Assembly (NCBI RefSeq): GCF_006385575.1
Contig: NZ_CP041040.1
Coordinates: forward strand, 1,674,001-1,738,000
Direction: 5' to 3'
Source of the DNA: Microbacterium foliorum
GTDB taxonomy: Bacteria; Actinomycetota; Actinomycetes; Actinomycetales; Microbacteriaceae
DNA length: 64,000 bases
Positions 1 to 64,000 of this stretch are shown in pieces. The notes beneath the pieces are model-generated. The model saw nothing but the letters and a program-made list of their open reading frames with translations. It ran no database searches and was not told the DNA's origin. The position numbers and the translations under genes are program-made. Position 1 is the stretch's first letter, and each line of letters opens with the position of its first letter.

Positions 1-792
1 GAACATCGGCAGCACTGCATACACGACGCAGCCTTTGCCGCGCTGGATCGACGGCACCCAGGCCTGCGACTGGGCGGCGTTCGCGAGGAGGTTCCCGTGG
101 GTGAGCGCCGCGCCCTTGGGGGTGCCCGTGGTGCCCGACGTGTACTGGATGATCGCCAGATCGCCGGTGGCCGGCTTCGGGTGCGTCGCCGGAATGGGTG
201 ACGACCGCACGAGTGAGTCCCAGGTCGCGGTGCCACGGACGCGCTCGGTGAGCGCTGCGCGTGACTCACGTGCTTTGGCCACCGGCAGTCGCAGCGCCAC
301 ACGGGTCAGAAGGGGCATCGCCCGGGTGACGTCCACGGAGACGAGATTCGTCACCGCGAGATCAGCAGGGAAATCCTGCACCGTCGCGACGACCTTGTTC
401 CAGACGATCGCGTGCTTCGCACCGTGGTCCTCGAACTGCTTCCGCAGCTCGCGCGGCGTGTAGAGCGGGTTGTGTTCGACCACCACCGCGCCCAGACGGA
501 GCACGGCGTAGAACGCGACTATGTGCTGCGGACAGTTCGGCAGGACGATCGCCACCGGATCCCCGGCGCGCACTCCCAGGTCGCGCAGACCCTCGGCGGC
601 GCGGTCGATCGCATCCTGCAGCTGTGCGTAGGTCGTCTCGCGGCCGAAGAACTGCAGCGCGGGGGCGTCCGGATAGTCACGAGCCGATGCTGCGACGATG
701 TCGACCAGCGATCCCGAGACGGGGGCGAGGTCGTCGGGGACGCCGTCCGCGTAGCTGGCGATCCATGGGCGGGGAGGCTGGTACGAGCTCAC
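1..792 (-). CDS. Acyl-CoA ligase / long-chain fatty acid-CoA synthetase, N-terminal part
   Basis: The N-terminal 264 residues of an AMP-forming acyl-CoA ligase run off the left edge. This family adenylates a carboxylic acid with ATP and passes the acyl group to CoA. The phosphate-binding motif YTSGTTGTPKG lies near residues 216-226, and the upstream part has the typical layout (ALQFFGRETTYAQL, then VAIVLPNCPQHIV). The start is GTG at 790-792. A TATGCT hexamer ends 6 nt upstream, so the mRNA is probably leaderless. The gene is transcribed divergently from gatC. Substrate specificity cannot be judged because the C-terminal half is outside the window. Confidence 0.9.
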   Translation of the reverse strand, partial: MSSYQPPRPWIASYADGVPDDLAPVSGSLVDIVAASARDYPDAPALQFFGRETTYAQLQDAIDRAAEGLRDLGVRAGDPVAIVLPNCPQHIVAFYAVLRLGAVVVEHNPLYTPRELRKQFEDHGAKHAIVWNKVVATVQDFPADLAVTNLVSVDVTRAMPLLTRVALRLPVAKARESRAALTERVRGTATWDSLVRSSPIPATHPKPATGDLAIIQYTSGTTGTPKGAALTHGNLLANAAQSQAWVPSIQRGKGCVVYAVLPMF

Positions 793-798
793 CTGCCC

Positions 799-804
799 AG
801 CATA
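799..804 (-). promoter_or_regulatory. -10 hexamer TATGCT, leaderless promoter of the acyl-CoA ligase
   Basis: TATGCT on the minus strand is followed by 6 nt and then the GTG start at 792. No ribosome-binding site fits in the gap. Confidence 0.5.
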
Positions 805-848
805 GGACCGGCCCCGCTCGACTGCGGGGAGACGACGGGCACGGCAAC

Positions 849-854
849 TAGACT
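849..854 (+). promoter_or_regulatory. -10 hexamer TAGACT, leaderless promoter of gatCAB
   Basis: TAGACT is followed by TGGGGC and the GTG start of gatC at 861. It faces the divergent ligase promoter 45 bp away. Confidence 0.55.
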
Positions 855-860
855 TGGGGC

Positions 861-1160
861 GTGTCTGAAATCACCCCTGATCTTGTGCGCCATCTCGGCG
901 TGCTCGCGCGCATCCAGCTCAACGACGACGAGGTGACCCGACTGACGGGCCAGCTCGATGCCATCGTCGACAACATCGCGAAGGTGTCGGAGGTCGCAAG
1001 CCCCGACGTCGCCGCGACGAGTCATCCGATCCCGCTGAGCAACGTCTACCGCCCCGATGTGGTGGGCGAGACGCTCACGCACGAACAGGTGCTCCAGAAC
1101 GCGCCGGACCAGGCCGACGGCCGGTTCCGCGTCACCGCGATCCTGGGAGAAGAACAGTGA
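861..1160 (+). CDS. gatC: Asp-tRNA(Asn)/Glu-tRNA(Gln) amidotransferase subunit C
   Basis: This 99-residue protein is the small scaffold subunit of the GatCAB complex, which converts misacylated Glu-tRNA(Gln) and/or Asp-tRNA(Asn) to the cognate aminoacyl-tRNA. It has the usual GatC start ([16 protein letters not shown] in this form) and the C-terminal [11 protein letters not shown] is the start, placed 6 nt after a TAGACT hexamer. Its TGA overlaps the GTG start of gatA, so gatC, gatA and gatB are translationally coupled in the stoichiometric order C-A-B. Confidence 0.96.
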
Positions 1161-2674
1161 GCGACATCATCCGGATGACCGCAGCCGAGCTTGCGGACAA
1201 GCTCGCCAGTCGTGAGATCTCCAGCGTCGAGGCGACGCGCGCGCACCTCGACCGCATCGCCGCCGTCGACGGCGATGTCCACGCGTTCCTGCACGTGAAC
1301 GAGGGCGCGCTCGATGCCGCAGCGGCCGTCGACGCCCGGCGGGCGGCGGGTGAGCAGCTCGGCCCCATCGCCGGTGTGCCGCTCGCGATCAAGGACGTGC
1401 TGGTCACCACCGACCAGCCGACCACGAGCGGTTCGCGGATCCTCGAGGGCTACCGCTCGCCGTACGATGCGACCGTCGTCGCTCGTTCGCGTGCCGCGGG
1501 ACTCATCCCGCTCGGCAAGACCAACATGGATGAGTTCGCCATGGGGTCGTCCACCGAGCACTCCGCTTACGGACCCACCCGCAACCCCTGGGACCTCGAG
1601 CGCATCCCCGGAGGCTCCGGCGGTGGATCGGCTGCGGCTGTCGCCGCTTTCGAGGCTCCGCTGGCGCTCGGTTCCGACACCGGTGGATCCATCCGTCAGC
1701 CCGCGCACGTGACCGGCACGGTCGGCGTCAAGCCCACCTACGGCGGCGTCAGCCGCTACGGCGCGATCGCGCTCGCCTCCAGCCTCGACCAGGTCGGACC
1801 CGTGACGCGCACGGTGCTCGACGCAGGTCTGCTGCATGACGCGATCGGCGGTCACGACCCGAAGGACTCCACCTCCCTGCGCGACGAGTGGCCTTCGTTC
1901 GCGGATGCCGCTCGTGAGGGCGCACGCGGAGATGTGCTCAAGGGGCTCAAAGTCGGCGTGATCCGCGAGCTGCCCGACAGCGGCTTCCAGCCCGGCGTCG
2001 CTGACTCGTTCCGCAGCGCGCTCGCGCTGATGGAGGCTCAGGGTGCCGAGATCGTCGAGATCGGTGCACCCCACTTCGAGTACGGCGTGGCCGCGTATTA
2101 CCTGATCCTCCCCGCCGAGGCGTCCAGCAACCTCGCGAAGTTCGACTCCGTGCGCTTCGGCCTGCGAGTCACCCCCGACGGCAACCCGACGGTCGAGGAC
2201 GTCATGTCCGCGACGCGCGATGCCGGCTTCGGCGACGAGGTGAAGCGACGCATCATCCTCGGCACCTATGCCCTGTCGGCCGGATACTACGACGCCTACT
2301 ACGGCAGCGCCCAGAAGGTCCGCACGCTCATCCAGCAGGACTTCGCGAACGCCTTCGCCGATGTCGACATCATCGCGACGCCATCGGCTCCGACGACCGC
2401 GTTCAAGATCGGCGAGAAGATCGACGATCCGCTGCAGATGTACCTCAACGACATCACGACGATCCCGGTGAACCTCGCCGGCGTCCCGGGGATCTCGATT
2501 CCCAGCGGCCTCGCGGCAGAGGACGGCCTGCCCGTCGGCATCCAGTTCATCGCGCCGGCGCGGGAGGACGCGCGACTCTACAAGGTAGGCGCAGCAGTCG
2601 AGACGCTTCTCGTCGATTCGTGGGGAGCACCGCTCCTCACGCGTGCACCCCAGCTCGTGGGAGGGACCCGCTGA
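1157..2674 (+). CDS. gatA: Asp-tRNA(Asn)/Glu-tRNA(Gln) amidotransferase subunit A
   Basis: GatA is the amidase subunit that releases ammonia from glutamine for the transamidation step. The 505-residue protein carries the amidase signature with the Ser-cisSer-Lys triad: K79 in GVPLAIKD, S154 in PGGSGGGS and S178 in DTGGSIR. Length matches the family (about 480-510). The GTG start overlaps the gatC stop and the TGA overlaps the ATG of gatB. No glutaminyl-tRNA synthetase gene is seen nearby, consistent with the indirect route used by actinobacteria. Confidence 0.98.
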
Positions 2675-4188
2675 TGGCCACCGCCAAGCTCATGGACTTC
2701 GATAAGGCGCTGGAGCTGTTCGAGCCCGTTCTCGGGTTCGAGGTGCACGTCGAGCTGAACACCAACACGAAGATGTTCTCCGACGCGCCGAACCCGGCGA
2801 ACGAGGCCTACCACGCGGCTGAGCCGAACACGCTGATCGCGCCGGTCGACCTCGGTCTGCCCGGTTCGCTGCCTGTCGTGAACGAGACCGCGATCCGCTC
2901 GTCGATCAGCCTCGGTCTCGCACTGGGCTGCTCGATCGCACCGTCGAGCCGCTTCGCGCGGAAGAACTACTTCTACCCGGACCTCGGCAAGAACTACCAG
3001 ATCTCGCAGTACGACGAGCCGATCGCGTTCGAGGGCGAGGTCGAGGTCGAGCTCGAAGACGGAACCATCGTGCAGATCCCGATCGAGCGCGCGCACATGG
3101 AAGAGGACGCCGGCAAGCTCACCCACATGGGAGGCGCCACCGGACGCATCCAGGGCGCCGAGTACTCGCTCGTCGACTACAACCGCGCAGGCGTCCCGCT
3201 CGTCGAGATCGTCACGAAGGTCATCTTCGGCACCGAGCACCGCGCACCCGAGGTGGCCAAAGCCTACGTCGCGACCATTCGTGACATCGTCCGAAGCCTC
3301 GGGATCTCGGAGGCCCGCCTGGAGCGCGGCAACCTCCGCTGCGACGCCAACATCTCGCTGCGCCCCCGCGGCCAGGAGAAGCTCGGCACGCGCACCGAGA
3401 CGAAGAACGTCAACTCGATGCGCTCGGTCGAGCGCGCCGTGCGCTACGAGATCCAGCGTCAGGCGCAGATCCTCGCCGACGGCGGCACTATCACGCAGGA
3501 GACCCGGCACTGGCACGAGGACACCGGCACGACCTCGCCCGGTCGTCCCAAGTCGGATGCCGATGACTACCGGTACTTCCCCGAGCCCGATCTGCTTCCC
3601 GTGGAGCCTGCTGCAGAGCTGATCGAAGAGCTCCGAGCGCAGCTGCCCGAACAGCCTGTGGCCCGTCGGCGCCGGCTGATGGCCGAGTGGGGTTTCACCG
3701 ATCTGGAGTTCCAGGACGTGCGCAACGGCGGTCTGCTGGAGGTCGTCGAGGCGACGATCGCAGCCGGGGCGACCCCTGCCACTGCACGCAAGTGGTGGAC
3801 GGGCGAGATCAGCCGACTCGCGAACACGCAGGAGAAGGACGCCACGGAGCTGATCTCCCCTGAGAACGTCGCGGCGCTGCAGAAGCTCGTCGACGCGGGG
3901 ACTCTCACCGACAAGCTGGCTCGCCAGGTGCTCGAGGGAGTCATCGCCGGCGAGGGAACGCCGCAGGAGGTCGTCGACAGCCGCGGACTCGCTGTCGTCT
4001 CGGACGACGGCGCGCTGATCGCAGCCATCGACGAGGCCCTGGCAGCCCAGCCCGACGTGCTCGCCAAGATCAAGGACGGCAAGGTCCAAGCGGCTGGCGC
4101 CGTGATCGGCGCCGTGATGAAGGCGATGAAGGGCCAGGCGGACGCGGCCCGAGTCCGCGAACTCGTCCTCGAGCGCGCTGCGCAGTAA
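2674..4188 (+). CDS. gatB: Asp-tRNA(Asn)/Glu-tRNA(Gln) amidotransferase subunit B
   Basis: GatB binds the misacylated tRNA, activates the acyl group with ATP and performs the transamidation. The 504-residue protein has the conserved N-terminal core ([15 protein letters not shown] near the start, then [14 protein letters not shown] and [13 protein letters not shown]) and the C-terminal helical and Yqey domain ([11 protein letters not shown] near the end). I place the start at ATG 2674, which overlaps the gatA TGA. A longer reading to 2620 would run inside gatA and adds unrelated sequence. Confidence 0.98.
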
Positions 4189-4194
4189 CCGGAT

Positions 4195-4224
4195 CCCCCG
4201 GACCTCATGTCTGTGGTCCGGGGG
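4195..4224 (+). terminator. Hairpin after gatB
   Basis: A perfect 10-bp stem (CCCCCGGACC with GGTCCGGGGG) with a 10-nt loop lies 6 nt after the gatB stop and just before the next start. There is no T-run, as is common in high-G+C genomes. Confidence 0.6.
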
Positions 4225-4235
4225 AGAATGGTCTC

Positions 4236-5492
4236 ATGGGACACGGTGACGGCAGAGGGCGCATCGTGTCGTCTGCCGATGCCGACGACACCGGAACGAG
4301 CATCCTCCACGTCGACATGGACGCGTTCTATGCGGCGGTAGAGGTGCTCGACGATCCGAGTCTGAGCGGCCTTCCGCTGATCATCGGGTCTCCCGATGGC
4401 CGATCGGTCGTGTCCAGCGCCTCCTACGAAGCGCGCCGCTACGGCGTGCGTGCGGCGATGCCTGTGTCACAGGCGCTGCGCCTCTGCCCGTCAGCACGCA
4501 TCGTTCCTCCGCACTTCCATCGATATCAGGCGGTCTCGCGTCAGGTGATGGCGATCTTCGAGTCGTTCACCCCAATGGTCGAGCCACTGTCGGTCGACGA
4601 GGCTTTTCTCGACGTGCGAGGTGTCCGGAGGCTCTGGGGCAGCCCTGCGCGCATCGCGCACCTCGTTCGAGAGCGCGTCAAAGACGAAGTGGGCATCACC
4701 TGCAGCGTCGGAGTCGCTGCGACGAAGCATGTGGCGAAGATGGCCTCGACGATCTCGAAGCCCGATGGGATGCTCGTCATCGCGGCAGCCGATACTCAGG
4801 ACTTCTTGGATCCGCGGCCGGTGCGCGCCATGTGGGGCGTGGGGCCGAAGGCGGCCGAGGCGTTGGAGGGCCGAGGAATCCGCACGGTGCGCGATATCCG
4901 CACCTCGTCTCAGGCGATGCTCGACCGCGCAGTCGGCCCGGCGCTGAGCGCGCGTCTGGCGGAACTCGCTCGCGGGGAGGACCCCCGCACAGTCGAGACC
5001 GAGCGTGTGGAGAAGAGCGTCGGGCACGAGGAGACGTTCGAGACAGACATCTCCGACAGAACCTTCCTGAGAGCAGAGCTCCTGCGCCTCGCCGACCGAG
5101 TCGCAGCACGCCTGCGGAGAGCCGAATGGGAGACGTCGACGGTCGCGATCAAGATCAGGTTCGATGACTTCCGCACCCTCAGCCGCTCACAGACGCTCTC
5201 GGAACCCACCGCGGTCGGCCAGCGAATCGGCGAGGCCGCCCAGGCGCTCTTCGACCAGATCGAGCGAAGGGACCCCGTGCGTCTGGTCGGGGTGCGCGCT
5301 GAGAAGCTGCGGCCGGCCGGAGGCGGTGGCTTCGGCCTCTGGGATGACGACGAGGACTGGCGGCGGGTCGAGGGCGCGGTCGACGACGCCGTCGCACGAT
5401 TCGGCACGGCCACGATCAGCCGCGCGAGACACATCGGTCGCAGCGACGGGCGTGGTGCCGCGCAGCATCCGCGGGCGCACGGGCTGGATTGA
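4236..5492 (+). CDS. dinB: DNA polymerase IV (Y-family)
   Basis: This is an error-prone translesion polymerase of 418 residues. The two catalytic acidic motifs are present: HVDMDAFYAAVE (D27 and D29) and PLSVDEAFLD (D121-E122). CSVGVAATKHVAKMAS and the helix-hairpin-helix (MWGVGPKAAEALEGRGI) follow, then the little-finger domain. A leading segment of about 20 residues precedes the catalytic core. No LexA-type box is visible in the short space upstream, so regulation by the SOS response is not supported here. Confidence 0.96.
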   Translation: MGHGDGRGRIVSSADADDTGTSILHVDMDAFYAAVEVLDDPSLSGLPLIIGSPDGRSVVSSASYEARRYGVRAAMPVSQALRLCPSARIVPPHFHRYQAVSRQVMAIFESFTPMVEPLSVDEAFLDVRGVRRLWGSPARIAHLVRERVKDEVGITCSVGVAATKHVAKMASTISKPDGMLVIAAADTQDFLDPRPVRAMWGVGPKAAEALEGRGIRTVRDIRTSSQAMLDRAVGPALSARLAELARGEDPRTVETERVEKSVGHEETFETDISDRTFLRAELLRLADRVAARLRRAEWETSTVAIKIRFDDFRTLSRSQTLSEPTAVGQRIGEAAQALFDQIERRDPVRLVGVRAEKLRPAGGGGFGLWDDDEDWRRVEGAVDDAVARFGTATISRARHIGRSDGRGAAQHPRAHGLD

Positions 5493-5517
5493 CCCTTCTC
5501 GCGATCGATTCCTGGGC

Positions 5518-5523
5518 TAGCGT
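5518..5523 (+). promoter_or_regulatory. -10 hexamer TAGCGT, leaderless promoter
   Basis: TAGCGT, then GGAGAC (6 nt), then ATG 5530. Confidence 0.45.
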
Positions 5524-5529
5524 GGAGAC

Positions 5530-5847
5530 ATGCCCAACATTGCACTGGAACTCGGAAAGCAGGCCGCCTCGTTCGGCGTGAAGAGCGCGTACGGCGAGCC
5601 GCAGGATGTCGACGGCGTGAGCATCACTCCGGTGGCGTTCACTTACTCAGGCTTCGGCGGAGGAAGCGGTGACGGCGCCGAGGGCGGTGGCGGAGGCGGC
5701 GTGTCGGTGCCGGTCGGCGTCTACGTGCGCCGCGAGGAGGGACTCCGGTTCGAGCCCAACATCGTGACGCTGCTCGTCGTGGCTGTGCCGTTCGTCTGGG
5801 TGACCGGGCGCGCGTTCTCTCGCATCATCCGTGCCCTCAAGAAGTGA
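5530..5847 (+). CDS. GerW/YtfJ-like small membrane-anchored protein
   Basis: The 105-residue protein resembles the YtfJ/GerW domain: a basic N-terminal half, a glycine-rich central stretch (GFGGGSGDGAEGGGGGGVSVPV) followed by the VYVRREEGLRFEP segment, and one C-terminal membrane helix (IVTLLVVAVPFVWVTG). In Bacillus this family is linked to spore germination, but homologues are widespread in non-sporulating actinobacteria, where the role is unknown. The start is ATG 5530, 6 nt after a TAGCGT hexamer. It overlaps the next gene by 17 nt. Confidence 0.75.
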   Translation: MPNIALELGKQAASFGVKSAYGEPQDVDGVSITPVAFTYSGFGGGSGDGAEGGGGGGVSVPVGVYVRREEGLRFEPNIVTLLVVAVPFVWVTGRAFSRIIRALKK

Positions 5848-6412
5848 CGACCCGGTCGCTGCCGCCCTCGAGCGCGCCGCGACTCTGATCGTCGACGACA
5901 TCCACATGCTCGCGGCGGCGAACCCGGTCGTCCTGATCGACGGTCGCAGCGGGGCGGGGAAGACGACTCTCGCACGCATGCTCGTCGAGCGCTGGCCGAT
6001 CGCGGGTCGGGTGCAGCTCGTCGCACTGGACTCGATCTATCCGGGATGGGACGGGCTCAGAGAGGGATCCGAGCGTGCACTGGACGGCATCCTCCGCCCG
6101 CACGGCCGAGGATATCTCGGCGAGTGGCGACGATGGGACTGGGAGAACGGCACCGAGGCTGAGACTCACGCGGTGGACCCTGCGCTCGGAGTGTTGATCG
6201 AGGGGAGTGGGATCCTCACGCCTGCGACCGCTGCGATCGCGGATGTCCGAGTCTGGGTCGAGTCCGCGGAGTCCGGTCGCAAGGCGCGAGCGCTGGCGCG
6301 CGATGGAGAGACGTACCGTCCTCACTGGGAACGCTGGGCGCAGCAGGAGGCCGATCACATCGTGCGCGATGATCCTCGTGCTCTCGCGACCAGGGTCATC
6401 GAGGTTCCGTAG
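5831..6412 (+). CDS. P-loop nucleotide-binding protein, uridine-kinase-like
   Basis: A 193-residue P-loop protein with Walker A GRSGAGKTT at residues 38-46. The later segment VWVESAESGRKARALARDG resembles the lid region of small-molecule kinases of the uridine kinase/phosphoribulokinase type. The GTG start at 5831 lies inside the previous gene, so translation is probably coupled. Substrate unknown; a nucleoside kinase role is only inference from fold. Confidence 0.7.
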   Translation: MPSRSDDPVAAALERAATLIVDDIHMLAAANPVVLIDGRSGAGKTTLARMLVERWPIAGRVQLVALDSIYPGWDGLREGSERALDGILRPHGRGYLGEWRRWDWENGTEAETHAVDPALGVLIEGSGILTPATAAIADVRVWVESAESGRKARALARDGETYRPHWERWAQQEADHIVRDDPRALATRVIEVP

Positions 6413-6414
6413 CT

Positions 6415-6906
6415 CTAGAGGAGTTCGTCGGCGGCTTCGATGGTGAGCTCGAGTCGGTACCCGAGCCAGTCGTAGACTCCGAACCTCGGGTCGTCGGGAT
6501 CGTGGTCATCATCGCTCTCGATGCCGAGGCGGTCGGCGATCACGAGCCGAAGCGCGGTGAGCGTGCGCATCCACGCGTCGATGTCCGACGCGGGTATGTC
6601 GAGGTCGTGCTCCGTGAAGGCGTCGCTCTGCGTCATCTCGCCGAGGTCACCGCGCATGCCTGCGAGTGCGCTGCGGACGATGTCCGCGTCCAGAGCGCGT
6701 CGATCGAGAAGGTCATCTCCTGTCGCATCGCGGAAGGCGCGCGAGGAGTCCTCGTCGTCGGGGTAGGGATCGGGAAGCAGCCGGGCGATCGCGGGATCGT
6801 CGATCTCGCGGTTCGCGCCGACGAGTTCGCGGAAGTCGTCGACCAGCTGCGCGAGCTGCGCGCCCTCGACCCGAGCCATGCGGATCCGTACCACCGGTTC
6901 GCTCAT
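6415..6906 (-). CDS. DUF2017 family protein
   Basis: The 163-residue acidic protein matches the DUF2017 family that in actinobacteria accompanies clpS. Visible features are an N-terminal VVRIRMARVEGAQLAQLVDDFREL segment and the end LGYRLELTIEAADELL. The ATG at 6906 overlaps the clpS stop by 4 nt, which fixes the start and indicates coupling. A longer reading upstream would lie inside clpS. The function is not known; the constant pairing with the N-end-rule adaptor suggests a role near ClpAP/ClpCP proteolysis (inference). Confidence 0.85.
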   Translation of the reverse strand: MSEPVVRIRMARVEGAQLAQLVDDFRELVGANREIDDPAIARLLPDPYPDDEDSSRAFRDATGDDLLDRRALDADIVRSALAGMRGDLGEMTQSDAFTEHDLDIPASDIDAWMRTLTALRLVIADRLGIESDDDHDPDDPRFGVYDWLGYRLELTIEAADELL

Positions 6907-7196
6907 CTCGCGGCCTTTCGGACAGTCGCCCACAGGCCGTAGTCGTGCATCGCCTGGGCGTGCACCTCCATCGTCTCGCGCGGCCCCGTCGCCACGATGG
7001 CCTGGCCGTCGTGGTGGACCTGGCGCATGAGCACCGTCGCGCGCTCCAGCGAGTAACCGAAGTAGGTTCGGAACACTCGCACGACGTAGCTCATGAGGTT
7101 GACAGGGTCGTTCCACACGACGACCTCCCACGGTTCGAGCGGAGCTGCCGCGAGATCCACGAGCTCTTCGATATCGGGCGTCGCGAGGGGGCTCAT
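6903..7196 (-). CDS. clpS: ATP-dependent Clp protease adaptor ClpS
   Basis: ClpS (97 residues) delivers proteins with destabilising N-terminal residues to the Clp protease. The binding-pocket signature is present: WEVVVWNDPVNLMSYVVRVF, followed by the helix VLMRQVHHDGQAIVATG. The start ATG 7196 overlaps the stop of the upstream metallopeptidase gene by 4 nt, and the 3' end overlaps the DUF2017 gene by 4 nt. The three genes form one tightly packed operon. Confidence 0.96.
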   Translation of the reverse strand: MSPLATPDIEELVDLAAAPLEPWEVVVWNDPVNLMSYVVRVFRTYFGYSLERATVLMRQVHHDGQAIVATGPRETMEVHAQAMHDYGLWATVRKAAR

Positions 7197-7540
7197 GCCC
7201 ACCCCAGCGTGTGGAGCTGCTCGTCGTCGATGCCGTAGAAGTGCGCGATCTCGTGCACCAGGGTCGTGTGTATCTCGTCGCGCAGCTCGTCGTCGGTCTC
7301 GCATGCAGCCAAGTGAGGCTCGCGGTAGACGACGATCCGGTCGGGGAGTTCGCCGGAGCCGTATTGCGTGCGTTCGGTCAGCGCCAGCCCGTCGTAGAGC
7401 CCGAGCAGGTCGAGGCTTCCGTCCTCAGGGCGGTCCTCGACGACGAACACCACATTCTCCAGCCCGTCGACCATCTCGTCGGGCAGCCGATCGAGCTCGT
7501 CGATCACTAGTTCTTCGAAGTTTGCGGCATCCATTTCCAT
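7193..7540 (-). CDS. Minimal zinc metallopeptidase (metallopeptidase family with HEIAH motif)
   Basis: A 115-residue minizincin with the motif HEIAHFYGID; H96, E97 and H100 are the expected zinc ligands and base. The family is found in many actinobacteria as a short cytosolic protein without signal peptide. It is the first gene of an operon with clpS and DUF2017, so a proteolytic or quality-control role is plausible. Substrate unknown. ATG 7540 is 7 nt downstream of a TAGGCT hexamer, which suggests a leaderless operon mRNA. Confidence 0.88.
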   Translation of the reverse strand: MEMDAANFEELVIDELDRLPDEMVDGLENVVFVVEDRPEDGSLDLLGLYDGLALTERTQYGSGELPDRIVVYREPHLAACETDDELRDEIHTTLVHEIAHFYGIDDEQLHTLGWA

Positions 7541-7547
7541 CAGGTCC

Positions 7548-7553
7548 AGCCTA
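7548..7553 (-). promoter_or_regulatory. -10 hexamer TAGGCT of the metallopeptidase-clpS operon
   Basis: TAGGCT on the minus strand, 7-nt spacer, then ATG at 7540. Confidence 0.45.
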
Positions 7554-7576
7554 TTGCCGGGTGGGGGAGCGTTGCC

Positions 7577-8206
7577 TCAATGCAGGAAGACGAGGAGACC
7601 AGCGACGGCGATGAAGAGGATCCCGAAGACGCTGTTGAGGGTCCGCTGCCCGCTTGCCGATCGTGTGAGCCGGCGGAACGGACGCGCGGCGGTCGCGAAG
7701 AATCCCCACATCACCACGATGTCGACGATGAGGACCGTGCCGATGAGAGTGAGGTACTGCGGGAGCTGCGGTTCATCCAGACGGATGAACTGCGGGATGA
7801 AGGCGAGAAAGAAGACGATCGCCTTCGGGTTGAGGAGGTTCACCCAGAACCCCCGCCTGATCATCGACCAGTGCCCCTCGTAGAGGTCGATGGTCGGCCC
7901 GTCGTCATCGGCGGGGAGCATCGGTCTCGTGAGGATGAGACGTATCCCGAGGAAGACCAGGTACGCCGCGCCGGCGTACCGGATCACGTTGAACAGCACC
8001 TCGGACTGCGACACGACGAGCCCCAGTCCCGCCGCGACGATGACGACGTGCACGATGAGAGCGAGCTGCTGTCCGAGGATTCCCCAGATCGAACGACGCC
8101 AGCCCTGGCTCAGGGCGTTCGACATCGTGTTGATGGCGCCGGCCCCCGGCGTGAAGCTGATCACCACGCAGGCGGTCAGAAGCGAGAACCACACTGCGAG
8201 CGACAC
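7577..8206 (-). CDS. LysE/RhtB family amino acid exporter
   Basis: A 209-residue integral membrane protein with the LysE family N-terminal signature FSLLTACVVISFTPGAGAINTMSNAL (shown in parts: the FTPGAGA core is diagnostic) and about six hydrophobic segments. Family members export amino acids or homoserine lactones. The GTG start at 8206 is 6 nt after a TAGGAT hexamer. The substrate cannot be read from sequence. Confidence 0.92.
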   Translation of the reverse strand: MSLAVWFSLLTACVVISFTPGAGAINTMSNALSQGWRRSIWGILGQQLALIVHVVIVAAGLGLVVSQSEVLFNVIRYAGAAYLVFLGIRLILTRPMLPADDDGPTIDLYEGHWSMIRRGFWVNLLNPKAIVFFLAFIPQFIRLDEPQLPQYLTLIGTVLIVDIVVMWGFFATAARPFRRLTRSASGQRTLNSVFGILFIAVAGLLVFLH

Positions 8207-8218
8207 TCCGCAATCCTA
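8207..8218 (-). promoter_or_regulatory. -10 hexamer TAGGAT with spacer, leaderless promoter of lysE-type gene
   Basis: TAGGAT, then TGCGGA, then GTG at 8206, reading the minus strand. Confidence 0.45.
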
Positions 8219-8282
8219 CGGGTGGCTCACCCTGCCTCGATCACCGGCGTCAGGTCGAGTGCGCGAAGCGGACGGGAATTGA

Positions 8283-8314
8283 AGAAGGTCCGAGTCTTTC
8301 GACTCGGACCTTCT
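8283..8314 (-). terminator. Strong hairpin downstream of tRNA-His
   Basis: A perfect 14-bp stem (AGAAGGTCCGAGTC with its complement) closes a 4-nt loop TTTC. It lies directly after the tRNA-His gene on the minus strand. Confidence 0.75.
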
Positions 8315-8319
8315 CTGTG

Positions 8320-8396
8320 TGGGGTGAGTAACGGGACTCGAACCCGCGACATCCGGCACCACAAGCCAGCGCTCTACCAGCTGAGCTATACCCACC
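8320..8396 (-). tRNA. tRNA-His (GTG)
   Basis: A full cloverleaf on the minus strand: acceptor GTGGGTA pairs with TACTCAC, with an extra G at position -1 facing C73, the hallmark of tRNA-His. The anticodon is GTG within CTTGTGG. The T arm is GCGGGTTCGAGTCCCGT. The 3' CCA is encoded. Confidence 0.97.
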
Positions 8397-8431
8397 ATGT
8401 GCCGATCGTGATCGGCAACCAGACGAGTCTA

Positions 8432-9058
8432 TTACATGTTCGGAGTGAACTCTGACACGGTGCGTGCGGCGATGTCGCGAGCATCATCACTCGAGGGTCC
8501 GGGCTCGTCGACGAAGACCGCCTCGCGGTAGTACCGCAGCTCGCGGATGGACTCGAGAATGTCGGCGAGGGCGCGGTGTCCGCCGTCTTTCGCGGGTGCC
8601 TGGAAGAAGACACGGGGGTACCACCGCCGCGACAGCTCTTTGATGCTCGAGACGTCGACGTTGCGATAGTGGAGCCACTGGTCGACCTGACTCATGTACT
8701 TGGCCAGGAACATCCGGTCTGTGCCGATGGTGTTGCCAGCGAGCGGAGCCTTGCGTTCGACGGGAGCGAACTGCTTGATGTACGCGAGGGTCTGCGCCTC
8801 GGCCTCCGCCAGAGATACACCGTGAGGGATCTCGGTGATCAGCCCTGACGTCTCGTGCATCTTGGTCACGAAGTCATTCATGTTCTCGAGGGCTGCGTCG
8901 CTCGGGCGGATCACGATCTGGAAGCCCGGGTCGACCGGACGGAGTTCGAAGTCGGTGACGACGACGGCGATCTCGACGAGTTCGTCGACGGCCAGATCGA
9001 GGCCGGTCATCTCGCAATCGATCCAGACGAGGCGGTCGTTTTCTGAGGCAGATACCAT
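8432..9058 (-). CDS. orn: Oligoribonuclease
   Basis: Orn is a DEDDh 3'-5' exoribonuclease that degrades di- to pentanucleotides, including pGpG. The 208-residue protein carries the first catalytic motif in VWIDCEMTGLD (D14, E16), the central NDFVTKMHETSGL, and the C-terminal HRALADI motif. Length is typical (about 200). The start ATG 9058 is 6 nt after a TAGGAT hexamer. It stands alone between tRNA-His and tRNA-Arg. Confidence 0.97.
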   Translation of the reverse strand: MVSASENDRLVWIDCEMTGLDLAVDELVEIAVVVTDFELRPVDPGFQIVIRPSDAALENMNDFVTKMHETSGLITEIPHGVSLAEAEAQTLAYIKQFAPVERKAPLAGNTIGTDRMFLAKYMSQVDQWLHYRNVDVSSIKELSRRWYPRVFFQAPAKDGGHRALADILESIRELRYYREAVFVDEPGPSSDDARDIAARTVSEFTPNM

Positions 9059-9064
9059 CTCGCC

Positions 9065-9070
9065 ATCCTA
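9065..9070 (-). promoter_or_regulatory. -10 hexamer TAGGAT, leaderless promoter of orn
   Basis: TAGGAT on the minus strand, then GGCGAG (6 nt), then ATG at 9058. Confidence 0.5.
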
Positions 9071-9117
9071 TCGACGGCTCTGACATCCGAGTTGGGCGCG
9101 GTACGGTAGATCTGTGC

Positions 9118-9193
9118 GCCTCCGTAGCTCAGGGGATAGAGCAGGAGCCTTCTAATCTCTTGGTCGCAGGTTCGAATCCTGCCGGGGGCACCA
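9118..9193 (+). tRNA. tRNA-Arg (TCT)
   Basis: The acceptor GCCTCCG pairs with CGGGGGC, the anticodon loop CTTCTAA gives TCT, and the T arm is GCAGGTTCGAATCCTGC. The discriminator base is A and the 3' CCA is encoded. Confidence 0.96.
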
Positions 9194-9215
9194 TCACCTG
9201 AACCGGGCGGCGCGC

Positions 9216-9485
9216 TCATCCGTTGCGCAGTGCGGCGACCGCGTCATCTGCGCTCCAGAAGTCGCCGACGAGTCGGAACGATGCCGTCGCGAGGTGCAGG
9301 CGCTCCGCCCGGTAGCGAACCCCGAGCGGATCCGGGATGAGGCGCAGATGGCCGAGGACCCTCGCTCTCGCGTCTTGAACCCGCCACAGGTGGGCAGATG
9401 CGCGCACGAGGTGCTCCTTCTTGGTCGACAGCTGCGGTGTCGCGTAGGGGACCTCGGGTACGGACGTGATCAGGGTTGCAGACAT
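9216..9485 (-). CDS. Small protein under a probable LexA box
   Basis: An 89-residue basic protein I do not recognise: N-terminal SATLITSVPEVPY, a central KKEHLVRASAHLWRVQDARARV and a C-terminal FWSADDAVAALRNG. No membrane segment or signal peptide is visible. ATG 9485 has a good ribosome-binding site (AAAGGAG). An in-frame ATG at 9500 would be the leaderless start, 6 nt after TATGTT, and adds five residues (MKGDS). The promoter overlaps a sequence matching the actinobacterial SOS box at 14 of 16 positions, so DNA-damage induction is the best clue to its role. Confidence 0.7.
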   Translation of the reverse strand: MSATLITSVPEVPYATPQLSTKKEHLVRASAHLWRVQDARARVLGHLRLIPDPLGVRYRAERLHLATASFRLVGDFWSADDAVAALRNG

Positions 9486-9503
9486 CGAATCTCCTTTCAT
9501 GGT

Positions 9504-9519
9504 TCGAACATATGACCGA
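9504..9519 (-). promoter_or_regulatory. Probable LexA (SOS) box
   Basis: The forward-strand sequence TCGAACATATGACCGA differs at two positions from the symmetric actinobacterial consensus TCGAAC-N4-GTTCGA. It covers a TATGTT -10 hexamer (minus strand, 9507-9512) just upstream of the 89-residue gene, the right place for repression. Confidence 0.55.
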
Positions 9520-9688
9520 CCACCGACATTGCGCGCCAGGGGGAGGATGCCCGCGAACGCAGTTCTCCTGCACATCCGGGCGCAGATCCGGGTTGCTCAG
9601 GATGTCCGTGTTCCCGGCATCGTCGAGGAGTCGGCATGGCGCACTCTGAGGTGATCCGGACGCACGCTCCGGGCACAGAGGAGAGAAC

Positions 9689-10231
9689 ATGCATGACACA
9701 GTGACCATCGTCGGCAACGTCGCCACCGATCCGACTCAGGGGCGAACGACCAGTGGAATCCCCGTCACGAACTTCCGACTCGCGAGCACGCATCGACGAT
9801 TCGACGGTGCGACGCAGACGTGGGTCGACGTGACGACGAACTGGTACTCGGTGGCGGCCTTCCGTCAGTTGGCGGAACACGCGAAGGTCTCGCTGCGGTC
9901 GGGTGACAGCGTGATCGTGACGGGCAGGATGAAGATCCGCGCCTGGGAGAACAACGGCAAGCAGGGCACGAGCGTCGACATCGACGCCGATGCGATCGGC
10001 CACGACCTCCGGTGGGGGACGACGGCGTATCGACGGAGTGCACGATCGGCCGTCGATGCCTCGCCCAGAAGCGCTGCTGCATCGGATCCGCACGACGACA
10101 GCGGGCAGCCTTCGCTCTCGGGTGACGACGTGGCGGACATCGACACGTCGTGGGCAGCGCGGGACGGCGGGCTCGCCGGTGCCGAAGACGACTTCGCGGA
10201 TTCGTCTGCCGCAGGGACGCGGTCTCTCTGA
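9689..10231 (+). CDS. ssb: Single-stranded DNA-binding protein (second, non-ribosomal-operon type)
   Basis: The 180-residue protein has an N-terminal OB fold (MHDTVTIVGNVATDP, then FRLASTHRR and NWYSVAAFR) and a low-complexity tail rich in Asp, Ser and Ala. The usual acidic DDDIPF tip of replicative SSB is absent; the tail ends AAGTRSL. That, and its isolated location, suggest a paralogue rather than the housekeeping SSB. ATG 9689 follows the ribosome-binding site GAGGAGAG. It is divergent from the LexA-boxed small gene, about 200 bp away. Confidence 0.9.
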   Translation: MHDTVTIVGNVATDPTQGRTTSGIPVTNFRLASTHRRFDGATQTWVDVTTNWYSVAAFRQLAEHAKVSLRSGDSVIVTGRMKIRAWENNGKQGTSVDIDADAIGHDLRWGTTAYRRSARSAVDASPRSAAASDPHDDSGQPSLSGDDVADIDTSWAARDGGLAGAEDDFADSSAAGTRSL

Positions 10232-10303
10232 GTCCCGCGACCGAACGACGCGGGCGCACATGGCACTCGGGAGCGCTCGGGCGCGTGCGGGGGAGGAGGC
10301 CCT

Positions 10304-10309
10304 TAGACT
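10304..10309 (+). promoter_or_regulatory. -10 hexamer TAGACT, leaderless promoter
   Basis: TAGACT, then CAGTTC, then GTG 10316. Confidence 0.5.
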
Positions 10310-10315
10310 CAGTTC

Positions 10316-10813
10316 GTGCTTCGACGACCGGACTCCTCCGCATCGCGTGCGGCGATCGCGACCGGTGTCGCCACGACGCTGGTGCTGCTGTTGACCTCGT
10401 GCGGGCCGACCACTCCGCCCACGCCGGAGCCCACCGACGCCGGTGTGAGCCCCAGCCCGTCGGCGTCTCCGTCGGTTCCCGTGTACGTCGCAGACGGCAG
10501 TGCAGACGACAACCTGCCGCTCTTCGCGGCCGTGACCGGTAGCGTCTGGGCGTCCGACCAGCGGGCCTCAGGCCGCGCATACATCGACGCGTTGACGGTC
10601 GCCGGGTTCGACCGCGCAGCCATGCAGGTGACCCAGGACGTCACGACTGTAGGGAACCCTGTTGAGAGCCTGATGTTCGCCGTGCGCTGGGGAGACACCG
10701 AGTGCCTCATCGGTCAGGTGGGTCCGTCGACGGGCGAACCCGTCACGGTCGTGATGCCACAGCTGGCCGAGGGCCGTTGTCTCGTCGGGGCGACGCGAGC
10801 GATCGACTGGTGA
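10316..10813 (+). CDS. Putative lipoprotein
   Basis: A 165-residue secreted lipoprotein: a basic N-terminus, a hydrophobic stretch (ATGVATTLVLLL), and a lipobox LLTSC with the lipidated Cys at 29. A Pro/Thr/Ser-rich linker (PTTPPTPEPTDAGVSP) precedes a globular domain with AAMQVTQDVTT and a pair of cysteines split between ECLIGQ and GRCLVG that could form a disulfide. GTG 10316 follows TAGACT by 6 nt. No known function; it may belong to a small actinobacterial domain family. Confidence 0.8.
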   Translation: MLRRPDSSASRAAIATGVATTLVLLLTSCGPTTPPTPEPTDAGVSPSPSASPSVPVYVADGSADDNLPLFAAVTGSVWASDQRASGRAYIDALTVAGFDRAAMQVTQDVTTVGNPVESLMFAVRWGDTECLIGQVGPSTGEPVTVVMPQLAEGRCLVGATRAIDW

Positions 10814-10949
10814 CACGCCGCGTCCCGGCCGCGGGTCGCGACTCCCTCACCCGTGTCTCAGAGGTCGCACCGGCGTTCGGTAGCGCCTGCCGCGATCGCC
10901 GGTAGGCTGGAGTGTCGATCTTCGACGCCAACAGAAGGAGCGGTTTTCG

Positions 10950-12629
<1,680 letters not shown>

Positions 12630-12636
12630 TCGCTCG

Positions 12637-13125
12637 ATGTCCGACCTGACGCCGGGGCCCCGGCTGCACATCCCGATCCACCTCCGCTGGGGCGATCTGG
12701 ACGCATTCAATCACGTCAACAACACCTCGATGCTGAAGCTTCTCGAGGAGGCGCGCGTGCGCGCGTTCTGGCGTGCGGGCCCCGGTGAGCAGGCGCCCTC
12801 GACGGCCGTGCTCGACTCAGGCATCGACGAGGGCACGCTGACGCTCATCGCCCGGCAGGAGATCGAGTACCTCGCTCCCGTGCCGTATCAGCGGCGACCG
12901 CTCGAAGTGCAGATGTGGTTCGGCAAGCTCGGCGGCTCCAGTGTCGAGGTCTGCTACGAGGTGCACAACGACCCCGCGGCCGAGCCTCGCACGATCTATG
13001 CGCGGTCGACCGCGATCATCGTGCTCGTGGACGCCAAGACGGGCCGGCCCACCCGTCTCACGCCCGAGATGCGCGACGCGTGGGAGCCGTACGTCGGCCC
13101 CTCCATCGAGTACGCCCACCGCTGA
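12637..13125 (+). CDS. Acyl-CoA thioesterase, hotdog (4HBT) family
   Basis: A 162-residue single-hotdog protein. The motif RWGDLDAFNHVNNT contains the Asp and the HVNN of 4-hydroxybenzoyl-CoA thioesterase-like enzymes. Such proteins hydrolyse acyl-CoA esters. ATG 12637 lies 8 nt after the ettA stop, so it may be co-transcribed with ettA. The true substrate is unknown. Confidence 0.88.
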   Translation: MSDLTPGPRLHIPIHLRWGDLDAFNHVNNTSMLKLLEEARVRAFWRAGPGEQAPSTAVLDSGIDEGTLTLIARQEIEYLAPVPYQRRPLEVQMWFGKLGGSSVEVCYEVHNDPAAEPRTIYARSTAIIVLVDAKTGRPTRLTPEMRDAWEPYVGPSIEYAHR

Positions 13126-13139
13126 CCTGCGGGCGTACG

Positions 13140-14027
13140 TCACGCCGGGGTCGGCACCCGGACCATGATCTCCTGTGCCACGGAGGCGACCAGGTCGCCC
13201 GCCTGCGTGTAGATGCGTCCCTGCGCGAGACCGCGGCCGCCGCGAGCGTTGGGCGATTCCTGCAGGTAGAGCAGCCACTCGTCGACGCGTGCAGGTCGGT
13301 GCCACCACATCGCATGGTCGAGACTCGCCACCTTCAACCCGGGAAGCCCCCAGTACACGCCATGGGCGCGCAGGATGGACTCCTGGATCGTCATATCGCT
13401 CAGATACGCGAGAGCCGCCCGGTGAATGCGCTGGTCGTCGGGAAGGGGCGCCTTCATGCGCATCCAGACGCCCTGTTGAGGCACGCGGGAATCGTCGCTC
13501 GGCAGGAACATCGGTGAGTCGATGTGGCGCACGTCAGCAGCTCGATCGCTGAGCATCCGAACCACGCCGGACGGCAGCCCGTCGACGCGCTGCTCGTCAG
13601 GCAGCAGAGAGTCCGGACCGGGAATTCCTTCGGGCATGGGAGCTGCGTGCTCGATGCCCGGATCGTCGTCCTGGAAGGAGGCGATCATGGAGAAGATCGG
13701 CACACCGTTCTGATACGCCTGCGAACGACGAGTGGAGAAAGACCGACCGTCGTGGATGCGGTCGACGGCGATCGTGATGCCCTGGCTCGCGTCTCCGGGC
13801 CGCAGAAAGTACCCGTGCATGGAATGCACTGCGCGATCCTCCGGGAGCGTCCGTTCCGCGGCGAGGAGGCTCTGCGCCAGCACCTGGCCACCGTAGATCC
13901 GCCCTGAGGGCATCGGGTGAGAAGAGCCGATGAAGATGTCCTCGGTGGTGCGGGCCTGAGTCGAATCGAGGTCCAGCACGTCGAGGAGCTGGTCGACGGT
14001 GCGAATCGCGTGGGCGTCGGCGGTCAT
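13140..14027 (-). CDS. tesB: Acyl-CoA thioesterase II
   Basis: A 295-residue double-hotdog thioesterase of the TesB type. Landmarks are GRIYGGQVLAQSLLAA, HSMHGYFLRPGD and the C-terminal SLDHAMWWHRP followed by DEWLLYLQESP and ARGGRGLAQGRIY, which contains catalytic Asp/Gln residues in the family. It hydrolyses medium to long acyl-CoAs. ATG 14027 has a GGAAAGGAAG ribosome-binding site. It is divergent from the next gene. Confidence 0.95.
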   Translation of the reverse strand: MTADAHAIRTVDQLLDVLDLDSTQARTTEDIFIGSSHPMPSGRIYGGQVLAQSLLAAERTLPEDRAVHSMHGYFLRPGDASQGITIAVDRIHDGRSFSTRRSQAYQNGVPIFSMIASFQDDDPGIEHAAPMPEGIPGPDSLLPDEQRVDGLPSGVVRMLSDRAADVRHIDSPMFLPSDDSRVPQQGVWMRMKAPLPDDQRIHRAALAYLSDMTIQESILRAHGVYWGLPGLKVASLDHAMWWHRPARVDEWLLYLQESPNARGGRGLAQGRIYTQAGDLVASVAQEIMVRVPTPA

Positions 14028-14065
14028 GACTTCCTTTCCGCGACTGCGGATGCCGCTGGCGTTGC

Positions 14066-14071
14066 TAGTTT
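14066..14071 (+). promoter_or_regulatory. -10 hexamer TAGTTT, leaderless promoter
   Basis: TAGTTT, 7-nt spacer, then GTG 14079. Confidence 0.4.
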
Positions 14072-14078
14072 AGAGGGT

Positions 14079-14744
14079 GTGCCCCACCAGCTTCTTCTTG
14101 CAGACGCCGAGACCGCGAAGGACGTTCTGACCTTCCTCGGGCGAGCCACCCGCATCTCCGATGAAGGGGTCCGGCTGCAGGCCGCGCGAGGTGTTCTCGC
14201 GCTCACAGGAGCCGCTCTAGCGCCCCACGGTCTGTTCGATCAGACTCCGACAGTGCTGGCGATGCGCGTCGTGCAGGCAGACCCTGAGCTCGAATGCGAT
14301 GTCGTCGTGTCGTCCCTCACGGCGACCGACGACGAGCGCGCGCTGACCCTGCCTGAGACGGGACTCTCACCCGCGTGGGCCGGCGTCGCCCCGCCCCGCG
14401 GCCAATGGCAGCCGACTTCGACCCTGGCAGCGTCCGTCATCGCTCGGCGCGCGCAGTGGGGGATCAGCGCCGTCGCGCGTGGCGCGACGCCCGGATCGGG
14501 GGAGGAAGCCGTCAGGGCCCTCCGCGCAGCCATCTGGGGTGAGCCCGACGACGATCTCGGTGGCCTGCCGCGCGGAGTCGCGTTCGCGGCCGACGCCTTC
14601 GGCTTCATCTCCGGCGAGGAGGACGTTCCGGTGATGCAGTCGGGCCGGTGGACTCGACTCGCTTTCCGGCGGGGTCACGTGCTCGCTCGCGGACCCGTAG
14701 CCACGGGGCTCACCGCGGTCAGAGGCACGGGCTCCACGCAGTAG
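14079..14744 (+). CDS. Hypothetical protein
   Basis: A 221-residue protein I do not recognise. It is rich in Ala and begins VPHQLLLADAETAKDVLTFLGRA; later parts include LPETGLSPAWAGVAPPRGQW and the end RWTRLAFRRGHVLARGPV. No signal peptide, membrane helix or catalytic motif is visible. The start GTG 14079 is chosen because it follows TAGTTT by 7 nt and because longer readings run antisense into tesB. It is convergent with the flavoprotein gene downstream. Confidence 0.7.
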   Translation: MPHQLLLADAETAKDVLTFLGRATRISDEGVRLQAARGVLALTGAALAPHGLFDQTPTVLAMRVVQADPELECDVVVSSLTATDDERALTLPETGLSPAWAGVAPPRGQWQPTSTLAASVIARRAQWGISAVARGATPGSGEEAVRALRAAIWGEPDDDLGGLPRGVAFAADAFGFISGEEDVPVMQSGRWTRLAFRRGHVLARGPVATGLTAVRGTGSTQ

Positions 14745-14757
14745 CGGGAGCGCGAGC

Positions 14758-16416
14758 TCACCGAGCCGCGGCGCGCCCGGCCTGACGCCCCGAGAACAGG
14801 CACCCGCCGAGGAACGTGCCTTCGAGCGCCCGGTAGCCGTGCACGCCACCGCCTCCGAAGCCGCTCGCTTCACCTGCGGCATACAGACCCGGAATCGGCT
14901 CACCGTCGGCTCCGAGCGCGCGGCCGTCGAGGTCGGTGTTGATGCCGCCGAGAGATTTCCTCGTGAGCACGTGCAGCTTGACCGCGACAAGCGGACCCGC
15001 TGCGGGGTCCTGCAGCCGGTGCGGAGATGCGGTGCGGATCAGTTTGTCGCCGCGGTATCCGCGCATCGAACGCAGCATGCCGATCTGGGCGTCCTTCGTG
15101 AACTCGTTCTCCATCTCGAGGTCACGCGCCACGACCTCCCGTCGCACGTGATCGATGTCGAGGGATTCCCCGCCGGGGTGCCGCTGCATCTGCTCGAGCA
15201 GCGATTCGAGGTCGTTCTCGACGATGAAGTCGTCGCCCTCGTCGAGGAACGCCTGCACTGGCCCCGTCGGTCCCTTGGCGAGTCGGGACTTCACGAGGAG
15301 CCCGACATCCTTGCCGGTGAGATCGGGGTTCTGTTCGCTTCCGGAGAGGGCGAACTCCTTCTCGACGATCTTGCGAGAGGTGACGAACCACGAGTGGTCG
15401 TGGCCGGTGCTGCGGAGGTGGGCGAGTGTGCCCAACGTGTCGAAGCCCGGGAAGAGCGGCACGGGCAGTCTCTTGCCTGTCGCGTCCAGCCAGAGCGATG
15501 ACGGGCCCGGGAGGATGCGGATGCCGTGCGACGGCCACACCGGATCCCAGTTCGTGATGCCCTCGACGTAGTGCCACATGCGGTCGCCGTTGATGAGACG
15601 CGCACCGGCCGACTCCGAGACGGCGTGCATCGATCCGTCCACGTATGCGGGCACCCCGGTCAGCATGTGCTCGGGAGGAACGCCGAGGCTGGCGGGCCAT
15701 GCGGCGCGTACGAGGTCGTGATTTCCCCCGATGCCGCCAGACGAGACGATCGTGGCGCCGGCGTTGATCTCGAAGTCACCGATCGCGTGTCGCGACGACT
15801 CGACCCCGCGAGCGGCAGGACTCGACTCCAAGATCGCCCCGCGTGCGCCGGTGACCGCTCCGTCGGCGGTGATGAGCTCTGTCACGCGGTGGCGGGGGAG
15901 GATCGTGATCCGACCCTCGCGCTCGCCCTGCTCGACCGCGGCGGCGAACGGTGCGACGACGCCGGGTCCGGTGCCCCACGTGATGTGGAATCGAGGGACC
16001 GAGTTGCCGGGACCGAGTGCCCCGTAGCCTCCTCGTTCGGCCCAGCCCACCACCGGGAAGAAACCCACTCCGCGTTCGCGCAACCACGAACGCTTCTCTC
16101 CGGCGGCGAACTGCAGATAGGCCTCTGCCCATCGGCGCGGCCAGTGGTCCTCAGGGCGGTCGAACGAAGCGGTCCCGAACCAGTCCTGCGTGGCGAGGGC
16201 GAGCGAATCGCGAATGCCCATCCGCCTCTGCTCAGGGGAGTCGATGAGGAACAGGCCACCGAACGACCACCACGCCTGCCCGCCGAGGTTCGTGCGCGGT
16301 TCCTGGTCGACCAGGATCACACGGCGACCGGCCTCCAGTGCCTCACCCGCTGCGACGAGACCGGCGAGCCCCCATCCGATGACCAGTACGTCTGCAGACA
16401 GGGGCTTGTTCGTCAT
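14758..16416 (-). CDS. FAD-binding dehydrogenase (fumarate reductase/KstD-like flavoprotein)
   Basis: A 552-residue flavoprotein: the N-terminal dinucleotide-binding motif [17 protein letters not shown] (Gly14, Gly16, Gly19) and the C-terminal FAD motif around [29 protein letters not shown]. The closest type is the FAD-binding dehydrogenase family that includes Rv0785, related to 3-ketosteroid dehydrogenases and fumarate reductase. The substrate is unknown. ATG 16416 overlaps the globin stop (ATGA) and has a GGAGAG site, so the two are coupled. Confidence 0.9.
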
Positions 16417-16862
16417 GTGCTCTCCGTTGATTCCTGACGTGATCGCGTCTCGAGCGTGGGGCGCCCGGCTGAGGGTGTGCCGATGCCGGACGGCTCGAAT
16501 GTGTTCACCATGGCATACGCGGCGCGTTCGAGGTAGTCCCACAGCGTCGATTCGTGGAGTGGCGACAACTGCGCCTCGTCCAGGGCGGTTCGCATGTGTC
16601 GCAGCCACCGGTCACGAGCGTCGGGGTCGACGTGGAACGGCATATGACGCATACGCAGGCGTGGGTGCCCGCGCGTCTCTCCGTAGGTCGTGGGGCCGCC
16701 CCAGTACTGCTCGAGGAACATCAGCAGTCGCTCCTCGGCGGGGCCGAGATCCTCCTCGGGGTACATCGGCTTCAGGACCGGGTCGAGTGCGACCTCGCGG
16801 TAGAAGACCGACACGATCTTCGCGAAGGTGTCGCGACCGCCGACCTCGTCGTAGAACGTCAC
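16413..16862 (-). CDS. glbO: Truncated hemoglobin, group II (GlbO type)
   Basis: A 149-residue 2-over-2 globin. The group II pattern is present: [40 protein letters not shown] and the proximal histidine region RHMPFHVD. Such globins bind oxygen and may detoxify NO or reactive oxygen. About 25 extra C-terminal residues are low-complexity. GTG 16862 overlaps the mscS stop by 4 nt, and the stop overlaps the flavoprotein start, giving an mscS-glbO-flavoprotein operon. Confidence 0.95.
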
Positions 16863-17932
16863 TTCTGGGAGCTCCCGTCATCGTTGGTCTTCTTGCGCCG
16901 CCAGATTCCACGATCCGGAATGACCGGAACGCCGGTGACGGCGTTCGGACGGGTCTTGGGGGGATTCGCGCCCCGCACCCGGCGCGCCCCGTCGAGGCCG
17001 GTGGGTACCACGGTCGTCATGCTCGGGAGCATGACATCGTTCTCGAGCATGGCCGATCGCAGGCGCTTGCGGAGCTCCTGGGCGACGTCGTCCTTGGCGT
17101 TGGCGCGAGCCTTGATGACGAGACGAACGACCAGGGCGTCGCCGTCGATCGACTCGAGACCCCACAGCTCGGGCTTCTCGATGATGCGGGTACGCCACTT
17201 CGGGTCTTTCGAAAGCGCGAGGGCGGTGTCGAGCATCGTCTTCTCGACCTTCTCGAGGTCGGAGTCGACCGGCACCCCAAGATCGATGATCGCCCGGGCC
17301 CAGCCCTGCGACATGTTTCCGATGCGAAGCACCTCGCCGTTGCGGACGTACCAGAGGGTGCCGTTCACGTCGCGCACCTGCGTGATGCGCACACTCACGT
17401 ACTCCACCACACCCGAGGCGAGACCCAGATCCACGACGTCGCCGATTCCGATCTGATCCTCCGCCACGATGAACATGCCGTTGAGCACGTCCTTGACGAT
17501 GTTCTGGGCTCCGAAACCGAGACCGGCGCCGACCGCCGCGGTGAGGAGTGTCAGAGACCCGAGCAGCGTCGGAGCCAGGTGGTTGACCACCAATACGATG
17601 GCGATCACCACCAGCATCACGTTGACGATGTTCTGCAGGATCGTCCCGAGGGTTCGCGTGCGCTGAACGAGGCGCATGTCGGCGAGAGGGGATCGCTCGA
17701 GCGCCTGCGTGTCGTCGACCGACGCCTTGTTCTTGGCGCTGTCGACGATGCGGTGCACGATCCTGCGGATGACCACGCGAAGGACGAGAGCGATCACGAT
17801 GCAGCCGGCGATGATCGCGGCGACGCCGAGCGCCTGCAGGCCCACATCGCGGAGCACCGTGACGGCGTCCGTCCACCAGCCGGGGAGAGTGGTCTCCGCG
17901 GGGTCAGGGTTCGTTTCGAATGGCTGAATCAT
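16859..17932 (-). CDS. Small-conductance mechanosensitive channel, MscS family
   Basis: A 357-residue membrane protein with three N-terminal hydrophobic segments ([52 protein letters not shown]). The pore helix and MscS signature [19 protein letters not shown] and the beta domain QIGIGDVV follow. It relieves hypo-osmotic stress. ATG 17932 follows GGAGGGG closely. The tail is basic. Confidence 0.95.
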
Positions 17933-17948
17933 CCCCTCCAGAGTAGCG

Positions 17949-17992
17949 ATCAGGCCTCTGCGCGGGCTGGATGCACCGCGCAGAGGCCTGAT
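17949..17992 (-). terminator. Long hairpin between pepN and mscS
   Basis: A perfect 17-bp stem (ATCAGGCCTCTGCGCGG and its complement) with a 10-nt loop lies 14 nt after the pepN stop on the minus strand. It separates pepN from the mscS operon. Confidence 0.8.
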
Positions 17993-18005
17993 GGAAGAAA
18001 CGGGC

Positions 18006-20558
18006 TCAGTCCTCCGCGTCGCGGGACTGCGCAGCGAGCGAGCGCTCGACGTCGGCGAGGTTCTCCAGCACGAGTCGGCGCAGCGCCGGCGCCGCGTCCT
18101 GGTTGGCGGACAGCCAGGCACGCGTCGCGTCGCGCAGTTCGACATCCGCGATGGCGGTGGGGAACAGGCCGACGATCAGATACTGGGCGATCTGGTAGCT
18201 GCGTGACTCCCAGATCGGCACCAGCATGTCGAAGTACGCGGGCACGAACTCGCGAAGCGCCTCGGCACCCGCCGGGTGCACGAAGCCGAGCGCGGCAGAT
18301 CGCACGATCGTGTTCGGAGCGTCGTCACGCTCGATCAGCGATGCCCAGGCCGCCTTCTTCGAGGCGGAGTCGGGCAGTGCAGCGCGTGCCTGCGCGGCGA
18401 ACTCGCCGCCCTTCGACGTGTTGTCCGATGAGAGCGCTGCGTCGATGGATGCAGCATCCGTCGCACCGATCGTGGCGAGTCCGACGAGCAGCTGCCAGCT
18501 GAGGTCCGCGTCGATCTCGAGACCCGGAAGCGTCTCCTCGCCGGAGCGCAGACGCCCGACGATACCTGCATGCTCGGGCGTCACGAGCGCGTTCGCGAAG
18601 GCCGTGACGAACTGCAGCTGGCTGTCGCTGCCTGACTCGGCTGCCTCGGCGAGCGCCCACAGTCCGTCTGCGACCTTCTGGCGGGCGGCGAGGCGAGCTT
18701 CCGGCGCGACGTAGAGCGTGGCGGCGCTGCGCAGCTGCGCGAGCGTGGTGCGGACCGTAGTCGACTCCGTCTCGCGGCCGATATTGCCCAACACCAGGTC
18801 TATGTAGTCGGAGGCCGCAGTCTCGGCGTCGCGGGTCTGATCCCATGCCGCGCCCCAGACGAGGGAGCGCGCGAGGGGGTCGCTGATGTCCGCGAGGTGG
18901 GCGATCGCGGTGGCGAGGGAGCGCTCGTCGAGTCGGATCTTCGCGTAGGCGAGGTCGTTGTCGTTGAGGAGCACGAGGTCGGGGCGCTTGAGGCCGTGCA
19001 GCTCGGGGACCTCCGTGCGGTCGCCGTCGACGTCGACCTCGGCGTAGTGCGAGCGTACGAGTGCCCCGTCCTGGAGGTTGTAGAAGCCGATGCCGAGCCG
19101 GTGGGGACGGATGGTCGGGTAGTCGGCCGGAGCGGTCTGCGTCACGGCGAATCGCGTGATCGTGCCGTCGGAGTCGTCGGCGATCACCGGCTCCAGCGTG
19201 TTCACGCCAGCGGTCTCGAGCCACTTCTTCGACCAGGTGCTCAGATCGCGCCCGCTGGTGGCCTCGAGCTCGACCAGGAGGTCGCTGAGCTCGGTGTTGC
19301 CCCAGGAGTGCTTCTGGAAGTACTGCGAGACACCGGCGAAGAACGCCTCGATGCCGACCCACGCGGCGAGCTGCTTGAGGACCGAGCCGCCCTTCGCGTA
19401 GGTGATGCCGTCGAAGTTCACCTGCACGTCTTCGAGGTCGTTGATCTCGGCGACGATGGGGTGGGTCGAAGGCAGCTGATCCTGGCGGTAGGCCCAGGTC
19501 TTCTCCATCGCGTTGAAGGTCGTCCACGCCTCGGTCCACTCGGTGGCCTCGGCGGTCGCGATCGTCGACGCCCACTCGGCGAACGACTCGTTCAACCACA
19601 GGTCGTTCCACCACTTCATGGTCACGAGATCGCCGAACCACATGTGCGCGAGCTCGTGCAGGATCGTGACGACGCGGCGCTCCTTGACGGCGTCGGTGAC
19701 CTTGCTGCGGAACACGTAGGTCTCGGTGAAGGTGACCGCTCCCGCGTTCTCCATGGCACCGGCGTTGAACTCGGGGACGAAGAGCTGATCGTACTTCGCG
19801 AAGGGGTAGGGCACGCCGAACTTCGACTCGAAGTAGGCGAAGCCCTCGCGTGTCTTGTCGAAGATGTAGTCGGCGTCGAGGTGCTGCCACAGGCTCTTGC
19901 GGCCGTACACGCCGAGGGGGATCACGCGGCCGGAGGCGCTGGTGAGCTCGGAGAACGTCGCCTCGTAAGGGCCTGCGACCAGTGCAGTGATGTACGAGGA
20001 GATGCGAGGCGTGGGCTCGAAGCCCCAGGTCGCGACCGTGTCGTCGTCGTGGACGATGGGCTCGGGCGTGGGGGAGTTCGAGACGACCTTCCAGGATGCT
20101 GGCGCCGTCACCGTGAACTGGAAGGTGGCCTTCAGATCGGGCTGCTCGAACACGGCGAACACGCGACGCGAGTCGGGAACCTCGAACTGCGAATAGAGGT
20201 AGACCTCGCCGTCGACAGGATCGACGAAGCGGTGCAGTCCCTCGCCGGTGTTGGTGTACTCGCAGTCGGCATCGACGACGAGGACGTTCTCGGCCTGCAG
20301 GCCCGCCAGCGCGATGCGCGAGTCGGCGAAGACCTCATCGGGGTCGAGCTGCTCTCCGTTCAACGAGATCTCGCGCACGTCACGCGCGATCAGGTCGATG
20401 AAGGTGAGGCTCTCCGGCGTCGCGGTGAAGCGGACGACGCTGCGGGAGCCGAAGACCTCCGCACCCTTCGTCAGGTCGAGCGAGACTTCGTACGACTGGG
20501 TGTCGATGATGTCGCGGCGCTCCTGCGCTTCGATGCGGGTGAGGTTCTCTCCAGGCAC
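18006..20558 (-). CDS. pepN: Aminopeptidase N (M1 family)
   Basis: An 850-residue cytosolic zinc aminopeptidase. It has the exopeptidase motif GAMENAG near residue 266, the zinc site HELAHMWFGD near 300 with the third ligand in NESFAEW about 20 residues on, and the C-terminal ERAP1-like helical domain. It removes N-terminal residues from peptides. I chose GTG 20558 because the protein from VPGENLTRIEAQERR is the usual start and a GGGAG site precedes it; ATG 20624 would add 22 residues. Confidence 0.97.
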   Translation of the reverse strand: MPGENLTRIEAQERRDIIDTQSYEVSLDLTKGAEVFGSRSVVRFTATPESLTFIDLIARDVREISLNGEQLDPDEVFADSRIALAGLQAENVLVVDADCEYTNTGEGLHRFVDPVDGEVYLYSQFEVPDSRRVFAVFEQPDLKATFQFTVTAPASWKVVSNSPTPEPIVHDDDTVATWGFEPTPRISSYITALVAGPYEATFSELTSASGRVIPLGVYGRKSLWQHLDADYIFDKTREGFAYFESKFGVPYPFAKYDQLFVPEFNAGAMENAGAVTFTETYVFRSKVTDAVKERRVVTILHELAHMWFGDLVTMKWWNDLWLNESFAEWASTIATAEATEWTEAWTTFNAMEKTWAYRQDQLPSTHPIVAEINDLEDVQVNFDGITYAKGGSVLKQLAAWVGIEAFFAGVSQYFQKHSWGNTELSDLLVELEATSGRDLSTWSKKWLETAGVNTLEPVIADDSDGTITRFAVTQTAPADYPTIRPHRLGIGFYNLQDGALVRSHYAEVDVDGDRTEVPELHGLKRPDLVLLNDNDLAYAKIRLDERSLATAIAHLADISDPLARSLVWGAAWDQTRDAETAASDYIDLVLGNIGRETESTTVRTTLAQLRSAATLYVAPEARLAARQKVADGLWALAEAAESGSDSQLQFVTAFANALVTPEHAGIVGRLRSGEETLPGLEIDADLSWQLLVGLATIGATDAASIDAALSSDNTSKGGEFAAQARAALPDSASKKAAWASLIERDDAPNTIVRSAALGFVHPAGAEALREFVPAYFDMLVPIWESRSYQIAQYLIVGLFPTAIADVELRDATRAWLSANQDAAPALRRLVLENLADVERSLAAQSRDAED

Positions 20559-20682
20559 AGCTGTACTCCCAGGGGTGAGGGGATGCTGCCGCAACCCAGC
20601 GCAGTTGGCGCCCACGGCAACCATGACAGCCTACGCCAGCACGGCGGCCTGACTCACGTTCAGGAGATGAAAGAATGGACGG

Positions 20683-21867
20683 GTGACCGCGATCGAGCCG
20701 AACACCGTCCTCTTTGCTTCCGATGCTGCTGCCTCCGGCGCGCCGTATATGACCACCCCGGTGGCCTATGACGGCATCCTGCTCGCCGGGTTCGGTGGCC
20801 CTGAAGGACAGGAGGACGTCATCCCGTTCCTCCGCAATGTCACGAGGGGCCGCGGCATCCCGGATGAGCGTCTCGAAGAGGTCGCGCACCACTACCGCCA
20901 CTTCGGCGGTGTGAGCCCGATCAACGGACAGAACCGCATCCTCAAGGAGGCGCTCGAGGCCGAGCTCGCCCGCCGCGGCATCGATCTTCCGGTGTACTGG
21001 GGCAACCGCAACTGGAGCCCGTACCTCGAAGAGGTCGTCACCGAAGCCGCAGCCGACGGCAAGACGACGCTTCTCGCGTTCGCCACGAGCGCCTACAGCT
21101 CCTTCTCGAGCTGCCGGCAGTACCGCGAGGACTTCGCGCGAGTGCTGGAGGAGACGAAACTCGGCGAGACGGTGACGATCGACAAGATCCGTCCGTTCTA
21201 TGACCACCCCGGGTTCGTCGAGTCGTTCGAGACCGGCGTTCGCGAGGCCGTGGAGACCTTCCTCGATCAGGGCATCGCCCCCGCCGAGATCCAGATCCTG
21301 TTCTCGACGCACAGCATCCCGACCGCGGATGCCGAGCGCTCGGGCGCGCGCGACATCGACTGGGGCGAGGGTGGTGCGTATGCGGCGCAGCATCTCGCCG
21401 TCGCCGCATGGGTGATGGATCGCGTCCGCGAGAGCATCCCCGCAGCGGCCGACGTCTCGTGGGAGCTGGTCTACCAGTCTCGTTCGGGCCCCGCCTCGCA
21501 GCCGTGGCTCGAGCCGGATGTGTGCGACGTCATCGGCGAGCTCCCCGAGCGCGGTCGGAAGGCCGTGGCCGTGGTGCCCGTCGGTTTCATGAGCGATCAC
21601 ATGGAGGTGCTCTGGGACCTCGACACCGAGGCCGCGGAAGCCGCAGAGGAGGCGGGGCTCGCCTTCACGCGCACTCCGACGCCCGGGGTCGCTCCGTCGT
21701 TCGTCAGCGGCATCGTCGACCTGATCATCGAGCGCCTGGAGGGTCGTCCCAACGAGGATCGCCCCCACGTGACGTCTCTGCCCGGTGCGTTCGACGTGTG
21801 CCGCCCCGGCTGCTGCGAGAACGTCCGGGCGGGATTCAAGCCGGCTGCTTCCGGCGTGGCCCCGTGA
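20683..21867 (+). CDS. hemH: Coproporphyrin ferrochelatase
   Basis: The 394-residue enzyme inserts Fe2+ into coproporphyrin III in the coproporphyrin-dependent haem route of actinobacteria. Landmarks are LLAGFGGPEGQEDVIPFL, the catalytic histidine in FSTHSIP, and the Glu-rich YQSRSGPASQPWLEPDV. Cysteines in SSCRQY and near the C-terminus (DVCRPGCCEN) fit the [2Fe-2S] ligands known in mycobacterial ferrochelatase. GTG 20683 is used. No other haem gene is adjacent in this window. Confidence 0.95.
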   Translation: MTAIEPNTVLFASDAAASGAPYMTTPVAYDGILLAGFGGPEGQEDVIPFLRNVTRGRGIPDERLEEVAHHYRHFGGVSPINGQNRILKEALEAELARRGIDLPVYWGNRNWSPYLEEVVTEAAADGKTTLLAFATSAYSSFSSCRQYREDFARVLEETKLGETVTIDKIRPFYDHPGFVESFETGVREAVETFLDQGIAPAEIQILFSTHSIPTADAERSGARDIDWGEGGAYAAQHLAVAAWVMDRVRESIPAAADVSWELVYQSRSGPASQPWLEPDVCDVIGELPERGRKAVAVVPVGFMSDHMEVLWDLDTEAAEAAEEAGLAFTRTPTPGVAPSFVSGIVDLIIERLEGRPNEDRPHVTSLPGAFDVCRPGCCENVRAGFKPAASGVAP

Positions 21868-21891
21868 GCATCCGCTGACCCTCGTCGCTTC

Positions 21892-21897
21892 TAGGAT
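21892..21897 (+). promoter_or_regulatory. -10 hexamer TAGGAT, leaderless promoter of rpiB
   Basis: TAGGAT, 7-nt spacer GGATGCC, then ATG 21905. Confidence 0.45.
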
Positions 21898-21904
21898 GGA
21901 TGCC

Positions 21905-22390
21905 ATGCGCATCCATATCGCCACCGATCACGCCGGTCTCGACTTCTCGACGCAGCTGCAGGATCATCTGCGCGCCGCAGGTCACGAGGTCGTCGACCAC
22001 GGACCGGTCGAGTACGACGCGCTCGACGACTACCCCGCGTTCTGCATCCGCGCCGCGCAGGCTGTCGTGGCCGATCAGGCGGCCGGGATCGAGACGCTGG
22101 GCGTGGTGTTCGGCGGCTCGGGCAACGGCGAGCAGATCGCCGCGAACAAGGTCGAGGGCGTCCGCGCCGCACTGGTGTGGAACACGTCGACCGCCGAGCT
22201 CGCCCGCGAGCACAACGATGCCAACGTGATCTCGATCGGTGCACGTCAGCACTCTTTCGACGAGGTCACCTCATTCATCGACACCTTCATCGCGACCCCG
22301 TTCTCGCACGACGAGCGTCACGTCCGCCGCATCGGTCAGATCGCGGACTTCGAGCGTGACGGCTCGCTGCTTCCGGATCCGCGGGCCTGA
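21905..22390 (+). CDS. rpiB: Ribose-5-phosphate isomerase B
   Basis: A 161-residue RpiB that interconverts ribose 5-phosphate and ribulose 5-phosphate. ATDHAG at the N-terminus and GGSGNGEQIAANK at 70-82 are diagnostic. The catalytic Cys of E. coli RpiB is replaced by Ser-Gly, and E76 takes the base role as in the mycobacterial type. ATG 21905 is the correct start; upstream extension overlaps hemH. Confidence 0.97.
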   Translation: MRIHIATDHAGLDFSTQLQDHLRAAGHEVVDHGPVEYDALDDYPAFCIRAAQAVVADQAAGIETLGVVFGGSGNGEQIAANKVEGVRAALVWNTSTAELAREHNDANVISIGARQHSFDEVTSFIDTFIATPFSHDERHVRRIGQIADFERDGSLLPDPRA

Positions 22391-22391
22391 C

Positions 22392-23390
22392 ATGCCCGAG
22401 GGTCACTCCGTCCATCGCATCGCTCGCCAGTTCGACCGGAACTTCGTCGGCAAGACGATGTTCGCCTCGAGCCCACAGGGGCGATTCGCCGAGGGGGCGG
22501 CTGTTCTGAACGGACGCGAGGCGATCAGCGTGCAGGCGGTGGGGAAGCAGATGTTCCTCGAGGCCGAGGGCGATGTCTGGCTGCGAGTGCATCTCGGACT
22601 CTACGGCGCATGGGACTTCGCCGGTGACATCCTCGTCGACCCCACCATCGCATCGGCGAACGGCCGCATGGGGCAGACCAACCAGCGCGGCACGGTGGTC
22701 GACGAGGAGATCCTCGACGATGCGGGAGAGAACTCGCTCGCCTCCATCGGCGCGCCCCGACGCACCCGCGTGCATGTCCGCATGTCCGAGCAGACGAAGG
22801 GCCTCGCTGACGAGGGGTTCGAATGGCCGCCGCCGGTCGTCGGCCAGGTCCGGCTGCGTCTGATGACCGACATCACCGCCGCAGATCTGCGTGGTCCCAC
22901 TGCCTGCGTTCTGCAGACTCCCGAGGAGATGCTCGCCAGCGTGGCGAAGCTCGGCCCCGATCCGCTCGTGGGGGATCCCGTGCAGAACGAGGAGCGCTTC
23001 GTCGAGGCGGTCCGCAAGAAGCAGACGGTGATCGCGCTCCTGCTCATGGATCAGGCTGTGGTGAGCGGCATCGGCAACGTGTACCGGGCCGAGATGCTGT
23101 TCCGGCAGCGATTGAACCCGCATACGCCCGGCCGCGAGGTTCCGGAAGACATCGTGCGAGCCCTGTGGCACGACTGGGTGCGTCTCCTCGCCATCGGTGT
23201 CGAGACCGGTCAGATGATGACGATGGACGACCTTTCGCCCGATGCGTACCGAGCCGCGATGGCGAGCCGCGACGACCGGCATTGGGTCTACCACCGCGCC
23301 GGTCTGCCGTGCCGCATCTGCGGCACCGAGATCGCTCTCGAAGAGATCGGCGCGCGCAAGCTGTACTGGTGCCCGCGCTGCCAGGCGTGA
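22392..23390 (+). CDS. nei: Fpg/Nei family DNA glycosylase
   Basis: A 332-residue base-excision repair enzyme. After Met removal the mature N-terminal Pro-Glu (MPEGHSVHRIA) acts as nucleophile. The helix-two-turn-helix region GIGNVYRAEMLFR and the C-terminal zinc finger (CRICG then CPRC) are complete. The PEGH start and the overall pattern point to the actinobacterial Nei2 type rather than MutM. It begins one base after the rpiB stop and is probably co-transcribed. Confidence 0.94.
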   Translation: MPEGHSVHRIARQFDRNFVGKTMFASSPQGRFAEGAAVLNGREAISVQAVGKQMFLEAEGDVWLRVHLGLYGAWDFAGDILVDPTIASANGRMGQTNQRGTVVDEEILDDAGENSLASIGAPRRTRVHVRMSEQTKGLADEGFEWPPPVVGQVRLRLMTDITAADLRGPTACVLQTPEEMLASVAKLGPDPLVGDPVQNEERFVEAVRKKQTVIALLLMDQAVVSGIGNVYRAEMLFRQRLNPHTPGREVPEDIVRALWHDWVRLLAIGVETGQMMTMDDLSPDAYRAAMASRDDRHWVYHRAGLPCRICGTEIALEEIGARKLYWCPRCQA

Positions 23391-23401
23391 CCCGTCGGCC
23401 A

Positions 23402-23407
23402 TAGGCT
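23402..23407 (+). promoter_or_regulatory. -10 hexamer TAGGCT, leaderless promoter
   Basis: TAGGCT, then GAGGGG, then ATG 23414. The spacer is purine-rich but too short to act as a normal ribosome-binding site. Confidence 0.4.
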
Positions 23408-23413
23408 GAGGGG

Positions 23414-24055
23414 ATGCGTCAGAACCCCAGTTTCACGCTCGCTGATGTGGCCGAGATCCGTCGGATCGTCGAGGCCGATCCCTGGGCGACGATCGTGAGC
23501 CACGGTCCCGACGGCCTGGTCTCATCGCACTACGTCGTTCTCCTCGATGACGACCGCGACGACCTCACGGTCGTGGGCCATGTCGGGCGGCCCGACGATC
23601 TGATCCACGGCTTGGGGGAGAGGGAACTGCTCGTCGTCTTCCAAGGACCGCACGGCTACATCTCTCCCGGGTGGTACGGCGATGTGCAGTCGGTTCCGAC
23701 CTGGAACTACACGGCCGTGCATCTGGCAGGGATTCCCGAGATCCTCAGCGACGAAGAGAACCTCGCCGTGCTCGACCGGCTGGTCGATCGCTTCGAAGGG
23801 CGGATGCCGGAGCCGCGGCGGATGTGGGAACGACCGAACGACCCCGCGTTCGTGACGCGGCTGGCCGGAGGGACGGTGGGCTTCAGGCTCACCCCGACCA
23901 GGGTCGTCGCCAAGCGCAAACTCAGTCAGAACAAGCCTGTGGAGACCGTGGAGACCGTCATCGCCGAACTCGAGGGCGATGGCCCGTACGCACAGCCCGC
24001 CCTCGCTGCCGAGATGCGTCGTGCTCAGCAGGCTCGCACGGGAGCGGTCCGGTGA
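23414..24055 (+). CDS. FMN-binding negative transcriptional regulator, PaiB family
   Basis: A 213-residue protein of the PaiB/FMN-binding split-barrel family. Landmarks: PWATIVSHGPDGL, GHVGRPDDL, VFQGPHGYISPGWY and VPTWNYTAVHLAG. The Bacillus prototype represses sporulation and degradative-enzyme genes, but many homologues are probably flavin-binding enzymes. Its TGA overlaps the GTG of the amidohydrolase gene, so the two are coupled. Confidence 0.9.
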   Translation: MRQNPSFTLADVAEIRRIVEADPWATIVSHGPDGLVSSHYVVLLDDDRDDLTVVGHVGRPDDLIHGLGERELLVVFQGPHGYISPGWYGDVQSVPTWNYTAVHLAGIPEILSDEENLAVLDRLVDRFEGRMPEPRRMWERPNDPAFVTRLAGGTVGFRLTPTRVVAKRKLSQNKPVETVETVIAELEGDGPYAQPALAAEMRRAQQARTGAVR

Positions 24056-25548
24056 TCGGTGTCGGTGCACGGATAGGCACTGTCACGGGCGTTCGCGTGG
24101 CGGGCCCGGGGCGCGAGTTCCTCGTCGACGATGAGCCGGTCGACATCTTCATCGAAGACGGACGTATCGTCGACATCGCCCCCGTGGGCGCGCTGGCGTC
24201 GCGGGGAGAGGTGCTCGACGGGGGAGGCGCCTGGGCGGTACCCGGCCTCTGGGACAACCACGTGCACACGGTGCAGTGGGCCCTCGCGACGGAGCGCGTC
24301 ACGCTCGGGAGCGCTGCGTCGGCGGCCGAGGCCGCAGCGATCATGGCTGCGGCGGCGCCCCTCCCAGACGGACGCAAGGTGGGCAGCGGCTTCCGCGACG
24401 CGATGTGGCCGGATCGCCCCACGCTCGCTCTGCTCGACAGCGTCACCGGAGAGGTGCCCACCTACCTCATCAATGCCGATGTGCACAGCACGTGGCTGAA
24501 CTCGGCGGCGCTGCGGCTCGAGGGATTCGACGGCGACGACGGGATGCTGCGCGAGGAGGAGGCGTTCGAGATCTCCCGCCGCCTCAACGCGGTGGACCCT
24601 GATCGCGGCGACATCGCGGTACGCGCGGCCGGGGAGCGCGCCGCCTCTCGCGGGGTGACCGGCCTCGTGGACTTCGACATGGCCTGGAACGCAGACGCCT
24701 GGCCGCGGCGAGTGGCTGCGGGGTTCGCCGCGCACCGAGTCGAGTTCGCGATCTATCCCTTCGACCTCGAGCGCGCGATCCGTGCCGGTCTGCGGACAGG
24801 GGAGCCCCATGACCATCCCGGGGCTCCGGACGCGGGCCGCGGGCTGATCCACGTAGGTCCTCTGAAGATCATCAGCGACGGTTCGCTCGGTACGAGGACG
24901 GCCGCGTGCTCCCACTCCTATCCGGGCGACCCGGAGAACTTCGGCGTGCTCACCGTGCCCCCGGCGGACCTCACCGAGCTGTTGACCGTCGCCACCGGCT
25001 CGGGGTTGGCAGTCGCCGTCCACGCCATCGGCGACCGCGCGGTCACGGGAGCGCTCGACGCCTTCACCGTATCGGGGGCAGTGGGAACGATCGAGCATGC
25101 CCAGCTGGTGCGGCATGCGGATCTCGCCCGCTTCGCCCGGCTCGGCGTCGTCGCGAGCGTCCAGCCGCAGCACGCTCTGGATGACCGTGATCTGGTGGGG
25201 CACCACTGGGCGCGTCAGACCTCCATCGGCTACCCGCTCGGGGCGCTGCGCGACGCCGGAGTCGAGCTGCGCTTCGGCTCGGATGCGCCCGTTGCTCCGC
25301 TGGATCCGTGGCAGGGCATCTCCGCAGCAGTCACTCGCACGGACGACGAGCGGGAGCCGTGGCATCCGGAGGAACGGCTCACGCGGGAGCAGGCGCTGCA
25401 GGCGAGCGTGCGCACGTCGTTGCGACCGGGCGAGCCCGCCGATATCGCACTCTGCGGACTCGATCCGCTGGTCGCCTCGGGTAGCGATCTGCGGGGAATG
25501 CCCATCGTGGCCACGCTCCTGTCCGGGCGTCTCACACACGGCGCCTGA
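24052..25548 (+). CDS. Amidohydrolase family protein (YtcJ-like)
   Basis: A 498-residue metal-dependent hydrolase. The N-terminal beta-sandwich leads to the metal motif DNHVHTV, with later ligands in HAIGDRAV and the catalytic Asp in FGSDAPV. YtcJ-like members act on N-acyl or cyclic amide substrates that are mostly unidentified. GTG 24052 overlaps the PaiB-like stop; a reading from 23671 would lie inside that gene. Confidence 0.9.
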   Translation: MIGVGARIGTVTGVRVAGPGREFLVDDEPVDIFIEDGRIVDIAPVGALASRGEVLDGGGAWAVPGLWDNHVHTVQWALATERVTLGSAASAAEAAAIMAAAAPLPDGRKVGSGFRDAMWPDRPTLALLDSVTGEVPTYLINADVHSTWLNSAALRLEGFDGDDGMLREEEAFEISRRLNAVDPDRGDIAVRAAGERAASRGVTGLVDFDMAWNADAWPRRVAAGFAAHRVEFAIYPFDLERAIRAGLRTGEPHDHPGAPDAGRGLIHVGPLKIISDGSLGTRTAACSHSYPGDPENFGVLTVPPADLTELLTVATGSGLAVAVHAIGDRAVTGALDAFTVSGAVGTIEHAQLVRHADLARFARLGVVASVQPQHALDDRDLVGHHWARQTSIGYPLGALRDAGVELRFGSDAPVAPLDPWQGISAAVTRTDDEREPWHPEERLTREQALQASVRTSLRPGEPADIALCGLDPLVASGSDLRGMPIVATLLSGRLTHGA

Positions 25549-25560
25549 CGACGGCATGCA

Positions 25561-25598
25561 CGACGAAGGGCACCGGAGAATCCCGGTGCCCTTCGTCG
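25561..25598. terminator. Bidirectional terminator between amidohydrolase and dps
   Basis: A perfect 16-bp stem (CGACGAAGGGCACCGG and complement) with loop AGAATC sits between two convergent genes, 12 nt after one stop and 15 nt after the other. Confidence 0.85.
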
Positions 25599-25613
25599 TG
25601 AGTGGTGTCGTGG

Positions 25614-26099
25614 TTACGCAGCGATGTGCGACACGAGGAACCAGCGGTCCTTCTCGAGTCCGCGCATGATCTCGATCGCGACGTCCTGGCTCGTGAGGTC
25701 GACCTCGTCGAGTCCGTCGATCGCAGCCTTCACGTCGATGAGGATCGCGTCGATGTCGGAGATGACAGCGCGCACGAGCTCGTCGGACTGGGTGAAGCCG
25801 GCGGGAACCGAGGTCGCGCTGCCCTTTGCAGCCACGGCGCTGATGCGTGCGTCGATCGGGAGACCGAGGGCGACGATCCGCTCGGCGGCCGTGTCTGCGA
25901 AGTCACCGGCGTGCGCGACGATCGTGTCGAGGAGCTCGTGGACGCCGACGAAGTTGGCGCCGCGCACGTGCCAGTGCGCCTGCTTGCCATCGATCGTCAG
26001 TGCCTGGAGACCGAGCACGACGGGGGAGAGGAACTGAGCCGCTGCAGCTGCCACAGTCGGGTCGCTGGCGGTGGTGGAAACGGTCTGTACCTTGCTCAT
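25614..26099 (-). CDS. dps: Dps-type ferritin-like DNA protection protein
   Basis: A 161-residue mini-ferritin that stores iron and protects DNA in starved or stressed cells. All the intersubunit ferroxidase ligands can be placed: H42, H54, D58, D69 and E73, with spacing identical to E. coli Dps. The N-terminal tail is short and not lysine-rich, so direct DNA binding is uncertain. ATG 26099 has a GGAGGAG-like site upstream. Confidence 0.96.
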   Translation of the reverse strand: MSKVQTVSTTASDPTVAAAAAQFLSPVVLGLQALTIDGKQAHWHVRGANFVGVHELLDTIVAHAGDFADTAAERIVALGLPIDARISAVAAKGSATSVPAGFTQSDELVRAVISDIDAILIDVKAAIDGLDEVDLTSQDVAIEIMRGLEKDRWFLVSHIAA

Positions 26100-26227
26100 C
26101 TTGACTCCTCCGGAGTTGTCTCTTCGTGCCTGCTGATGACAACGCTACTCGTCTGAAAACATTCCGCAAGCAAGCGAAGGCTCGGCTTAGTGCCCCGGAA
26201 TCATGCGGAAATCCGGCCTTGAGAGGA

Positions 26228-26233
26228 TAGTCT
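26228..26233 (+). promoter_or_regulatory. -10 hexamer TAGTCT, leaderless promoter
   Basis: TAGTCT, then CACCTC, then ATG 26240. A TTCCGCA/TGCGGAA inverted pair (26162-26168 and 26204-26210) lies just upstream in the dps/carbonic anhydrase intergenic region. Confidence 0.45.
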
Positions 26234-26239
26234 CACCTC

Positions 26240-26776
26240 ATGAGCATCGCAGTCGGAGCCTCTGTCCTCGCGCTCCCGGGAAAGACCCCGTCGGTGGCTG
26301 AAGGCGCCTTCATCGCCGAGGGTGCTCGCATCGTCGGTGATGTCTCACTGGCCGAGGGGGCGAGCGTCTGGTACAACGCCGTACTCCGGGGCGATTCGGA
26401 GTCCATCGTCATCGGTCCAGGCAGCAACGTGCAGGACAACGTCTCGGTCCACGTCGATGCGGCTCATCCCGTCATCGTGGGCGCGAAGGTGTCGATCGGC
26501 CACAACGCTGTCGTGCACGGATGCACGATCGGGGACGGCTCGCTCATCGGCATGGGGGCTGTCGTCCTCAGTGGCGCCGTCATCGGCGCCGGCTGCCTGA
26601 TCGCCGGCGGAGCAGTGGTGCTCGGGGGAACCGAGGTGCCCGATGGCTCGCTGGTGGCCGGGGTCCCGGCGAAGGTACGCCGATCGCTCAGCGACGACGA
26701 GCGTGCGGATCTGATCGCGAACGCCGAGATCTATCTGAGGCACCTCGAGACGCACGCCGCCGCGACACCGATCTGA
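26240..26776 (+). CDS. Gamma carbonic anhydrase family protein
   Basis: A 178-residue left-handed beta-helix built of hexapeptide repeats. The three zinc histidines are present: H71 in NVSVHVD, H88 and H93 in SIGHNAVVHG. Family members hydrate CO2 or act as related hexapeptide transferases; the histidine set supports metal binding, while the activity is not proven. Confidence 0.93.
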   Translation: MSIAVGASVLALPGKTPSVAEGAFIAEGARIVGDVSLAEGASVWYNAVLRGDSESIVIGPGSNVQDNVSVHVDAAHPVIVGAKVSIGHNAVVHGCTIGDGSLIGMGAVVLSGAVIGAGCLIAGGAVVLGGTEVPDGSLVAGVPAKVRRSLSDDERADLIANAEIYLRHLETHAAATPI

Positions 26777-26805
26777 CCGGTTTGGCCCGATAGGCTTGTC
26801 ATCAC

Positions 26806-26879
26806 GGGGCGGTGGCCAAGCTGGTTAAGGCAGTGGGCTCATAACCCAACGATCGTCGGTTCAAGTCCGACCCGCCCTA
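26806..26879 (+). tRNA. tRNA-Met (CAT anticodon)
   Basis: Acceptor GGGGCGG pairs with CCGCCCT (G-T at position 1-72). The anticodon loop is CTCATAA and the T arm GTCGGTTCAAGTCCGAC is fully paired. The discriminator is A; the 3' CCA is not encoded. A TAGGCT hexamer lies at 26790-26795. An elongator Met tRNA is most likely, though a lysidine-modified Ile tRNA also has CAT. Its 3' half is repeated at 29310, so it looks like an integration target. Confidence 0.92.
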
Positions 26880-26882
26880 CTC
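26837..26882 (+). repeat. Left direct repeat: 3' half of tRNA-Met
   Basis: 46 nt from the anticodon loop to two bases past the tRNA end. It matches 29310-29355 at 42 of 46 positions; all four differences are in the T stem. Confidence 0.85.
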
Positions 26883-27594
26883 GATACTCTTCACGATCAG
26901 CGTGATTCCACGGGCTCAGGGAGGGTTCACACATTCGAGCGTTCTCCATCCGGTAGCAATCTGACCGTCATATGGCCAGCAGCTGCGGGCGGGACGTCCT
27001 CGTAGAAGGAAGTGCTGAGCGGGGCCCGCCTCACCGCGCATGTGGAGAGCGTGACCATTACTCTTCCCCTTGGCGCTCCGTCGAGGTCTCGTGGCGCTGT
27101 GAGCTCTCCTCTGTCGGGGCCCGCCGAGTTCATCGAGATTGAATGACGCAGTTCACGCGCGGGATGCACGGTATTGGGGCTTGCTCGGTGTGCCTGCGCG
27201 AGCTCAGTGCTGACTTGTCCGACCCGGCAGGTGAACTCCCCCGCTGCTCGAGGGTGGTCATGAACGAGCACATCGCGGTCTGCGAGCGGTCCGACGTCAC
27301 TGATGAGGAGACAGGTCGGCTGGAAAACCCCGGCACGCTACCCTCACCCCGCACCACCACGTCATGGCGACTTGGTGAGCCGGGCGGGCGGCTGAGCTCT
27401 CCAGCGAACGTGCGATGTACATGAGCGAGTTCGGCGCTGGCCTGGGAGCGCCAGAAGGTCCCGCTATGTTCTTTGCTCAAGGTGGAGCCCGCTAGTCGTC
27501 CGTTCTTGATGCAGTTGCCGTCCAAGTACGCAACGGCTGGCTTTGATCACGAATGCGCTCCGCGAGTGCATGGAACCGATCTGAGCCTGCAGAT
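26883..27594. other. About 700 bp without a convincing gene
   Basis: Several open frames of 60-130 codons exist on both strands, but none has good codon character, a recognisable domain and a ribosome-binding site together. The best small candidate is listed separately (26927-27058). The stretch is probably degenerate island DNA. Confidence 0.5.
26927..27058 (-). CDS. Possible 43-residue protein
   Basis: An ATG at 27058 follows a purine-rich AAGGGGAAGAG site at suitable spacing and opens 43 codons ending in a TVRLLPDGERSNV-like tail. No homology is recognised. It could equally be chance within decayed DNA. Confidence 0.2.
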   Translation of the reverse strand: MVTLSTCAVRRAPLSTSFYEDVPPAAAGHMTVRLLPDGERSNV

Positions 27595-28296
27595 TCAAGG
27601 TGCTTCGATAAGCGCGGGAACATCTTCGCCAGGCACCAAGTCGTCAACGCCGACGCCTTGAGCAACTCCCGACTCGTAGGGGAAGACGAGCACGGGTTCT
27701 TCGCTCGAGGTCGAGCGCTGGTTAGGCTCATCACCGGCGCGAAACTCGAACGCAAATCCCCCCGGATGGGTGACAGTGTAGACGGTCGTTCCCTCAGGTG
27801 CGCCACTCTTCAGCGACATTCCCACGAGCCCGTCTGGGGAAGTGATGTCGTTGACGTAGACCACCACCGGGGTTCCTACACCTACGTTTGTTTCGTATTC
27901 GAAGGCCTCGAGGTTGCCCGGTAGCGCGACGTAGATCGTATCGCTTCTCGGGTCCGTCAATTCGCCGGCAACTGTTCGACTGACATCGATTTTCATGAGA
28001 ACGGGCGAGTAGGTGGGAGTGCCTTCTGGTGCGTTTGTGTCGAGTTCCCCCTGCGTGAATCCGGCTACTGTACCGATGACTCCCGCTTCCGAGAACTCAG
28101 TCATCTCGTCAACCTCCGCGACAGGTTCAACGTCAAAACCAGATACGTTCCAGTTCCCAATCAGGTCGTAAGCGGTCGGCACTGAAGCCGACGTCTCCAC
28201 AGCTTGGGGTGAGGGCGATGTGCAACCTGCCAAAAGTATGCCGCAGAGTGCAACTCCGGACGCAGCGAAAGTACTCTTGATCATTGTTTTCGACAT
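27595..28296 (-). CDS. Putative lipoprotein of the accessory region
   Basis: A 233-residue predicted lipoprotein: N-terminal MSKTMIKSTF, hydrophobic core, lipobox LLAGC with Cys25, then a Ser/Pro/Thr linker. The body includes GNWNVSGFDVEPV and several beta-rich segments (TPVVVYVNDITSPDG; TVYTVTHPGGFAFEF). ATG 28296 has a GGGAG site. It lies 32 bp downstream of the disrupted zinc-protease gene on the same strand, so the two probably formed an operon. Lower G+C and different codon use than neighbours suggest transfer. I do not recognise the family. Confidence 0.75.
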   Translation of the reverse strand: MSKTMIKSTFAASGVALCGILLAGCTSPSPQAVETSASVPTAYDLIGNWNVSGFDVEPVAEVDEMTEFSEAGVIGTVAGFTQGELDTNAPEGTPTYSPVLMKIDVSRTVAGELTDPRSDTIYVALPGNLEAFEYETNVGVGTPVVVYVNDITSPDGLVGMSLKSGAPEGTTVYTVTHPGGFAFEFRAGDEPNQRSTSSEEPVLVFPYESGVAQGVGVDDLVPGEDVPALIEAP

Positions 28297-28328
28297 TGGG
28301 TCTCCCTGAAGAATTGTTCTAAATCGAC

Positions 28329-28958
28329 TTAGCCGAAAACGGCGGTGTACACCCGGTTGATCGATGCGATCTCATCGGAGGAATATGTTGATCTGGTCGA
28401 TGAACCACAGGAGGCGGCGATAGCCCCTGGTGCGCTATAGTGGCGCAGGCCCACGAAGTGGCCAATTTCATGGCAAAGGGTCTTGCGAAATTGGCTCCCG
28501 GTTCCGATGAGACTTGAGTGGATGATCATCGAGCCTTGATCGCAGGTTCCGCTTCCCCAATAGTGCATCGGCTTGGTGCATACTGCTGCTCCTCGGATTG
28601 TCGTTCCGCGGAGGTTGTATTCCGGAGAACCGTCAAGATATCCGCCGATATCCGTTTGCGTACCGCAAGTGGGTGCGTAGGTATCGACCAAGACGGTCAC
28701 ATCGTCCAGGTATGCCATCGCGGCGCCAAATTGGTTGCCTACGTAGGCAGGCCACCCATATGGCGTACACTAATCGAAGCTCTTGTCATCCCCGGCGCAG
28801 ATCGCGTCGAGACCACTTTGGAAGTGGTAGCACTGCCCTCCAACCGACGCGGCCGTTGCAGGCACCGCAGTTATGTGGCCCCCAAAGGCTATCGCGAATA
28901 TCGTCAGAAGAGCCGATGTGATTACCCTCAGTTTTCGAACGCGGCGGTTCGAGGCAAT
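28329..28958 (-). pseudogene. Secreted matrixin-like zinc metalloprotease, disrupted
   Basis: Reading the minus strand from 28958, one frame gives a basic N-terminus (SNRRVRKLR), a hydrophobic signal core (VITSALLTIFAIAFGGHI), an Ala-rich cleavage region (AVPATAAS), and a mature part with CYHFQSGLDAICAGDD. A TAG at 28770-28772 interrupts this frame. After it, the frame continues with CTPYGWPAYVGNQFGAAMAYLDD and reaches the zinc site HEIGHFVGLRH (HExxHxxGxxH) and a normal end. The first codon after the AAGGAA site is ATT, not ATG. A lost start and an internal stop make this a decayed exported protease; the 129-codon part from 28718 alone would lack an export signal. Confidence 0.7.
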
Positions 28959-29195
28959 GTCTTTCCTTCGCTAGAGGGAGGCGTAACGCGACATGATTGT
29001 CGGGCCGACGATAGCCCGTTTCGGGACGAACGACCAGAGCGTGACGATATATAGCACGGCCTCATTCTCGCGATCGCTCTCCTGACCGGGGTCGGACCGC
29101 ATAACACTTCTGCGCCAGCTTGCCCGAGTGTTCTGCTAGGCACGATGAAGCCGATGACGGAAGCCCGCGCTGGGAACCCTGCCTGTCTCAAGATC
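28959..29195. other. Intergenic accessory DNA
   Basis: No supported gene is seen. The stretch would contain the promoter of the protease-lipoprotein unit on the minus strand. Confidence 0.4.
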
Positions 29196-29309
29196 TGAGT
29201 CGCCCTGAGTTTCGTTCCTATTGGGCGTTGTGGGAAACGGGTGTTCTCAAGGCTATGTCGAGGCCAGCGCAGTAGTTTGCCTCGAACTCGGCGGGGGTGC
29301 GCATGTCGA
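29196..29309 (-). mobile_element. 3' end of an IS3-type insertion sequence, truncated
   Basis: On the minus strand, 30 codons read LDMRTPAEFEANYCAG... and end in TAG at 29218-29220. RTPAEFEANY is typical of the C-terminus of IS3-family OrfB transposases. A possible terminal inverted repeat (TGAGTCGCCCTGAGTTT, 29196-29212) follows the stop. Upstream of the transposase codons the sequence changes abruptly into the tRNA fragment at 29310, so the rest of the element is lost. Confidence 0.55.
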
Positions 29310-29355
29310 GCTCATAACCCAACGATCGCGGGTTCAAGTCCCGCCCGCCCTACTC
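29310..29355 (+). repeat. Right direct repeat: truncated 3' half of tRNA-Met
   Basis: It starts at the anticodon loop (GCTCATAACCC) and ends 2 nt past the discriminator. The T stem is GCGGG/CCCGC instead of GTCGG/CCGAC in the intact gene; the changes compensate each other. No 5' half is present, so this is not a functional tRNA. Confidence 0.85.
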
Positions 29356-29960
29356 CCGTTCGTCGATTCGCCGAACTCAGATCTCGAATGCGGTCGGTTC
29401 AGAGATGCTGTCGCGAGTATGACCCCCGCCGTGATGCCGCCGATTCCGCCGAAGACCATGTCGCCGATCGTGTCCTGATACGTGACGAAGATCTCGTCGC
29501 TGAGGTAGGCCCAGCCCAGCCACTCGACCATCTCCCAGATCGCGCTGAGCGCGAGGGCCAAGAGCGGTGCGAGGACGAGGGGCGTTCGCGGCTTGGCATT
29601 GCGATCACGAGTCATCACGACGACGTCAGCCCTGGTGAGGATCAGCGCGGTGACGATGGCCAGAACACCCGTGCACACCAGGTGCAGGAGCAGATCCCAT
29701 CCGGGGACCGTCCGATACAGGTCGAACACGTTGCTCCACGCGGCCACGAGCACGGTCGAGCACACCACCAGGTCGAACGACCCGCGCAGGCCCAGGACTC
29801 GTGGCAGCATCAGGGCCGGAAGAGCGAGCGCGGCGATGCCCGCATCCGTCGGGGTGAGCCAGATCAGCGCGAAGCCGACCCCGATGATCCCCAGAGCTCG
29901 CAGAATGTCGGCGGACCACTCGGTGAGGGTGCGGGGAGGTCGCAGAAAGTCTTCTTTCAC
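29334..29960 (-). CDS. Multi-pass membrane protein (YjdF/DUF2238-like)
   Basis: A 208-residue membrane protein with about six hydrophobic segments. The conserved Asp/Glu pattern of the YjdF-like family is visible: VPGWDLLLHLVCTG, ALSAIWEMVEWLGWAY, then YQDTIGDMVFGGIGG. GTG 29960 overlaps the stop of the EEP gene by 4 nt, fixing the start. The last eight or so codons and the TGA lie within the tRNA-derived repeat, so the present C-terminus was set by the integration event. Function unknown. Confidence 0.8.
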   Translation of the reverse strand: MKEDFLRPPRTLTEWSADILRALGIIGVGFALIWLTPTDAGIAALALPALMLPRVLGLRGSFDLVVCSTVLVAAWSNVFDLYRTVPGWDLLLHLVCTGVLAIVTALILTRADVVVMTRDRNAKPRTPLVLAPLLALALSAIWEMVEWLGWAYLSDEIFVTYQDTIGDMVFGGIGGITAGVILATASLNRPHSRSEFGESTNGSRAGGT

Positions 29961-30790
29961 GGTGTCTTCCCTTCCAGACTTACGAGCGCCTGCACTGCCA
30001 GGTGGTCCGAGGGTCTGATCCCGCCGAAGACGTGTGCGTTGATGGCGGCGGCGCGCACCTTCACGCCCCGGCTGACGAGCATCCAATCGACGCGCCGCCC
30101 TGTGAGCCGCGGTCGTCGATACCCGTTGAGCGTGCTCCACAGCGGAGTCAGTCGATCCTCTGCGGCGATCCAGGAATCGGTGAGCTGCGCGTGCGAGAGA
30201 AGCAGGCGTACGGCGCCTGAGCGGGGACCCGCGTTGAGATCGCCCATCACGATGGCCGGAAGCCCTCGCTTGCGGATCACGGCGGCGATCACCCCTGCCG
30301 ATCGCCGCCGAGAACGCGACGACAGGTGGTCGAGATGGGCGTTGATGACGAGGAACCGGACGCCCGTCGCCCTGTCGGAGAACTCCGCCGTCACGAGGAT
30401 GCGGGGGATGAGGTTGCCCCAGGACCGACTGCCCGGTTCGTCGGGACGCGCTGAGAGGGCCCGCTGCTCCCACCCATCCAGCTCCAGGCGTTCGGCGTCA
30501 AAGACGAGCGGAGTGCTCTCGCCCGCGTACGCGTGACCTCTTCCTCTGCCGACGAACCGATACGTGGGACCGAGCGCTTCGGCGACGACGCGCGTCGCAC
30601 GGGGCAGCACCTCCTGCAGCCCGAGGATCGTCGGACGCTCCGAGTCGAGCATCTCGGCGACTGCCGGGGCGCGCACACTCCAGCGATCGCGCTTCGGACG
30701 CAAGGGCCCCTCCATGGCGCGGCGGATGTTGAAGGACATCACGTGCACGTCCGGCGTGACCGCCGGGCCGATCAACGGAGGGACGGTCAT
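29957..30790 (-). CDS. Endonuclease/exonuclease/phosphatase (EEP) family protein
   Basis: A 277-residue EEP-fold hydrolase. Key motifs are VMSFNIRRA, the metal-binding Glu in ILGLQEVLP, VINAHLDHLSSRSR, VMGDLNAGP and the final SDHLAVQA. It cleaves phosphodiester or phosphomonoester bonds of an unknown substrate, perhaps lipid- or sugar-linked given its partners. ATG 30790 overlaps the glycosyltransferase stop (ATGA), so the longer reading is rejected. Confidence 0.9.
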   Translation of the reverse strand: MTVPPLIGPAVTPDVHVMSFNIRRAMEGPLRPKRDRWSVRAPAVAEMLDSERPTILGLQEVLPRATRVVAEALGPTYRFVGRGRGHAYAGESTPLVFDAERLELDGWEQRALSARPDEPGSRSWGNLIPRILVTAEFSDRATGVRFLVINAHLDHLSSRSRRRSAGVIAAVIRKRGLPAIVMGDLNAGPRSGAVRLLLSHAQLTDSWIAAEDRLTPLWSTLNGYRRPRLTGRRVDWMLVSRGVKVRAAAINAHVFGGIRPSDHLAVQALVSLEGKTP

Positions 30791-31629
30791 CGAGTCCTCC
30801 GCGATGCGGGGCCGCGCCGACGACGCCGGACCGCGAGGCGTGCCCACCGGACAGGGGGAAAGTCGCGCGGCCAGTGCACGAGCACGCTGCGGAAACCTCT
30901 GTGCACTCGTCGGCCGAACTGCCCTGCGGTGAGTGGTCTCATCGACATCCCCATCGACTCGCCGGGGAGCCGCGCGATGCGATGGTTCTCACCGAGGTGG
31001 AAGGCGAGGTCGAGGTCGTCATGGATGTGAGGATCGCCGCGATGGACGTCCGCACGCACCGCATGCCATGCCTCCCGGCGGAACGCGAGATTGGAGCCGA
31101 AGAGCGGTCGGTGACCGAGCGTGACACTCAAGAGGCTCGTGTAGGCCCCGAGATAGAGTCGAGCGAGCGGGAGGCGGAGCGCCGCTGGCCCGTCGGTGAA
31201 CCGCGCGTGTCCGGTCACGGCCCCCGTGCGCTCGTCCTCTCCGAAGGTGGTGACGACGGCGGAGATCCAGTCGGGATCCGGTTCGCAGTCCGCGTCGAGT
31301 CTGAGGATCAGATCACCGCCCGCGGCGTCGTATCCGGTGGACGCTGCAGCGGAGATGCCCGGCTCGATGCAGGTGAGCACGCGCGCGCCCGATGCTCGCG
31401 CCACGGATGCCGACGCGTCGGAGGAGTCGTTGTCGACCACGATGATCTCGTCGGCTGGCGACTCCTGTGCGTGGAGGGCCCGCAGGCAGCGTGCCAGCAG
31501 CACGGCGTCATCCTTGACAGGGATGACCACGGAGGTCGTGGGGGAGCGGACGGATGGCTTCCGCGACTGGACGCTCCCGGCCCTCTCGGACTCGTGCTCT
31601 TCGGTGCGCTCTGTCATCGGAGCGATCAT
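30787..31629 (-). CDS. Glycosyltransferase family 2
   Basis: A GT-A fold enzyme of about 280 residues. TSVVIPVKDDAVLLARCL and IIVVDNDSSDAS form the nucleotide-sugar site, LRLDADCEPDPDW carries the DxD motif, and GSNLAFRREAW and DDLDLAFHLGE the acceptor side. No clear membrane segments. Start is uncertain between ATG 31629 and ATG 31617. It is the first gene of a coupled trio (glycosyltransferase, EEP hydrolase, membrane protein) that may build or edit a cell-envelope glycan (inference). Confidence 0.88.
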   Translation of the reverse strand: MIAPMTERTEEHESERAGSVQSRKPSVRSPTTSVVIPVKDDAVLLARCLRALHAQESPADEIIVVDNDSSDASASVARASGARVLTCIEPGISAAASTGYDAAGGDLILRLDADCEPDPDWISAVVTTFGEDERTGAVTGHARFTDGPAALRLPLARLYLGAYTSLLSVTLGHRPLFGSNLAFRREAWHAVRADVHRGDPHIHDDLDLAFHLGENHRIARLPGESMGMSMRPLTAGQFGRRVHRGFRSVLVHWPRDFPPVRWARLAVRRRRRGPASRRTR

Positions 31630-31697
31630 CTCATCGATCGATGAGGCCGGCGAAGGACTTGACACAGGTGGAGCACACCGTGAGCACCGCGCCCGGC

Positions 31698-32030
31698 TCA
31701 GCGACCGTCTGCAACCGGGACGTCGGGAGAAGGCTCGATCAGTTCGTCGACGAGCGTGATCCCGCCGCTCGAGTTGGCGGAGTGCGCGAGATCCTCGATC
31801 CATCGACGACTGAGCTCCGGTGCCTCGCTCTCGTCGAAGACGAACCGCAGGGGGATCGACGGATGCAGCCAGACCGTCGAGCGGCCTTCGGGATCACCCT
31901 CCGGGTGCTTCCACGTCAGTGTGAAGCTCTCGTTGCGACGCAGCTTCGTCGCAACGACGACCTTGAGGTGCGCGAGCGCGCGATCGTCGATATGGATCGG
32001 CTCCGAGGCGCCGTAATAGAGAGAACCCAT
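31698..32030 (-). CDS. Small Microbacteriaceae-type protein (DUF7882-like)
   Basis: A 110-residue protein starting MGSLYYGASEPIHIDDR, with VVVATKLRRNESFTLTWKH and PLRFVFDESEAPELSRRW. This is a small actinobacterial family often labelled ATP-dependent DNA ligase by transfer of a wrong name; no ligase motif is visible. ATG 32030 follows TATATT by 7 nt. Function unknown. Confidence 0.75.
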   Translation of the reverse strand: MGSLYYGASEPIHIDDRALAHLKVVVATKLRRNESFTLTWKHPEGDPEGRSTVWLHPSIPLRFVFDESEAPELSRRWIEDLAHSANSSGGITLVDELIEPSPDVPVADGR

Positions 32031-32037
32031 ATCTCGG

Positions 32038-32043
32038 AATATA
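32038..32043 (-). promoter_or_regulatory. -10 hexamer TATATT, leaderless promoter
   Basis: TATATT on the minus strand, 7-nt spacer, then ATG at 32030. Confidence 0.45.
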
Positions 32044-32116
32044 TTCGTCCGAGGGCGAGCCTTCGCACCGGCGGCCCGCGGCACGCGCTGGGCACGAACA
32101 ATCTGTTCGCAAAGTG

Positions 32117-33055
32117 TCATCGGCGGTGCTTCGCGGCTGTCACCGAAGGAAGCACGCCGAAGCTGTCGCGATACGCGGCAGCGAACCGGGAAGGGTGAGA
32201 GAAACCCCATCGACGGGCCACCGCGGTGACCGTCGAGTAAGTGCCGGACTGCAGGTCGCGATGCGCGCCGTCCAGTCGCGCCCGTCGCAGCGACTCTGCC
32301 GGTGTCGTGTCGAGCGCCCGTCGGAAGGCGTACTGCAGTCCCCGTGTCGAGATGTGGACGGCTGCGGCGACGTCATCGACGGTGATCGGCCGGTGTGAGT
32401 TATCGGCGATGTAATCGAGGGCCCGGCGCACGGTGGCCGGAGCCGCTGTCGTCTGCGCCGGGAGATGGCGCTCGAGACGGCTCGTGGTCGCGAAGGCTGC
32501 GAGCGTCGTCGCCGCCGCATGTCGAGCCAACTCGCTGTCCAGGAGTTCGTGATCGTCCGTGCTGTCGTCGAAGGCTGCAGCGCTCGACTCGAGATAGGCG
32601 AACATGCGATCCCATGCTGCGGCCGCATGTGCGGAGCGAGGCGAGAGGTCCGCGACGCGGATGGCGAGGTCGTCGTCACCGCTGATCTGCCGGGCGAGGC
32701 GCGAGAGGGTGTCGCGCTCGAATACGAGTGCCGTGACTCGGGCACCCGCGTCCCACCGCGCATGCACTCGTGGCCCGTCGGAGATCCAGGGGCGGCTCGC
32801 ATCGAGATGGCCGCGGTCGGAGAAGACCCGTGCATCCGGACCGTCCACTCGGCAGACCAGAATCTGGTCATGCGGTTCCGCTGTCGAGCGGACCTCGGCC
32901 GCCAGGTCGTAGCGGACCAGGCTCACACCCCCGAGATCCGCAGAGTGCCAATCGAAGAGGAACCGCTCGGGGTCGACGTCGTGCAGGACTGCGGACGGGA
33001 CGAACTGCTTCCAGGTGCTCTCGACCCGGGAGACATCACTGGTTCGGAACCGCAT
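32117..33055 (-). CDS. AraC family transcriptional regulator
   Basis: A 312-residue regulator. The C-terminal double helix-turn-helix is clear: RPITVDDVAAAVHISTRGLQYAFRRALDTTP, then the signature around VARRWGFSHPSRFAAAYRDSFG. The N-terminal 200 residues resemble the AraC-binding-like ligand domain (TAEPHDQILVCRV). The ATG 33055 start overlaps the exonuclease 3' end by 20 nt. Target genes and ligand unknown. Confidence 0.9.
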   Translation of the reverse strand: MRFRTSDVSRVESTWKQFVPSAVLHDVDPERFLFDWHSADLGGVSLVRYDLAAEVRSTAEPHDQILVCRVDGPDARVFSDRGHLDASRPWISDGPRVHARWDAGARVTALVFERDTLSRLARQISGDDDLAIRVADLSPRSAHAAAAWDRMFAYLESSAAAFDDSTDDHELLDSELARHAAATTLAAFATTSRLERHLPAQTTAAPATVRRALDYIADNSHRPITVDDVAAAVHISTRGLQYAFRRALDTTPAESLRRARLDGAHRDLQSGTYSTVTAVARRWGFSHPSRFAAAYRDSFGVLPSVTAAKHRR

Positions 33056-33788
33056 CGCGAGGCACCTCCCCGAGAGTGCGGTGGGCGCGCACCGGCCAGG
33101 TGCCGTCGAGGCGCTCCTCCGGCTCGAGGCGACCGATCCGGATGAAGTACTCCGTGAGGCTCGCCGCCTGCGAACGGGCCCACCCGATCTGCCGCGTATG
33201 CAGCTCCTCGAGGGTCTCGGGAAGCACGAACTGACGCGCCAGCGCCTGCGCGACCCGGCCTGCGGCCACCGCATCGGCGGCGGCCTCGTGCGCATCCTCG
33301 AGTCTCACGGCGTAGAGAGCAGCGACCACTTCGAGCGTGCGCTTGCCCGGCCGGTACCGGTCGTACGCCTTGTCGATCACGAGAGGGTCGATGATCGGCG
33401 AGGGATTCTCGAGCGGCGTTATTCCGTGGCGATGCGCCTCATGCGCCAGGAGGGAGAAGTCGTACGCCGCGTTGTACGCGACGATCGGAACCCCTTGCGA
33501 GAGCAGCGATCGCAGGGCAGCGGTCACCTCTTCGACCACTTCGGCGCCCGGACGGCCGTGCCGCCGGGCATGCTCGGTGGTGACTCCATGCACGGCCGTG
33601 GCGCCCTCGGGGATCGGCACGCCAGGATCCGACAACCAGTCCCTGGCTGCGATCTCGCGCCCATCTGCATCGAGGAGCCCCACATGCGCGGTGACGACCC
33701 GGTCCTTCTCCACATCGACACCCGTGGTCTCGAGGTCGAACACGCCGACGCGAGTGATCCAGTGCGGGAGCGAGGGGGCCGGGGGCAT
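33036..33788 (-). CDS. DnaQ-like 3'-5' exonuclease
   Basis: A 250-residue DEDDh exonuclease: D18 and E20 in VFDLETTGVD, the middle Asp in YNAAYDFSLLAHEA, and HEAAADAVAAGRVA. It resembles the epsilon-type exonuclease domain proteins of actinobacteria, acting on DNA or RNA ends. ATG 33788 is 6 nt after a TACGGT hexamer, supporting this start over the upstream ATG at 33842. Confidence 0.9.
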   Translation of the reverse strand: MPPAPSLPHWITRVGVFDLETTGVDVEKDRVVTAHVGLLDADGREIAARDWLSDPGVPIPEGATAVHGVTTEHARRHGRPGAEVVEEVTAALRSLLSQGVPIVAYNAAYDFSLLAHEAHRHGITPLENPSPIIDPLVIDKAYDRYRPGKRTLEVVAALYAVRLEDAHEAAADAVAAGRVAQALARQFVLPETLEELHTRQIGWARSQAASLTEYFIRIGRLEPEERLDGTWPVRAHRTLGEVPRDAVPNQ

Positions 33789-33794
33789 GGTTTC

Positions 33795-33800
33795 ACCGTA
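33795..33800 (-). promoter_or_regulatory. -10 hexamer TACGGT, leaderless promoter
   Basis: TACGGT on the minus strand, then GAAACC, then ATG at 33788. Confidence 0.4.
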
Positions 33801-33856
33801 GATCCGGGCTCCGACATCCGCGCGGAGGCGCACGGAGAGCATGCATGCGTCGACTC

Positions 33857-33862
33857 TAGACT
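33857..33862 (+). promoter_or_regulatory. -10 hexamer TAGACT, leaderless promoter
   Basis: TAGACT, then TGGTCC, then ATG 33869; divergent from the exonuclease promoter. Confidence 0.5.
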
Positions 33863-33868
33863 TGGTCC

Positions 33869-34768
33869 ATGACCGTCCCCTCTCCCTACGCAGACCGCCT
33901 CAGCCGACTGCCCGTCGCGCGTCACGAGGTCGAGGTCCGCGGCGGAACGACCGTGTTCTGGGAGTACGGACCTGTCGACGCCGACGTGACGGTGGTCGCC
34001 GTGCACGGGTTCCGGGGCGAGCACCATGGTCTCGAGCCCGTCCTCGCCTTCCTTCCCGAGGTCCGGGTGATCTCTCCCGATCTCCCCGGTTTCGGCGAGA
34101 CGGCCCCCGTCGCGGGCCGCACGTACGATCTCGACGAGTACGTCGCCTGGCTGAAGGAGTTCGCGGCGACGGCGGCTCCCGGAGCGGTGATCCTCGGACA
34201 CTCCTTCGGATCGATCGTCGCCTCGGCCGCGGTCGCAGCGGGTCTCGAGACGCCGCGGCTGATCCTGATCAATCCGATCGGGGCGCCCGCACTCGAGGGC
34301 CCCAAGGGCATCATGACGCGCCTCGCTGTCCTGTACTACTCGCTCGGGGCGCGCCTGCCCGAGCGAGCGGGCACCGCGCTCCTGCGCAACCGTCTGATCG
34401 TCAGGGTCATGAGCATCACGATGGCCAAGACGTCGGACCCGCAGCTGCGACGGTTCATCCACGATCAGCACGACACCTACTTCTCGCGTTTCGCGGACCG
34501 CGACGTCCTCCGGGATGCGTTCGTGACGAGCGTGTCGCATGACGTGAGCGAGTTCGCCTCGTCGATCTCGACGCCCACGCTGCTCATCGCCGCCCAGCGG
34601 GACGACATCACCCCCATCGAGGTCGAGCGACAGCTCGCGACCCGCTTCGACGACGCCACGCTGGTCGAGATCGCCGAAGTCGGCCACCTGATCCACTACG
34701 AGACGCCGGCCGAGGCGGCCGGCGCCGTTCGTCGATTCCTCAGGATTCCCGTCGCGCGAGGCCGATGA
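33869..34768 (+). CDS. Alpha/beta hydrolase
   Basis: A 299-residue alpha/beta-hydrolase. The oxyanion region AVHGFRGEHHG, the nucleophile elbow GHSFGS (Ser112) and the catalytic His in EVGHLIHYETP are present, as is the strand-7 Asp region QRDDITPIE. Substrate not predictable. The 3' end overlaps that of the convergent AsnC gene by 29 nt. Confidence 0.92.
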   Translation: MTVPSPYADRLSRLPVARHEVEVRGGTTVFWEYGPVDADVTVVAVHGFRGEHHGLEPVLAFLPEVRVISPDLPGFGETAPVAGRTYDLDEYVAWLKEFAATAAPGAVILGHSFGSIVASAAVAAGLETPRLILINPIGAPALEGPKGIMTRLAVLYYSLGARLPERAGTALLRNRLIVRVMSITMAKTSDPQLRRFIHDQHDTYFSRFADRDVLRDAFVTSVSHDVSEFASSISTPTLLIAAQRDDITPIEVERQLATRFDDATLVEIAEVGHLIHYETPAEAAGAVRRFLRIPVARGR

Positions 34769-35213
34769 GGCCGGCGACACGGAACGGGATCACCTCGCCC
34801 ATCGCGAGAGAGGTCTCGGTGCGTTCGACACCTTCGATCGACAGGATGCGCGCGTCAGTGTCGAAGAGGTGCCTGGCGTCCCTGCACGCGACGCGCGCGA
34901 GCAGGTCGATCGACCCGCTGAGTCCGTGCGCCTGCACGACCTCGGGGATCCGGGCCAGCTCGTTGATGATGCGTGGGAGCTCTGTCTGACGCACCCCGAT
35001 GCTCACGAACGCCTGAAGCGGGAACCCGAGCACATCGGTGGAGAACGATCGTTCGTACGACTGGAAGATCCCGGTCTGCTCGAGCCTCGCCATGCGTGCC
35101 TGAATGGTGTTGCGGGACAGCCCGAGATTCTCCGCGAGCGCGACGATCGTGACCCGGGGGTCATCGGCGAGGGCGGCGAGAAGTTCCAGATCAATGCGGT
35201 CAAGTCCGGCCAT
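34740..35213 (-). CDS. Lrp/AsnC family transcriptional regulator
   Basis: A 157-residue regulator with an N-terminal helix-turn-helix (LDRIDLELLAALADDPRVTIVALAENLGLSRNTIQARM shortened: LGLSRNTIQARM is the recognition helix) and a C-terminal RAM ligand domain (QAHGLSGSIDLLARVACRD). It sits divergent to the branched-chain dehydrogenase operon, as BkdR-type regulators do, so control by branched-chain amino acids is likely. ATG 35213 is 8 nt after TATCGT. Confidence 0.93.
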   Translation of the reverse strand: MAGLDRIDLELLAALADDPRVTIVALAENLGLSRNTIQARMARLEQTGIFQSYERSFSTDVLGFPLQAFVSIGVRQTELPRIINELARIPEVVQAHGLSGSIDLLARVACRDARHLFDTDARILSIEGVERTETSLAMGEVIPFRVAGLIGLARRES

Positions 35214-35215
35214 AG

Positions 35216-35255
35216 TGCCAAACGATAGCAGGGTGGGGGACGCCCAGATTTGGCA
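35216..35255. promoter_or_regulatory. Dyad TGCCAAA / TTTGGCA, candidate AsnC-type operator
   Basis: TGCCAAA (35216-35222) and its exact inverse TTTGGCA (35249-35255) are 33 bp apart, about three helical turns. One half covers the space between the -10 and start of the asnC-type gene. Such spaced half-sites fit octameric Lrp/AsnC proteins. Confidence 0.5.
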
Positions 35256-35259
35256 ACAT

Positions 35260-35286
35260 GCTCAAGCCGATCGCGGTTGCTTGAGC
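35260..35286. promoter_or_regulatory. Dyad GCTCAAGC / GCTTGAGC upstream of the bkd operon
   Basis: An exact 8-bp inverted repeat with an 11-nt centre, about 95 bp before bkdA. It could be a second regulator site or a hairpin. Confidence 0.4.
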
Positions 35287-35381
35287 GAGGTGATGAGCGG
35301 ACGTACGCTGAAGTCAACCGGCGATGAGGCCGGGGCCGAGCGTAGAACCCGTGACGACGGCCATGAATGAGGAGGACGATG

Positions 35382-36497
35382 ATGTCACCGCAGATCACCC
35401 CGATCGCCGATACGGCACAGGATCTCGAACTCGCCGAGCGCGTCCTCTCACCGGAGGGCGAGCGGATCTCGAACCCGCTGCTCGATTCCTACGTCGCTGA
35501 CGTCGACGCAGCACAGCTGCGGGCGCTGCATCGCGACATGGTCATCCTCCGTCGCATCGACGCGGAGGGCGTCGCTCTCCAGCGTCAGGGACAGCTCGGA
35601 CTCTGGGCGCCGTGCCAGGGTCAGGAGGCGACCCAGATCGGCACAGCCAGGGCGCTCGCTTCGCAGGACTATGTCTTCCCGAGCTATCGGGAGACGGGGG
35701 TCATCTATGCGCGCGGCGCGAAGCCCGGCGACTTCGTCCGCATGTGGCGCGGCGAGGAGGGCGCGGGTCACGACTCCGCAGCGCTCCGGGTGGCTCCGCT
35801 GCAGATCATCATCGGAGCGCAGACGCTCCATGCCGTCGGCTACGCGCTCGGCATCCGTCATGAAGGCGCGGACGAAGTCGCGGTCACCTACTTCGGCGAT
35901 GGCGCCACGAGCCAGGGCGACGTCAACGAGGCGATGATCTTCGCCTCCTCGTATCAGGCCCCGGTCGTCTTCGTCTGCCAGAACAACCACTGGGCGATCT
36001 CGGAGCCCGTGTCGGTGCAGTCGAAGTATCCGATCGCCGGGCGGGCGCCCGGCTTCGGCATCCCGAGCCTGCGGGTCGATGGCAACGACGTTCTCGCGTG
36101 CACGGCTGCGATGCGCTGGGCACTCGCGCACGCCCGAGCGGGAAAGGGCCCCGCCTACCTCGAAGCGGTCACGTACCGGATGGGCCCGCACACGACAGCC
36201 GACGATCCGACTCGCTACCGCAGGGACGACGAGCTCGAGGCATGGCGCCGTCGCGACCCCATCGCGCGCCTGGAAGCGCATCTGCTTTCGATCGGCGAGC
36301 TGAGTGACGAGCAGATCGCCGAGACTCAGAAGGCCGCCGACGTCGCGGCACGGGAGATGCGCGCCGAGTGCCTGAGCATGGTGACCCGCCCGCCGCTCGC
36401 CGTCTTCGACGGCGTGTATGCCGAGCCGCATGCCGGGCTCGACCGCCAGCGCGAAGAGTACGCCGCGTACCTCGCCTCCTTCGACGGGGAGGTGTGA
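35382..36497 (+). CDS. bkdA: Branched-chain 2-oxoacid dehydrogenase E1 alpha
   Basis: The 371-residue E1 alpha subunit decarboxylates branched 2-oxoacids on thiamine diphosphate. The diphosphate/Mg motif YFGDGATSQGDVNEAM ... CQNNHW and the substrate region FPSYRETGVIYARG are clear. ATG 35382 (second of a tandem ATGATG) is 6 nt from AGGAGG. Its stop overlaps the bkdB start. The next genes encode E1 beta and E2. Confidence 0.94.
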   Translation: MSPQITPIADTAQDLELAERVLSPEGERISNPLLDSYVADVDAAQLRALHRDMVILRRIDAEGVALQRQGQLGLWAPCQGQEATQIGTARALASQDYVFPSYRETGVIYARGAKPGDFVRMWRGEEGAGHDSAALRVAPLQIIIGAQTLHAVGYALGIRHEGADEVAVTYFGDGATSQGDVNEAMIFASSYQAPVVFVCQNNHWAISEPVSVQSKYPIAGRAPGFGIPSLRVDGNDVLACTAAMRWALAHARAGKGPAYLEAVTYRMGPHTTADDPTRYRRDDELEAWRRRDPIARLEAHLLSIGELSDEQIAETQKAADVAAREMRAECLSMVTRPPLAVFDGVYAEPHAGLDRQREEYAAYLASFDGEV

Positions 36498-36499
36498 TG

Positions 36500-37510
36500 A
36501 TGACGCAGATCACTCTCGGGAAGGCGCTCGGCGCCGGCCTCCGCCAGGCGATGCGCGACGACGACAAGGTCGTGCTGCTGGGCGAGGACATCGGCAGGCT
36601 GGGCGGCGTCTTCCGCATCACGGACGGACTCCTCGACGAGTTCGGTGCGAAGCGCGTGATCGACACGCCTCTCGCAGAGTCCGGCATCGTCGGAATGGCT
36701 GTCGGGTTGGCGTTCCGTGGCTACCGGCCCGTCGTCGAGATCCAGTTCGACGGGTTCGTGTACCCCGCGTTCGATCAGATCGTCGCCCAGGTCGCCAAGC
36801 TGCACTACCGCACGCAGGGTCGGGTACGGATGCCGATCACGATCCGCATTCCGTGGGCCGGCGGAATCGGCGCGGCCGAGCACCACTCGGAATCGCCCGA
36901 GGCGTACTTCGTGCACACGGCGGGACTCCGCGTGATCGCCGTGTCGAATCCCGAGGACGCGTACCGGAGTCTGCGTCAGGCCATCGCGTCGGACGACCCG
37001 GTGATCTTCTTCGAGCCGAAGCGGCTCTACCACCAGAAGGGCGAGGTCGACCTCGACGCCCCGCTGGCGGATGCTGCGCCCATGGGACTCGCACGTGTCG
37101 TACGAGCAGGCGACGACGCGACGCTCATCACCTACGGGGCGATGGTCACGACCGCGTTGCAGGCGGCCGAGGCCGCGGAGGACGAAGGCACCTCGCTGGA
37201 GGTCATCGACCTGCGCTCGCTGTCGCCCGTCGACTACGACACGGTCGCGACGTCGGTCCGCAAGACCGGACGGGTCGTCGTCGCCCACGAGGCGTCACGC
37301 GAGGCGGGCATGGCCGCCGAGGTGATCGCGAGCGTCACGGAGCGATGCTTCGAATACCTCGAGTCCGCTCCGCTGCGGGTGACCGGGCACGACGTTCCCT
37401 ATCCGCCGGCGAAGCTCGAGAAGTACCACCTCCCCGACCTCGACCGCCTGCTGGATGCCGTCGATCGCGTCCTCGACCGTCCGAACAGCCTGACGGGAGC
37501 AGACGCATGA
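36500..37510 (+). CDS. bkdB: Branched-chain 2-oxoacid dehydrogenase E1 beta
   Basis: The 336-residue E1 beta subunit completes the E1 heterotetramer. Landmarks: VVLLGEDIGRLGGVFRIT, FDGFVYPAFDQIVAQ, RIPWAGGIGAAEHHSES and the C-terminal SAPLRVTGHDVPYP. Two ATGs are possible (36497 overlapping the bkdA stop, or 36500); the second is better spaced from GGAGG. Overlap with bkdC is ATGA. Confidence 0.94.
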   Translation: MTQITLGKALGAGLRQAMRDDDKVVLLGEDIGRLGGVFRITDGLLDEFGAKRVIDTPLAESGIVGMAVGLAFRGYRPVVEIQFDGFVYPAFDQIVAQVAKLHYRTQGRVRMPITIRIPWAGGIGAAEHHSESPEAYFVHTAGLRVIAVSNPEDAYRSLRQAIASDDPVIFFEPKRLYHQKGEVDLDAPLADAAPMGLARVVRAGDDATLITYGAMVTTALQAAEAAEDEGTSLEVIDLRSLSPVDYDTVATSVRKTGRVVVAHEASREAGMAAEVIASVTERCFEYLESAPLRVTGHDVPYPPAKLEKYHLPDLDRLLDAVDRVLDRPNSLTGADA

Positions 37511-38871
37511 ACGCGGAGTTCCGGCTGCCGGACCTCGGGGAGGGACTGACAGAGGCAGAGGTCGTCCAGTGGCTCGTCGCACCCGGCGACACGGTCACGC
37601 TGAACCAGACTCTGGCGGAGGTCGAAACCGCCAAGGCGATCGTCGAGCTGCCTTCTCCCTACGAAGGCGTGGTCGCCGCCCTGCACGCCGAGGCGGGTCA
37701 GACGATCGCGGTCGGGGCGCCCCTGATCGAGTTCGACGTGGAGGGGGCCGATGGGTCGCCCGCGGCGGACTCGGCCGGAGTCGATGGGCAGGAGAAGGCG
37801 CAGCCCAACCTCGTGGGATACGGGGCCGCCCCCGCGGCATCCGGGCGGCCCGCGCGGCGTGCCAGACGTGCGGCCGGAGCCAGAGCTTCGACCGACACGG
37901 CTGTGCTCGAGGCGGCACCGCATGACGCCTCGCCGACGGCGAGCGTCGAGATCGTCGTCGAACGGCCCCGGTCCACGCCGCCGGTGCGCGCGTACGCCAA
38001 GCGTCTCGGCGTCGATCTCACCCTGGTGGCCGCGTCGGTCGGAGATCGAGTGATCACGCGCGTCGACATCGACGACTACGTCGCTCGCACCGGCGTCACC
38101 GTCGAGCAGGCCGACTCCGAACCGCGACGCGCTGCGGTTCCGGACGACGCGACGGGGCTCCGGGAGTACTCGCGGGAGACCCGCATCCCCATCCGCGGGG
38201 TACGCAAGCACACCGCCGCGGCGATGGTCGAGAGTGCGTTCACAGCGCCGCACGTGACGGTCTTCCACACGGTCGATGTGACGGCGACCATGGACCTTCT
38301 CGAGTCGCTGCGCGGCGACCGGTCGCTGTCCGAACACCGGATCGGTCCGCTCGCCGTCGTGGCGAAGGCGGTGTGTCTCGCACTGACCCGCGCCCCCGGC
38401 CTGAACGCGCGGTGGGACGATTCCGCCGGGGAGATCGTGCAGTTCGGGTACGTCGATCTCGGAATCGCTGCAGCGACCGAACGGGGACTCATCGTGCCCC
38501 ACATCCGCGACGCCGAGTCTCTGAGCCTCGTTCAGCTCGCGGATGCCCTGAAGTCTCTCGCCGCCACGGCACGTGAAGGCAGGACGTCTCCGGTGGAGCT
38601 GTCGGGTGGCACGTTCTCGATCTCGAACATCGGGGTGTTCGGGGTCGATGCGGGCACACCCATCCTCCCGCCTGGGCAATCGGGGATACTCGCGGTCGGT
38701 GCCGTCCGTCGTCGTCCGTGGGAGCACCGCGGCGAGATCGCCCTTCGCCACGTGATGACGCTCAGCCTCTCGTTCGACCATCGGATCGTCGACGGGGCGG
38801 AGGGCGCGAAATTCCTCAGGGACGTGGCCGACGTGCTGGAGGAACCAGGGCGGGCGATGCTCCTCAGGTAA
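37507..38871 (+). CDS. bkdC: Branched-chain 2-oxoacid dehydrogenase E2 (dihydrolipoyl acyltransferase)
   Basis: The 454-residue E2 core has one lipoyl domain (K43 in ETAKAIVELP), a Pro/Ala-rich linker, a peripheral subunit-binding domain (TPPVRAYAKRLGVDL) and the catalytic domain with FDHRIVDG (H425, D429). It passes the acyl group to CoA. Starts by ATGA overlap with bkdB; its stop overlaps the convergent tetR gene by 8 nt. E3 must come from elsewhere. Confidence 0.95.
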   Translation: MNAEFRLPDLGEGLTEAEVVQWLVAPGDTVTLNQTLAEVETAKAIVELPSPYEGVVAALHAEAGQTIAVGAPLIEFDVEGADGSPAADSAGVDGQEKAQPNLVGYGAAPAASGRPARRARRAAGARASTDTAVLEAAPHDASPTASVEIVVERPRSTPPVRAYAKRLGVDLTLVAASVGDRVITRVDIDDYVARTGVTVEQADSEPRRAAVPDDATGLREYSRETRIPIRGVRKHTAAAMVESAFTAPHVTVFHTVDVTATMDLLESLRGDRSLSEHRIGPLAVVAKAVCLALTRAPGLNARWDDSAGEIVQFGYVDLGIAAATERGLIVPHIRDAESLSLVQLADALKSLAATAREGRTSPVELSGGTFSISNIGVFGVDAGTPILPPGQSGILAVGAVRRRPWEHRGEIALRHVMTLSLSFDHRIVDGAEGAKFLRDVADVLEEPGRAMLLR

Positions 38872-39457
38872 TCGCCCGGAGCGCCGATTCCGCCATCGCG
38901 GCGAGCACTGCCGCGGTGGCGGAGTGGTGTCTGGCTGCCGCCCGCGTGCTGTGCGGTGTCGAGTTGATCAACCCGAAGCACGCCTGCACCCGCAGGCGGA
39001 GCTCGTCGGCATCGGCGTCGACGAGTGGACTCAGCGTGTCGATCCAGAGCTCGATGTACGCGCGCTGCAGTCGTCGGACCGCGGCGTGATCCGGAGCTGC
39101 CAGGTGCACCACGTCTCGATCATGCACTCGGATCACGTCGGCGTTGCCGAGGGCGAATTCGACATGGAATTCGACGAGTGCGCGGATGCGCTCTTCGGGA
39201 GTGGACCCGTCGGACGCGACCCGGGTGCCGCCCGTGACGAGATCGTCGCTCACCTTTATCAGCACGGCACCGAGCAGCGCCTGCTTTCCTGCGAAGTGAC
39301 GATAGACGGCCGGGCCCGATACGCCCACGGCGGCGCCGATGTCCTCGAGGCTCACTCCGTTGTACCCGCTCTCGGCGAAGAGCCGCGCCGCCTCTCTGAG
39401 GATCGCGTCCGACCGCTCTGCCTTCGCGCGATCTCGCGCAGTCGGGGGGCTTGTCAT
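38864..39457 (-). CDS. TetR family regulator of the leucine catabolism cluster
   Basis: A 197-residue repressor: N-terminal helix-turn-helix SLEDIGAAVGVSGPAVYRHFAGKQALL and a ligand domain with EERIRALVEFHVEFAL. It is divergent from the carboxylase operon with a 9-bp-arm palindrome in between, so autoregulation and control of that operon are probable. It likely senses a pathway acyl-CoA (inference). Confidence 0.93.
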   Translation of the reverse strand: MTSPPTARDRAKAERSDAILREAARLFAESGYNGVSLEDIGAAVGVSGPAVYRHFAGKQALLGAVLIKVSDDLVTGGTRVASDGSTPEERIRALVEFHVEFALGNADVIRVHDRDVVHLAAPDHAAVRRLQRAYIELWIDTLSPLVDADADELRLRVQACFGLINSTPHSTRAAARHHSATAAVLAAMAESALRAIT

Positions 39458-39487
39458 CTCAGTTAATCCTCGCTAACCTGATGTGAT

Positions 39488-39507
39488 CGGTTAGTGAACA
39501 CTAACCG
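39488..39507. promoter_or_regulatory. TetR operator palindrome
   Basis: CGGTTAGTG-AA-CACTAACCG: exact 9-bp inverted arms between tetR and the carboxylase operon. A looser GTTAA...CTAAC pair lies at about 39461-39475. Confidence 0.75.
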
Positions 39508-39569
39508 AGAAAGCATCCAGTGCGCCAGAGCGATGACGCCGGCGCCGTGTGGTCGAGGAGGACGTCACG

Positions 39570-41123
39570 ATGCCCGCAACCCAGCAGGCCCTCGCCGCCG
39601 AGCTGCACGAACGGCTCGCGGTCGCCTCCAGAGGCGGGCCCGAGGCGTCTCGCGAGAGGCACATCGCTCGGGGCAAGCTGCTTCCACGAGACCGTGTGAC
39701 CAGGCTCCTCGACGAGGGCAGTCCCTTCGTCGAGATCGCGCCTCTGGCAGCAGACGGACTGTACGGGGGAGAAGCACCGGCCGCCGGAGTCATCGCCGGG
39801 ATCGGTCTCGTGCACGGACGCCACGTGATGGTCGTCTGCAACGACGCCACCGTGAAGGGCGGAACGTACTACCCGCTCACGGTCAAGAAGCACCTGCGCG
39901 CGCAGGAGATCGCGCTCGAGAACCGACTGCCCTGCCTCTATCTGGTCGACTCGGGCGGCGCCTTCCTCCCCAGGCAGGACGAGGTGTTCCCCGATCGGGA
40001 GCACTTCGGCCGCATCTTCTTCAATCAGGCCAGGATGTCGGCCGAGGGCATCCCGCAGCTCGCTGCCGTGCTGGGCTCGTGCACGGCTGGCGGGGCCTAC
40101 GTCCCTGCCATGAGCGATGAGACCGTGATCGTCCGTGACCAGGGCACGATCTTCCTCGGCGGCCCGCCGCTCGTCAAGGCGGCGATCGGCGAGGTCGTCT
40201 CAGCGGAAGAGCTCGGCGGCGGTGAACTGCACGCCCGACGCAGCGGCGTGGTCGACCACCTCGCCGAAGACGACGAGCACGCGCTGGAGATTCTGCGTGA
40301 CATCGTCGCCACGCTGCCGGCGCCTCTCCACCCGGTGTGGGAGGTGCACGACACCCGTGAGCCCGCGGAGTCGGGATCGATCTACGACGTCGTCCCCGTC
40401 GACGTCAACGCCGCGTACGACGTGCACGACGTCATCACTCGGCTGGTCGACGACGACACCTTCCGCGAGTTCAAGGCGGAGTACGGCACGACCCTCGTCA
40501 CCGGGTTCGCGCGGCTGCACGGGCATCCCGTCGGGATCGTCGCGAACAACGGCGTGCTGTTCAGCGAATCCGCGCTGAAGGGTGCGCATTTCATCGAGCT
40601 CTGCGATCAGCGAGGCATCCCCCTGGTCTTCCTGCAGAACATCTCGGGCTTCATGGTCGGGTCGGACGCAGAGGCAGGGGGCATAGCGAAGGACGGGGCC
40701 AAGATGGTCACCGCCGTCGCGAGCACACGTGTGCCCAAGCTCACGGTGATCATCGGCGGATCCTTCGGCGCCGGCAACTACTCGATGTGCGGGCGCGCAT
40801 ACTCGCCGAGATTCCTGTGGACCTGGCCGGCCAGTCGCATCTCGGTGATGGGCGGCGCTCAGGCAGCCTCCGTTCTCGGGACGGTCAAGGACGACCAGCT
40901 CTCGGCACGTGGACAGAGCTGGAGCTCCGAGGAGCGGGCGGCTTTCGAGCAGCCCATCCGTGAGCAATACGAGACCCAGGGCGAGCCGTACTACGCCACA
41001 GCCCGCCTGTGGGACGACGGAATCATCGATCCAGCCCAGACCCGCGACCTTCTGGGGCTCGCCCTCGACGTGGTCGCGCGAAGCCCCCTGCCCGATCCGC
41101 GCTTCGGCCTCTTCCGGATGTGA
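39570..41123 (+). CDS. accD1: Acyl-CoA carboxylase beta (methylcrotonyl-CoA carboxylase carboxyltransferase)
   Basis: A 517-residue carboxyltransferase that moves CO2 from carboxybiotin to the acyl-Co[43 protein letters not shown] and QNISGFMVG with GAKMVTAVA are typical of methylcrotonyl-CoA-specific enzymes. ATG 39570 is 8 nt from GAGGAGG; an upstream GTG at 39549 is less likely. First gene of the five-gene operon, controlled from the TetR operator. Confidence 0.95.
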
Positions 41124-41128
41124 CCGCC

Positions 41129-43048
41129 ATGACGAACACCTCAGCCTCCCGTGACTTCGACACGGTGCTCGTCGCCAATCGCGGCGAGATCGCGCGGCGC
41201 ATCATCCGCACGCTGCGCACTCTCGGCATCCGCAGCATCGCCGTCCACAGCGATGCGGATGCCGACGCACCCCATGTGCGCGAGGCCGACGAGGCTGTGC
41301 GGATCGGCCCGGCCGCGGTCGCCGAGTCGTACCTCGACATCGACGCCGTCATCGCGGCCGCGCGTGCGACGGGAGCGCAGGCCATCCACCCGGGCTACGG
41401 CTTCCTCTCGGAGAGCGTGGGGCTGGCGGAGGCCTGCGCAGAGAACGGCGTCGTGTTCATCGGACCTTCGATCGAGGCACTCCAGATCATGGGCGACAAG
41501 GCCAAGGCGCGCGATCATGTCGTCCGCTCCGGAGTCCCCGTGGTTCCCGGGTTCGATGCGAGAGGTCTGTCGGACGCGGAGATCGCCGAAGAGGCTGCCG
41601 CCGTCGGCTACCCGCTGCTCGTCAAACCGAGCGCGGGGGGCGGCGGCAAGGGGATGGAGGTCGTCGAGGCGCCGGCCGGCCTGAGCGCCGCATTGGCCTC
41701 CGCGCGGCGGGTCGCCCGTTCGGCGTTCGGTGACGACTCGCTGATCATGGAACGGCTCATCCGCCGCCCACGCCATATCGAGGTTCAGGTCTTCGGTGAC
41801 ACGCATGGCACGGTGATCGCCCTCGGCGAGCGCGAGTGCACACTCCAGCGCCGACACCAGAAGGTGATCGAAGAGGCTCCGTCCGCCGGCATCCCCGAGG
41901 CGACGAGGGACCGTCTTCTCGAGGCTGCGACGCAGGCCGCGGCGAGCGTCTCCTACGTGGGTGCCGGCACCGTCGAGTTCCTCATCGATGCGGATGCCCC
42001 GGATCAGGTCTTCTTCATAGAGATGAACACCCGTCTGCAGGTCGAGCACCCCGTCACGGAGGAGGTGACCGGGCTCGACCTCGTCGCTCTCCAGATCAGC
42101 ATCGCTGCGGGAGGACGCCTCGACCCTGCACCCACGGTTCGCGGGCACGCGATCGAGGCGCGGGTATACGCGGAGTCGCCTGAGCGCGGGTTCCTTCCCT
42201 CGACCGGGCGCATTCTGCTCTTCGACCCGCCGCGGGGGGTGAGAGTCGACGCGGCGGTCGAGACCGGCAGCGAGGTGACGGGGTTCTACGACCCGATGAT
42301 CGCCAAGGTGATCGCTTTCGCGGAGGACCGGAGTTCCGCCCTCCGCCTCCTCGACGAAGCTCTGAGCAGAACCGTCGTGCTGGGTGTCGACACGAACATC
42401 GCGTTCCTCCGGCTGCTCTGCCGCGATGAGCGTGTCATGGCCGGCGACCTCGACACCGGACTCATCGAGACGCTTCTGCCCCTCGAAGACGAGCCGCCGA
42501 CGACGACGATGCTGGTGGCCGCGAGCCGCGCGGTCCTGCACGCCGAGGACACGGTCGGCGAGGCTAGGAGGGCTCGACGGGCGGGCCAGGTGTGGCAGGC
42601 ACTCACCGAGCGCGACCGCCACGAGGTCTCGTTCCTGACCGACCGGGGCGAGGTGATCGTCGCTCCTGCAGCCGACGGACCTGCAGCTCGTGCGGCAGTC
42701 GCGACGGACGTCGACGGCGGCGTCTGGGTGAGCGAGGACGGACGCACGATGCGCCTGCGGCCCCTGGATCGTCGCGCCCGCATGCTGCACCGCCTGCAGG
42801 CGCGGGAGCGGCGCGAGACCGAGAGCGGTCCGGATGCTCGGGCCCCGATGCCGGGAAGCGTCGTGGCGGTGCACGTCCGAGACGGCGACCAGGTGACTGC
42901 CGGCACTCCTCTCGTCTCGATTGAGGCGATGAAGATGGAGCATCCGGTGCTGGCGCCCCACGACGGGACGGTGCGCCTGACGGTGGCCGTCGGCGATCAG
43001 GTACGACGCGATCAGCGGGTCGCACACATGACGACGGAGGAGAACTGA
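41129..43048 (+). CDS. accA1: Acyl-CoA carboxylase alpha (biotin carboxylase and biotin carrier)
   Basis: A 639-residue subunit: biotin carboxylase with VLVANRGEIARRIIRT at the start, the ATP loop PSAGGGGKGMEVV, ERECTLQRRHQKVIEE and EMNTRLQVEHPVTE, then a linker and a C-terminal biotinyl domain with EAMKMEHP (biotinylated K602). It works with the beta subunit. Start ATG 41129; a GTG at 41120 overlapping the previous stop would add three residues. Confidence 0.96.
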   Translation: MTNTSASRDFDTVLVANRGEIARRIIRTLRTLGIRSIAVHSDADADAPHVREADEAVRIGPAAVAESYLDIDAVIAAARATGAQAIHPGYGFLSESVGLAEACAENGVVFIGPSIEALQIMGDKAKARDHVVRSGVPVVPGFDARGLSDAEIAEEAAAVGYPLLVKPSAGGGGKGMEVVEAPAGLSAALASARRVARSAFGDDSLIMERLIRRPRHIEVQVFGDTHGTVIALGERECTLQRRHQKVIEEAPSAGIPEATRDRLLEAATQAAASVSYVGAGTVEFLIDADAPDQVFFIEMNTRLQVEHPVTEEVTGLDLVALQISIAAGGRLDPAPTVRGHAIEARVYAESPERGFLPSTGRILLFDPPRGVRVDAAVETGSEVTGFYDPMIAKVIAFAEDRSSALRLLDEALSRTVVLGVDTNIAFLRLLCRDERVMAGDLDTGLIETLLPLEDEPPTTTMLVAASRAVLHAEDTVGEARRARRAGQVWQALTERDRHEVSFLTDRGEVIVAPAADGPAARAAVATDVDGGVWVSEDGRTMRLRPLDRRARMLHRLQARERRETESGPDARAPMPGSVVAVHVRDGDQVTAGTPLVSIEAMKMEHPVLAPHDGTVRLTVAVGDQVRRDQRVAHMTTEEN

Positions 43049-43050
43049 GC

Positions 43051-44199
43051 ATGTTCGAACTGACCGATGAGGAGCGCGAGCTCGCCGCGATGGTGCGTGA
43101 CTTCGCCGAGGCGGTCGTCGCACCGCAGTCCTACGAGGCGGATCGCACCCACACTCTCTCGATGGACGTCGTGGCGCAGATGGGTGATCTCGGGCTGTTC
43201 GGCCTTCCGTTCCCTGAGGAGTACGGCGGCCAGGGGGGCGACTACATGGCCCTCGGCATCGCGATCGAGGCCCTCGGGCGCGTCGACCAATCCATCGCGA
43301 TCACGCTCGAGGCCGGAGTCAGCCTCGGGGCGATGCCCGTGTTCCGCTTCGGCAGCGAGGAGCAGAAGCGCGAGTATCTGCCCGATCTTCTCGCCGGTCG
43401 CGCTCTTGCGGGCTTCGGTCTCACCGAGCCCGAGGCAGGCAGCGATGCCGGAGCGACCCGCACGACCGCTCGTCTCGATGGGGATGAATGGGTCATCGAC
43501 GGCTCGAAGCAGTTCATCACCAACTCGGGCACACCGATCACGCGCTTCGTCACCGTGACCGCCGTCACCGGCAACGAAGGGGGGCGCAAGCAGATCTCGA
43601 CCATCATCGTCCCCAACGGCACCCCTGGCTTCACCGTCGAGGCCCCATACGACAAGGTCGGATGGAACGCATCCGACACGCATCCGCTCAGCTTCGCCGG
43701 TGCACGCGTACCCGTGGGCAACCTGCTGGGGGAGCAGGGGAGCGGCTTCCGCAACTTCCTCAGCATCCTCGATGAGGGACGCATCGCGATCGCCGCTCTC
43801 TCCACAGGTGCCGCGGAAGGATGTCTCGAAGCCGCCGTCGACTATGCGAAGAGCCGCACGATCTTCGGCAGTGCCCTCAGCACGCGACAGAACGCCCAGT
43901 TCACCCTCGCGCGCATGCGCGCCCGAGTGCATACGGCGCGACTCGCCTGGCACCATGCAGCGCGACTGCGCGACGCGGGACGACCGTTCGCCGAGCAGGC
44001 CGCGATCGCGAAGCTCGTGGCTGGAGAAGCCGCCATGGACAACGCCAGGGACGCGACGCAGATCTTCGGCGGCAACGGGTTCATGAACGAGTTCCCGGTC
44101 GCCCGTCACTACCGCGACTCGAAGATCCTCGAGATCGGTGAAGGCACCACCGAGGTGCAGCTGCTCGTGATCGCGCGGGCGCTGGGACTCGCCGGGTAG
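43051..44199 (+). CDS. Acyl-CoA dehydrogenase (isovaleryl-CoA dehydrogenase type)
   Basis: A 382-residue flavoprotein with the two family signatures: GFGLTEPEAGSDAGATRTTA and the C-terminal QIFGGNGFMNEFPVARHYRD followed by ILEIGEGTTEVQ. By position it matches fadE19 of M. tuberculosis, so oxidation of isovaleryl-CoA to 3-methylcrotonyl-CoA is the likely role. The substrate cannot be proven from sequence. Starts 3 nt after accA1. Confidence 0.94.
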   Translation: MFELTDEERELAAMVRDFAEAVVAPQSYEADRTHTLSMDVVAQMGDLGLFGLPFPEEYGGQGGDYMALGIAIEALGRVDQSIAITLEAGVSLGAMPVFRFGSEEQKREYLPDLLAGRALAGFGLTEPEAGSDAGATRTTARLDGDEWVIDGSKQFITNSGTPITRFVTVTAVTGNEGGRKQISTIIVPNGTPGFTVEAPYDKVGWNASDTHPLSFAGARVPVGNLLGEQGSGFRNFLSILDEGRIAIAALSTGAAEGCLEAAVDYAKSRTIFGSALSTRQNAQFTLARMRARVHTARLAWHHAARLRDAGRPFAEQAAIAKLVAGEAAMDNARDATQIFGGNGFMNEFPVARHYRDSKILEIGEGTTEVQLLVIARALGLAG

Positions 44200-44209
44200 C
44201 GTGGCAGGC

Positions 44210-44695
44210 ATGACCGTGAACGACATCGTCCAGCGGGGGCTCTACTTCGAGGAGTTCGTCACGGACGCGCGCTACCTGCATCGCCCTGGACGCACGGCGA
44301 CCGAGGCCGACAACGTCCTCTTCACGACGCTCACCATGAACACCCAGGCGCTCCACCTCGATGCGGCCTTCGCCGACGCGCAGCGACCGTTCGGTGCGCG
44401 TCTGATCAACTCGATGTGGACGCTCTCGACGATGGTCGGCGCTTCTGTCGCGCAGCTGACCCAGGGCACCCTGGTGGCCCAGCTCGGGCTCGGTGAGATC
44501 GCGTTCCCGCACCCGCTGTTCGCCGGTGACACGCTGTACACCGAGAGCGTGATCGTCGAGAAGAGGCTGTCGACCTCGCGTCCTGGGCAGGGGATCGTGA
44601 CCATCGCCCACACCGGACGCAATCAGGACGACACGGTCGTCGCGACCGCGACCCGAACCGTCCTCGTGCACTGCCTGCCGGAGGAGGGGCGATGA
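44210..44695 (+). CDS. MaoC-type dehydratase (probable 3-methylglutaconyl-CoA hydratase)
   Basis: A 161-residue hotdog-fold hydratase. The Asn/His region FTTLTMNTQALHLDAAFA and PHPLFAGDTLYTESVI are typical. Position between the acyl-CoA dehydrogenase and the CitE-type lyase equals Rv2499c, which acts in the (R)-stereospecific branch of leucine breakdown. GTG 44201 is an alternative start. It overlaps the lyase gene by ATGA. Confidence 0.9.
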   Translation: MTVNDIVQRGLYFEEFVTDARYLHRPGRTATEADNVLFTTLTMNTQALHLDAAFADAQRPFGARLINSMWTLSTMVGASVAQLTQGTLVAQLGLGEIAFPHPLFAGDTLYTESVIVEKRLSTSRPGQGIVTIAHTGRNQDDTVVATATRTVLVHCLPEEGR

Positions 44696-45498
44696 CGTTC
44701 GACCTCGGTCCCGCGCTGCTGTTCTGCCCCGCCGACCGACCTGAGCGATTCCACGGAGCTCTCGAGAAGGCTGACGCGGTCATCCTCGACCTCGAGGACG
44801 CCGTGCTCCCCGAGGCGAAGGCCAGCGCCCGACAGAATCTCATCGATGCCGAGCTCGACCCCGATCGAGTGATCGTCCGGGTCAACGCACCGGGCTCCGA
44901 CGCATTCACCGCCGATCTCGCGACCCTCGCCCAGACCGACTTCCGCACCGTCATGGTGGCGAAGACAGAGAGCGCGGAGAGCCTTGCCGCGTTCGACGAG
45001 AGGTTCTCACTGATCGCTCTGTGTGAGACGGCGAAGGGCGTCCACGCCGCAGATCGTATCGCCGCGCACTCTCAGGTCGTCGCGATGATGTGGGGCGCTG
45101 AGGATCTGGTGGCATCCCTCGGCGGCACATCGAGTCGCACGGCGAACGGCGGCTATCGCGATGTCGCGCGCTACGCGCGGTCGCGGGTGCTCCTGGAAGC
45201 GGGGGCACAGGGCAAGGGAGCCATCGACGCGGTGCACGTCGACATCGAGGATGTCGCCGGTCTCGAGTCCGAAGCGGTCGACGCTGCCGCATCGGGGTTC
45301 ATCGCGACCGCGTGCATCCACCCGAGTCAGGTGGCGGCGATCCGCGCGGCGTACGCGCCTGATGAGGCCAGCGTCGAATGGGCTCACGGGGTGCTCGCGG
45401 CGGCCGAGAGCGAACGAGGAGTCTTCCGCTTCAGAGGACGCATGATCGACGAGCCCGTGCTGAGGCACGCCCGGTCGGTGCTCAACCGCGCTCGCTGA
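44692..45498 (+). CDS. citE: HpcH/HpaI (CitE-like) CoA-ester lyase
   Basis: A 268-residue Mg-dependent lyase: LLFCPADRPERFHGAL, the metal-binding ILDLEDAV and MMWGAEDLVASLG. By context it is the counterpart of Rv2498c, known to cleave (R)-HMG-CoA in leucine catabolism and (S)-citramalyl-CoA in itaconate breakdown. This would explain why no classical HMG-CoA lyase gene is in the cluster. Last gene of the operon. Confidence 0.92.
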   Translation: MTFDLGPALLFCPADRPERFHGALEKADAVILDLEDAVLPEAKASARQNLIDAELDPDRVIVRVNAPGSDAFTADLATLAQTDFRTVMVAKTESAESLAAFDERFSLIALCETAKGVHAADRIAAHSQVVAMMWGAEDLVASLGGTSSRTANGGYRDVARYARSRVLLEAGAQGKGAIDAVHVDIEDVAGLESEAVDAAASGFIATACIHPSQVAAIRAAYAPDEASVEWAHGVLAAAESERGVFRFRGRMIDEPVLRHARSVLNRAR

Positions 45499-45524
45499 TC
45501 AGAGCAGCTGAGCGGGCGCGCCGG

Positions 45525-46112
45525 TCAGACGAGCATTCCCTGGTCGATCAGGCGCAGCGAGCCGGGGGACGCCTCGAAACGATGGACGGAGCCGTTCGCA
45601 AGAACCTCGCCGACCCGAGGCAGCGTGCCACCGGAGACGTGGTCGATCAGCGATCGGATCACGCCGCCGTGCGTCACGACGATGACGGACTCCGCAAGCG
45701 GCGCCGAACGGCGGCGTGCATCGCGGGCGATCGCGTCGAGTGCCGCGAGCGCCCGGTCAGCGACTCCGTCCAGGGTCTCGGCCCCGGGGACCGGTGACTG
45801 CCAGTCGCCGTACTTCTCGATGTACTCGGAGACGAGCATCCCCTCACCCTCGCCGAACTCGCGCTCGCGCATATCGGGCACCAGCACGGGTGAGCCGAGT
45901 CCCAGGCTCTCGGAGATGATCTCGGCCGTCTCCCGCGCACGCTTCAGCGGGCTGGCGTAGATCGAGTGGTGCGTGACGCCCTCGAGGAGGTCTGCGGCGG
46001 TCCGTGCATCCGCGCGGCCCTTGTCGTTCAGAGGGATGTCGGTGGACCCCTGGATCCGGCGAGCCAGGTTCCAGTCGGTCTGGCCATGGCGGATGAGCGT
46101 GAGCAGAGTCAT
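45525..46112 (-). CDS. Histidine phosphatase family protein
   Basis: A 195-residue phosphoglycerate-mutase-like phosphatase. LIRHGQTDWN contains the phospho-accepting His; VVTHGGVIRSL has the second His. The MREREFGEGEGM segment is typical. Substrate unknown. ATG 46112 overlaps the sirtuin stop, so the two genes are coupled. Confidence 0.92.
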   Translation of the reverse strand: MTLLTLIRHGQTDWNLARRIQGSTDIPLNDKGRADARTAADLLEGVTHHSIYASPLKRARETAEIISESLGLGSPVLVPDMREREFGEGEGMLVSEYIEKYGDWQSPVPGAETLDGVADRALAALDAIARDARRRSAPLAESVIVVTHGGVIRSLIDHVSGGTLPRVGEVLANGSVHRFEASPGSLRLIDQGMLV

Positions 46113-46948
46113 TCGAGGAGCTCCTGGATCGCGGGGAGCACATCGCTGGTGCCTGCGGCGATGGTGACATCGGCCCAGACATCCGCGCGCGTGGGCTCGC
46201 GGTTGATGATGATGAGGGGGATGCTGCGCCGTCGTGCGCGTTCGACGAGGCGCACCCCGGAGTTGACGACGAGGGAAGAGCCGGCGACGATCAGCGCGTC
46301 GCTGGCACGGAGCAGGGACTCGGCCGCCTTGAACCGGTCTTGAGGGATGTACTCGCCGAAGAACACGACGTCAGGCTTCAGCATCCCTCCGCACACCGTG
46401 CAGACGGGGACGATGAAGCCGTCGGTGGTCTCTGGGAGAACATCGCCGTCGGGGTTCAACGCCACGTTCTCGGGGACCGTGATCCATGGGTTGCGCTCTT
46501 CGATCTGCACGGCGATGTCTCGACGGTCGAATACCTGGCCGCACTTCAGGCAGAGCACCCTGCGCATCGTGCCATGGACTTCGATCACATGAGAGCTGCC
46601 TGCACGCAGATGCAGGCCGTCGACGTTCTGGGTGATGACACCGCTGACGTGGCCGGATGACTCCATCGCGGCGAGCGACAGGTGCCCCGGGTTCGGCTGG
46701 GCTCGGGCGAACGCGCGCCACCCCAGATGCCCCCCGACCCAGTAGCGTCGTCGCGCCGCGTCGTCGGCGAGGTACTTCTGGATGGTCATCGGATCGGTGC
46801 GGTTGCGGGATCCCTCGCCACGGTAGGCGGGGATTCCCGAGTCCGTGGAGATGCCGGCGCCGGTGAGCAATGCGATCTTGCGACCGCGCAGGAGTTCGGC
46901 GGTGCGAGCGATGGTGGCCGACAGTTCGACCGGACTCGATGCGCTCAC
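46109..46948 (-). CDS. Sir2 family NAD-dependent protein deacetylase
   Basis: A 279-residue sirtuin: GAGISTDSGIPAYRG for NAD binding, TQNVDGLHLRAG, the catalytic His in VIEVHGTMRRVLC, and a zinc ribbon with CLKC and CTVC pairs. It removes acyl groups from lysines, in actinobacteria often on acyl-CoA synthetases. GTG 46948 is the start. Confidence 0.94.
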   Translation of the reverse strand: MSASSPVELSATIARTAELLRGRKIALLTGAGISTDSGIPAYRGEGSRNRTDPMTIQKYLADDAARRRYWVGGHLGWRAFARAQPNPGHLSLAAMESSGHVSGVITQNVDGLHLRAGSSHVIEVHGTMRRVLCLKCGQVFDRRDIAVQIEERNPWITVPENVALNPDGDVLPETTDGFIVPVCTVCGGMLKPDVVFFGEYIPQDRFKAAESLLRASDALIVAGSSLVVNSGVRLVERARRRSIPLIIINREPTRADVWADVTIAAGTSDVLPAIQELLE

Positions 46949-47043
46949 AGGACCTCCCCGAGCGAGTCTACGACGTGCAGCGTGGCCGATGCTCCGCCGC
47001 CGACCGTGGAGGCGGCCTCGCGGGCGATGGCAGACTGGGGCTC

Positions 47044-47847
47044 GTGGAACTGCTGCGCGTGACCGATCCGGACGATCGACGACTCGATGACTACCGAGGA
47101 CTCACCGACACCGCGCTCCGGACCGTGAAGGAACCGGCCGGCGGGCTGTACATCGCCGAATCGACCAAGGTGATCGCGCGGGCGGTCGCCGCGGGCCATC
47201 GTCCGCGTTCCGTGCTGGTGCAGGAGCGTCGGGTGGACGACATCAGGGCGATCGTCGGCGATCTCGACGTGCCGGTGTACGTCGTCCCTGACGAGGTGGC
47301 TGAATCGGTGACTGGCTTCGCCGTCCACCGGGGCACGATCGCATCGATGCATCGCCCGGAGCTGCCGACCGTGCGCGAGGTCATCGATGCCGCGAACCTT
47401 GTGCTGATCCTCGAGAACGTCGGCGATCACACCAACGTCGGTGCCGCGTTCCGTGCGGCCGCGGGCCTCGGAGCCGACGCCGTGCTGGTGTCGCCCGGGG
47501 GAGCGGACCCGCTGTATCGACGCAGCGTGCGCGTCAGCATGGGGACCGTGTTCCAGGTGCCGTGGACTCGCATCACGGATTGGGACTCGGCCGTGGCGGA
47601 CCTCCATGCGGCGCGGTTCGACATCGCAGCTCTCGCTCTGAGCGATGACGCCGTGACGCTCGACGCGTACGTCGCGAATCGCCCCGAGCGTGTCGCCATC
47701 GTCATGGGGTCGGAGGGCGACGGACTCTCCCGTACAGCCCTCGACAAGGCCGACACGGTGGTGACGATCCCCATGTCCGGGGGTGTGGATTCCTTGAACG
47801 TGGCATCTGCCGCTGCGGTGACGCTGTGGGCACTCACGTCGCCCTGA
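47044..47847 (+). CDS. TrmH/SpoU family RNA methyltransferase
   Basis: A 267-residue SPOUT methyltransferase. The three motifs are present: LENVGDHTNVGAAFRAA, IVMGSEGDGLS and IPMSGGVDSLNVASAAAV. It 2'-O-methylates rRNA or tRNA; the exact site is unknown. GTG 47044 is chosen; longer readings run antisense through the sirtuin start. Confidence 0.94.
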   Translation: MELLRVTDPDDRRLDDYRGLTDTALRTVKEPAGGLYIAESTKVIARAVAAGHRPRSVLVQERRVDDIRAIVGDLDVPVYVVPDEVAESVTGFAVHRGTIASMHRPELPTVREVIDAANLVLILENVGDHTNVGAAFRAAAGLGADAVLVSPGGADPLYRRSVRVSMGTVFQVPWTRITDWDSAVADLHAARFDIAALALSDDAVTLDAYVANRPERVAIVMGSEGDGLSRTALDKADTVVTIPMSGGVDSLNVASAAAVTLWALTSP

Positions 47848-47861
47848 CCCGCTGACGACAG

Positions 47862-48689
47862 TCAGTCGGCCTTCGGGAAGACGATCGGGGATGGCTCGGG
47901 GCGCTTGGCCACGATGTGATCGCCCGACGACTGGTGGCGCAGGCGCCGCAGGACCCAGGGCACGAGGTGCTCCCGAGCCCAGCCGAGGTCCTCGGTGCGG
48001 GCCTCGCGCCAGGTGCGCAGCGGGATCGTCTCGGGCTGCATGGCCTCGAGATCGTTAGGCACGTTGAGCGCGCGCAGCGCCATGCGGGCGACCTCGTGGT
48101 GGCCCAGCGAGTTGTAGTGCAGGCGGTCGTCGTCGAAGAACCGCATGTCCTGCACGACTTTGAGTGCCCACTGGTCGGCGACGATGCAGTCGTGTCGCTC
48201 GGCGATCGCGCGCACGTTCTCGTTGTAGATGGCGACCTTGCCCCGGAAGGCCCGGAAGACCGGGGTGAAGGCCGTGTCGATTCCGGTGAAGAGCAGGACG
48301 GCGGCGCCCGTCGACGACAGACGTGCTACAGCGTCCTCGAGTTGGGCGGCGATCGCGTCGGGGTCGGTGCCCGGTCGGATCACGTCGTTGCCGCCGGCGC
48401 AGATAGAGACGAGGTCGGGATGCAGCGCCACGGCGGGCTCGATCTGATCGCGCACGATCTGGGCGATCAGCTTGCCGCGCACCGCGAGGTTCGCGTAGGC
48501 GAAGTCATCGACCTGGCGCGAGAGCACCTCGGCGACACGGTCGGCCCAGCCACGGTGGCTGCCGGGGCGGGAGGGATCGGGGTCGCCGATGCCCTCCGTG
48601 AACGAATCGCCGATCGCCACGAAACGTCGCCAAGGGTGCGGGGTCTCGTTGTCGAGCTCCGGGGTTCGGATCGAATCCTGGTCTGTCAT
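47862..48689 (-). CDS. SGNH/GDSL hydrolase
   Basis: A 275-residue SGNH hydrolase: block I AIGDSFTEG with the catalytic Ser, block III ICAGGNDV and block V in LHYNSLGHHEVAR. No signal peptide, so it is probably cytosolic. A GAAGGAGAG site precedes ATG 48689. Substrate unknown; convergent with the methyltransferase gene. Confidence 0.92.
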   Translation of the reverse strand: MTDQDSIRTPELDNETPHPWRRFVAIGDSFTEGIGDPDPSRPGSHRGWADRVAEVLSRQVDDFAYANLAVRGKLIAQIVRDQIEPAVALHPDLVSICAGGNDVIRPGTDPDAIAAQLEDAVARLSSTGAAVLLFTGIDTAFTPVFRAFRGKVAIYNENVRAIAERHDCIVADQWALKVVQDMRFFDDDRLHYNSLGHHEVARMALRALNVPNDLEAMQPETIPLRTWREARTEDLGWAREHLVPWVLRRLRHQSSGDHIVAKRPEPSPIVFPKAD

Positions 48690-48821
48690 CCAGCTCTCCT
48701 TCGCGAACGAGCGCGGCCGTGTGTGGCGGCCACGCAGTGACCGAGCCTACCCGGGTGCGAGGGGCCGGGCGAGACGCGCGCGGCAGAGCGCGCGAGCGTG
48801 CCGAGTGTCGGCGGCAGCGAT

Positions 48822-48827
48822 TATCGT
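48822..48827 (+). promoter_or_regulatory. -10 hexamer TATCGT, leaderless promoter
   Basis: TATCGT, 7-nt spacer, then ATG 48835. Confidence 0.4.
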
Positions 48828-48834
48828 TGTCTCG

Positions 48835-50577
48835 ATGCTCTCTCCGTCCTTTCCTCAGCGTGCCCCTTGGGGAACCGCAAACAAGCTGCGCGCCTGGCAG
48901 CAGGAGGCGCTCGAACAGTACTTCCAGGCCGATCAGCGCGACTTCCTCGTGGCGGCGACACCGGGTGCAGGAAAGACGACGTTCGCCCTCACCCTCGCTG
49001 TCGAGCTGATGCGCATGGGCGAGGTCAACCGGATCATCGTGGTCGCCCCGACCGAGCACCTCAAGACGCAATGGGCTGATGCCGCGGCTCGCGTGCACAT
49101 CCGTCTCGATCCGCGATTCCGCAACAGTCACTGGGCGCCGGCGCGGCACTATCACGGTGCCGTGGTCACCTACGCGCAGGTGGCGGCGAAGTCCTCGGTG
49201 CATCGCCATCTGACCGAAGACGCCAAGACGCTCGTCGTCCTCGACGAGGTGCATCACGGTGGCGACGCGCTCAGCTGGGGCGACGCGATCCGCGATGCGT
49301 ACGGACCGGCGAAGCGCCGACTGCTGCTCTCGGGCACCCCGTTCCGCAGCGACACCGCCCCGATCCCGTTCGTCGAGTACCACCCTGACGAGTCCGGTGC
49401 CCGCATCTCCCGCACCGACTACAACTACGGCTACGGGCGCGCACTGGCCGACGGCGTCGTCCGTCCCGTGCTCTTCCACATGTACGCGGGCAAGATGCGC
49501 TGGCGCACGAGCAGCGGAGACGAGCTCGAGACGCATCTCGGCCAGGACAACACGAAAGACGTCACGTCGCAGGCCTGGCGCACGGCGCTCGACCCCGAGG
49601 GCGAGTGGATGCCTGCGGTGCTCTCCGCCGCGGATCGTCGTCTGACCGAGATCAGGCACCACGTGCCCGATGCCGGGGGACTCGTGCTCGCGACAGACCA
49701 GACGGTCGCGCGCGCGTACGCCAAGATCCTGCACAGCATCACCGGTCAGCAGCCCACGATCGTCCTGTCCGATGACGCGACCGCCTCCGAGCGCATCGAG
49801 AAGTTCAGCAACAGCGAGGATCGCTGGATGGTGGCGGTGCGCATGGTGTCGGAGGGTGTCGATGTGCCGAGGCTCGCGGTCGGGGTCTACGCGACCTCCT
49901 CATCGACGCCGCTCTTCTTCGCCCAGGCGATCGGCCGCTTCGTGCGGGCGCGCCGCAGGGGAGAGGCGGCGAGTGTCTTCCTTCCTCAGGTTCCGGTGCT
50001 CATGGGGCTCGCGAACGAGATGGACAAACAGCGCGACCATGCGCTCGATCGTCAGTCGAAAGACGACGACGGGCTCGAGGACTCACTGCTCGAGTCGGCA
50101 AACCGCGAAGACGATGCGTCGGATGCTCTCACGCAGGAGTTCAGCTATCAAGCGCTCTCGTCGGTGGCGCACTTCGACCGGGTCGTGTTCGAAGGCCAGG
50201 AGTTCGGTCAGCTCGCCGAGCCGGGCACGCCCGAGGAGGAGGAATTCATCGGCTTCCCCGGTCTTCTCGAGCCCGAGCACGTGCACGAGCTGCTGATGCA
50301 GCGGCAGGCACGTCAGACGCGTCTGCGTGAGACGCGGGAGGCCGAGGCAGGGCCGACCGAGACGACCACGCTCCCGGCGCCGCTGCATCGCACGCTTCGC
50401 GAGCAGCGCCAGCTGTTGAACAGCCTCGTGGGCCTGTATGCCCGCCAGAAGGGCGAGCCGCACGGGGCGGTGCACGCGGAGCTGCGCAGGATCTGCGGTG
50501 GTCCGGCTGTCGCGCAGGCGACGGTCACACAGTTGCAATCGCGCATCGACGTGCTCCGCAAGCGCGTCCGCTCCTGA
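48835..50577 (+). CDS. DEAD/DEAH box helicase (SF2)
   Basis: A 580-residue SF2 helicase: Walker A ATPGAGKTT, motif II DEVHH, motif III LLSGTPFR, and the C-terminal lobe with VSEGVDVPRLAVGVYAT and IGRFVRARRRGE. The tail of about 150 residues is helical and acidic and has no recognised domain. The DNA or RNA role is unknown. Start ATG 48835 follows TATCGT by 7 nt; the longer frame overlaps the divergent GDSL gene. Confidence 0.92.
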   Translation: MLSPSFPQRAPWGTANKLRAWQQEALEQYFQADQRDFLVAATPGAGKTTFALTLAVELMRMGEVNRIIVVAPTEHLKTQWADAAARVHIRLDPRFRNSHWAPARHYHGAVVTYAQVAAKSSVHRHLTEDAKTLVVLDEVHHGGDALSWGDAIRDAYGPAKRRLLLSGTPFRSDTAPIPFVEYHPDESGARISRTDYNYGYGRALADGVVRPVLFHMYAGKMRWRTSSGDELETHLGQDNTKDVTSQAWRTALDPEGEWMPAVLSAADRRLTEIRHHVPDAGGLVLATDQTVARAYAKILHSITGQQPTIVLSDDATASERIEKFSNSEDRWMVAVRMVSEGVDVPRLAVGVYATSSSTPLFFAQAIGRFVRARRRGEAASVFLPQVPVLMGLANEMDKQRDHALDRQSKDDDGLEDSLLESANREDDASDALTQEFSYQALSSVAHFDRVVFEGQEFGQLAEPGTPEEEEFIGFPGLLEPEHVHELLMQRQARQTRLRETREAEAGPTETTTLPAPLHRTLREQRQLLNSLVGLYARQKGEPHGAVHAELRRICGGPAVAQATVTQLQSRIDVLRKRVRS

Positions 50578-50702
50578 ATCCGGCCCTCGGTTCGGACGCC
50601 CGAAAAGCTGGCAATCATGCTCCCGGTGCCGTCGCGACGGGAGCTCGAAGCTAGCGTTGAACGGTTGCCCCGATCTCGGGGACCGTCGATCAGGAGACTC
50701 TC

Positions 50703-51800
50703 ATGACAGCCCCCGCTGCCGCCGACCCGACCGCCGCAGACCGTCGCCGCTGGGCACGCTATCTCGTCGAGGAACGCGCCGAAGGACACGTGTACCAGAA
50801 GCTCGCGAGCCGCCGCACGGGCGAGGAGCGCGAGATCCTGCTCAGCCTCGCCGATGCCGAGCGTCGCCACGAGCAGCACTGGCTCGACCTGCTGGGCGCT
50901 GAGCCCGCGCGGCTGCCGCGAGCGGGCATCCGTTCACGCCTGCTCGGCTGGATGGCCGGGCGTTTCGGATCCATCTTCGTCCTCGCGCTCGCGCAGAGCG
51001 CCGAAGCCAGATCTCCGTACGACTCCGAGCAGTACGCGACACCTGCGATGCGTGCCGACGAGAAGGTGCACTACGAGGTGGTCCGAGGGCTCGCTGCGCG
51101 CGGCCGACGCCGCCTGTCCGGTTCGTTCCGTGCGGCCGTCTTCGGCGCGAACGACGGCCTGGTGAGCAACCTCGCGCTCGTGCTCGGCATCGGTGCCACG
51201 GGCGTCAGCTCCGCGTTCGTGCTGTTCAGCGGGATCGCGGGTCTGCTCGCCGGTGCTCTGTCGATGGGCGCGGGGGAGTTCGTCTCGGTGCGCTCCCAGC
51301 GCGAGCTTCTGGCGTCCACGGAAGCGAACGAGGATGCCGCCGCATCCGCTGCGGACCTCGACATCGACGAGAACGAACTCGCACTGGTCTACAGGACGCG
51401 CGGAATCGGCCAACAGGAGGCGCTCGAGCGCGCACGACGGATAGTGGACGCCGCGCGTGCCGGAGTCGAGCGCACGACGACGGGGCCGATCCACATCCAC
51501 ACCGGAGACGACCACGAGATCGTCGGCAGCGACTGGACGGCGGCCATCTCGAGCTTCCTGCTCTTCGCGTCCGGCGCGATCATTCCCGTGCTCCCGTGGA
51601 TCTTCGGACTGGAGGGGACCACTGCGGTGGTCGTCGCGCTCGTGCTGGTGGGTGTCGCTCTGCTGTCGACCGGAGCGATGGTCGGGATCCTGTCGGGCGG
51701 ACCACCTCTGCGTCGCGCGCTGCGGCAGCTGGCGATCGGCTTCGGCGCCGCGGCTGTCACGTACGTGCTCGGGCTGGTGTTCGGCGTCGGAGCGCTCTGA
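50703..51800 (+). CDS. Membrane-bound ferritin: ferritin-like domain fused to VIT1/CCC1 transporter
   Basis: A 365-residue fusion. The first 140 residues form a four-helix ferritin-like domain with carboxylate/His pairs (EERAEGHVYQKLA, DAERRHEQHWLDLL, DEKVHYEVV). The rest is a VIT1/CCC1 transporter: AVFGANDGLVSNLALVLG, AGALSMGAGEFVSVRSQREL and three C-terminal membrane helices. This matches MbfA-type iron or manganese exporters. ATG 50703 follows an AGGAGA site. Confidence 0.93.
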   Translation: MTAPAAADPTAADRRRWARYLVEERAEGHVYQKLASRRTGEEREILLSLADAERRHEQHWLDLLGAEPARLPRAGIRSRLLGWMAGRFGSIFVLALAQSAEARSPYDSEQYATPAMRADEKVHYEVVRGLAARGRRRLSGSFRAAVFGANDGLVSNLALVLGIGATGVSSAFVLFSGIAGLLAGALSMGAGEFVSVRSQRELLASTEANEDAAASAADLDIDENELALVYRTRGIGQQEALERARRIVDAARAGVERTTTGPIHIHTGDDHEIVGSDWTAAISSFLLFASGAIIPVLPWIFGLEGTTAVVVALVLVGVALLSTGAMVGILSGGPPLRRALRQLAIGFGAAAVTYVLGLVFGVGAL

Positions 51801-51844
51801 CGCCGGCGCCTGCCCGACGACACGGAGAGTTTGGGGTACGAAGA

Positions 51845-51877
51845 AGGCCTCGGATATCGAGTGGATATCCGAGGCCT
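51845..51877 (-). terminator. Hairpin downstream of tRNA-Leu
   Basis: Perfect 14-bp stem (AGGCCTCGGATATC and complement) with a 5-nt loop, followed on the minus strand by CTTCTT. It lies directly 3' of tRNA-Leu. Confidence 0.75.
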
Positions 51878-51882
51878 GTCTG

Positions 51883-51965
51883 TGCGCGGAGGGGGACTTG
51901 AACCCCCACGCCCTTACGGGCACTACGACCTCAACGTAGCGCGTCTACCATTCCGCCACCCGCGC
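51883..51965 (-). tRNA. tRNA-Leu (GAG)
   Basis: A class II tRNA on the minus strand: acceptor GCGCGGG pairs at the 3' end with CTCCGCGC, the anticodon loop TTGAGGT gives GAG, and there is a long variable arm (TGCCCGTAAGGGCG). The 3' CCA is not encoded. Confidence 0.96.
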
Positions 51966-52065
51966 AGGTGTTGGATGTTCGTTGCCGAACGAAGATTTAC
52001 ATTAGCACGAGCTTCGAGCCTCTCAGAAACCGGCGGCGACGCCCGGGCGCGCCACGGCGCTTCGA

Positions 52066-52071
52066 TAGCCT
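52066..52071 (+). promoter_or_regulatory. -10 hexamer TAGCCT, leaderless promoter
   Basis: TAGCCT, then GGACCTC, then ATG 52079. Confidence 0.45.
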
Positions 52072-52078
52072 GGACCTC

Positions 52079-53374
52079 ATGACTGACGTGGCTCTCCCCG
52101 AGGTGGTTCGCATCGCGAGCGACCTGATCCGATTCGACACCTCGAACTTCGGCGGAGGCAACGCGAAGGGCGAGCGCGAAGCCGCCGAGTACGTCGGCGC
52201 GTATCTGCAGGAGCTGGGCCTGGACGTCGAGTACTACGAGCCGATCCCGCGGCGCACGAATGTGATGGCGCGCGTGCCCGGTCGCGATCGGAGCAAGCCG
52301 GCCCTCGTCGTGCACGGACACCTCGACGTGGTCCCGGCCATGGCCGAGGACTGGAGCGTCGACCCGTTCGCAGGCATCGTGAAAGACGGCCTGCTCTGGG
52401 GGCGCGGAGCGGTCGACATGAAGAACATGAACGCGATGATCCTCACCGCTGTCGCAGACCTCCTGCGTGCGGGGGAGCAGCCGGAACGGGATCTGGTGCT
52501 CGCCTTCTTCGCCGACGAGGAGAACGGCGGCGTCGAGGGCTCGGCTCTCGTCGTGCAGAACCACCCGGAGTGGTTCGCGGGAGCGACCGAGGCCATCAGC
52601 GAGGTGGGCGGCTATTCGATCACGGTCGACGATCGCCGCGCCTACCTGCTGCAGGTGGGGGAGAAGGCGCTCATCTGGATCCGTCTCGTCGCGAGGGGGC
52701 GTGCCGGCCACGGAAGCCGTCTGCACGATGACAACGCCGTCACAAAGCTCTCCGAGGCCGTCGCGGCCCTCGGACGCACCCGGTGGCCCCTTCGGCTCAC
52801 ACCCACCACCGAGGCGCTGCTGCAGGGGCTCAGCGACCTCACCGGCCGCTCCGTCGACGACCCGGACGCCCTCGCGGCCGCCGCCGGCCCCGCTGAGGCG
52901 TTCCTCCGTTCGTCGTTCCGGACGACGACGAACCCGACGGCTCTCACCGCGGGGTACAAGCACAACGTGATCCCCGAACGTGCCGAAGCGCTGATCGACG
53001 TGCGCGTGATCCCGGGAACCGAGGACGAGGTGCTCGCCGAACTCCAGCAGATCGTCGGCGACGACGTCGAGATCCAGACGGTCGTGCGAGACATCGGTAT
53101 GGAGACGCCGTTCGAGGGCGAACTCGTCGAGGCGATGGTGGCCAGCCTCGGCCGTCACGATCCCGGCGTCCCGGTCATCCCATACCTGCTGGGTGCGGGG
53201 ACCGACAACAAGGCACTGGCCTATCTCGGCATCACCGGGTACGGGTTCGCGCCCTTGCGCCTTCCTGCCGACCTCGACTTCACAGGGATGTTCCACGGAG
53301 TCGATGAGCGAGTGCCCGTAGAATCGCTTGTCTTCGGTCAGCAGGTGCTGGCCGATCTGCTGCGCACGTATTGA
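52079..53374 (+). CDS. M20/M25/M40 family metallopeptidase
   Basis: A 431-residue zinc peptidase/deacylase. Metal-binding motifs: VVHGHLDVVP, the bridging Asp in GRGAVDMKN, and the catalytic Glu-Glu in FFADEENGG; the final His is in GMFHGVDERVP. The lid (dimerisation) domain contains RAGHGSRLHDDNAV. It releases amino acids or acyl groups from peptides. ATG 52079 is used; upstream codons lie in the tRNA-Leu region. Confidence 0.94.
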   Translation: MTDVALPEVVRIASDLIRFDTSNFGGGNAKGEREAAEYVGAYLQELGLDVEYYEPIPRRTNVMARVPGRDRSKPALVVHGHLDVVPAMAEDWSVDPFAGIVKDGLLWGRGAVDMKNMNAMILTAVADLLRAGEQPERDLVLAFFADEENGGVEGSALVVQNHPEWFAGATEAISEVGGYSITVDDRRAYLLQVGEKALIWIRLVARGRAGHGSRLHDDNAVTKLSEAVAALGRTRWPLRLTPTTEALLQGLSDLTGRSVDDPDALAAAAGPAEAFLRSSFRTTTNPTALTAGYKHNVIPERAEALIDVRVIPGTEDEVLAELQQIVGDDVEIQTVVRDIGMETPFEGELVEAMVASLGRHDPGVPVIPYLLGAGTDNKALAYLGITGYGFAPLRLPADLDFTGMFHGVDERVPVESLVFGQQVLADLLRTY

Positions 53375-53419
53375 GCGCTCTGCTCCACGTCAGCGCACCA
53401 CGACTCAGAAAGCTCCTCC

Positions 53420-54244
53420 ATGCACTTGTTCGAAGCGCTCATCCTCGGCATCGTCCAGGGATTGACCGAGTTCCTCCCGATCTCCTCCAGCGCGCATCTG
53501 CGCATCCTCGGCACCTTCCTGCCGTCCGGTGAGGACCCTGGCGCCGCGTTCACCGCGATCACCCAGATCGGCACGGAGGCGGCGGTCGTGGTGTTCTTCT
53601 GGCGCGACATCGTCCGTATCATCGCGCAGTGGTTCCGATCGCTGACGGGCAGGGTGCCGCGCACCGATCCGGATGCCCGGATGGGGTGGATGATCATCAT
53701 CGGCAGCATCCCGATCGTGCTGCTCGGACTGCTCTTCCAGGATCAGATCGAGACGGTCTTCCGGTCGCTGTGGATCGTGGCGATCATGCTGATCGTGTTC
53801 GGCATCCTGCTCGGCATCGCCGACCACGTGGGCGCGAAGCGACGCAAGCTCGACCAGCTGACCTATCCGCACGGCATCGCCTACGGCTTCGCGCAGGCGC
53901 TCGCGCTGATCCCCGGTGTGTCGCGCTCAGGCGGCACCATCACGATGGGGCTGTTCCTCGGCTACGAGCGCGCGGCCGCCGCGCGCTACGCGTTCCTGCT
54001 GGCGATTCCCGCCGTGTTCGGCAGTGGCTTCTATCAGCTCTTCAAGAGCTGGGACGAGCCGTCGTTCTTCTCGTTCGGCGACACGCTGGCGGCGACCGGC
54101 ATCGCCTTCGTCGTGGCGCTCGCGGTCATCGCGTTCTTCATGAACTACATCTCGAAGCGCAGTTTCCTGCCGTTCGTGATCTACCGCATCCTGCTGGGCA
54201 CGGTGCTGCTGGTCCTGCTCGGGACCGGCGTCATCGCGGCATAG
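53420..54244 (+). CDS. uppP: Undecaprenyl-diphosphatase
   Basis: UppP/BacA (274 residues) dephosphorylates undecaprenyl diphosphate and recycles the cell-wall lipid carrier. The catalytic signatures are present: [20 protein letters not shown] and [13 protein letters not shown], within about eight membrane helices. It confers bacitracin tolerance when abundant. ATG 53420, 46 nt after the M20 peptidase. Confidence 0.97.
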
Positions 54245-54271
54245 CAGCGCGACGCCCGGAGACCTCCGAGC

Positions 54272-55120
54272 TCAGCGCTTGTGGTCTCCGGGGCCGTCGC
54301 CGCGGCGCTTCAGGTAGCGCTCGAAGGCCTGGGCGATCGCATCGCCGGATGCATCGGGGGAGTCCCACGTGTCGCGGGTCTGCTCGAGCTGACGGATGTA
54401 CTCCGTCATGTCCTCGTCATCGGCGGCTGCCGCGTCGATCGACGCCTCCCATGCAGCGGCCTCCGTGCGCAGGTGATCGCGCGAGATGTCGACTCCGGTC
54501 AGCTCCTCGAGCCGGTCGAGCAGTGCGAGGGTGACCTTCGGCGAAGGCGTGGCCGAGGCCACGTAGTGCGGCACGCTCGCCCACAGGCTCGCGGTCGGGA
54601 TGCCGGCGCTCTCGGCGAAGTGCTCGATGACGCTGAGAATGCCGACGGGCCCCTCGTAGAGCGACCGCTCGAGGCCATGGGCCTCGCGGACCTGCTCGTT
54701 CTGGCTCGACGCGAAGATCGAGATCGGTCGCGTGTGGGGCACATCCGAGAGCATCGCGCCGAGGGTCACGAACCCCGTGATGTCGTCGCGGAGGGCGACG
54801 TCGATGAACTCCGCGGCGAAAGACTGCCAGGTGCGAGCGGGCTCGACTCCCGTCAGCACCCAGAACTCGGGACCTGGCCCTGGGTCGCGCGGACGCCACA
54901 GCCCGGCCTCCGGCCAGGTGAGCTGGCGGCGGCCATCGGCATCCATCTTCGTGGCCGGGCGGGTGTACTGATAGTCGAAGTACAGCTCCGGGTCGATGGA
55001 GTGCACGAGGTCGTAGTCGTTCGCGGAACGCAGCGCGGCGATCGCGCCGCTCGCGGCCTCACCCGCGTCGTTCCAGCCATCGAAGGCGACGATGACGATG
55101 CGTGAACCGAGGACATCCAT
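54272..55120 (-). CDS. PAC2 family protein
   Basis: A 282-residue protein of the PAC2 (proteasome assembly chaperone-like) family: VIVAFDGWNDAGEAASGA, EFWVLTGVEPARTW, and PTASLWASVPHYV. In actinobacteria this family is widespread, including species without a proteasome, and the role is not known. ATG 55120 has a GGGAG site. It is divergent to the HAD gene. Confidence 0.92.
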   Translation of the reverse strand: MDVLGSRIVIVAFDGWNDAGEAASGAIAALRSANDYDLVHSIDPELYFDYQYTRPATKMDADGRRQLTWPEAGLWRPRDPGPGPEFWVLTGVEPARTWQSFAAEFIDVALRDDITGFVTLGAMLSDVPHTRPISIFASSQNEQVREAHGLERSLYEGPVGILSVIEHFAESAGIPTASLWASVPHYVASATPSPKVTLALLDRLEELTGVDISRDHLRTEAAAWEASIDAAAADDEDMTEYIRQLEQTRDTWDSPDASGDAIAQAFERYLKRRGDGPGDHKR

Positions 55121-55199
55121 CGTGGGCTCCCTTCGCCAGTTCCGGATCGGTATTCCTCCAGGCTAGTCCGACCGCGCGGGGACCGGGCGGAGCCACGGG

Positions 55200-55205
55200 T
55201 AACAT
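55200..55205 (+). promoter_or_regulatory. -10 hexamer TAACAT, leaderless promoter
   Basis: TAACAT, then GGTTCG, then GTG 55212. It drives the HAD-trmI gene pair. Confidence 0.45.
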
Positions 55206-55211
55206 GGTTCG

Positions 55212-55895
55212 GTGAGCAGACAGCCCCGCGCGATCCTCTGGGACATGGACGGAACCCTCGTCGACACCGAGCCGTATTGGATGGCGGCCGAGACGGCGCT
55301 GGTCGAATCCTTCGGGGGCACGTGGACCCATGCGGACGCCCTCCAGCTCGTCGGCAACGGCCTCATCGACAGCGCGATCATCCTGCAGAACGCCGGTGTC
55401 GACATGGACGCACAGGCGATCATCTCGCTCCTCACCGACGGAGTGCAGGACGCGCTGCGCACCCAGGGAGTGCCTTTCCGCCCCGGTGCACGCGAGCTGC
55501 TGCAGGATCTGAAGTCGGCGGGCATCCCGACCGGCCTCGTCACGATGTCGCTGCGTCGCATGGCCCTGAGCGTCGTCGAGCTGATCGAGTTCGAGGCCTT
55601 CGACATCGTCGTCGCCGGCGACGATGTGACCCATCCCAAGCCCCACCCTGAGCCGTACCTGCACGCAGCGTCGCTGCTCGAGATCGACATCGCCGACGCC
55701 GTGGTCATCGAGGACTCGCCGACAGGACTTCGCGCGGGCATCGCAGCCGGCGCCGTCGCTCTCGGTGTGCCGCACATCGTCTCCCTCGACGATGTCGGGG
55801 CACACGAGCTCTGGCCCAGCCTCGAGGGCCGCACGGCCGCCGATCTGATCGAACTCTTCGATCGCAAGACCTCCATGACGGGAGCCACCCGATGA
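55212..55895 (+). CDS. HAD family hydrolase
   Basis: A 227-residue HAD phosphatase: motif I WDMDGTLVDTEP, motif II in TGLVTMS, motif III with the Lys in HPKPHPEPY and motif IV VVIEDSPTGLRAG. It probably removes phosphate from a small sugar phosphate or nucleotide. GTG 55212; the stop overlaps the trmI start (ATGA). Confidence 0.93.
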   Translation: MSRQPRAILWDMDGTLVDTEPYWMAAETALVESFGGTWTHADALQLVGNGLIDSAIILQNAGVDMDAQAIISLLTDGVQDALRTQGVPFRPGARELLQDLKSAGIPTGLVTMSLRRMALSVVELIEFEAFDIVVAGDDVTHPKPHPEPYLHAASLLEIDIADAVVIEDSPTGLRAGIAAGAVALGVPHIVSLDDVGAHELWPSLEGRTAADLIELFDRKTSMTGATR

Positions 55896-56911
55896 CCGAC
55901 ACCACCTCACAGCGGCCGAGCGGGCCGTTCCGCGAGGGCGATCGAGTGCAGCTGACCGGGCCCAAGGGACGGCTGCACACCGTGACCCTCCGTGAGGACG
56001 GCGAGCTGCACACCCATCAGGGAGTGCTCCGACACCGCGACCTCATCGGTCTGCCGGACGGTTCGGTGGCGGCCAACAGCTCCGGTCACGAGTACCTCGC
56101 GCTGCGGCCCCTGCTCCGCGACTTCGCGATGTCGATGCCGCGCGGCGCGGCGATCGTCTACCCGAAGGATGCGGCGCAGATCGTGATGCAGGCCGACATC
56201 TTCCCCGGCGCGGTCGTCGTCGAGGCGGGCGTCGGATCCGGTGCCCTCTCGCTCTCGCTGCTCCGCGCCATCGGTCCGGTCGGCCGCCTGGTGTCGTTCG
56301 AACGTCGTGAGGACTTCGCCCAGGTCGCACGTGGAAACGTCGAGACCTTCTTCGGCGAGACGCCCGACACCTGGAACGTGGTCGTCGGGGACCTCGCTGA
56401 GGCGCTTCCGGTCGAGTTCCCGGCAGGCACGGTCGATCGCGTCGTGCTCGACATGCTCGCGCCGTGGGAGTGCATGGACGTCGTCGCCGACGCACTCACC
56501 CCCGGGGGCGTCGTGCTCTGCTACGTAGCGACGGCCACCCAGCTCTCGCGGGTCGCCGAGTACATCCGCGGCACCGGGCTGTTCACCGACCCGGAGGCGT
56601 CCGAGACGATGGTGCGTGGGTGGCACGTCGAAGGACTCGCCGTCAGGCCGGATCACCGCATGGTCGCGCACACCGGCTTCCTTCTCACGGCGCGCCGCCT
56701 GGCTCCGGGGGCTGTGGCTCCCCAGGTCAAGCGAAGGGCGTCGAAAAGCAGCTACGGCGACGCGGATGTCGACGCGTGGACGCCCGGGGCGGTCGGCGAC
56801 CGGGAGATCAACGACAAGAACCTCCGCAAGAGAGCCAGGGAGGCGGCGAAGGCCGCCGAAGGGGCGCGTCTCGCATCCGGTTCGCGCGAATCGGAGCCAC
56901 CGACGGAATAG
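55892..56911 (+). CDS. trmI: tRNA (adenine-58-N1)-methyltransferase
   Basis: TrmI (339 residues) makes m1A58 in the tRNA T loop. It has the N-terminal beta domain (FREGDRVQLTGPKGRLHTV), motif YPKDAAQIVMQADIFPG, and the SAM motif VVEAGVGSGALSLSLL. The basic C-terminal extension (about 45 residues) is typical of actinobacterial forms. In mycobacteria it precedes the proteasome locus. Confidence 0.95.
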   Translation: MTDTTSQRPSGPFREGDRVQLTGPKGRLHTVTLREDGELHTHQGVLRHRDLIGLPDGSVAANSSGHEYLALRPLLRDFAMSMPRGAAIVYPKDAAQIVMQADIFPGAVVVEAGVGSGALSLSLLRAIGPVGRLVSFERREDFAQVARGNVETFFGETPDTWNVVVGDLAEALPVEFPAGTVDRVVLDMLAPWECMDVVADALTPGGVVLCYVATATQLSRVAEYIRGTGLFTDPEASETMVRGWHVEGLAVRPDHRMVAHTGFLLTARRLAPGAVAPQVKRRASKSSYGDADVDAWTPGAVGDREINDKNLRKRAREAAKAAEGARLASGSRESEPPTE

Positions 56912-56914
56912 ACT
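56909..56914 (+). promoter_or_regulatory. -10 hexamer TAGACT, leaderless promoter
   Basis: TAGACT, then GGAGCGC, then GTG 56922. It overlaps the trmI stop codon. Confidence 0.45.
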
Positions 56915-56921
56915 GGAGCGC

Positions 56922-57839
56922 GTGCGTAAAACGTCCGCCGTTCTGGCCACCCTCAGCCTCGCCGTCCTCACTCTGACCGGATGCGCGTCGGCGCCGTCGT
57001 TCGCCGGTGACGTCTGCGATCGTGCGGCCGCTTCGACCGCATCCGTTGCTGATTCGGTCACGGTCGAGGGCGACCTCGGCGCGGCTCCCGACGTCACTGT
57101 GTATGCCCCGGTCAAGGGCGACAAGACGTCCTTCACCGACGTGGTCACCGGAGAGGGGAACACCCTCACCTCGACTTCTCAGGGCATGGTGCTCGACATC
57201 GCCTTCTACGGCGGGGAGAGCGGCGACAAGCTCTACGAGTCCGAGTTCAATGGCGATCCGAGCCGGGTGCACAGCATCTCGTACTGGGCCGAGCGGTCCG
57301 CCGGCCTCGAAACGGTGCTCGAGTGCGCCACCGGCGGTAGCCGGATCGTCGCCGTGCTGACCCCTGAGGACTTCGGTGAGGCCAATGTCGAGGCCTTCGG
57401 ACTCGCGAAGGACGAGAACGTCGTGGCGATCGTCGATCTGCAGGATGTCTATCTCGCACATGCGGAAGGCGCATCGCAGTTCAACGACGCCCGTGGCCTG
57501 CCGAGCGTGGTTCGCGCTCCCGACGGCACCCCGGGTGTGATCGTCCCCGACAGCGACGCTCCGTCGGAGGCGGTGACCGAGACGCTCATCAAGGGCGACG
57601 GCGCGAAGGTCGAGAAGGATTCGACGATCGTGACCAACATCATGGCCGTGGGCTGGGATGACAAGACCGTCACCTCAAGCAGCTGGGGTGCGGAGCCCAA
57701 CATCGGTCCGGCAGCGCAAGAGCTCGTCGGCGCGACGGTCGGCTCGCAGCTCCTCGTCGTCGTGCCCGAGGCCGACGGAAACCCGGCGACCGCCATCGTG
57801 GTCGACGTCCTGGGCATCGTTCCCGTCCCGGAGCAGTGA
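56922..57839 (+). CDS. FKBP-type peptidyl-prolyl isomerase-like lipoprotein
   Basis: A 305-residue lipoprotein: lipobox LTLTGC, then two FKBP-like domains. The second has ETLIKGDGAKVEKDSTI and the typical IGPAAQELVGATVGSQLLVVVP; the first (VVTGEGNTLTSTSQGMV) is more divergent. Active-site conservation is partial, so isomerase activity is uncertain; a chaperone role at the cell surface is likely. Its stop overlaps pafB. Confidence 0.85.
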   Translation: MRKTSAVLATLSLAVLTLTGCASAPSFAGDVCDRAAASTASVADSVTVEGDLGAAPDVTVYAPVKGDKTSFTDVVTGEGNTLTSTSQGMVLDIAFYGGESGDKLYESEFNGDPSRVHSISYWAERSAGLETVLECATGGSRIVAVLTPEDFGEANVEAFGLAKDENVVAIVDLQDVYLAHAEGASQFNDARGLPSVVRAPDGTPGVIVPDSDAPSEAVTETLIKGDGAKVEKDSTIVTNIMAVGWDDKTVTSSSWGAEPNIGPAAQELVGATVGSQLLVVVPEADGNPATAIVVDVLGIVPVPEQ

Positions 57840-58831
57840 TGGCGGCCCGTATTCCCGCGGAAGAGCGTCTGACGAACCTCGTCGTGGCGCTCATGGCCAC
57901 GGAGATCGGGCTCACCAAGCAGCAGATCCTCGACAACGTGTCGGGCTATCGTCAGCGGGCCGATGCAGGCGTGCGCTCCGATGCGCTCGAGAAGATGTTC
58001 GAGCGTGACAAGGACGAGCTCCGCACGCTCGGCGTGCCCGTCGAGACGATCGGCGACCAGGCCGATCCCAACGATCTCCGCGAAGCTCGCTATCGCATTC
58101 CCCAGGCGGAATACGATCTGCCCAACGACATCGAGTTCACCCCCGCCGAGCTCGCCGTGTTGCAACTGGCGGGCAGCGTGTGGAGTGCCGAGTCCGCGTC
58201 GGGCGACGCCAAGGCCGGTGTGCGCAAGATCCGGGCTCTCGGGATCGACGGCGACGAGCCGATCATCGGCTTCGCACCACGGATAACTGCTCGCGATGCA
58301 GCGTTCCCGCAGCTGCAGGACGCGATCGAGAAGAGCCGCGTCGTCGTCTTCGACTACCTGAAGCCCGGAGAGGATGCGCCGCGCCGCCGGAGCATCCGCC
58401 CGCTCGCCCTCGTCGACTACGAGGCGAGATGGCATGTCTTCGGTGTCGATGTGGACATCGAGGAGGACCGGATGTTCCTGCTCAGCAGAATCGTGGGCGA
58501 CGTGAAGATCACTGCGAAGGCCTTCGCCCCCGCCCTCAGGGAGGGAGCGGGGGAGCGTGCTCTGAGCGGTCTCGAGCGTGTCGCCTCGCAGAACTCCGCA
58601 CTGCTCGAGGTCACCCCGGGTACCGAGGCGTCACTGCGTCTGGGCCGACGCGCGACGCCGGCGGCGACGCAGGGGATTCTCGTTCCGTTCGTCGACCTGC
58701 ACATCTTCGCCGACGAACTCGCCTCGTATGGCCCCGAGGTGCGCGTGGTCGAGCCTGTCGCGCTCCGCTCCGCCGTCGTCGATCGTCTGACCGCCGTCGT
58801 CGCGACCAACTCGGATGCAGGGGAGTCGTGA
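57839..58831 (+). CDS. pafB: WYL-domain regulator PafB
   Basis: PafB (330 residues) forms with PafC a DNA-damage-responsive activator. It has an N-terminal winged helix (ERLTNLVVALMATEIGLTKQQILDNV shortened: ATEIGLTKQQILDNV) and a WYL domain (SIRPLALVDYEARWHVFGVD). The GTG at 57836 or ATG at 57839 is used; both overlap the FKBP stop. The stop overlaps pafC. Confidence 0.94.
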   Translation: MAARIPAEERLTNLVVALMATEIGLTKQQILDNVSGYRQRADAGVRSDALEKMFERDKDELRTLGVPVETIGDQADPNDLREARYRIPQAEYDLPNDIEFTPAELAVLQLAGSVWSAESASGDAKAGVRKIRALGIDGDEPIIGFAPRITARDAAFPQLQDAIEKSRVVVFDYLKPGEDAPRRRSIRPLALVDYEARWHVFGVDVDIEEDRMFLLSRIVGDVKITAKAFAPALREGAGERALSGLERVASQNSALLEVTPGTEASLRLGRRATPAATQGILVPFVDLHIFADELASYGPEVRVVEPVALRSAVVDRLTAVVATNSDAGES

Positions 58832-59820
58832 TGAGCGCCCAGGTGAAGCCTCTTCTCGCCGCCGACCGTGTGCGCGTCTACCTGACGCTCGTGCCTTATC
58901 TGCTCGAGCACGGACAGGTGTCTCTTGCTGAGGCGGCGGCGGAGTTCGGGGTGACTCCCGCAGAGATGCGCCAGATGGTCGAGAAGCTCACCGTCATCGG
59001 GCTGCCCGGCGATTCCGGCTTCTGGCAGCAACCGCAGGAGATGTTCGACATCAACTGGGACCTCCTCGACGAAGAGGACGTCATCGAGATCACCAACGAT
59101 GTCGCCCTGCGACGCGTCCCGCGCTTCACGGCCCGTGAGGCGGCCGCGTTGCTCGCCGGTCTGCAGATGGTGGCCGCCGTGCCGGCGGTCTCCGACTCGG
59201 GACTCGTCAGCGGTCTCATCTCGAAGCTCTCGCGCGGCGCGGCAGACGCTCCGGCAGAGGTCGTCGTCGCGCCGAGCGCCGTCGACGAGGTGCGCCGGGT
59301 CGTGTCGCAGGGGGTCCAGCACGGTGTCGCCGTATCGTTCACGTACCAGGCACCCGATGCCATGCCCACCACGCGCACCGTGGATCCGGTGCAGGTGCTG
59401 ATCACCAACGCGCAGTGGTATCTGCAGGGGTGGTGCCACATGCGACAGGCCATGCGGACGTTCCATCTCGATCGGGTGAGCGACGCGCGTCTGACCGACA
59501 TTCCGATCACCCATGCGGGCGACCACGTCCCGGAGGCGTTCACCGCCGTCGAGCACGAGGGCGAAGTGCGAGTGCGTGTGCCCGAACGGATGGCGCCTCT
59601 GCTCGGGGACTTCCTCACCGCAGACAACGCCGAGGTCAGCGACGGGATCGTCACCGTGCGGCTGCATCTGGCCGACCCCCGAGGAGTCAAGCGACTGGCA
59701 GCGAAGTTCGGCGGAGCCCTCGAGGTGGTGGACCCGGGCGTCGCCCGGACCGCCGCACGCGAGTGGGCGGCGGCAGGACTCGCGCTGTATCGCCGACCAG
59801 ACGGCGACATCGCCGGTTAG
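58831..59820 (+). CDS. pafC: WYL-domain regulator PafC
   Basis: PafC (329 residues), partner of PafB: an N-terminal HTH (HGQVSLAEAAAEFGVTPAEMRQMVEKL shortened: LAEAAAEFGVTPAEM) and a WYL domain (RTVDPVQVLITNAQWYLQGWC and RTFHLDRVSD). ATG 58831 overlaps pafB by 1 nt. In mycobacteria pafBC lies beside pafA; here no pafA is present. Confidence 0.94.
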   Translation: MSAQVKPLLAADRVRVYLTLVPYLLEHGQVSLAEAAAEFGVTPAEMRQMVEKLTVIGLPGDSGFWQQPQEMFDINWDLLDEEDVIEITNDVALRRVPRFTAREAAALLAGLQMVAAVPAVSDSGLVSGLISKLSRGAADAPAEVVVAPSAVDEVRRVVSQGVQHGVAVSFTYQAPDAMPTTRTVDPVQVLITNAQWYLQGWCHMRQAMRTFHLDRVSDARLTDIPITHAGDHVPEAFTAVEHEGEVRVRVPERMAPLLGDFLTADNAEVSDGIVTVRLHLADPRGVKRLAAKFGGALEVVDPGVARTAAREWAAAGLALYRRPDGDIAG

Positions 59821-59847
59821 ACTGCTACTAAACGACGAAGGAGAATC

Positions 59848-60105
59848 ATGGGCGCTTTCGGTTGGCCACATCTGCTGATCATCCTCGCCGTCATCCTGCT
59901 GCTCTTCGGTGCGGCGAAGCTGCCCGCGTTGGCGAAGAGCCTCGGACAGTCCGCCCGTGTGTTCAAGGGCGAGATGAAGGCGATGAAGAACGAGGACGCG
60001 ACTGACGCCGCGGATCCGGCATCCCCGACCCCCGCGCCCTCGGTCGCGGACACCACGGTGACGGCTCGCGACACGGATCCGGGTCAGCCACCTCGATCCG
60101 CATAG
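59848..60105 (+). CDS. tatA: Sec-independent translocase subunit TatA
   Basis: An 85-residue TatA: short N-terminal membrane helix (HLLIILAVILLLFGAAKLPAL), amphipathic helix (AKSLGQSARVFKGEMKAM) and acidic Pro-rich tail. It forms the protein-conducting pore for folded proteins. ATG 59848 follows GAAGGAG. TatB is not in this window. Confidence 0.96.
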   Translation: MGAFGWPHLLIILAVILLLFGAAKLPALAKSLGQSARVFKGEMKAMKNEDATDAADPASPTPAPSVADTTVTARDTDPGQPPRSA

Positions 60106-60109
60106 TTCG

Positions 60110-60919
60110 TTGTCCGCTCTCGATTCCGCTGACCAGGTGACACCCGGTCGCGACAGGCGGATGTCTCTCGGCGCGCATCTGATCGAGCTTCGTCGGCGCC
60201 TGTTCATCGCCGCCGGCGCGCTCGTGGTCGGCATGATCATCGCGTTCATCATCACGGGACCCGTCATCGACCTCCTGTCGATTCCGATCGCCGCCATCGC
60301 CGAAGAAGAGGGCCGCGAGTACGTCGGACTCAACTTCACGACCGTGACCAGCGGATTCGATCTGCGCATGCGCATCGCCTTCGCGATCGGGCTGCTCATC
60401 TCCGCGCCGGTGTGGCTCTGGCAGGTCTGGGCGTTCGTGATGCCGGGGCTCACGAAGAAGGAGACCCAGTACACCTGGGGGTTCCTGGGGGCAGCCATCC
60501 CGCTGTTCTTCGGGGGATGCACCGTCGCATTCTTCGTGCTGCCGCACGTCATCGAGATCATGGCCTCGTTCGTCCCGACCGGCATGGCACAGTTCTTCGA
60601 CTACGCCACGTACTACGACTTCGTCTTCAAGTTCCTGCTGGTGCTCGGCATCGCCTTCGTGCTCCCCGTCTTCCTCGTCGCACTCAACCTCGCGGGGATC
60701 GTCTCGGGCAAGGAGATCCTCAAGGGATGGCGCGTTGCCATTCTCGTGTGCACGATCTTCGCCGCCGTCACCACGCCTCCCGCCGATGTCTTCTCGATGC
60801 TGCTGCTGATGGGATCGATGATCGTTCTCTATTTCGCGGCGACCTTGATCTCGATGCTGTTCGATCGGCGCAAGCGCAAGGCCGATGCGGCCGCGGGCAT
60901 CGAACCCCTGAGCGCATGA
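60110..60919 (+). CDS. tatC: Sec-independent translocase subunit TatC
   Basis: TatC (up to 269 residues) binds the twin-arginine signal peptide. It has HLIELRRRLFIAAGAL, six membrane helices, and the conserved FVMPGLTKKE loop. The start is uncertain: TTG 60110, 4 nt after tatA, or GTG 60137, or ATG 60161. Its stop overlaps the helY start (ATGA). Confidence 0.95.
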   Translation: MSALDSADQVTPGRDRRMSLGAHLIELRRRLFIAAGALVVGMIIAFIITGPVIDLLSIPIAAIAEEEGREYVGLNFTTVTSGFDLRMRIAFAIGLLISAPVWLWQVWAFVMPGLTKKETQYTWGFLGAAIPLFFGGCTVAFFVLPHVIEIMASFVPTGMAQFFDYATYYDFVFKFLLVLGIAFVLPVFLVALNLAGIVSGKEILKGWRVAILVCTIFAAVTTPPADVFSMLLLMGSMIVLYFAATLISMLFDRRKRKADAAAGIEPLSA

Positions 60920-63393
60920 GCTCCCCGGCCGAACGATACGCCGCCGCTCGCGAAGCCGCGGGCCATCCGGCGACGGTCGCCTTCGCCGCGAGCCAGAAGT
61001 TCGCCCTCGACCCGTTCCAGATCGAGGGGTGCCACGCCCTCGAAGACGGGAACAGCGTGCTGGTCGCTGCCCCGACCGGAGCCGGCAAGACGATCGTCGG
61101 AGAGTTCGCGATCCACCTCGCGATGCAGACGCCACGTGACAAGGCCTTCTACACGACACCGATGAAGGCTCTCTCGAATCAGAAGTTCCGCGAGCTGGTC
61201 GACGTCTACGGCGCGGACGACGTGGGGCTGCTCACCGGTGACACGAACATCAACGGCAATGCCCGGATAGTCGTCATGACGACCGAGGTGCTGCGCAACA
61301 TGATCTACGCCGACTCCGCGGCTCTGCGCGATCTCCGCTACGTGGTGATGGACGAGGTGCACTATCTCGCCGACCGCTTCCGCGGTGCCGTGTGGGAAGA
61401 GGTCATCATCCACCTGCCGCAGCAGGTGCGTCTGGTCTCGTTGAGCGCCACGGTGTCGAACGCCGAGGAATTCGGCGACTGGCTCGACACGGTGCGTGGC
61501 GACACCGAGGTGATCGTCTCGGAGATCCGCCCGGTGCCGCTCGAGCAGCACGTGCTCGTGCGCGACGATCTGCTCCCGCTCTTCGACGACCGCGCGGGGA
61601 TCGCCACGGCGCTGGTGAACCAGGAGCTGATGCGAATCCGCTCCTCCACCGGTTCCAACTACGACAACAACCGCGAGGCGCAGTCGTACCGCAGCAACCG
61701 TCACGCGGGACGACAGGCGCAGCGCCCGCCTCGTGGAGGACGCCGTGCCGTGCGCTCGGCGAACGTGCACAGGATCGAGCGCATGGATCGCCCCGACGTG
61801 GTGCGGCTGCTCGAACAGGCGAATCTGCTGCCGGCGATCTTCTTCATCTTCAGCAGGGTCGGCTGTGACGCCGCGGTGCAACAGGTACGCAGGTCGGGTG
61901 TCCGCCTGACCTCGACCGAGGAACGCGCCGAGATCCGCGCGATCGTCGAAGACAGAACCCGGACCCTGCAGGACGAGGATCTCGGTGTTCTCGGGTACTG
62001 GGAGTGGCTGGAGAACCTCGAACGCGGCGTGGCCGCCCATCACGCCGGTCTCCTGCCCGCTTTCAAGGAGGTCGTCGAGGAGCTCTACAAGCGCAAGCTC
62101 GTGAAAGTCGTGTTCGCGACCGAGACCTTGGCGCTCGGCATCAACATGCCGGCGCGCACGGTCGTGCTCGAGAAGATGGAGAAGTTCAACGGTGAGGCCC
62201 GCGTGGCGATCACCTCGGGGGAGTACACCCAGCTCACCGGACGAGCAGGACGACGCGGGATCGACGTCGAGGGCCACGCGGTGGTGCAGTGGACCGAGGG
62301 GATGGATCCGCAGGCTGTCGCCGCGCTCGCGTCTCGACGCACGTATCCGCTCAACTCCAGCTTCCGGCCCACGTACAACATGGCCGTCAACCTGATCGAC
62401 CTGTTCGGCAAACAGCGGGCTCGCGAGGTGCTCGAGTCGTCATTCGCTCAGTTCCAGGCCGATCGCGCGGTGGTCGGCCTCGCCCGGCAGGTGCGCGAGG
62501 CCGAGGAGTCTCTCGAGGGCTACAAGGCAGCGATGGTCTGCGACCACGGGGACTTCCTCGACTACGCCTCGATCCGCCGAGAGCTCAGCGACCTCGAGAA
62601 GAAGAACCGCCAGGACTCGAACGCGGCCCGGGCATCGCGAGACAAGCGCATGAAGCAGATCCAGAGCCTGCGCACCCGCATGCAGCGCCACGGCTGCCAT
62701 CGCTGTCCCGATCGTGAGGCCCATGCCCGCTGGGCGGAGCGGTACTGGAAGCTCAAGAGGCAGAACGACCGCATCCGTCGTCAGATCGAGACGAGGACCG
62801 GCACGGTGGCTCGCGTGTTCGACCGGGTCGTCGAGGTGCTCGAGACGCTCGACTACATCCGCCGAGACGACCAGGACGAGACCACCCTCACCGAGGCCGG
62901 CCGCACGATGCGGCGGATCTACGGTGAGCGCGACCTGCTGGTCGCCGAGTCGCTGCGCCAGGGCCTCTGGAACGGCCTGGATGCGCCGTCGCTCGCCGCG
63001 ATGGCCTGCTGCCTCGTCTACGAACCGCGCCGCGACGAGGCGAATTCGGGCGAACGCGATCTGCCGAGGGGCGCCTTCCGTGCGGCATACGAGAAGACCA
63101 CCACGCTGTGGGCCGAGCTCGATGATCTGGAGAAGGACCACCATCTCCCGGGGTCCGAACCGTTGGCTGCCGGTCTCGCCGGAGCGATGCACTCCTGGGC
63201 ACGCGGTGGGATGCTCGATCGGGTGCTGATCGACGCAGACATGGCCGCGGGCGACTTCGTGCGCTGGGCGAAGCAGACGATCGACCTGCTCGACCAGCTC
63301 TCGATCGTCGCGGAAGACGGCGCGCTCGCTCGAAACGCCCGCGTCGCTCTCGACGGCGTGCGCCGCGGCATCGTCGCCTACTCCTCGATGTGA
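60916..63393 (+). CDS. helY: DEAD/DEAH helicase, Ski2/Mtr4-like (HelY)
   Basis: An 825-residue helicase: Walker A VAAPTGAGKT, motif II DEVHYLADRFRG, SLSATVSN, the C-lobe HHAGLLPAFKEVVEELY and LTGRAGRRGIDVEG, followed by a long DSHCT C-terminal domain. It matches mycobacterial HelY (Rv2092c) by context after tatC. ATG 60916 overlaps the tatC stop. RNA substrate unknown. Confidence 0.95.
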   Translation: MSSPAERYAAAREAAGHPATVAFAASQKFALDPFQIEGCHALEDGNSVLVAAPTGAGKTIVGEFAIHLAMQTPRDKAFYTTPMKALSNQKFRELVDVYGADDVGLLTGDTNINGNARIVVMTTEVLRNMIYADSAALRDLRYVVMDEVHYLADRFRGAVWEEVIIHLPQQVRLVSLSATVSNAEEFGDWLDTVRGDTEVIVSEIRPVPLEQHVLVRDDLLPLFDDRAGIATALVNQELMRIRSSTGSNYDNNREAQSYRSNRHAGRQAQRPPRGGRRAVRSANVHRIERMDRPDVVRLLEQANLLPAIFFIFSRVGCDAAVQQVRRSGVRLTSTEERAEIRAIVEDRTRTLQDEDLGVLGYWEWLENLERGVAAHHAGLLPAFKEVVEELYKRKLVKVVFATETLALGINMPARTVVLEKMEKFNGEARVAITSGEYTQLTGRAGRRGIDVEGHAVVQWTEGMDPQAVAALASRRTYPLNSSFRPTYNMAVNLIDLFGKQRAREVLESSFAQFQADRAVVGLARQVREAEESLEGYKAAMVCDHGDFLDYASIRRELSDLEKKNRQDSNAARASRDKRMKQIQSLRTRMQRHGCHRCPDREAHARWAERYWKLKRQNDRIRRQIETRTGTVARVFDRVVEVLETLDYIRRDDQDETTLTEAGRTMRRIYGERDLLVAESLRQGLWNGLDAPSLAAMACCLVYEPRRDEANSGERDLPRGAFRAAYEKTTTLWAELDDLEKDHHLPGSEPLAAGLAGAMHSWARGGMLDRVLIDADMAAGDFVRWAKQTIDLLDQLSIVAEDGALARNARVALDGVRRGIVAYSSM

Positions 63394-63404
63394 GAACAGG
63401 ACCC

Positions 63405-64000
63405 ATGCCGGATACCCCAGCGCGACTGCGCCCTCTGCTGCCGCTGTCGCTCGCTCTGCCCGCCGCGGCACTGGCGGCGATCCTCATGGATCTGTCGTAT
63501 CCGGACACCGCGGTGTGGGCGCTCGCGTTCCCGGCCACTGCCCTGTTGCTGGTCGCACTCATCGGACGCCGGGCCGGAGGCGCCCTGGCGGTGGGTCTGG
63601 TCTACGGAGTGATCTTCTTCGGGTTGCTCGTGTCATTCACGTCGCGTTACCTGGGGCCGCTGCCCTGGGCCGCACTGAGCGTCCTGGAAGGGGTTCTCAC
63701 GGCCGCGGCCCTGATCCTGATCACGCTCGCGTATCGCTGGATCCCCAGGGCCTTCCCGAGTGTCTGGGCGCGCCTCCTGCTTCTTCCGGCCGTCGTGGCC
63801 GCGCTCTGGGTCGGGCGGGAGCTGTTCGTCGGCTCCTGGCCCTACGGAGGCTTCCCGTGGGCGCGTCTGGGCATGAGCCAGGCCGAGAGCCTGCTGGCGC
63901 ACGTCGCGTCGTGGATCGGCGTGAGCGGACTCAGTTTCCTGATGGTGTTCTTCGTCGCCCTCGTCATCCAGGTGGTGCGCGAGCGCGTCTGGCGTCGCCC
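63405..64000 (+). CDS. lnt: Apolipoprotein N-acyltransferase, N-terminal part
   Basis: The first 198 codons of Lnt, which acylates the N-terminal Cys of lipoproteins. The multi-helix membrane domain is visible (LSLALPAAALAAILMDLSY; LYGVIFFGLLVSFTSRYLG-like), with the characteristic LPAVVAALWVGRELF and SWPYGGFPWARLG. The nitrilase domain is beyond the right edge. ATG 63405 lies 12 nt after helY. Confidence 0.9.
   Translation, partial: MPDTPARLRPLLPLSLALPAAALAAILMDLSYPDTAVWALAFPATALLLVALIGRRAGGALAVGLVYGVIFFGLLVSFTSRYLGPLPWAALSVLEGVLTAAALILITLAYRWIPRAFPSVWARLLLLPAVVAALWVGRELFVGSWPYGGFPWARLGMSQAESLLAHVASWIGVSGLSFLMVFFVALVIQVVRERVWRR

Follow-up and report, generated by a model that had tools for sequence, protein, structure and literature searches.

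A probable remnant of a mobile element at a tRNA-Met gene of Microbacterium foliorum

In the genome of Microbacterium foliorum, a single contig of 3.62 Mb (G000 in our set of 366 genomes), one tRNA-Met gene is followed by about 2.4 kb of lower-G+C DNA and then by a second copy of its own 3' half. This raises the question of whether a mobile element was once inserted here and, if so, which of the two tRNA halves it brought. In this study, the locus was investigated within a window of 64,000 nucleotides (contig NZ_CP041040.1, positions 1,674,001 to 1,738,000), to which all positions refer unless another locus is named.

The repeated tRNA half and the segment it encloses

The tRNA-Met gene was placed at 26806-26880 by ARAGORN and at 26806-26879 on the plus strand by Rfam. 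The original prediction, that its 3' half is repeated in the same orientation, was borne out by the comparison of 26837-26882 with 29310-29355, which are identical at 42 of 46 bases on the same strand; no other ungapped stretch of 46 bases in the window, whichever strand is read, matches at more than 27. A whole-genome search with 26806-26890 listed two places and no third (E 3.6e-12 for the second). The repeat spans tRNA positions 32 to 77, and the displaced half sits 2,473 bp downstream of the functional one. The segment between them, 2,427 bp long, has a G+C content of 58.8% as compared with 67.1% in the window, as had been predicted from its composition; values as low or lower were observed in only 0.24% of the window's stretches of this length, with the minimum starting at 26824. 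The features of the locus are as follows.

26240-26776, plus strand: left flank, a gamma carbonic anhydrase-like gene (under the NCBIfam cut-off), adjoining the tRNA in most of the loci examined
26806-26880, plus strand: functional tRNA-Met (CAT), its 5' part from the host and its 3' half presumably derived from the element, with T-stem GTCGG/CCGAC
26837-26882, plus strand: repeat copy 1, attL-like, from the anticodon loop to just beyond the tRNA 3' end
26883-29309, no strand: inserted segment, missing from six empty sites
26883-27594, no strand: gene-poor stretch without detected integrase similarity, where the element of genome G193 has helix-turn-helix and integrase genes
27595-28296, minus strand: intact lipoprotein ORF of 233 aa, with no Pfam family and no NCBIfam family over the cut-off; homologues in G072, G308 and, weakly, G241
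28332-28769, minus strand: catalytic part of a putative small metzincin (matrixin-like) protease, by Pfam match and motif
28773-28970, minus strand: N-terminal, signal-peptide-like part of the protease in the same frame, split off by an in-frame TAG at 28770-28772; a pseudogene by reading
29196-29313, minus strand: tail of an insertion sequence (transposase C-terminus at 29221-29313 plus end), IS3 type by its relatives, cut at the displaced tRNA half with the junction inside a shared GCTC
29310-29355, plus strand: repeat copy 2, attR-like, the displaced tRNA-Met 3' half by repeat alignment, with T-stem GCGGG/CCCGC
29334-29960, minus strand: right flank, a DUF2238-like membrane protein gene (under the cut-off) that directly follows an intact tRNA in six relatives; its frame ends in the displaced tRNA half

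The four mismatches of the repeat are not scattered; they amount to two adjacent T-stem base pairs altered on both strands, and each of the two resulting T-stems is fully paired. The GCTC at 29310-29313 is common to the tRNA and the adjoining transposase fragment, which blurs the left edge of the copy, so that this edge, fixed by the transposase junction, need not equal the true core edge and may stem from a later deletion. It was also observed that the membrane protein frame ends within tRNA sequence on the opposite strand (29334-29360) in the window as well as in three relatives lacking the insert (G282, G051 and G179).

The segment had been described as gene-poor, and it is indeed sparse in genes, though not empty. 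Read on the minus strand, it presents the signal-peptide-like piece, the in-frame TAG, the metzincin catalytic piece and then the intact lipoprotein ORF. The catalytic piece is classed as a putative matrixin-like metzincin from its Peptidase_M10 match (26.4 bits against a Pfam cut-off of 24) together with HEIGHFVGLRH, which fits the metzincin zinc motif, HExxHxxGxxH. The ORF of 233 aa carries LAGC, presumably a lipobox, and its single-sequence fold prediction was useless (mean pLDDT 33). The same pair of genes, in the same order and strand, is found in G072 (59% and 69% identity), G308 and G241, with the lipoproteins of the latter two being distant and that of G241 only weakly similar; the protease profile search behind this comparison covered 139 of the 366 genomes, among which it detected G308 and G241 in addition to the window. 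The G072 pair is located 1.5 kb past the other tRNA-Met with no displaced tRNA half beside it, and no tRNA was detected within the 20 kb examined around the pairs of G308 and G241; the pair is thus not tied to tRNA-Met elements. Elsewhere the cargo was not found, neither in two scans of genome_contigs with short peptide patterns nor by tblastn of the lipoprotein against plasmids and of the protease against plasmids and phages. In all four loci the metzincin gene is directly followed by the lipoprotein gene (27595-28970 here; L050 9150-10424, L121 8959-10463 and L122 9343-10794), the metzincin being small and secreted and the lipoprotein belonging to no known Pfam family. A protease-inhibitor or protease-anchor pair is possible, judging from these sequences.

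As for the transposase tail, a longer relative in G224 (L007), itself interrupted, consists of two frames with HTH_Tnp_1, HTH_21 and rve, and another longer one in G322 (L051) matches rve_2 and rve_3, a domain layout that we take to be of the IS3 type. Apart from one 26-bp match, no other copy of the tail exists in the window genome.

Empty sites and other inserts at tRNA-Met genes

The original prediction expected that related strains without the insertion would carry an intact tRNA-Met straight before the membrane protein gene, and this arrangement was found in six other genomes (G282, G051, G179, G242, G165 and G050). For this, 29310-30847 was compared with the 366 genomes, and in these six the match sets in with the first base of the tRNA half and continues into the membrane gene; the intact tRNA directly before it was seen at the locus in five of the six and deduced from the match coordinates for G242. 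The other listed matches of this query begin past the tRNA half or cover the tRNA half alone, and in G070 the tRNA and the membrane gene behind it are 1.9 kb apart. The nearest relative, G282, aligns in two pieces, 24807-26882 (95.8%) and 29310-47287 (92.8%), which overlap in G282 by exactly the 46-bp repeat, and on this alignment it presents itself as a textbook empty site. Neither of the states that would speak against an insertion was observed: the six empty sites carry a single tRNA-Met each and no tandem pair, and among the matches listed from the 366 genomes none covers the 2.4-kb interior at length, a comparison in which two candidates per genome were scored and a long match would have ranked first. 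The listed interior matches are of about 120 bp at the transposase tail, in several genomes, and in one case, G072, of 316 bp at the protease. Together, the direct repeat and the empty sites uphold the predicted footprint of integration at a tRNA gene.

The prediction that no integrase remains was likewise sustained by several searches. Reading-frame pieces of 26881-29320 compared by tblastn with related loci gave no significant sign of an integrase or excisionase remnant; nine window pieces returned no integrase PHROG; and an HMM built from five integrases of the tRNA-Met clade did not match the six-frame pieces of 26881-29309 at E 5. A possible carrier was not recognized, as exact patterns of the tRNA half in both alleles occur nowhere in viral_contigs (0 matches), and in the phage collection as in the plasmid collection the tRNA half has a single match, of 84%, with no recognizable attP.

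Displaced halves at this tRNA-Met are rare. The half-tRNA pattern occurs twice per genome in only three of the 366 genomes (G000, G193 and G297), unchanged when one mismatch and one more free base are allowed; this count is a lower bound because a fourth case, G147, with two mismatches to the pattern, was missed by it and came to light through its integrase-like frame. Larger inserts at the same tRNA, for which a search had been proposed, are represented by G193, with an insert of 4.5 kb, and G147, with one of 7.0 kb. The G193 element shares the tRNA, the layout and both T-stem alleles, functional GTCGG and displaced GCGGG, with the window segment; it has, however, no gene in common with it, harboring a helix-turn-helix gene, a tyrosine integrase close behind the tRNA (Phage_integrase, E 2.9e-16) and, by reading, transporter-like and acetyltransferase-like genes, whereas the window segment has no integrase. 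The G297 insert (1.4 kb) resembles the window in its tRNA-Met, its displaced half and its lack of significant integrase similarity, and differs in its DNA, in its functional GCGGG allele and in an imperfectly paired displaced half. In G147 (L075), an open frame of about 689 residues was noted at about 160-2226 after the tRNA (reoriented), aligning to the G193 integrase over its first 120 residues only; it is perhaps a fused or different recombinase. In G125, 2.77 kb separate the tRNA from its flank, which three relatives lacking the insert share at 94.6-96.2% identity, and a displaced half was looked for in this parallel case and not found. Its insert (L029 2076-4845) contains, by reading, a large surface-protein-like ORF, and 234 bp of it match a part of the G193 element at 88% identity. 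In both G125 and G193 the match to the tRNA extends beyond the gene, to window positions 26913 and 26930 respectively (92% and 87% overall), and the segment alone has no blastn match to either at E 0.01; the likeness in the 45 bp after the tRNA could reflect an element end that the segment has in common with the G125 and G193 inserts, or the last part of a former host gene.

With reference to the integrase of G193, six of its seven best matches (itself, then proteins of 45-50% identity) adjoin a tRNA-Met, those of G193 and G325 at the window-type tRNA-Met and those of G361, G110, G048 and G340 at a tRNA-Met beside tRNA-Thr; for the second G110 integrase (45%), no tRNA was detected within the 16 kb examined. 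Among 14 more distant integrase loci, the neighbour is tRNA-Gln at seven and tRNA-Pro at four, and the other three have no adjoining tRNA. Integrases of Arthrobacter and Gordonia phages are 25-29% identical to that of G193 (best 20 of 30). A repeat of the same kind, 3.4 kb long, lies at the second tRNA-Met of G048, and in the DNA examined of the G325, G361, G110 and G340 loci a displaced half was not found. In all five repeats compared (window, G193, G147, G297 and G048), identity starts at tRNA positions 32-39, around the anticodon loop, and stops at the tRNA end or just beyond.

The Islander work deals with displaced tRNA fragments, whose crossover sites it assigns either to an anticodon-loop type or to a T-stem/acceptor type (PMC4383910), and according to a review the anticodon loop with its stem corresponds to the overlap, 7 bp long, and the core of the canonical site (PMC8371274). 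The shared segment, running from the anticodon loop to the tRNA 3' end, is consistent with an anticodon-type (A) attachment site. The window segment agrees with the islands so described (PMC4383910) in its intact tRNA, the same-strand 3' fragment with its edge at the anticodon loop, the foreign DNA between and the empty site in relatives; it differs in being only 2.4 kb long and in having no integrase gene inside, by which it would fail the Islander integrase filter. Among the titles found in the literature on tRNA-gene integration, on islands at tRNA-Met in Microbacterium and on displaced, chimeric or altered tRNAs, most of it from outside the subscription journals, none concerned this locus.

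T-stem alleles across the genus set

The half-tRNA pattern was found at 96 places in 93 genomes, which, counted by eye, comprise 76 of GCGGG/CCCGC, 19 of GTCGG/CCGAC and one of GTAGG/CCCGC, the last being the displaced copy of G297. A further form, GTGGG/CCCAC with ACCCGAC, is present in many more genomes among the matches listed, and it can be observed that the GTCGG, GCGGG and GTGGG alleles of tRNA-Met, each fully paired, coexist in the genus set. From 40 loci picked to be rich in GTCGG, a tree was built of the carbonic anhydrase gene beside the tRNA; it comprises 35 of them, five having been dropped because the gene was not at that place. GTCGG and GCGGG alternate repeatedly on this tree, where the GTCGG label requires 7 changes, at least five of them forced by well supported branches, as compared with 12.0 in shuffles, and the GTCGG pair of G000 and G282 is nested with starred support within the GCGGG relatives G051 and G179. 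A tree of one gene in a recombining genus lends weak support to allele switching. The displaced half probably carries the older allele of the clade, and the simplest reading of these sequences would be that GTCGG arrived with elements.

Two observations complicate this picture: G282 has the GTCGG allele yet an empty site, and in most GTCGG genomes no displaced half was seen. Since precise excision after a crossover in the anticodon loop should restore GCGGG, an extra event is needed in G282, whether a loss running through the repeat's 3' end or an exchange by homologous recombination. Compared in blocks of 250 columns, G000 and G282 are 95.6-98.8% identical over the 1.25 kb in front of the tRNA and 83-95% identical behind it. 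This drop would be consistent with a tract of recombination that stops close to the tRNA, or simply with stronger conservation of a gene.

Origin of the segment and meaning of the displaced half

The segment is, very probably, the remnant of a mobile element that was placed into the tRNA-Met gene by a tyrosine integrase and then decayed. The only mobility gene inside it is the transposase tail, and the type of recombinase is thus inferred from the relatives. Under this explanation, a tyrosine integrase would have inserted the element at tRNA-Met, most likely with strand exchange in the anticodon loop; the element's own tRNA 3' half would have completed the functional gene, with the host's original half shifted downstream to its present place. 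The integration genes would have been lost afterwards, an insertion sequence reduced to the tail now lying against the displaced half, and a stop introduced into the protease gene, though the order of these steps is conjectural. We call the segment a remnant because of the TAG in the protease gene and the transposase tail abutting the displaced half.

The polarity may also have been the reverse, with a crossover 3' of the T-stem, a functional tRNA that is wholly the host's (GTCGG) and an element-borne GCGGG half. The empty GTCGG site of the closest relative, G282, speaks for this reversal, the paired T-stems of the window rule out no more than a crossover falling between the two strands of the stem, and G193 does not decide the matter, its GTCGG relative G119 and GCGGG relative G101 being about equally close in the flank. 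We nevertheless consider it fairly unlikely, as it leaves without explanation both the start of the repeat near the anticodon loop in five elements and the occurrence of the surrounding clade's allele in the window's displaced half. A different question is whether an integrase was ever there, since the original prediction also allowed for a small passenger element moved by another integrase. Such a passenger would have consisted of att sites and cargo, at no time with an integrase of its own, and would have been mobilised in trans from elsewhere in the cell. Its small size and att-like sequences at both ends make the segment agree with this, as do the eight Phage_integrase matches of the window genome and the inserts of 1.4 kb (G297) and 2.8 kb (G125) at the same tRNA, which have no significant integrase similarity. 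Against it, decay is favoured by the truncated transposase tail, which breaks off at the repeat, and by the interruption of the protease gene, no integrase related to that of G193 was found in the genome at E 1e-20, and G125 has no detected displaced half, so that we regard a passenger as unlikely. That no site-specific integration took place, and that a tandem tRNA duplication was later split by an insertion sequence or a segment duplicated by chance, is very improbable. The transposase tail does meet the half copy exactly, within the shared 4 bp; however, the six empty sites have one tRNA and no tandem pair, the duplicated part is the very part repeated in four other inserts, and a recent duplicate would be expected to share the T-stem allele.

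Integration at a tRNA gene is of a well-known kind, and the decayed element proposed here is an integrase-less remnant of an ordinary event that has left an unusually readable trace. Within this genus set, tRNA-Met genes are targets of one integrase clade. We tentatively suggest, with somewhat less than even confidence, that such elements serve as vectors for tRNA alleles, with every integration swapping the functional 3' half and stranding the old one, so that in this genus the T-stem flips repeatedly among fixed alleles, each of them fully paired, and an allele outlives the element that brought it. If this is true, the displaced half would preserve, as a fossil, the tRNA that the host had before. 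The four diagnostic bases let one ask which half an element brought, and they also probe whether past integrations explain changes in tRNAs for which mutation would need four coordinated substitutions.
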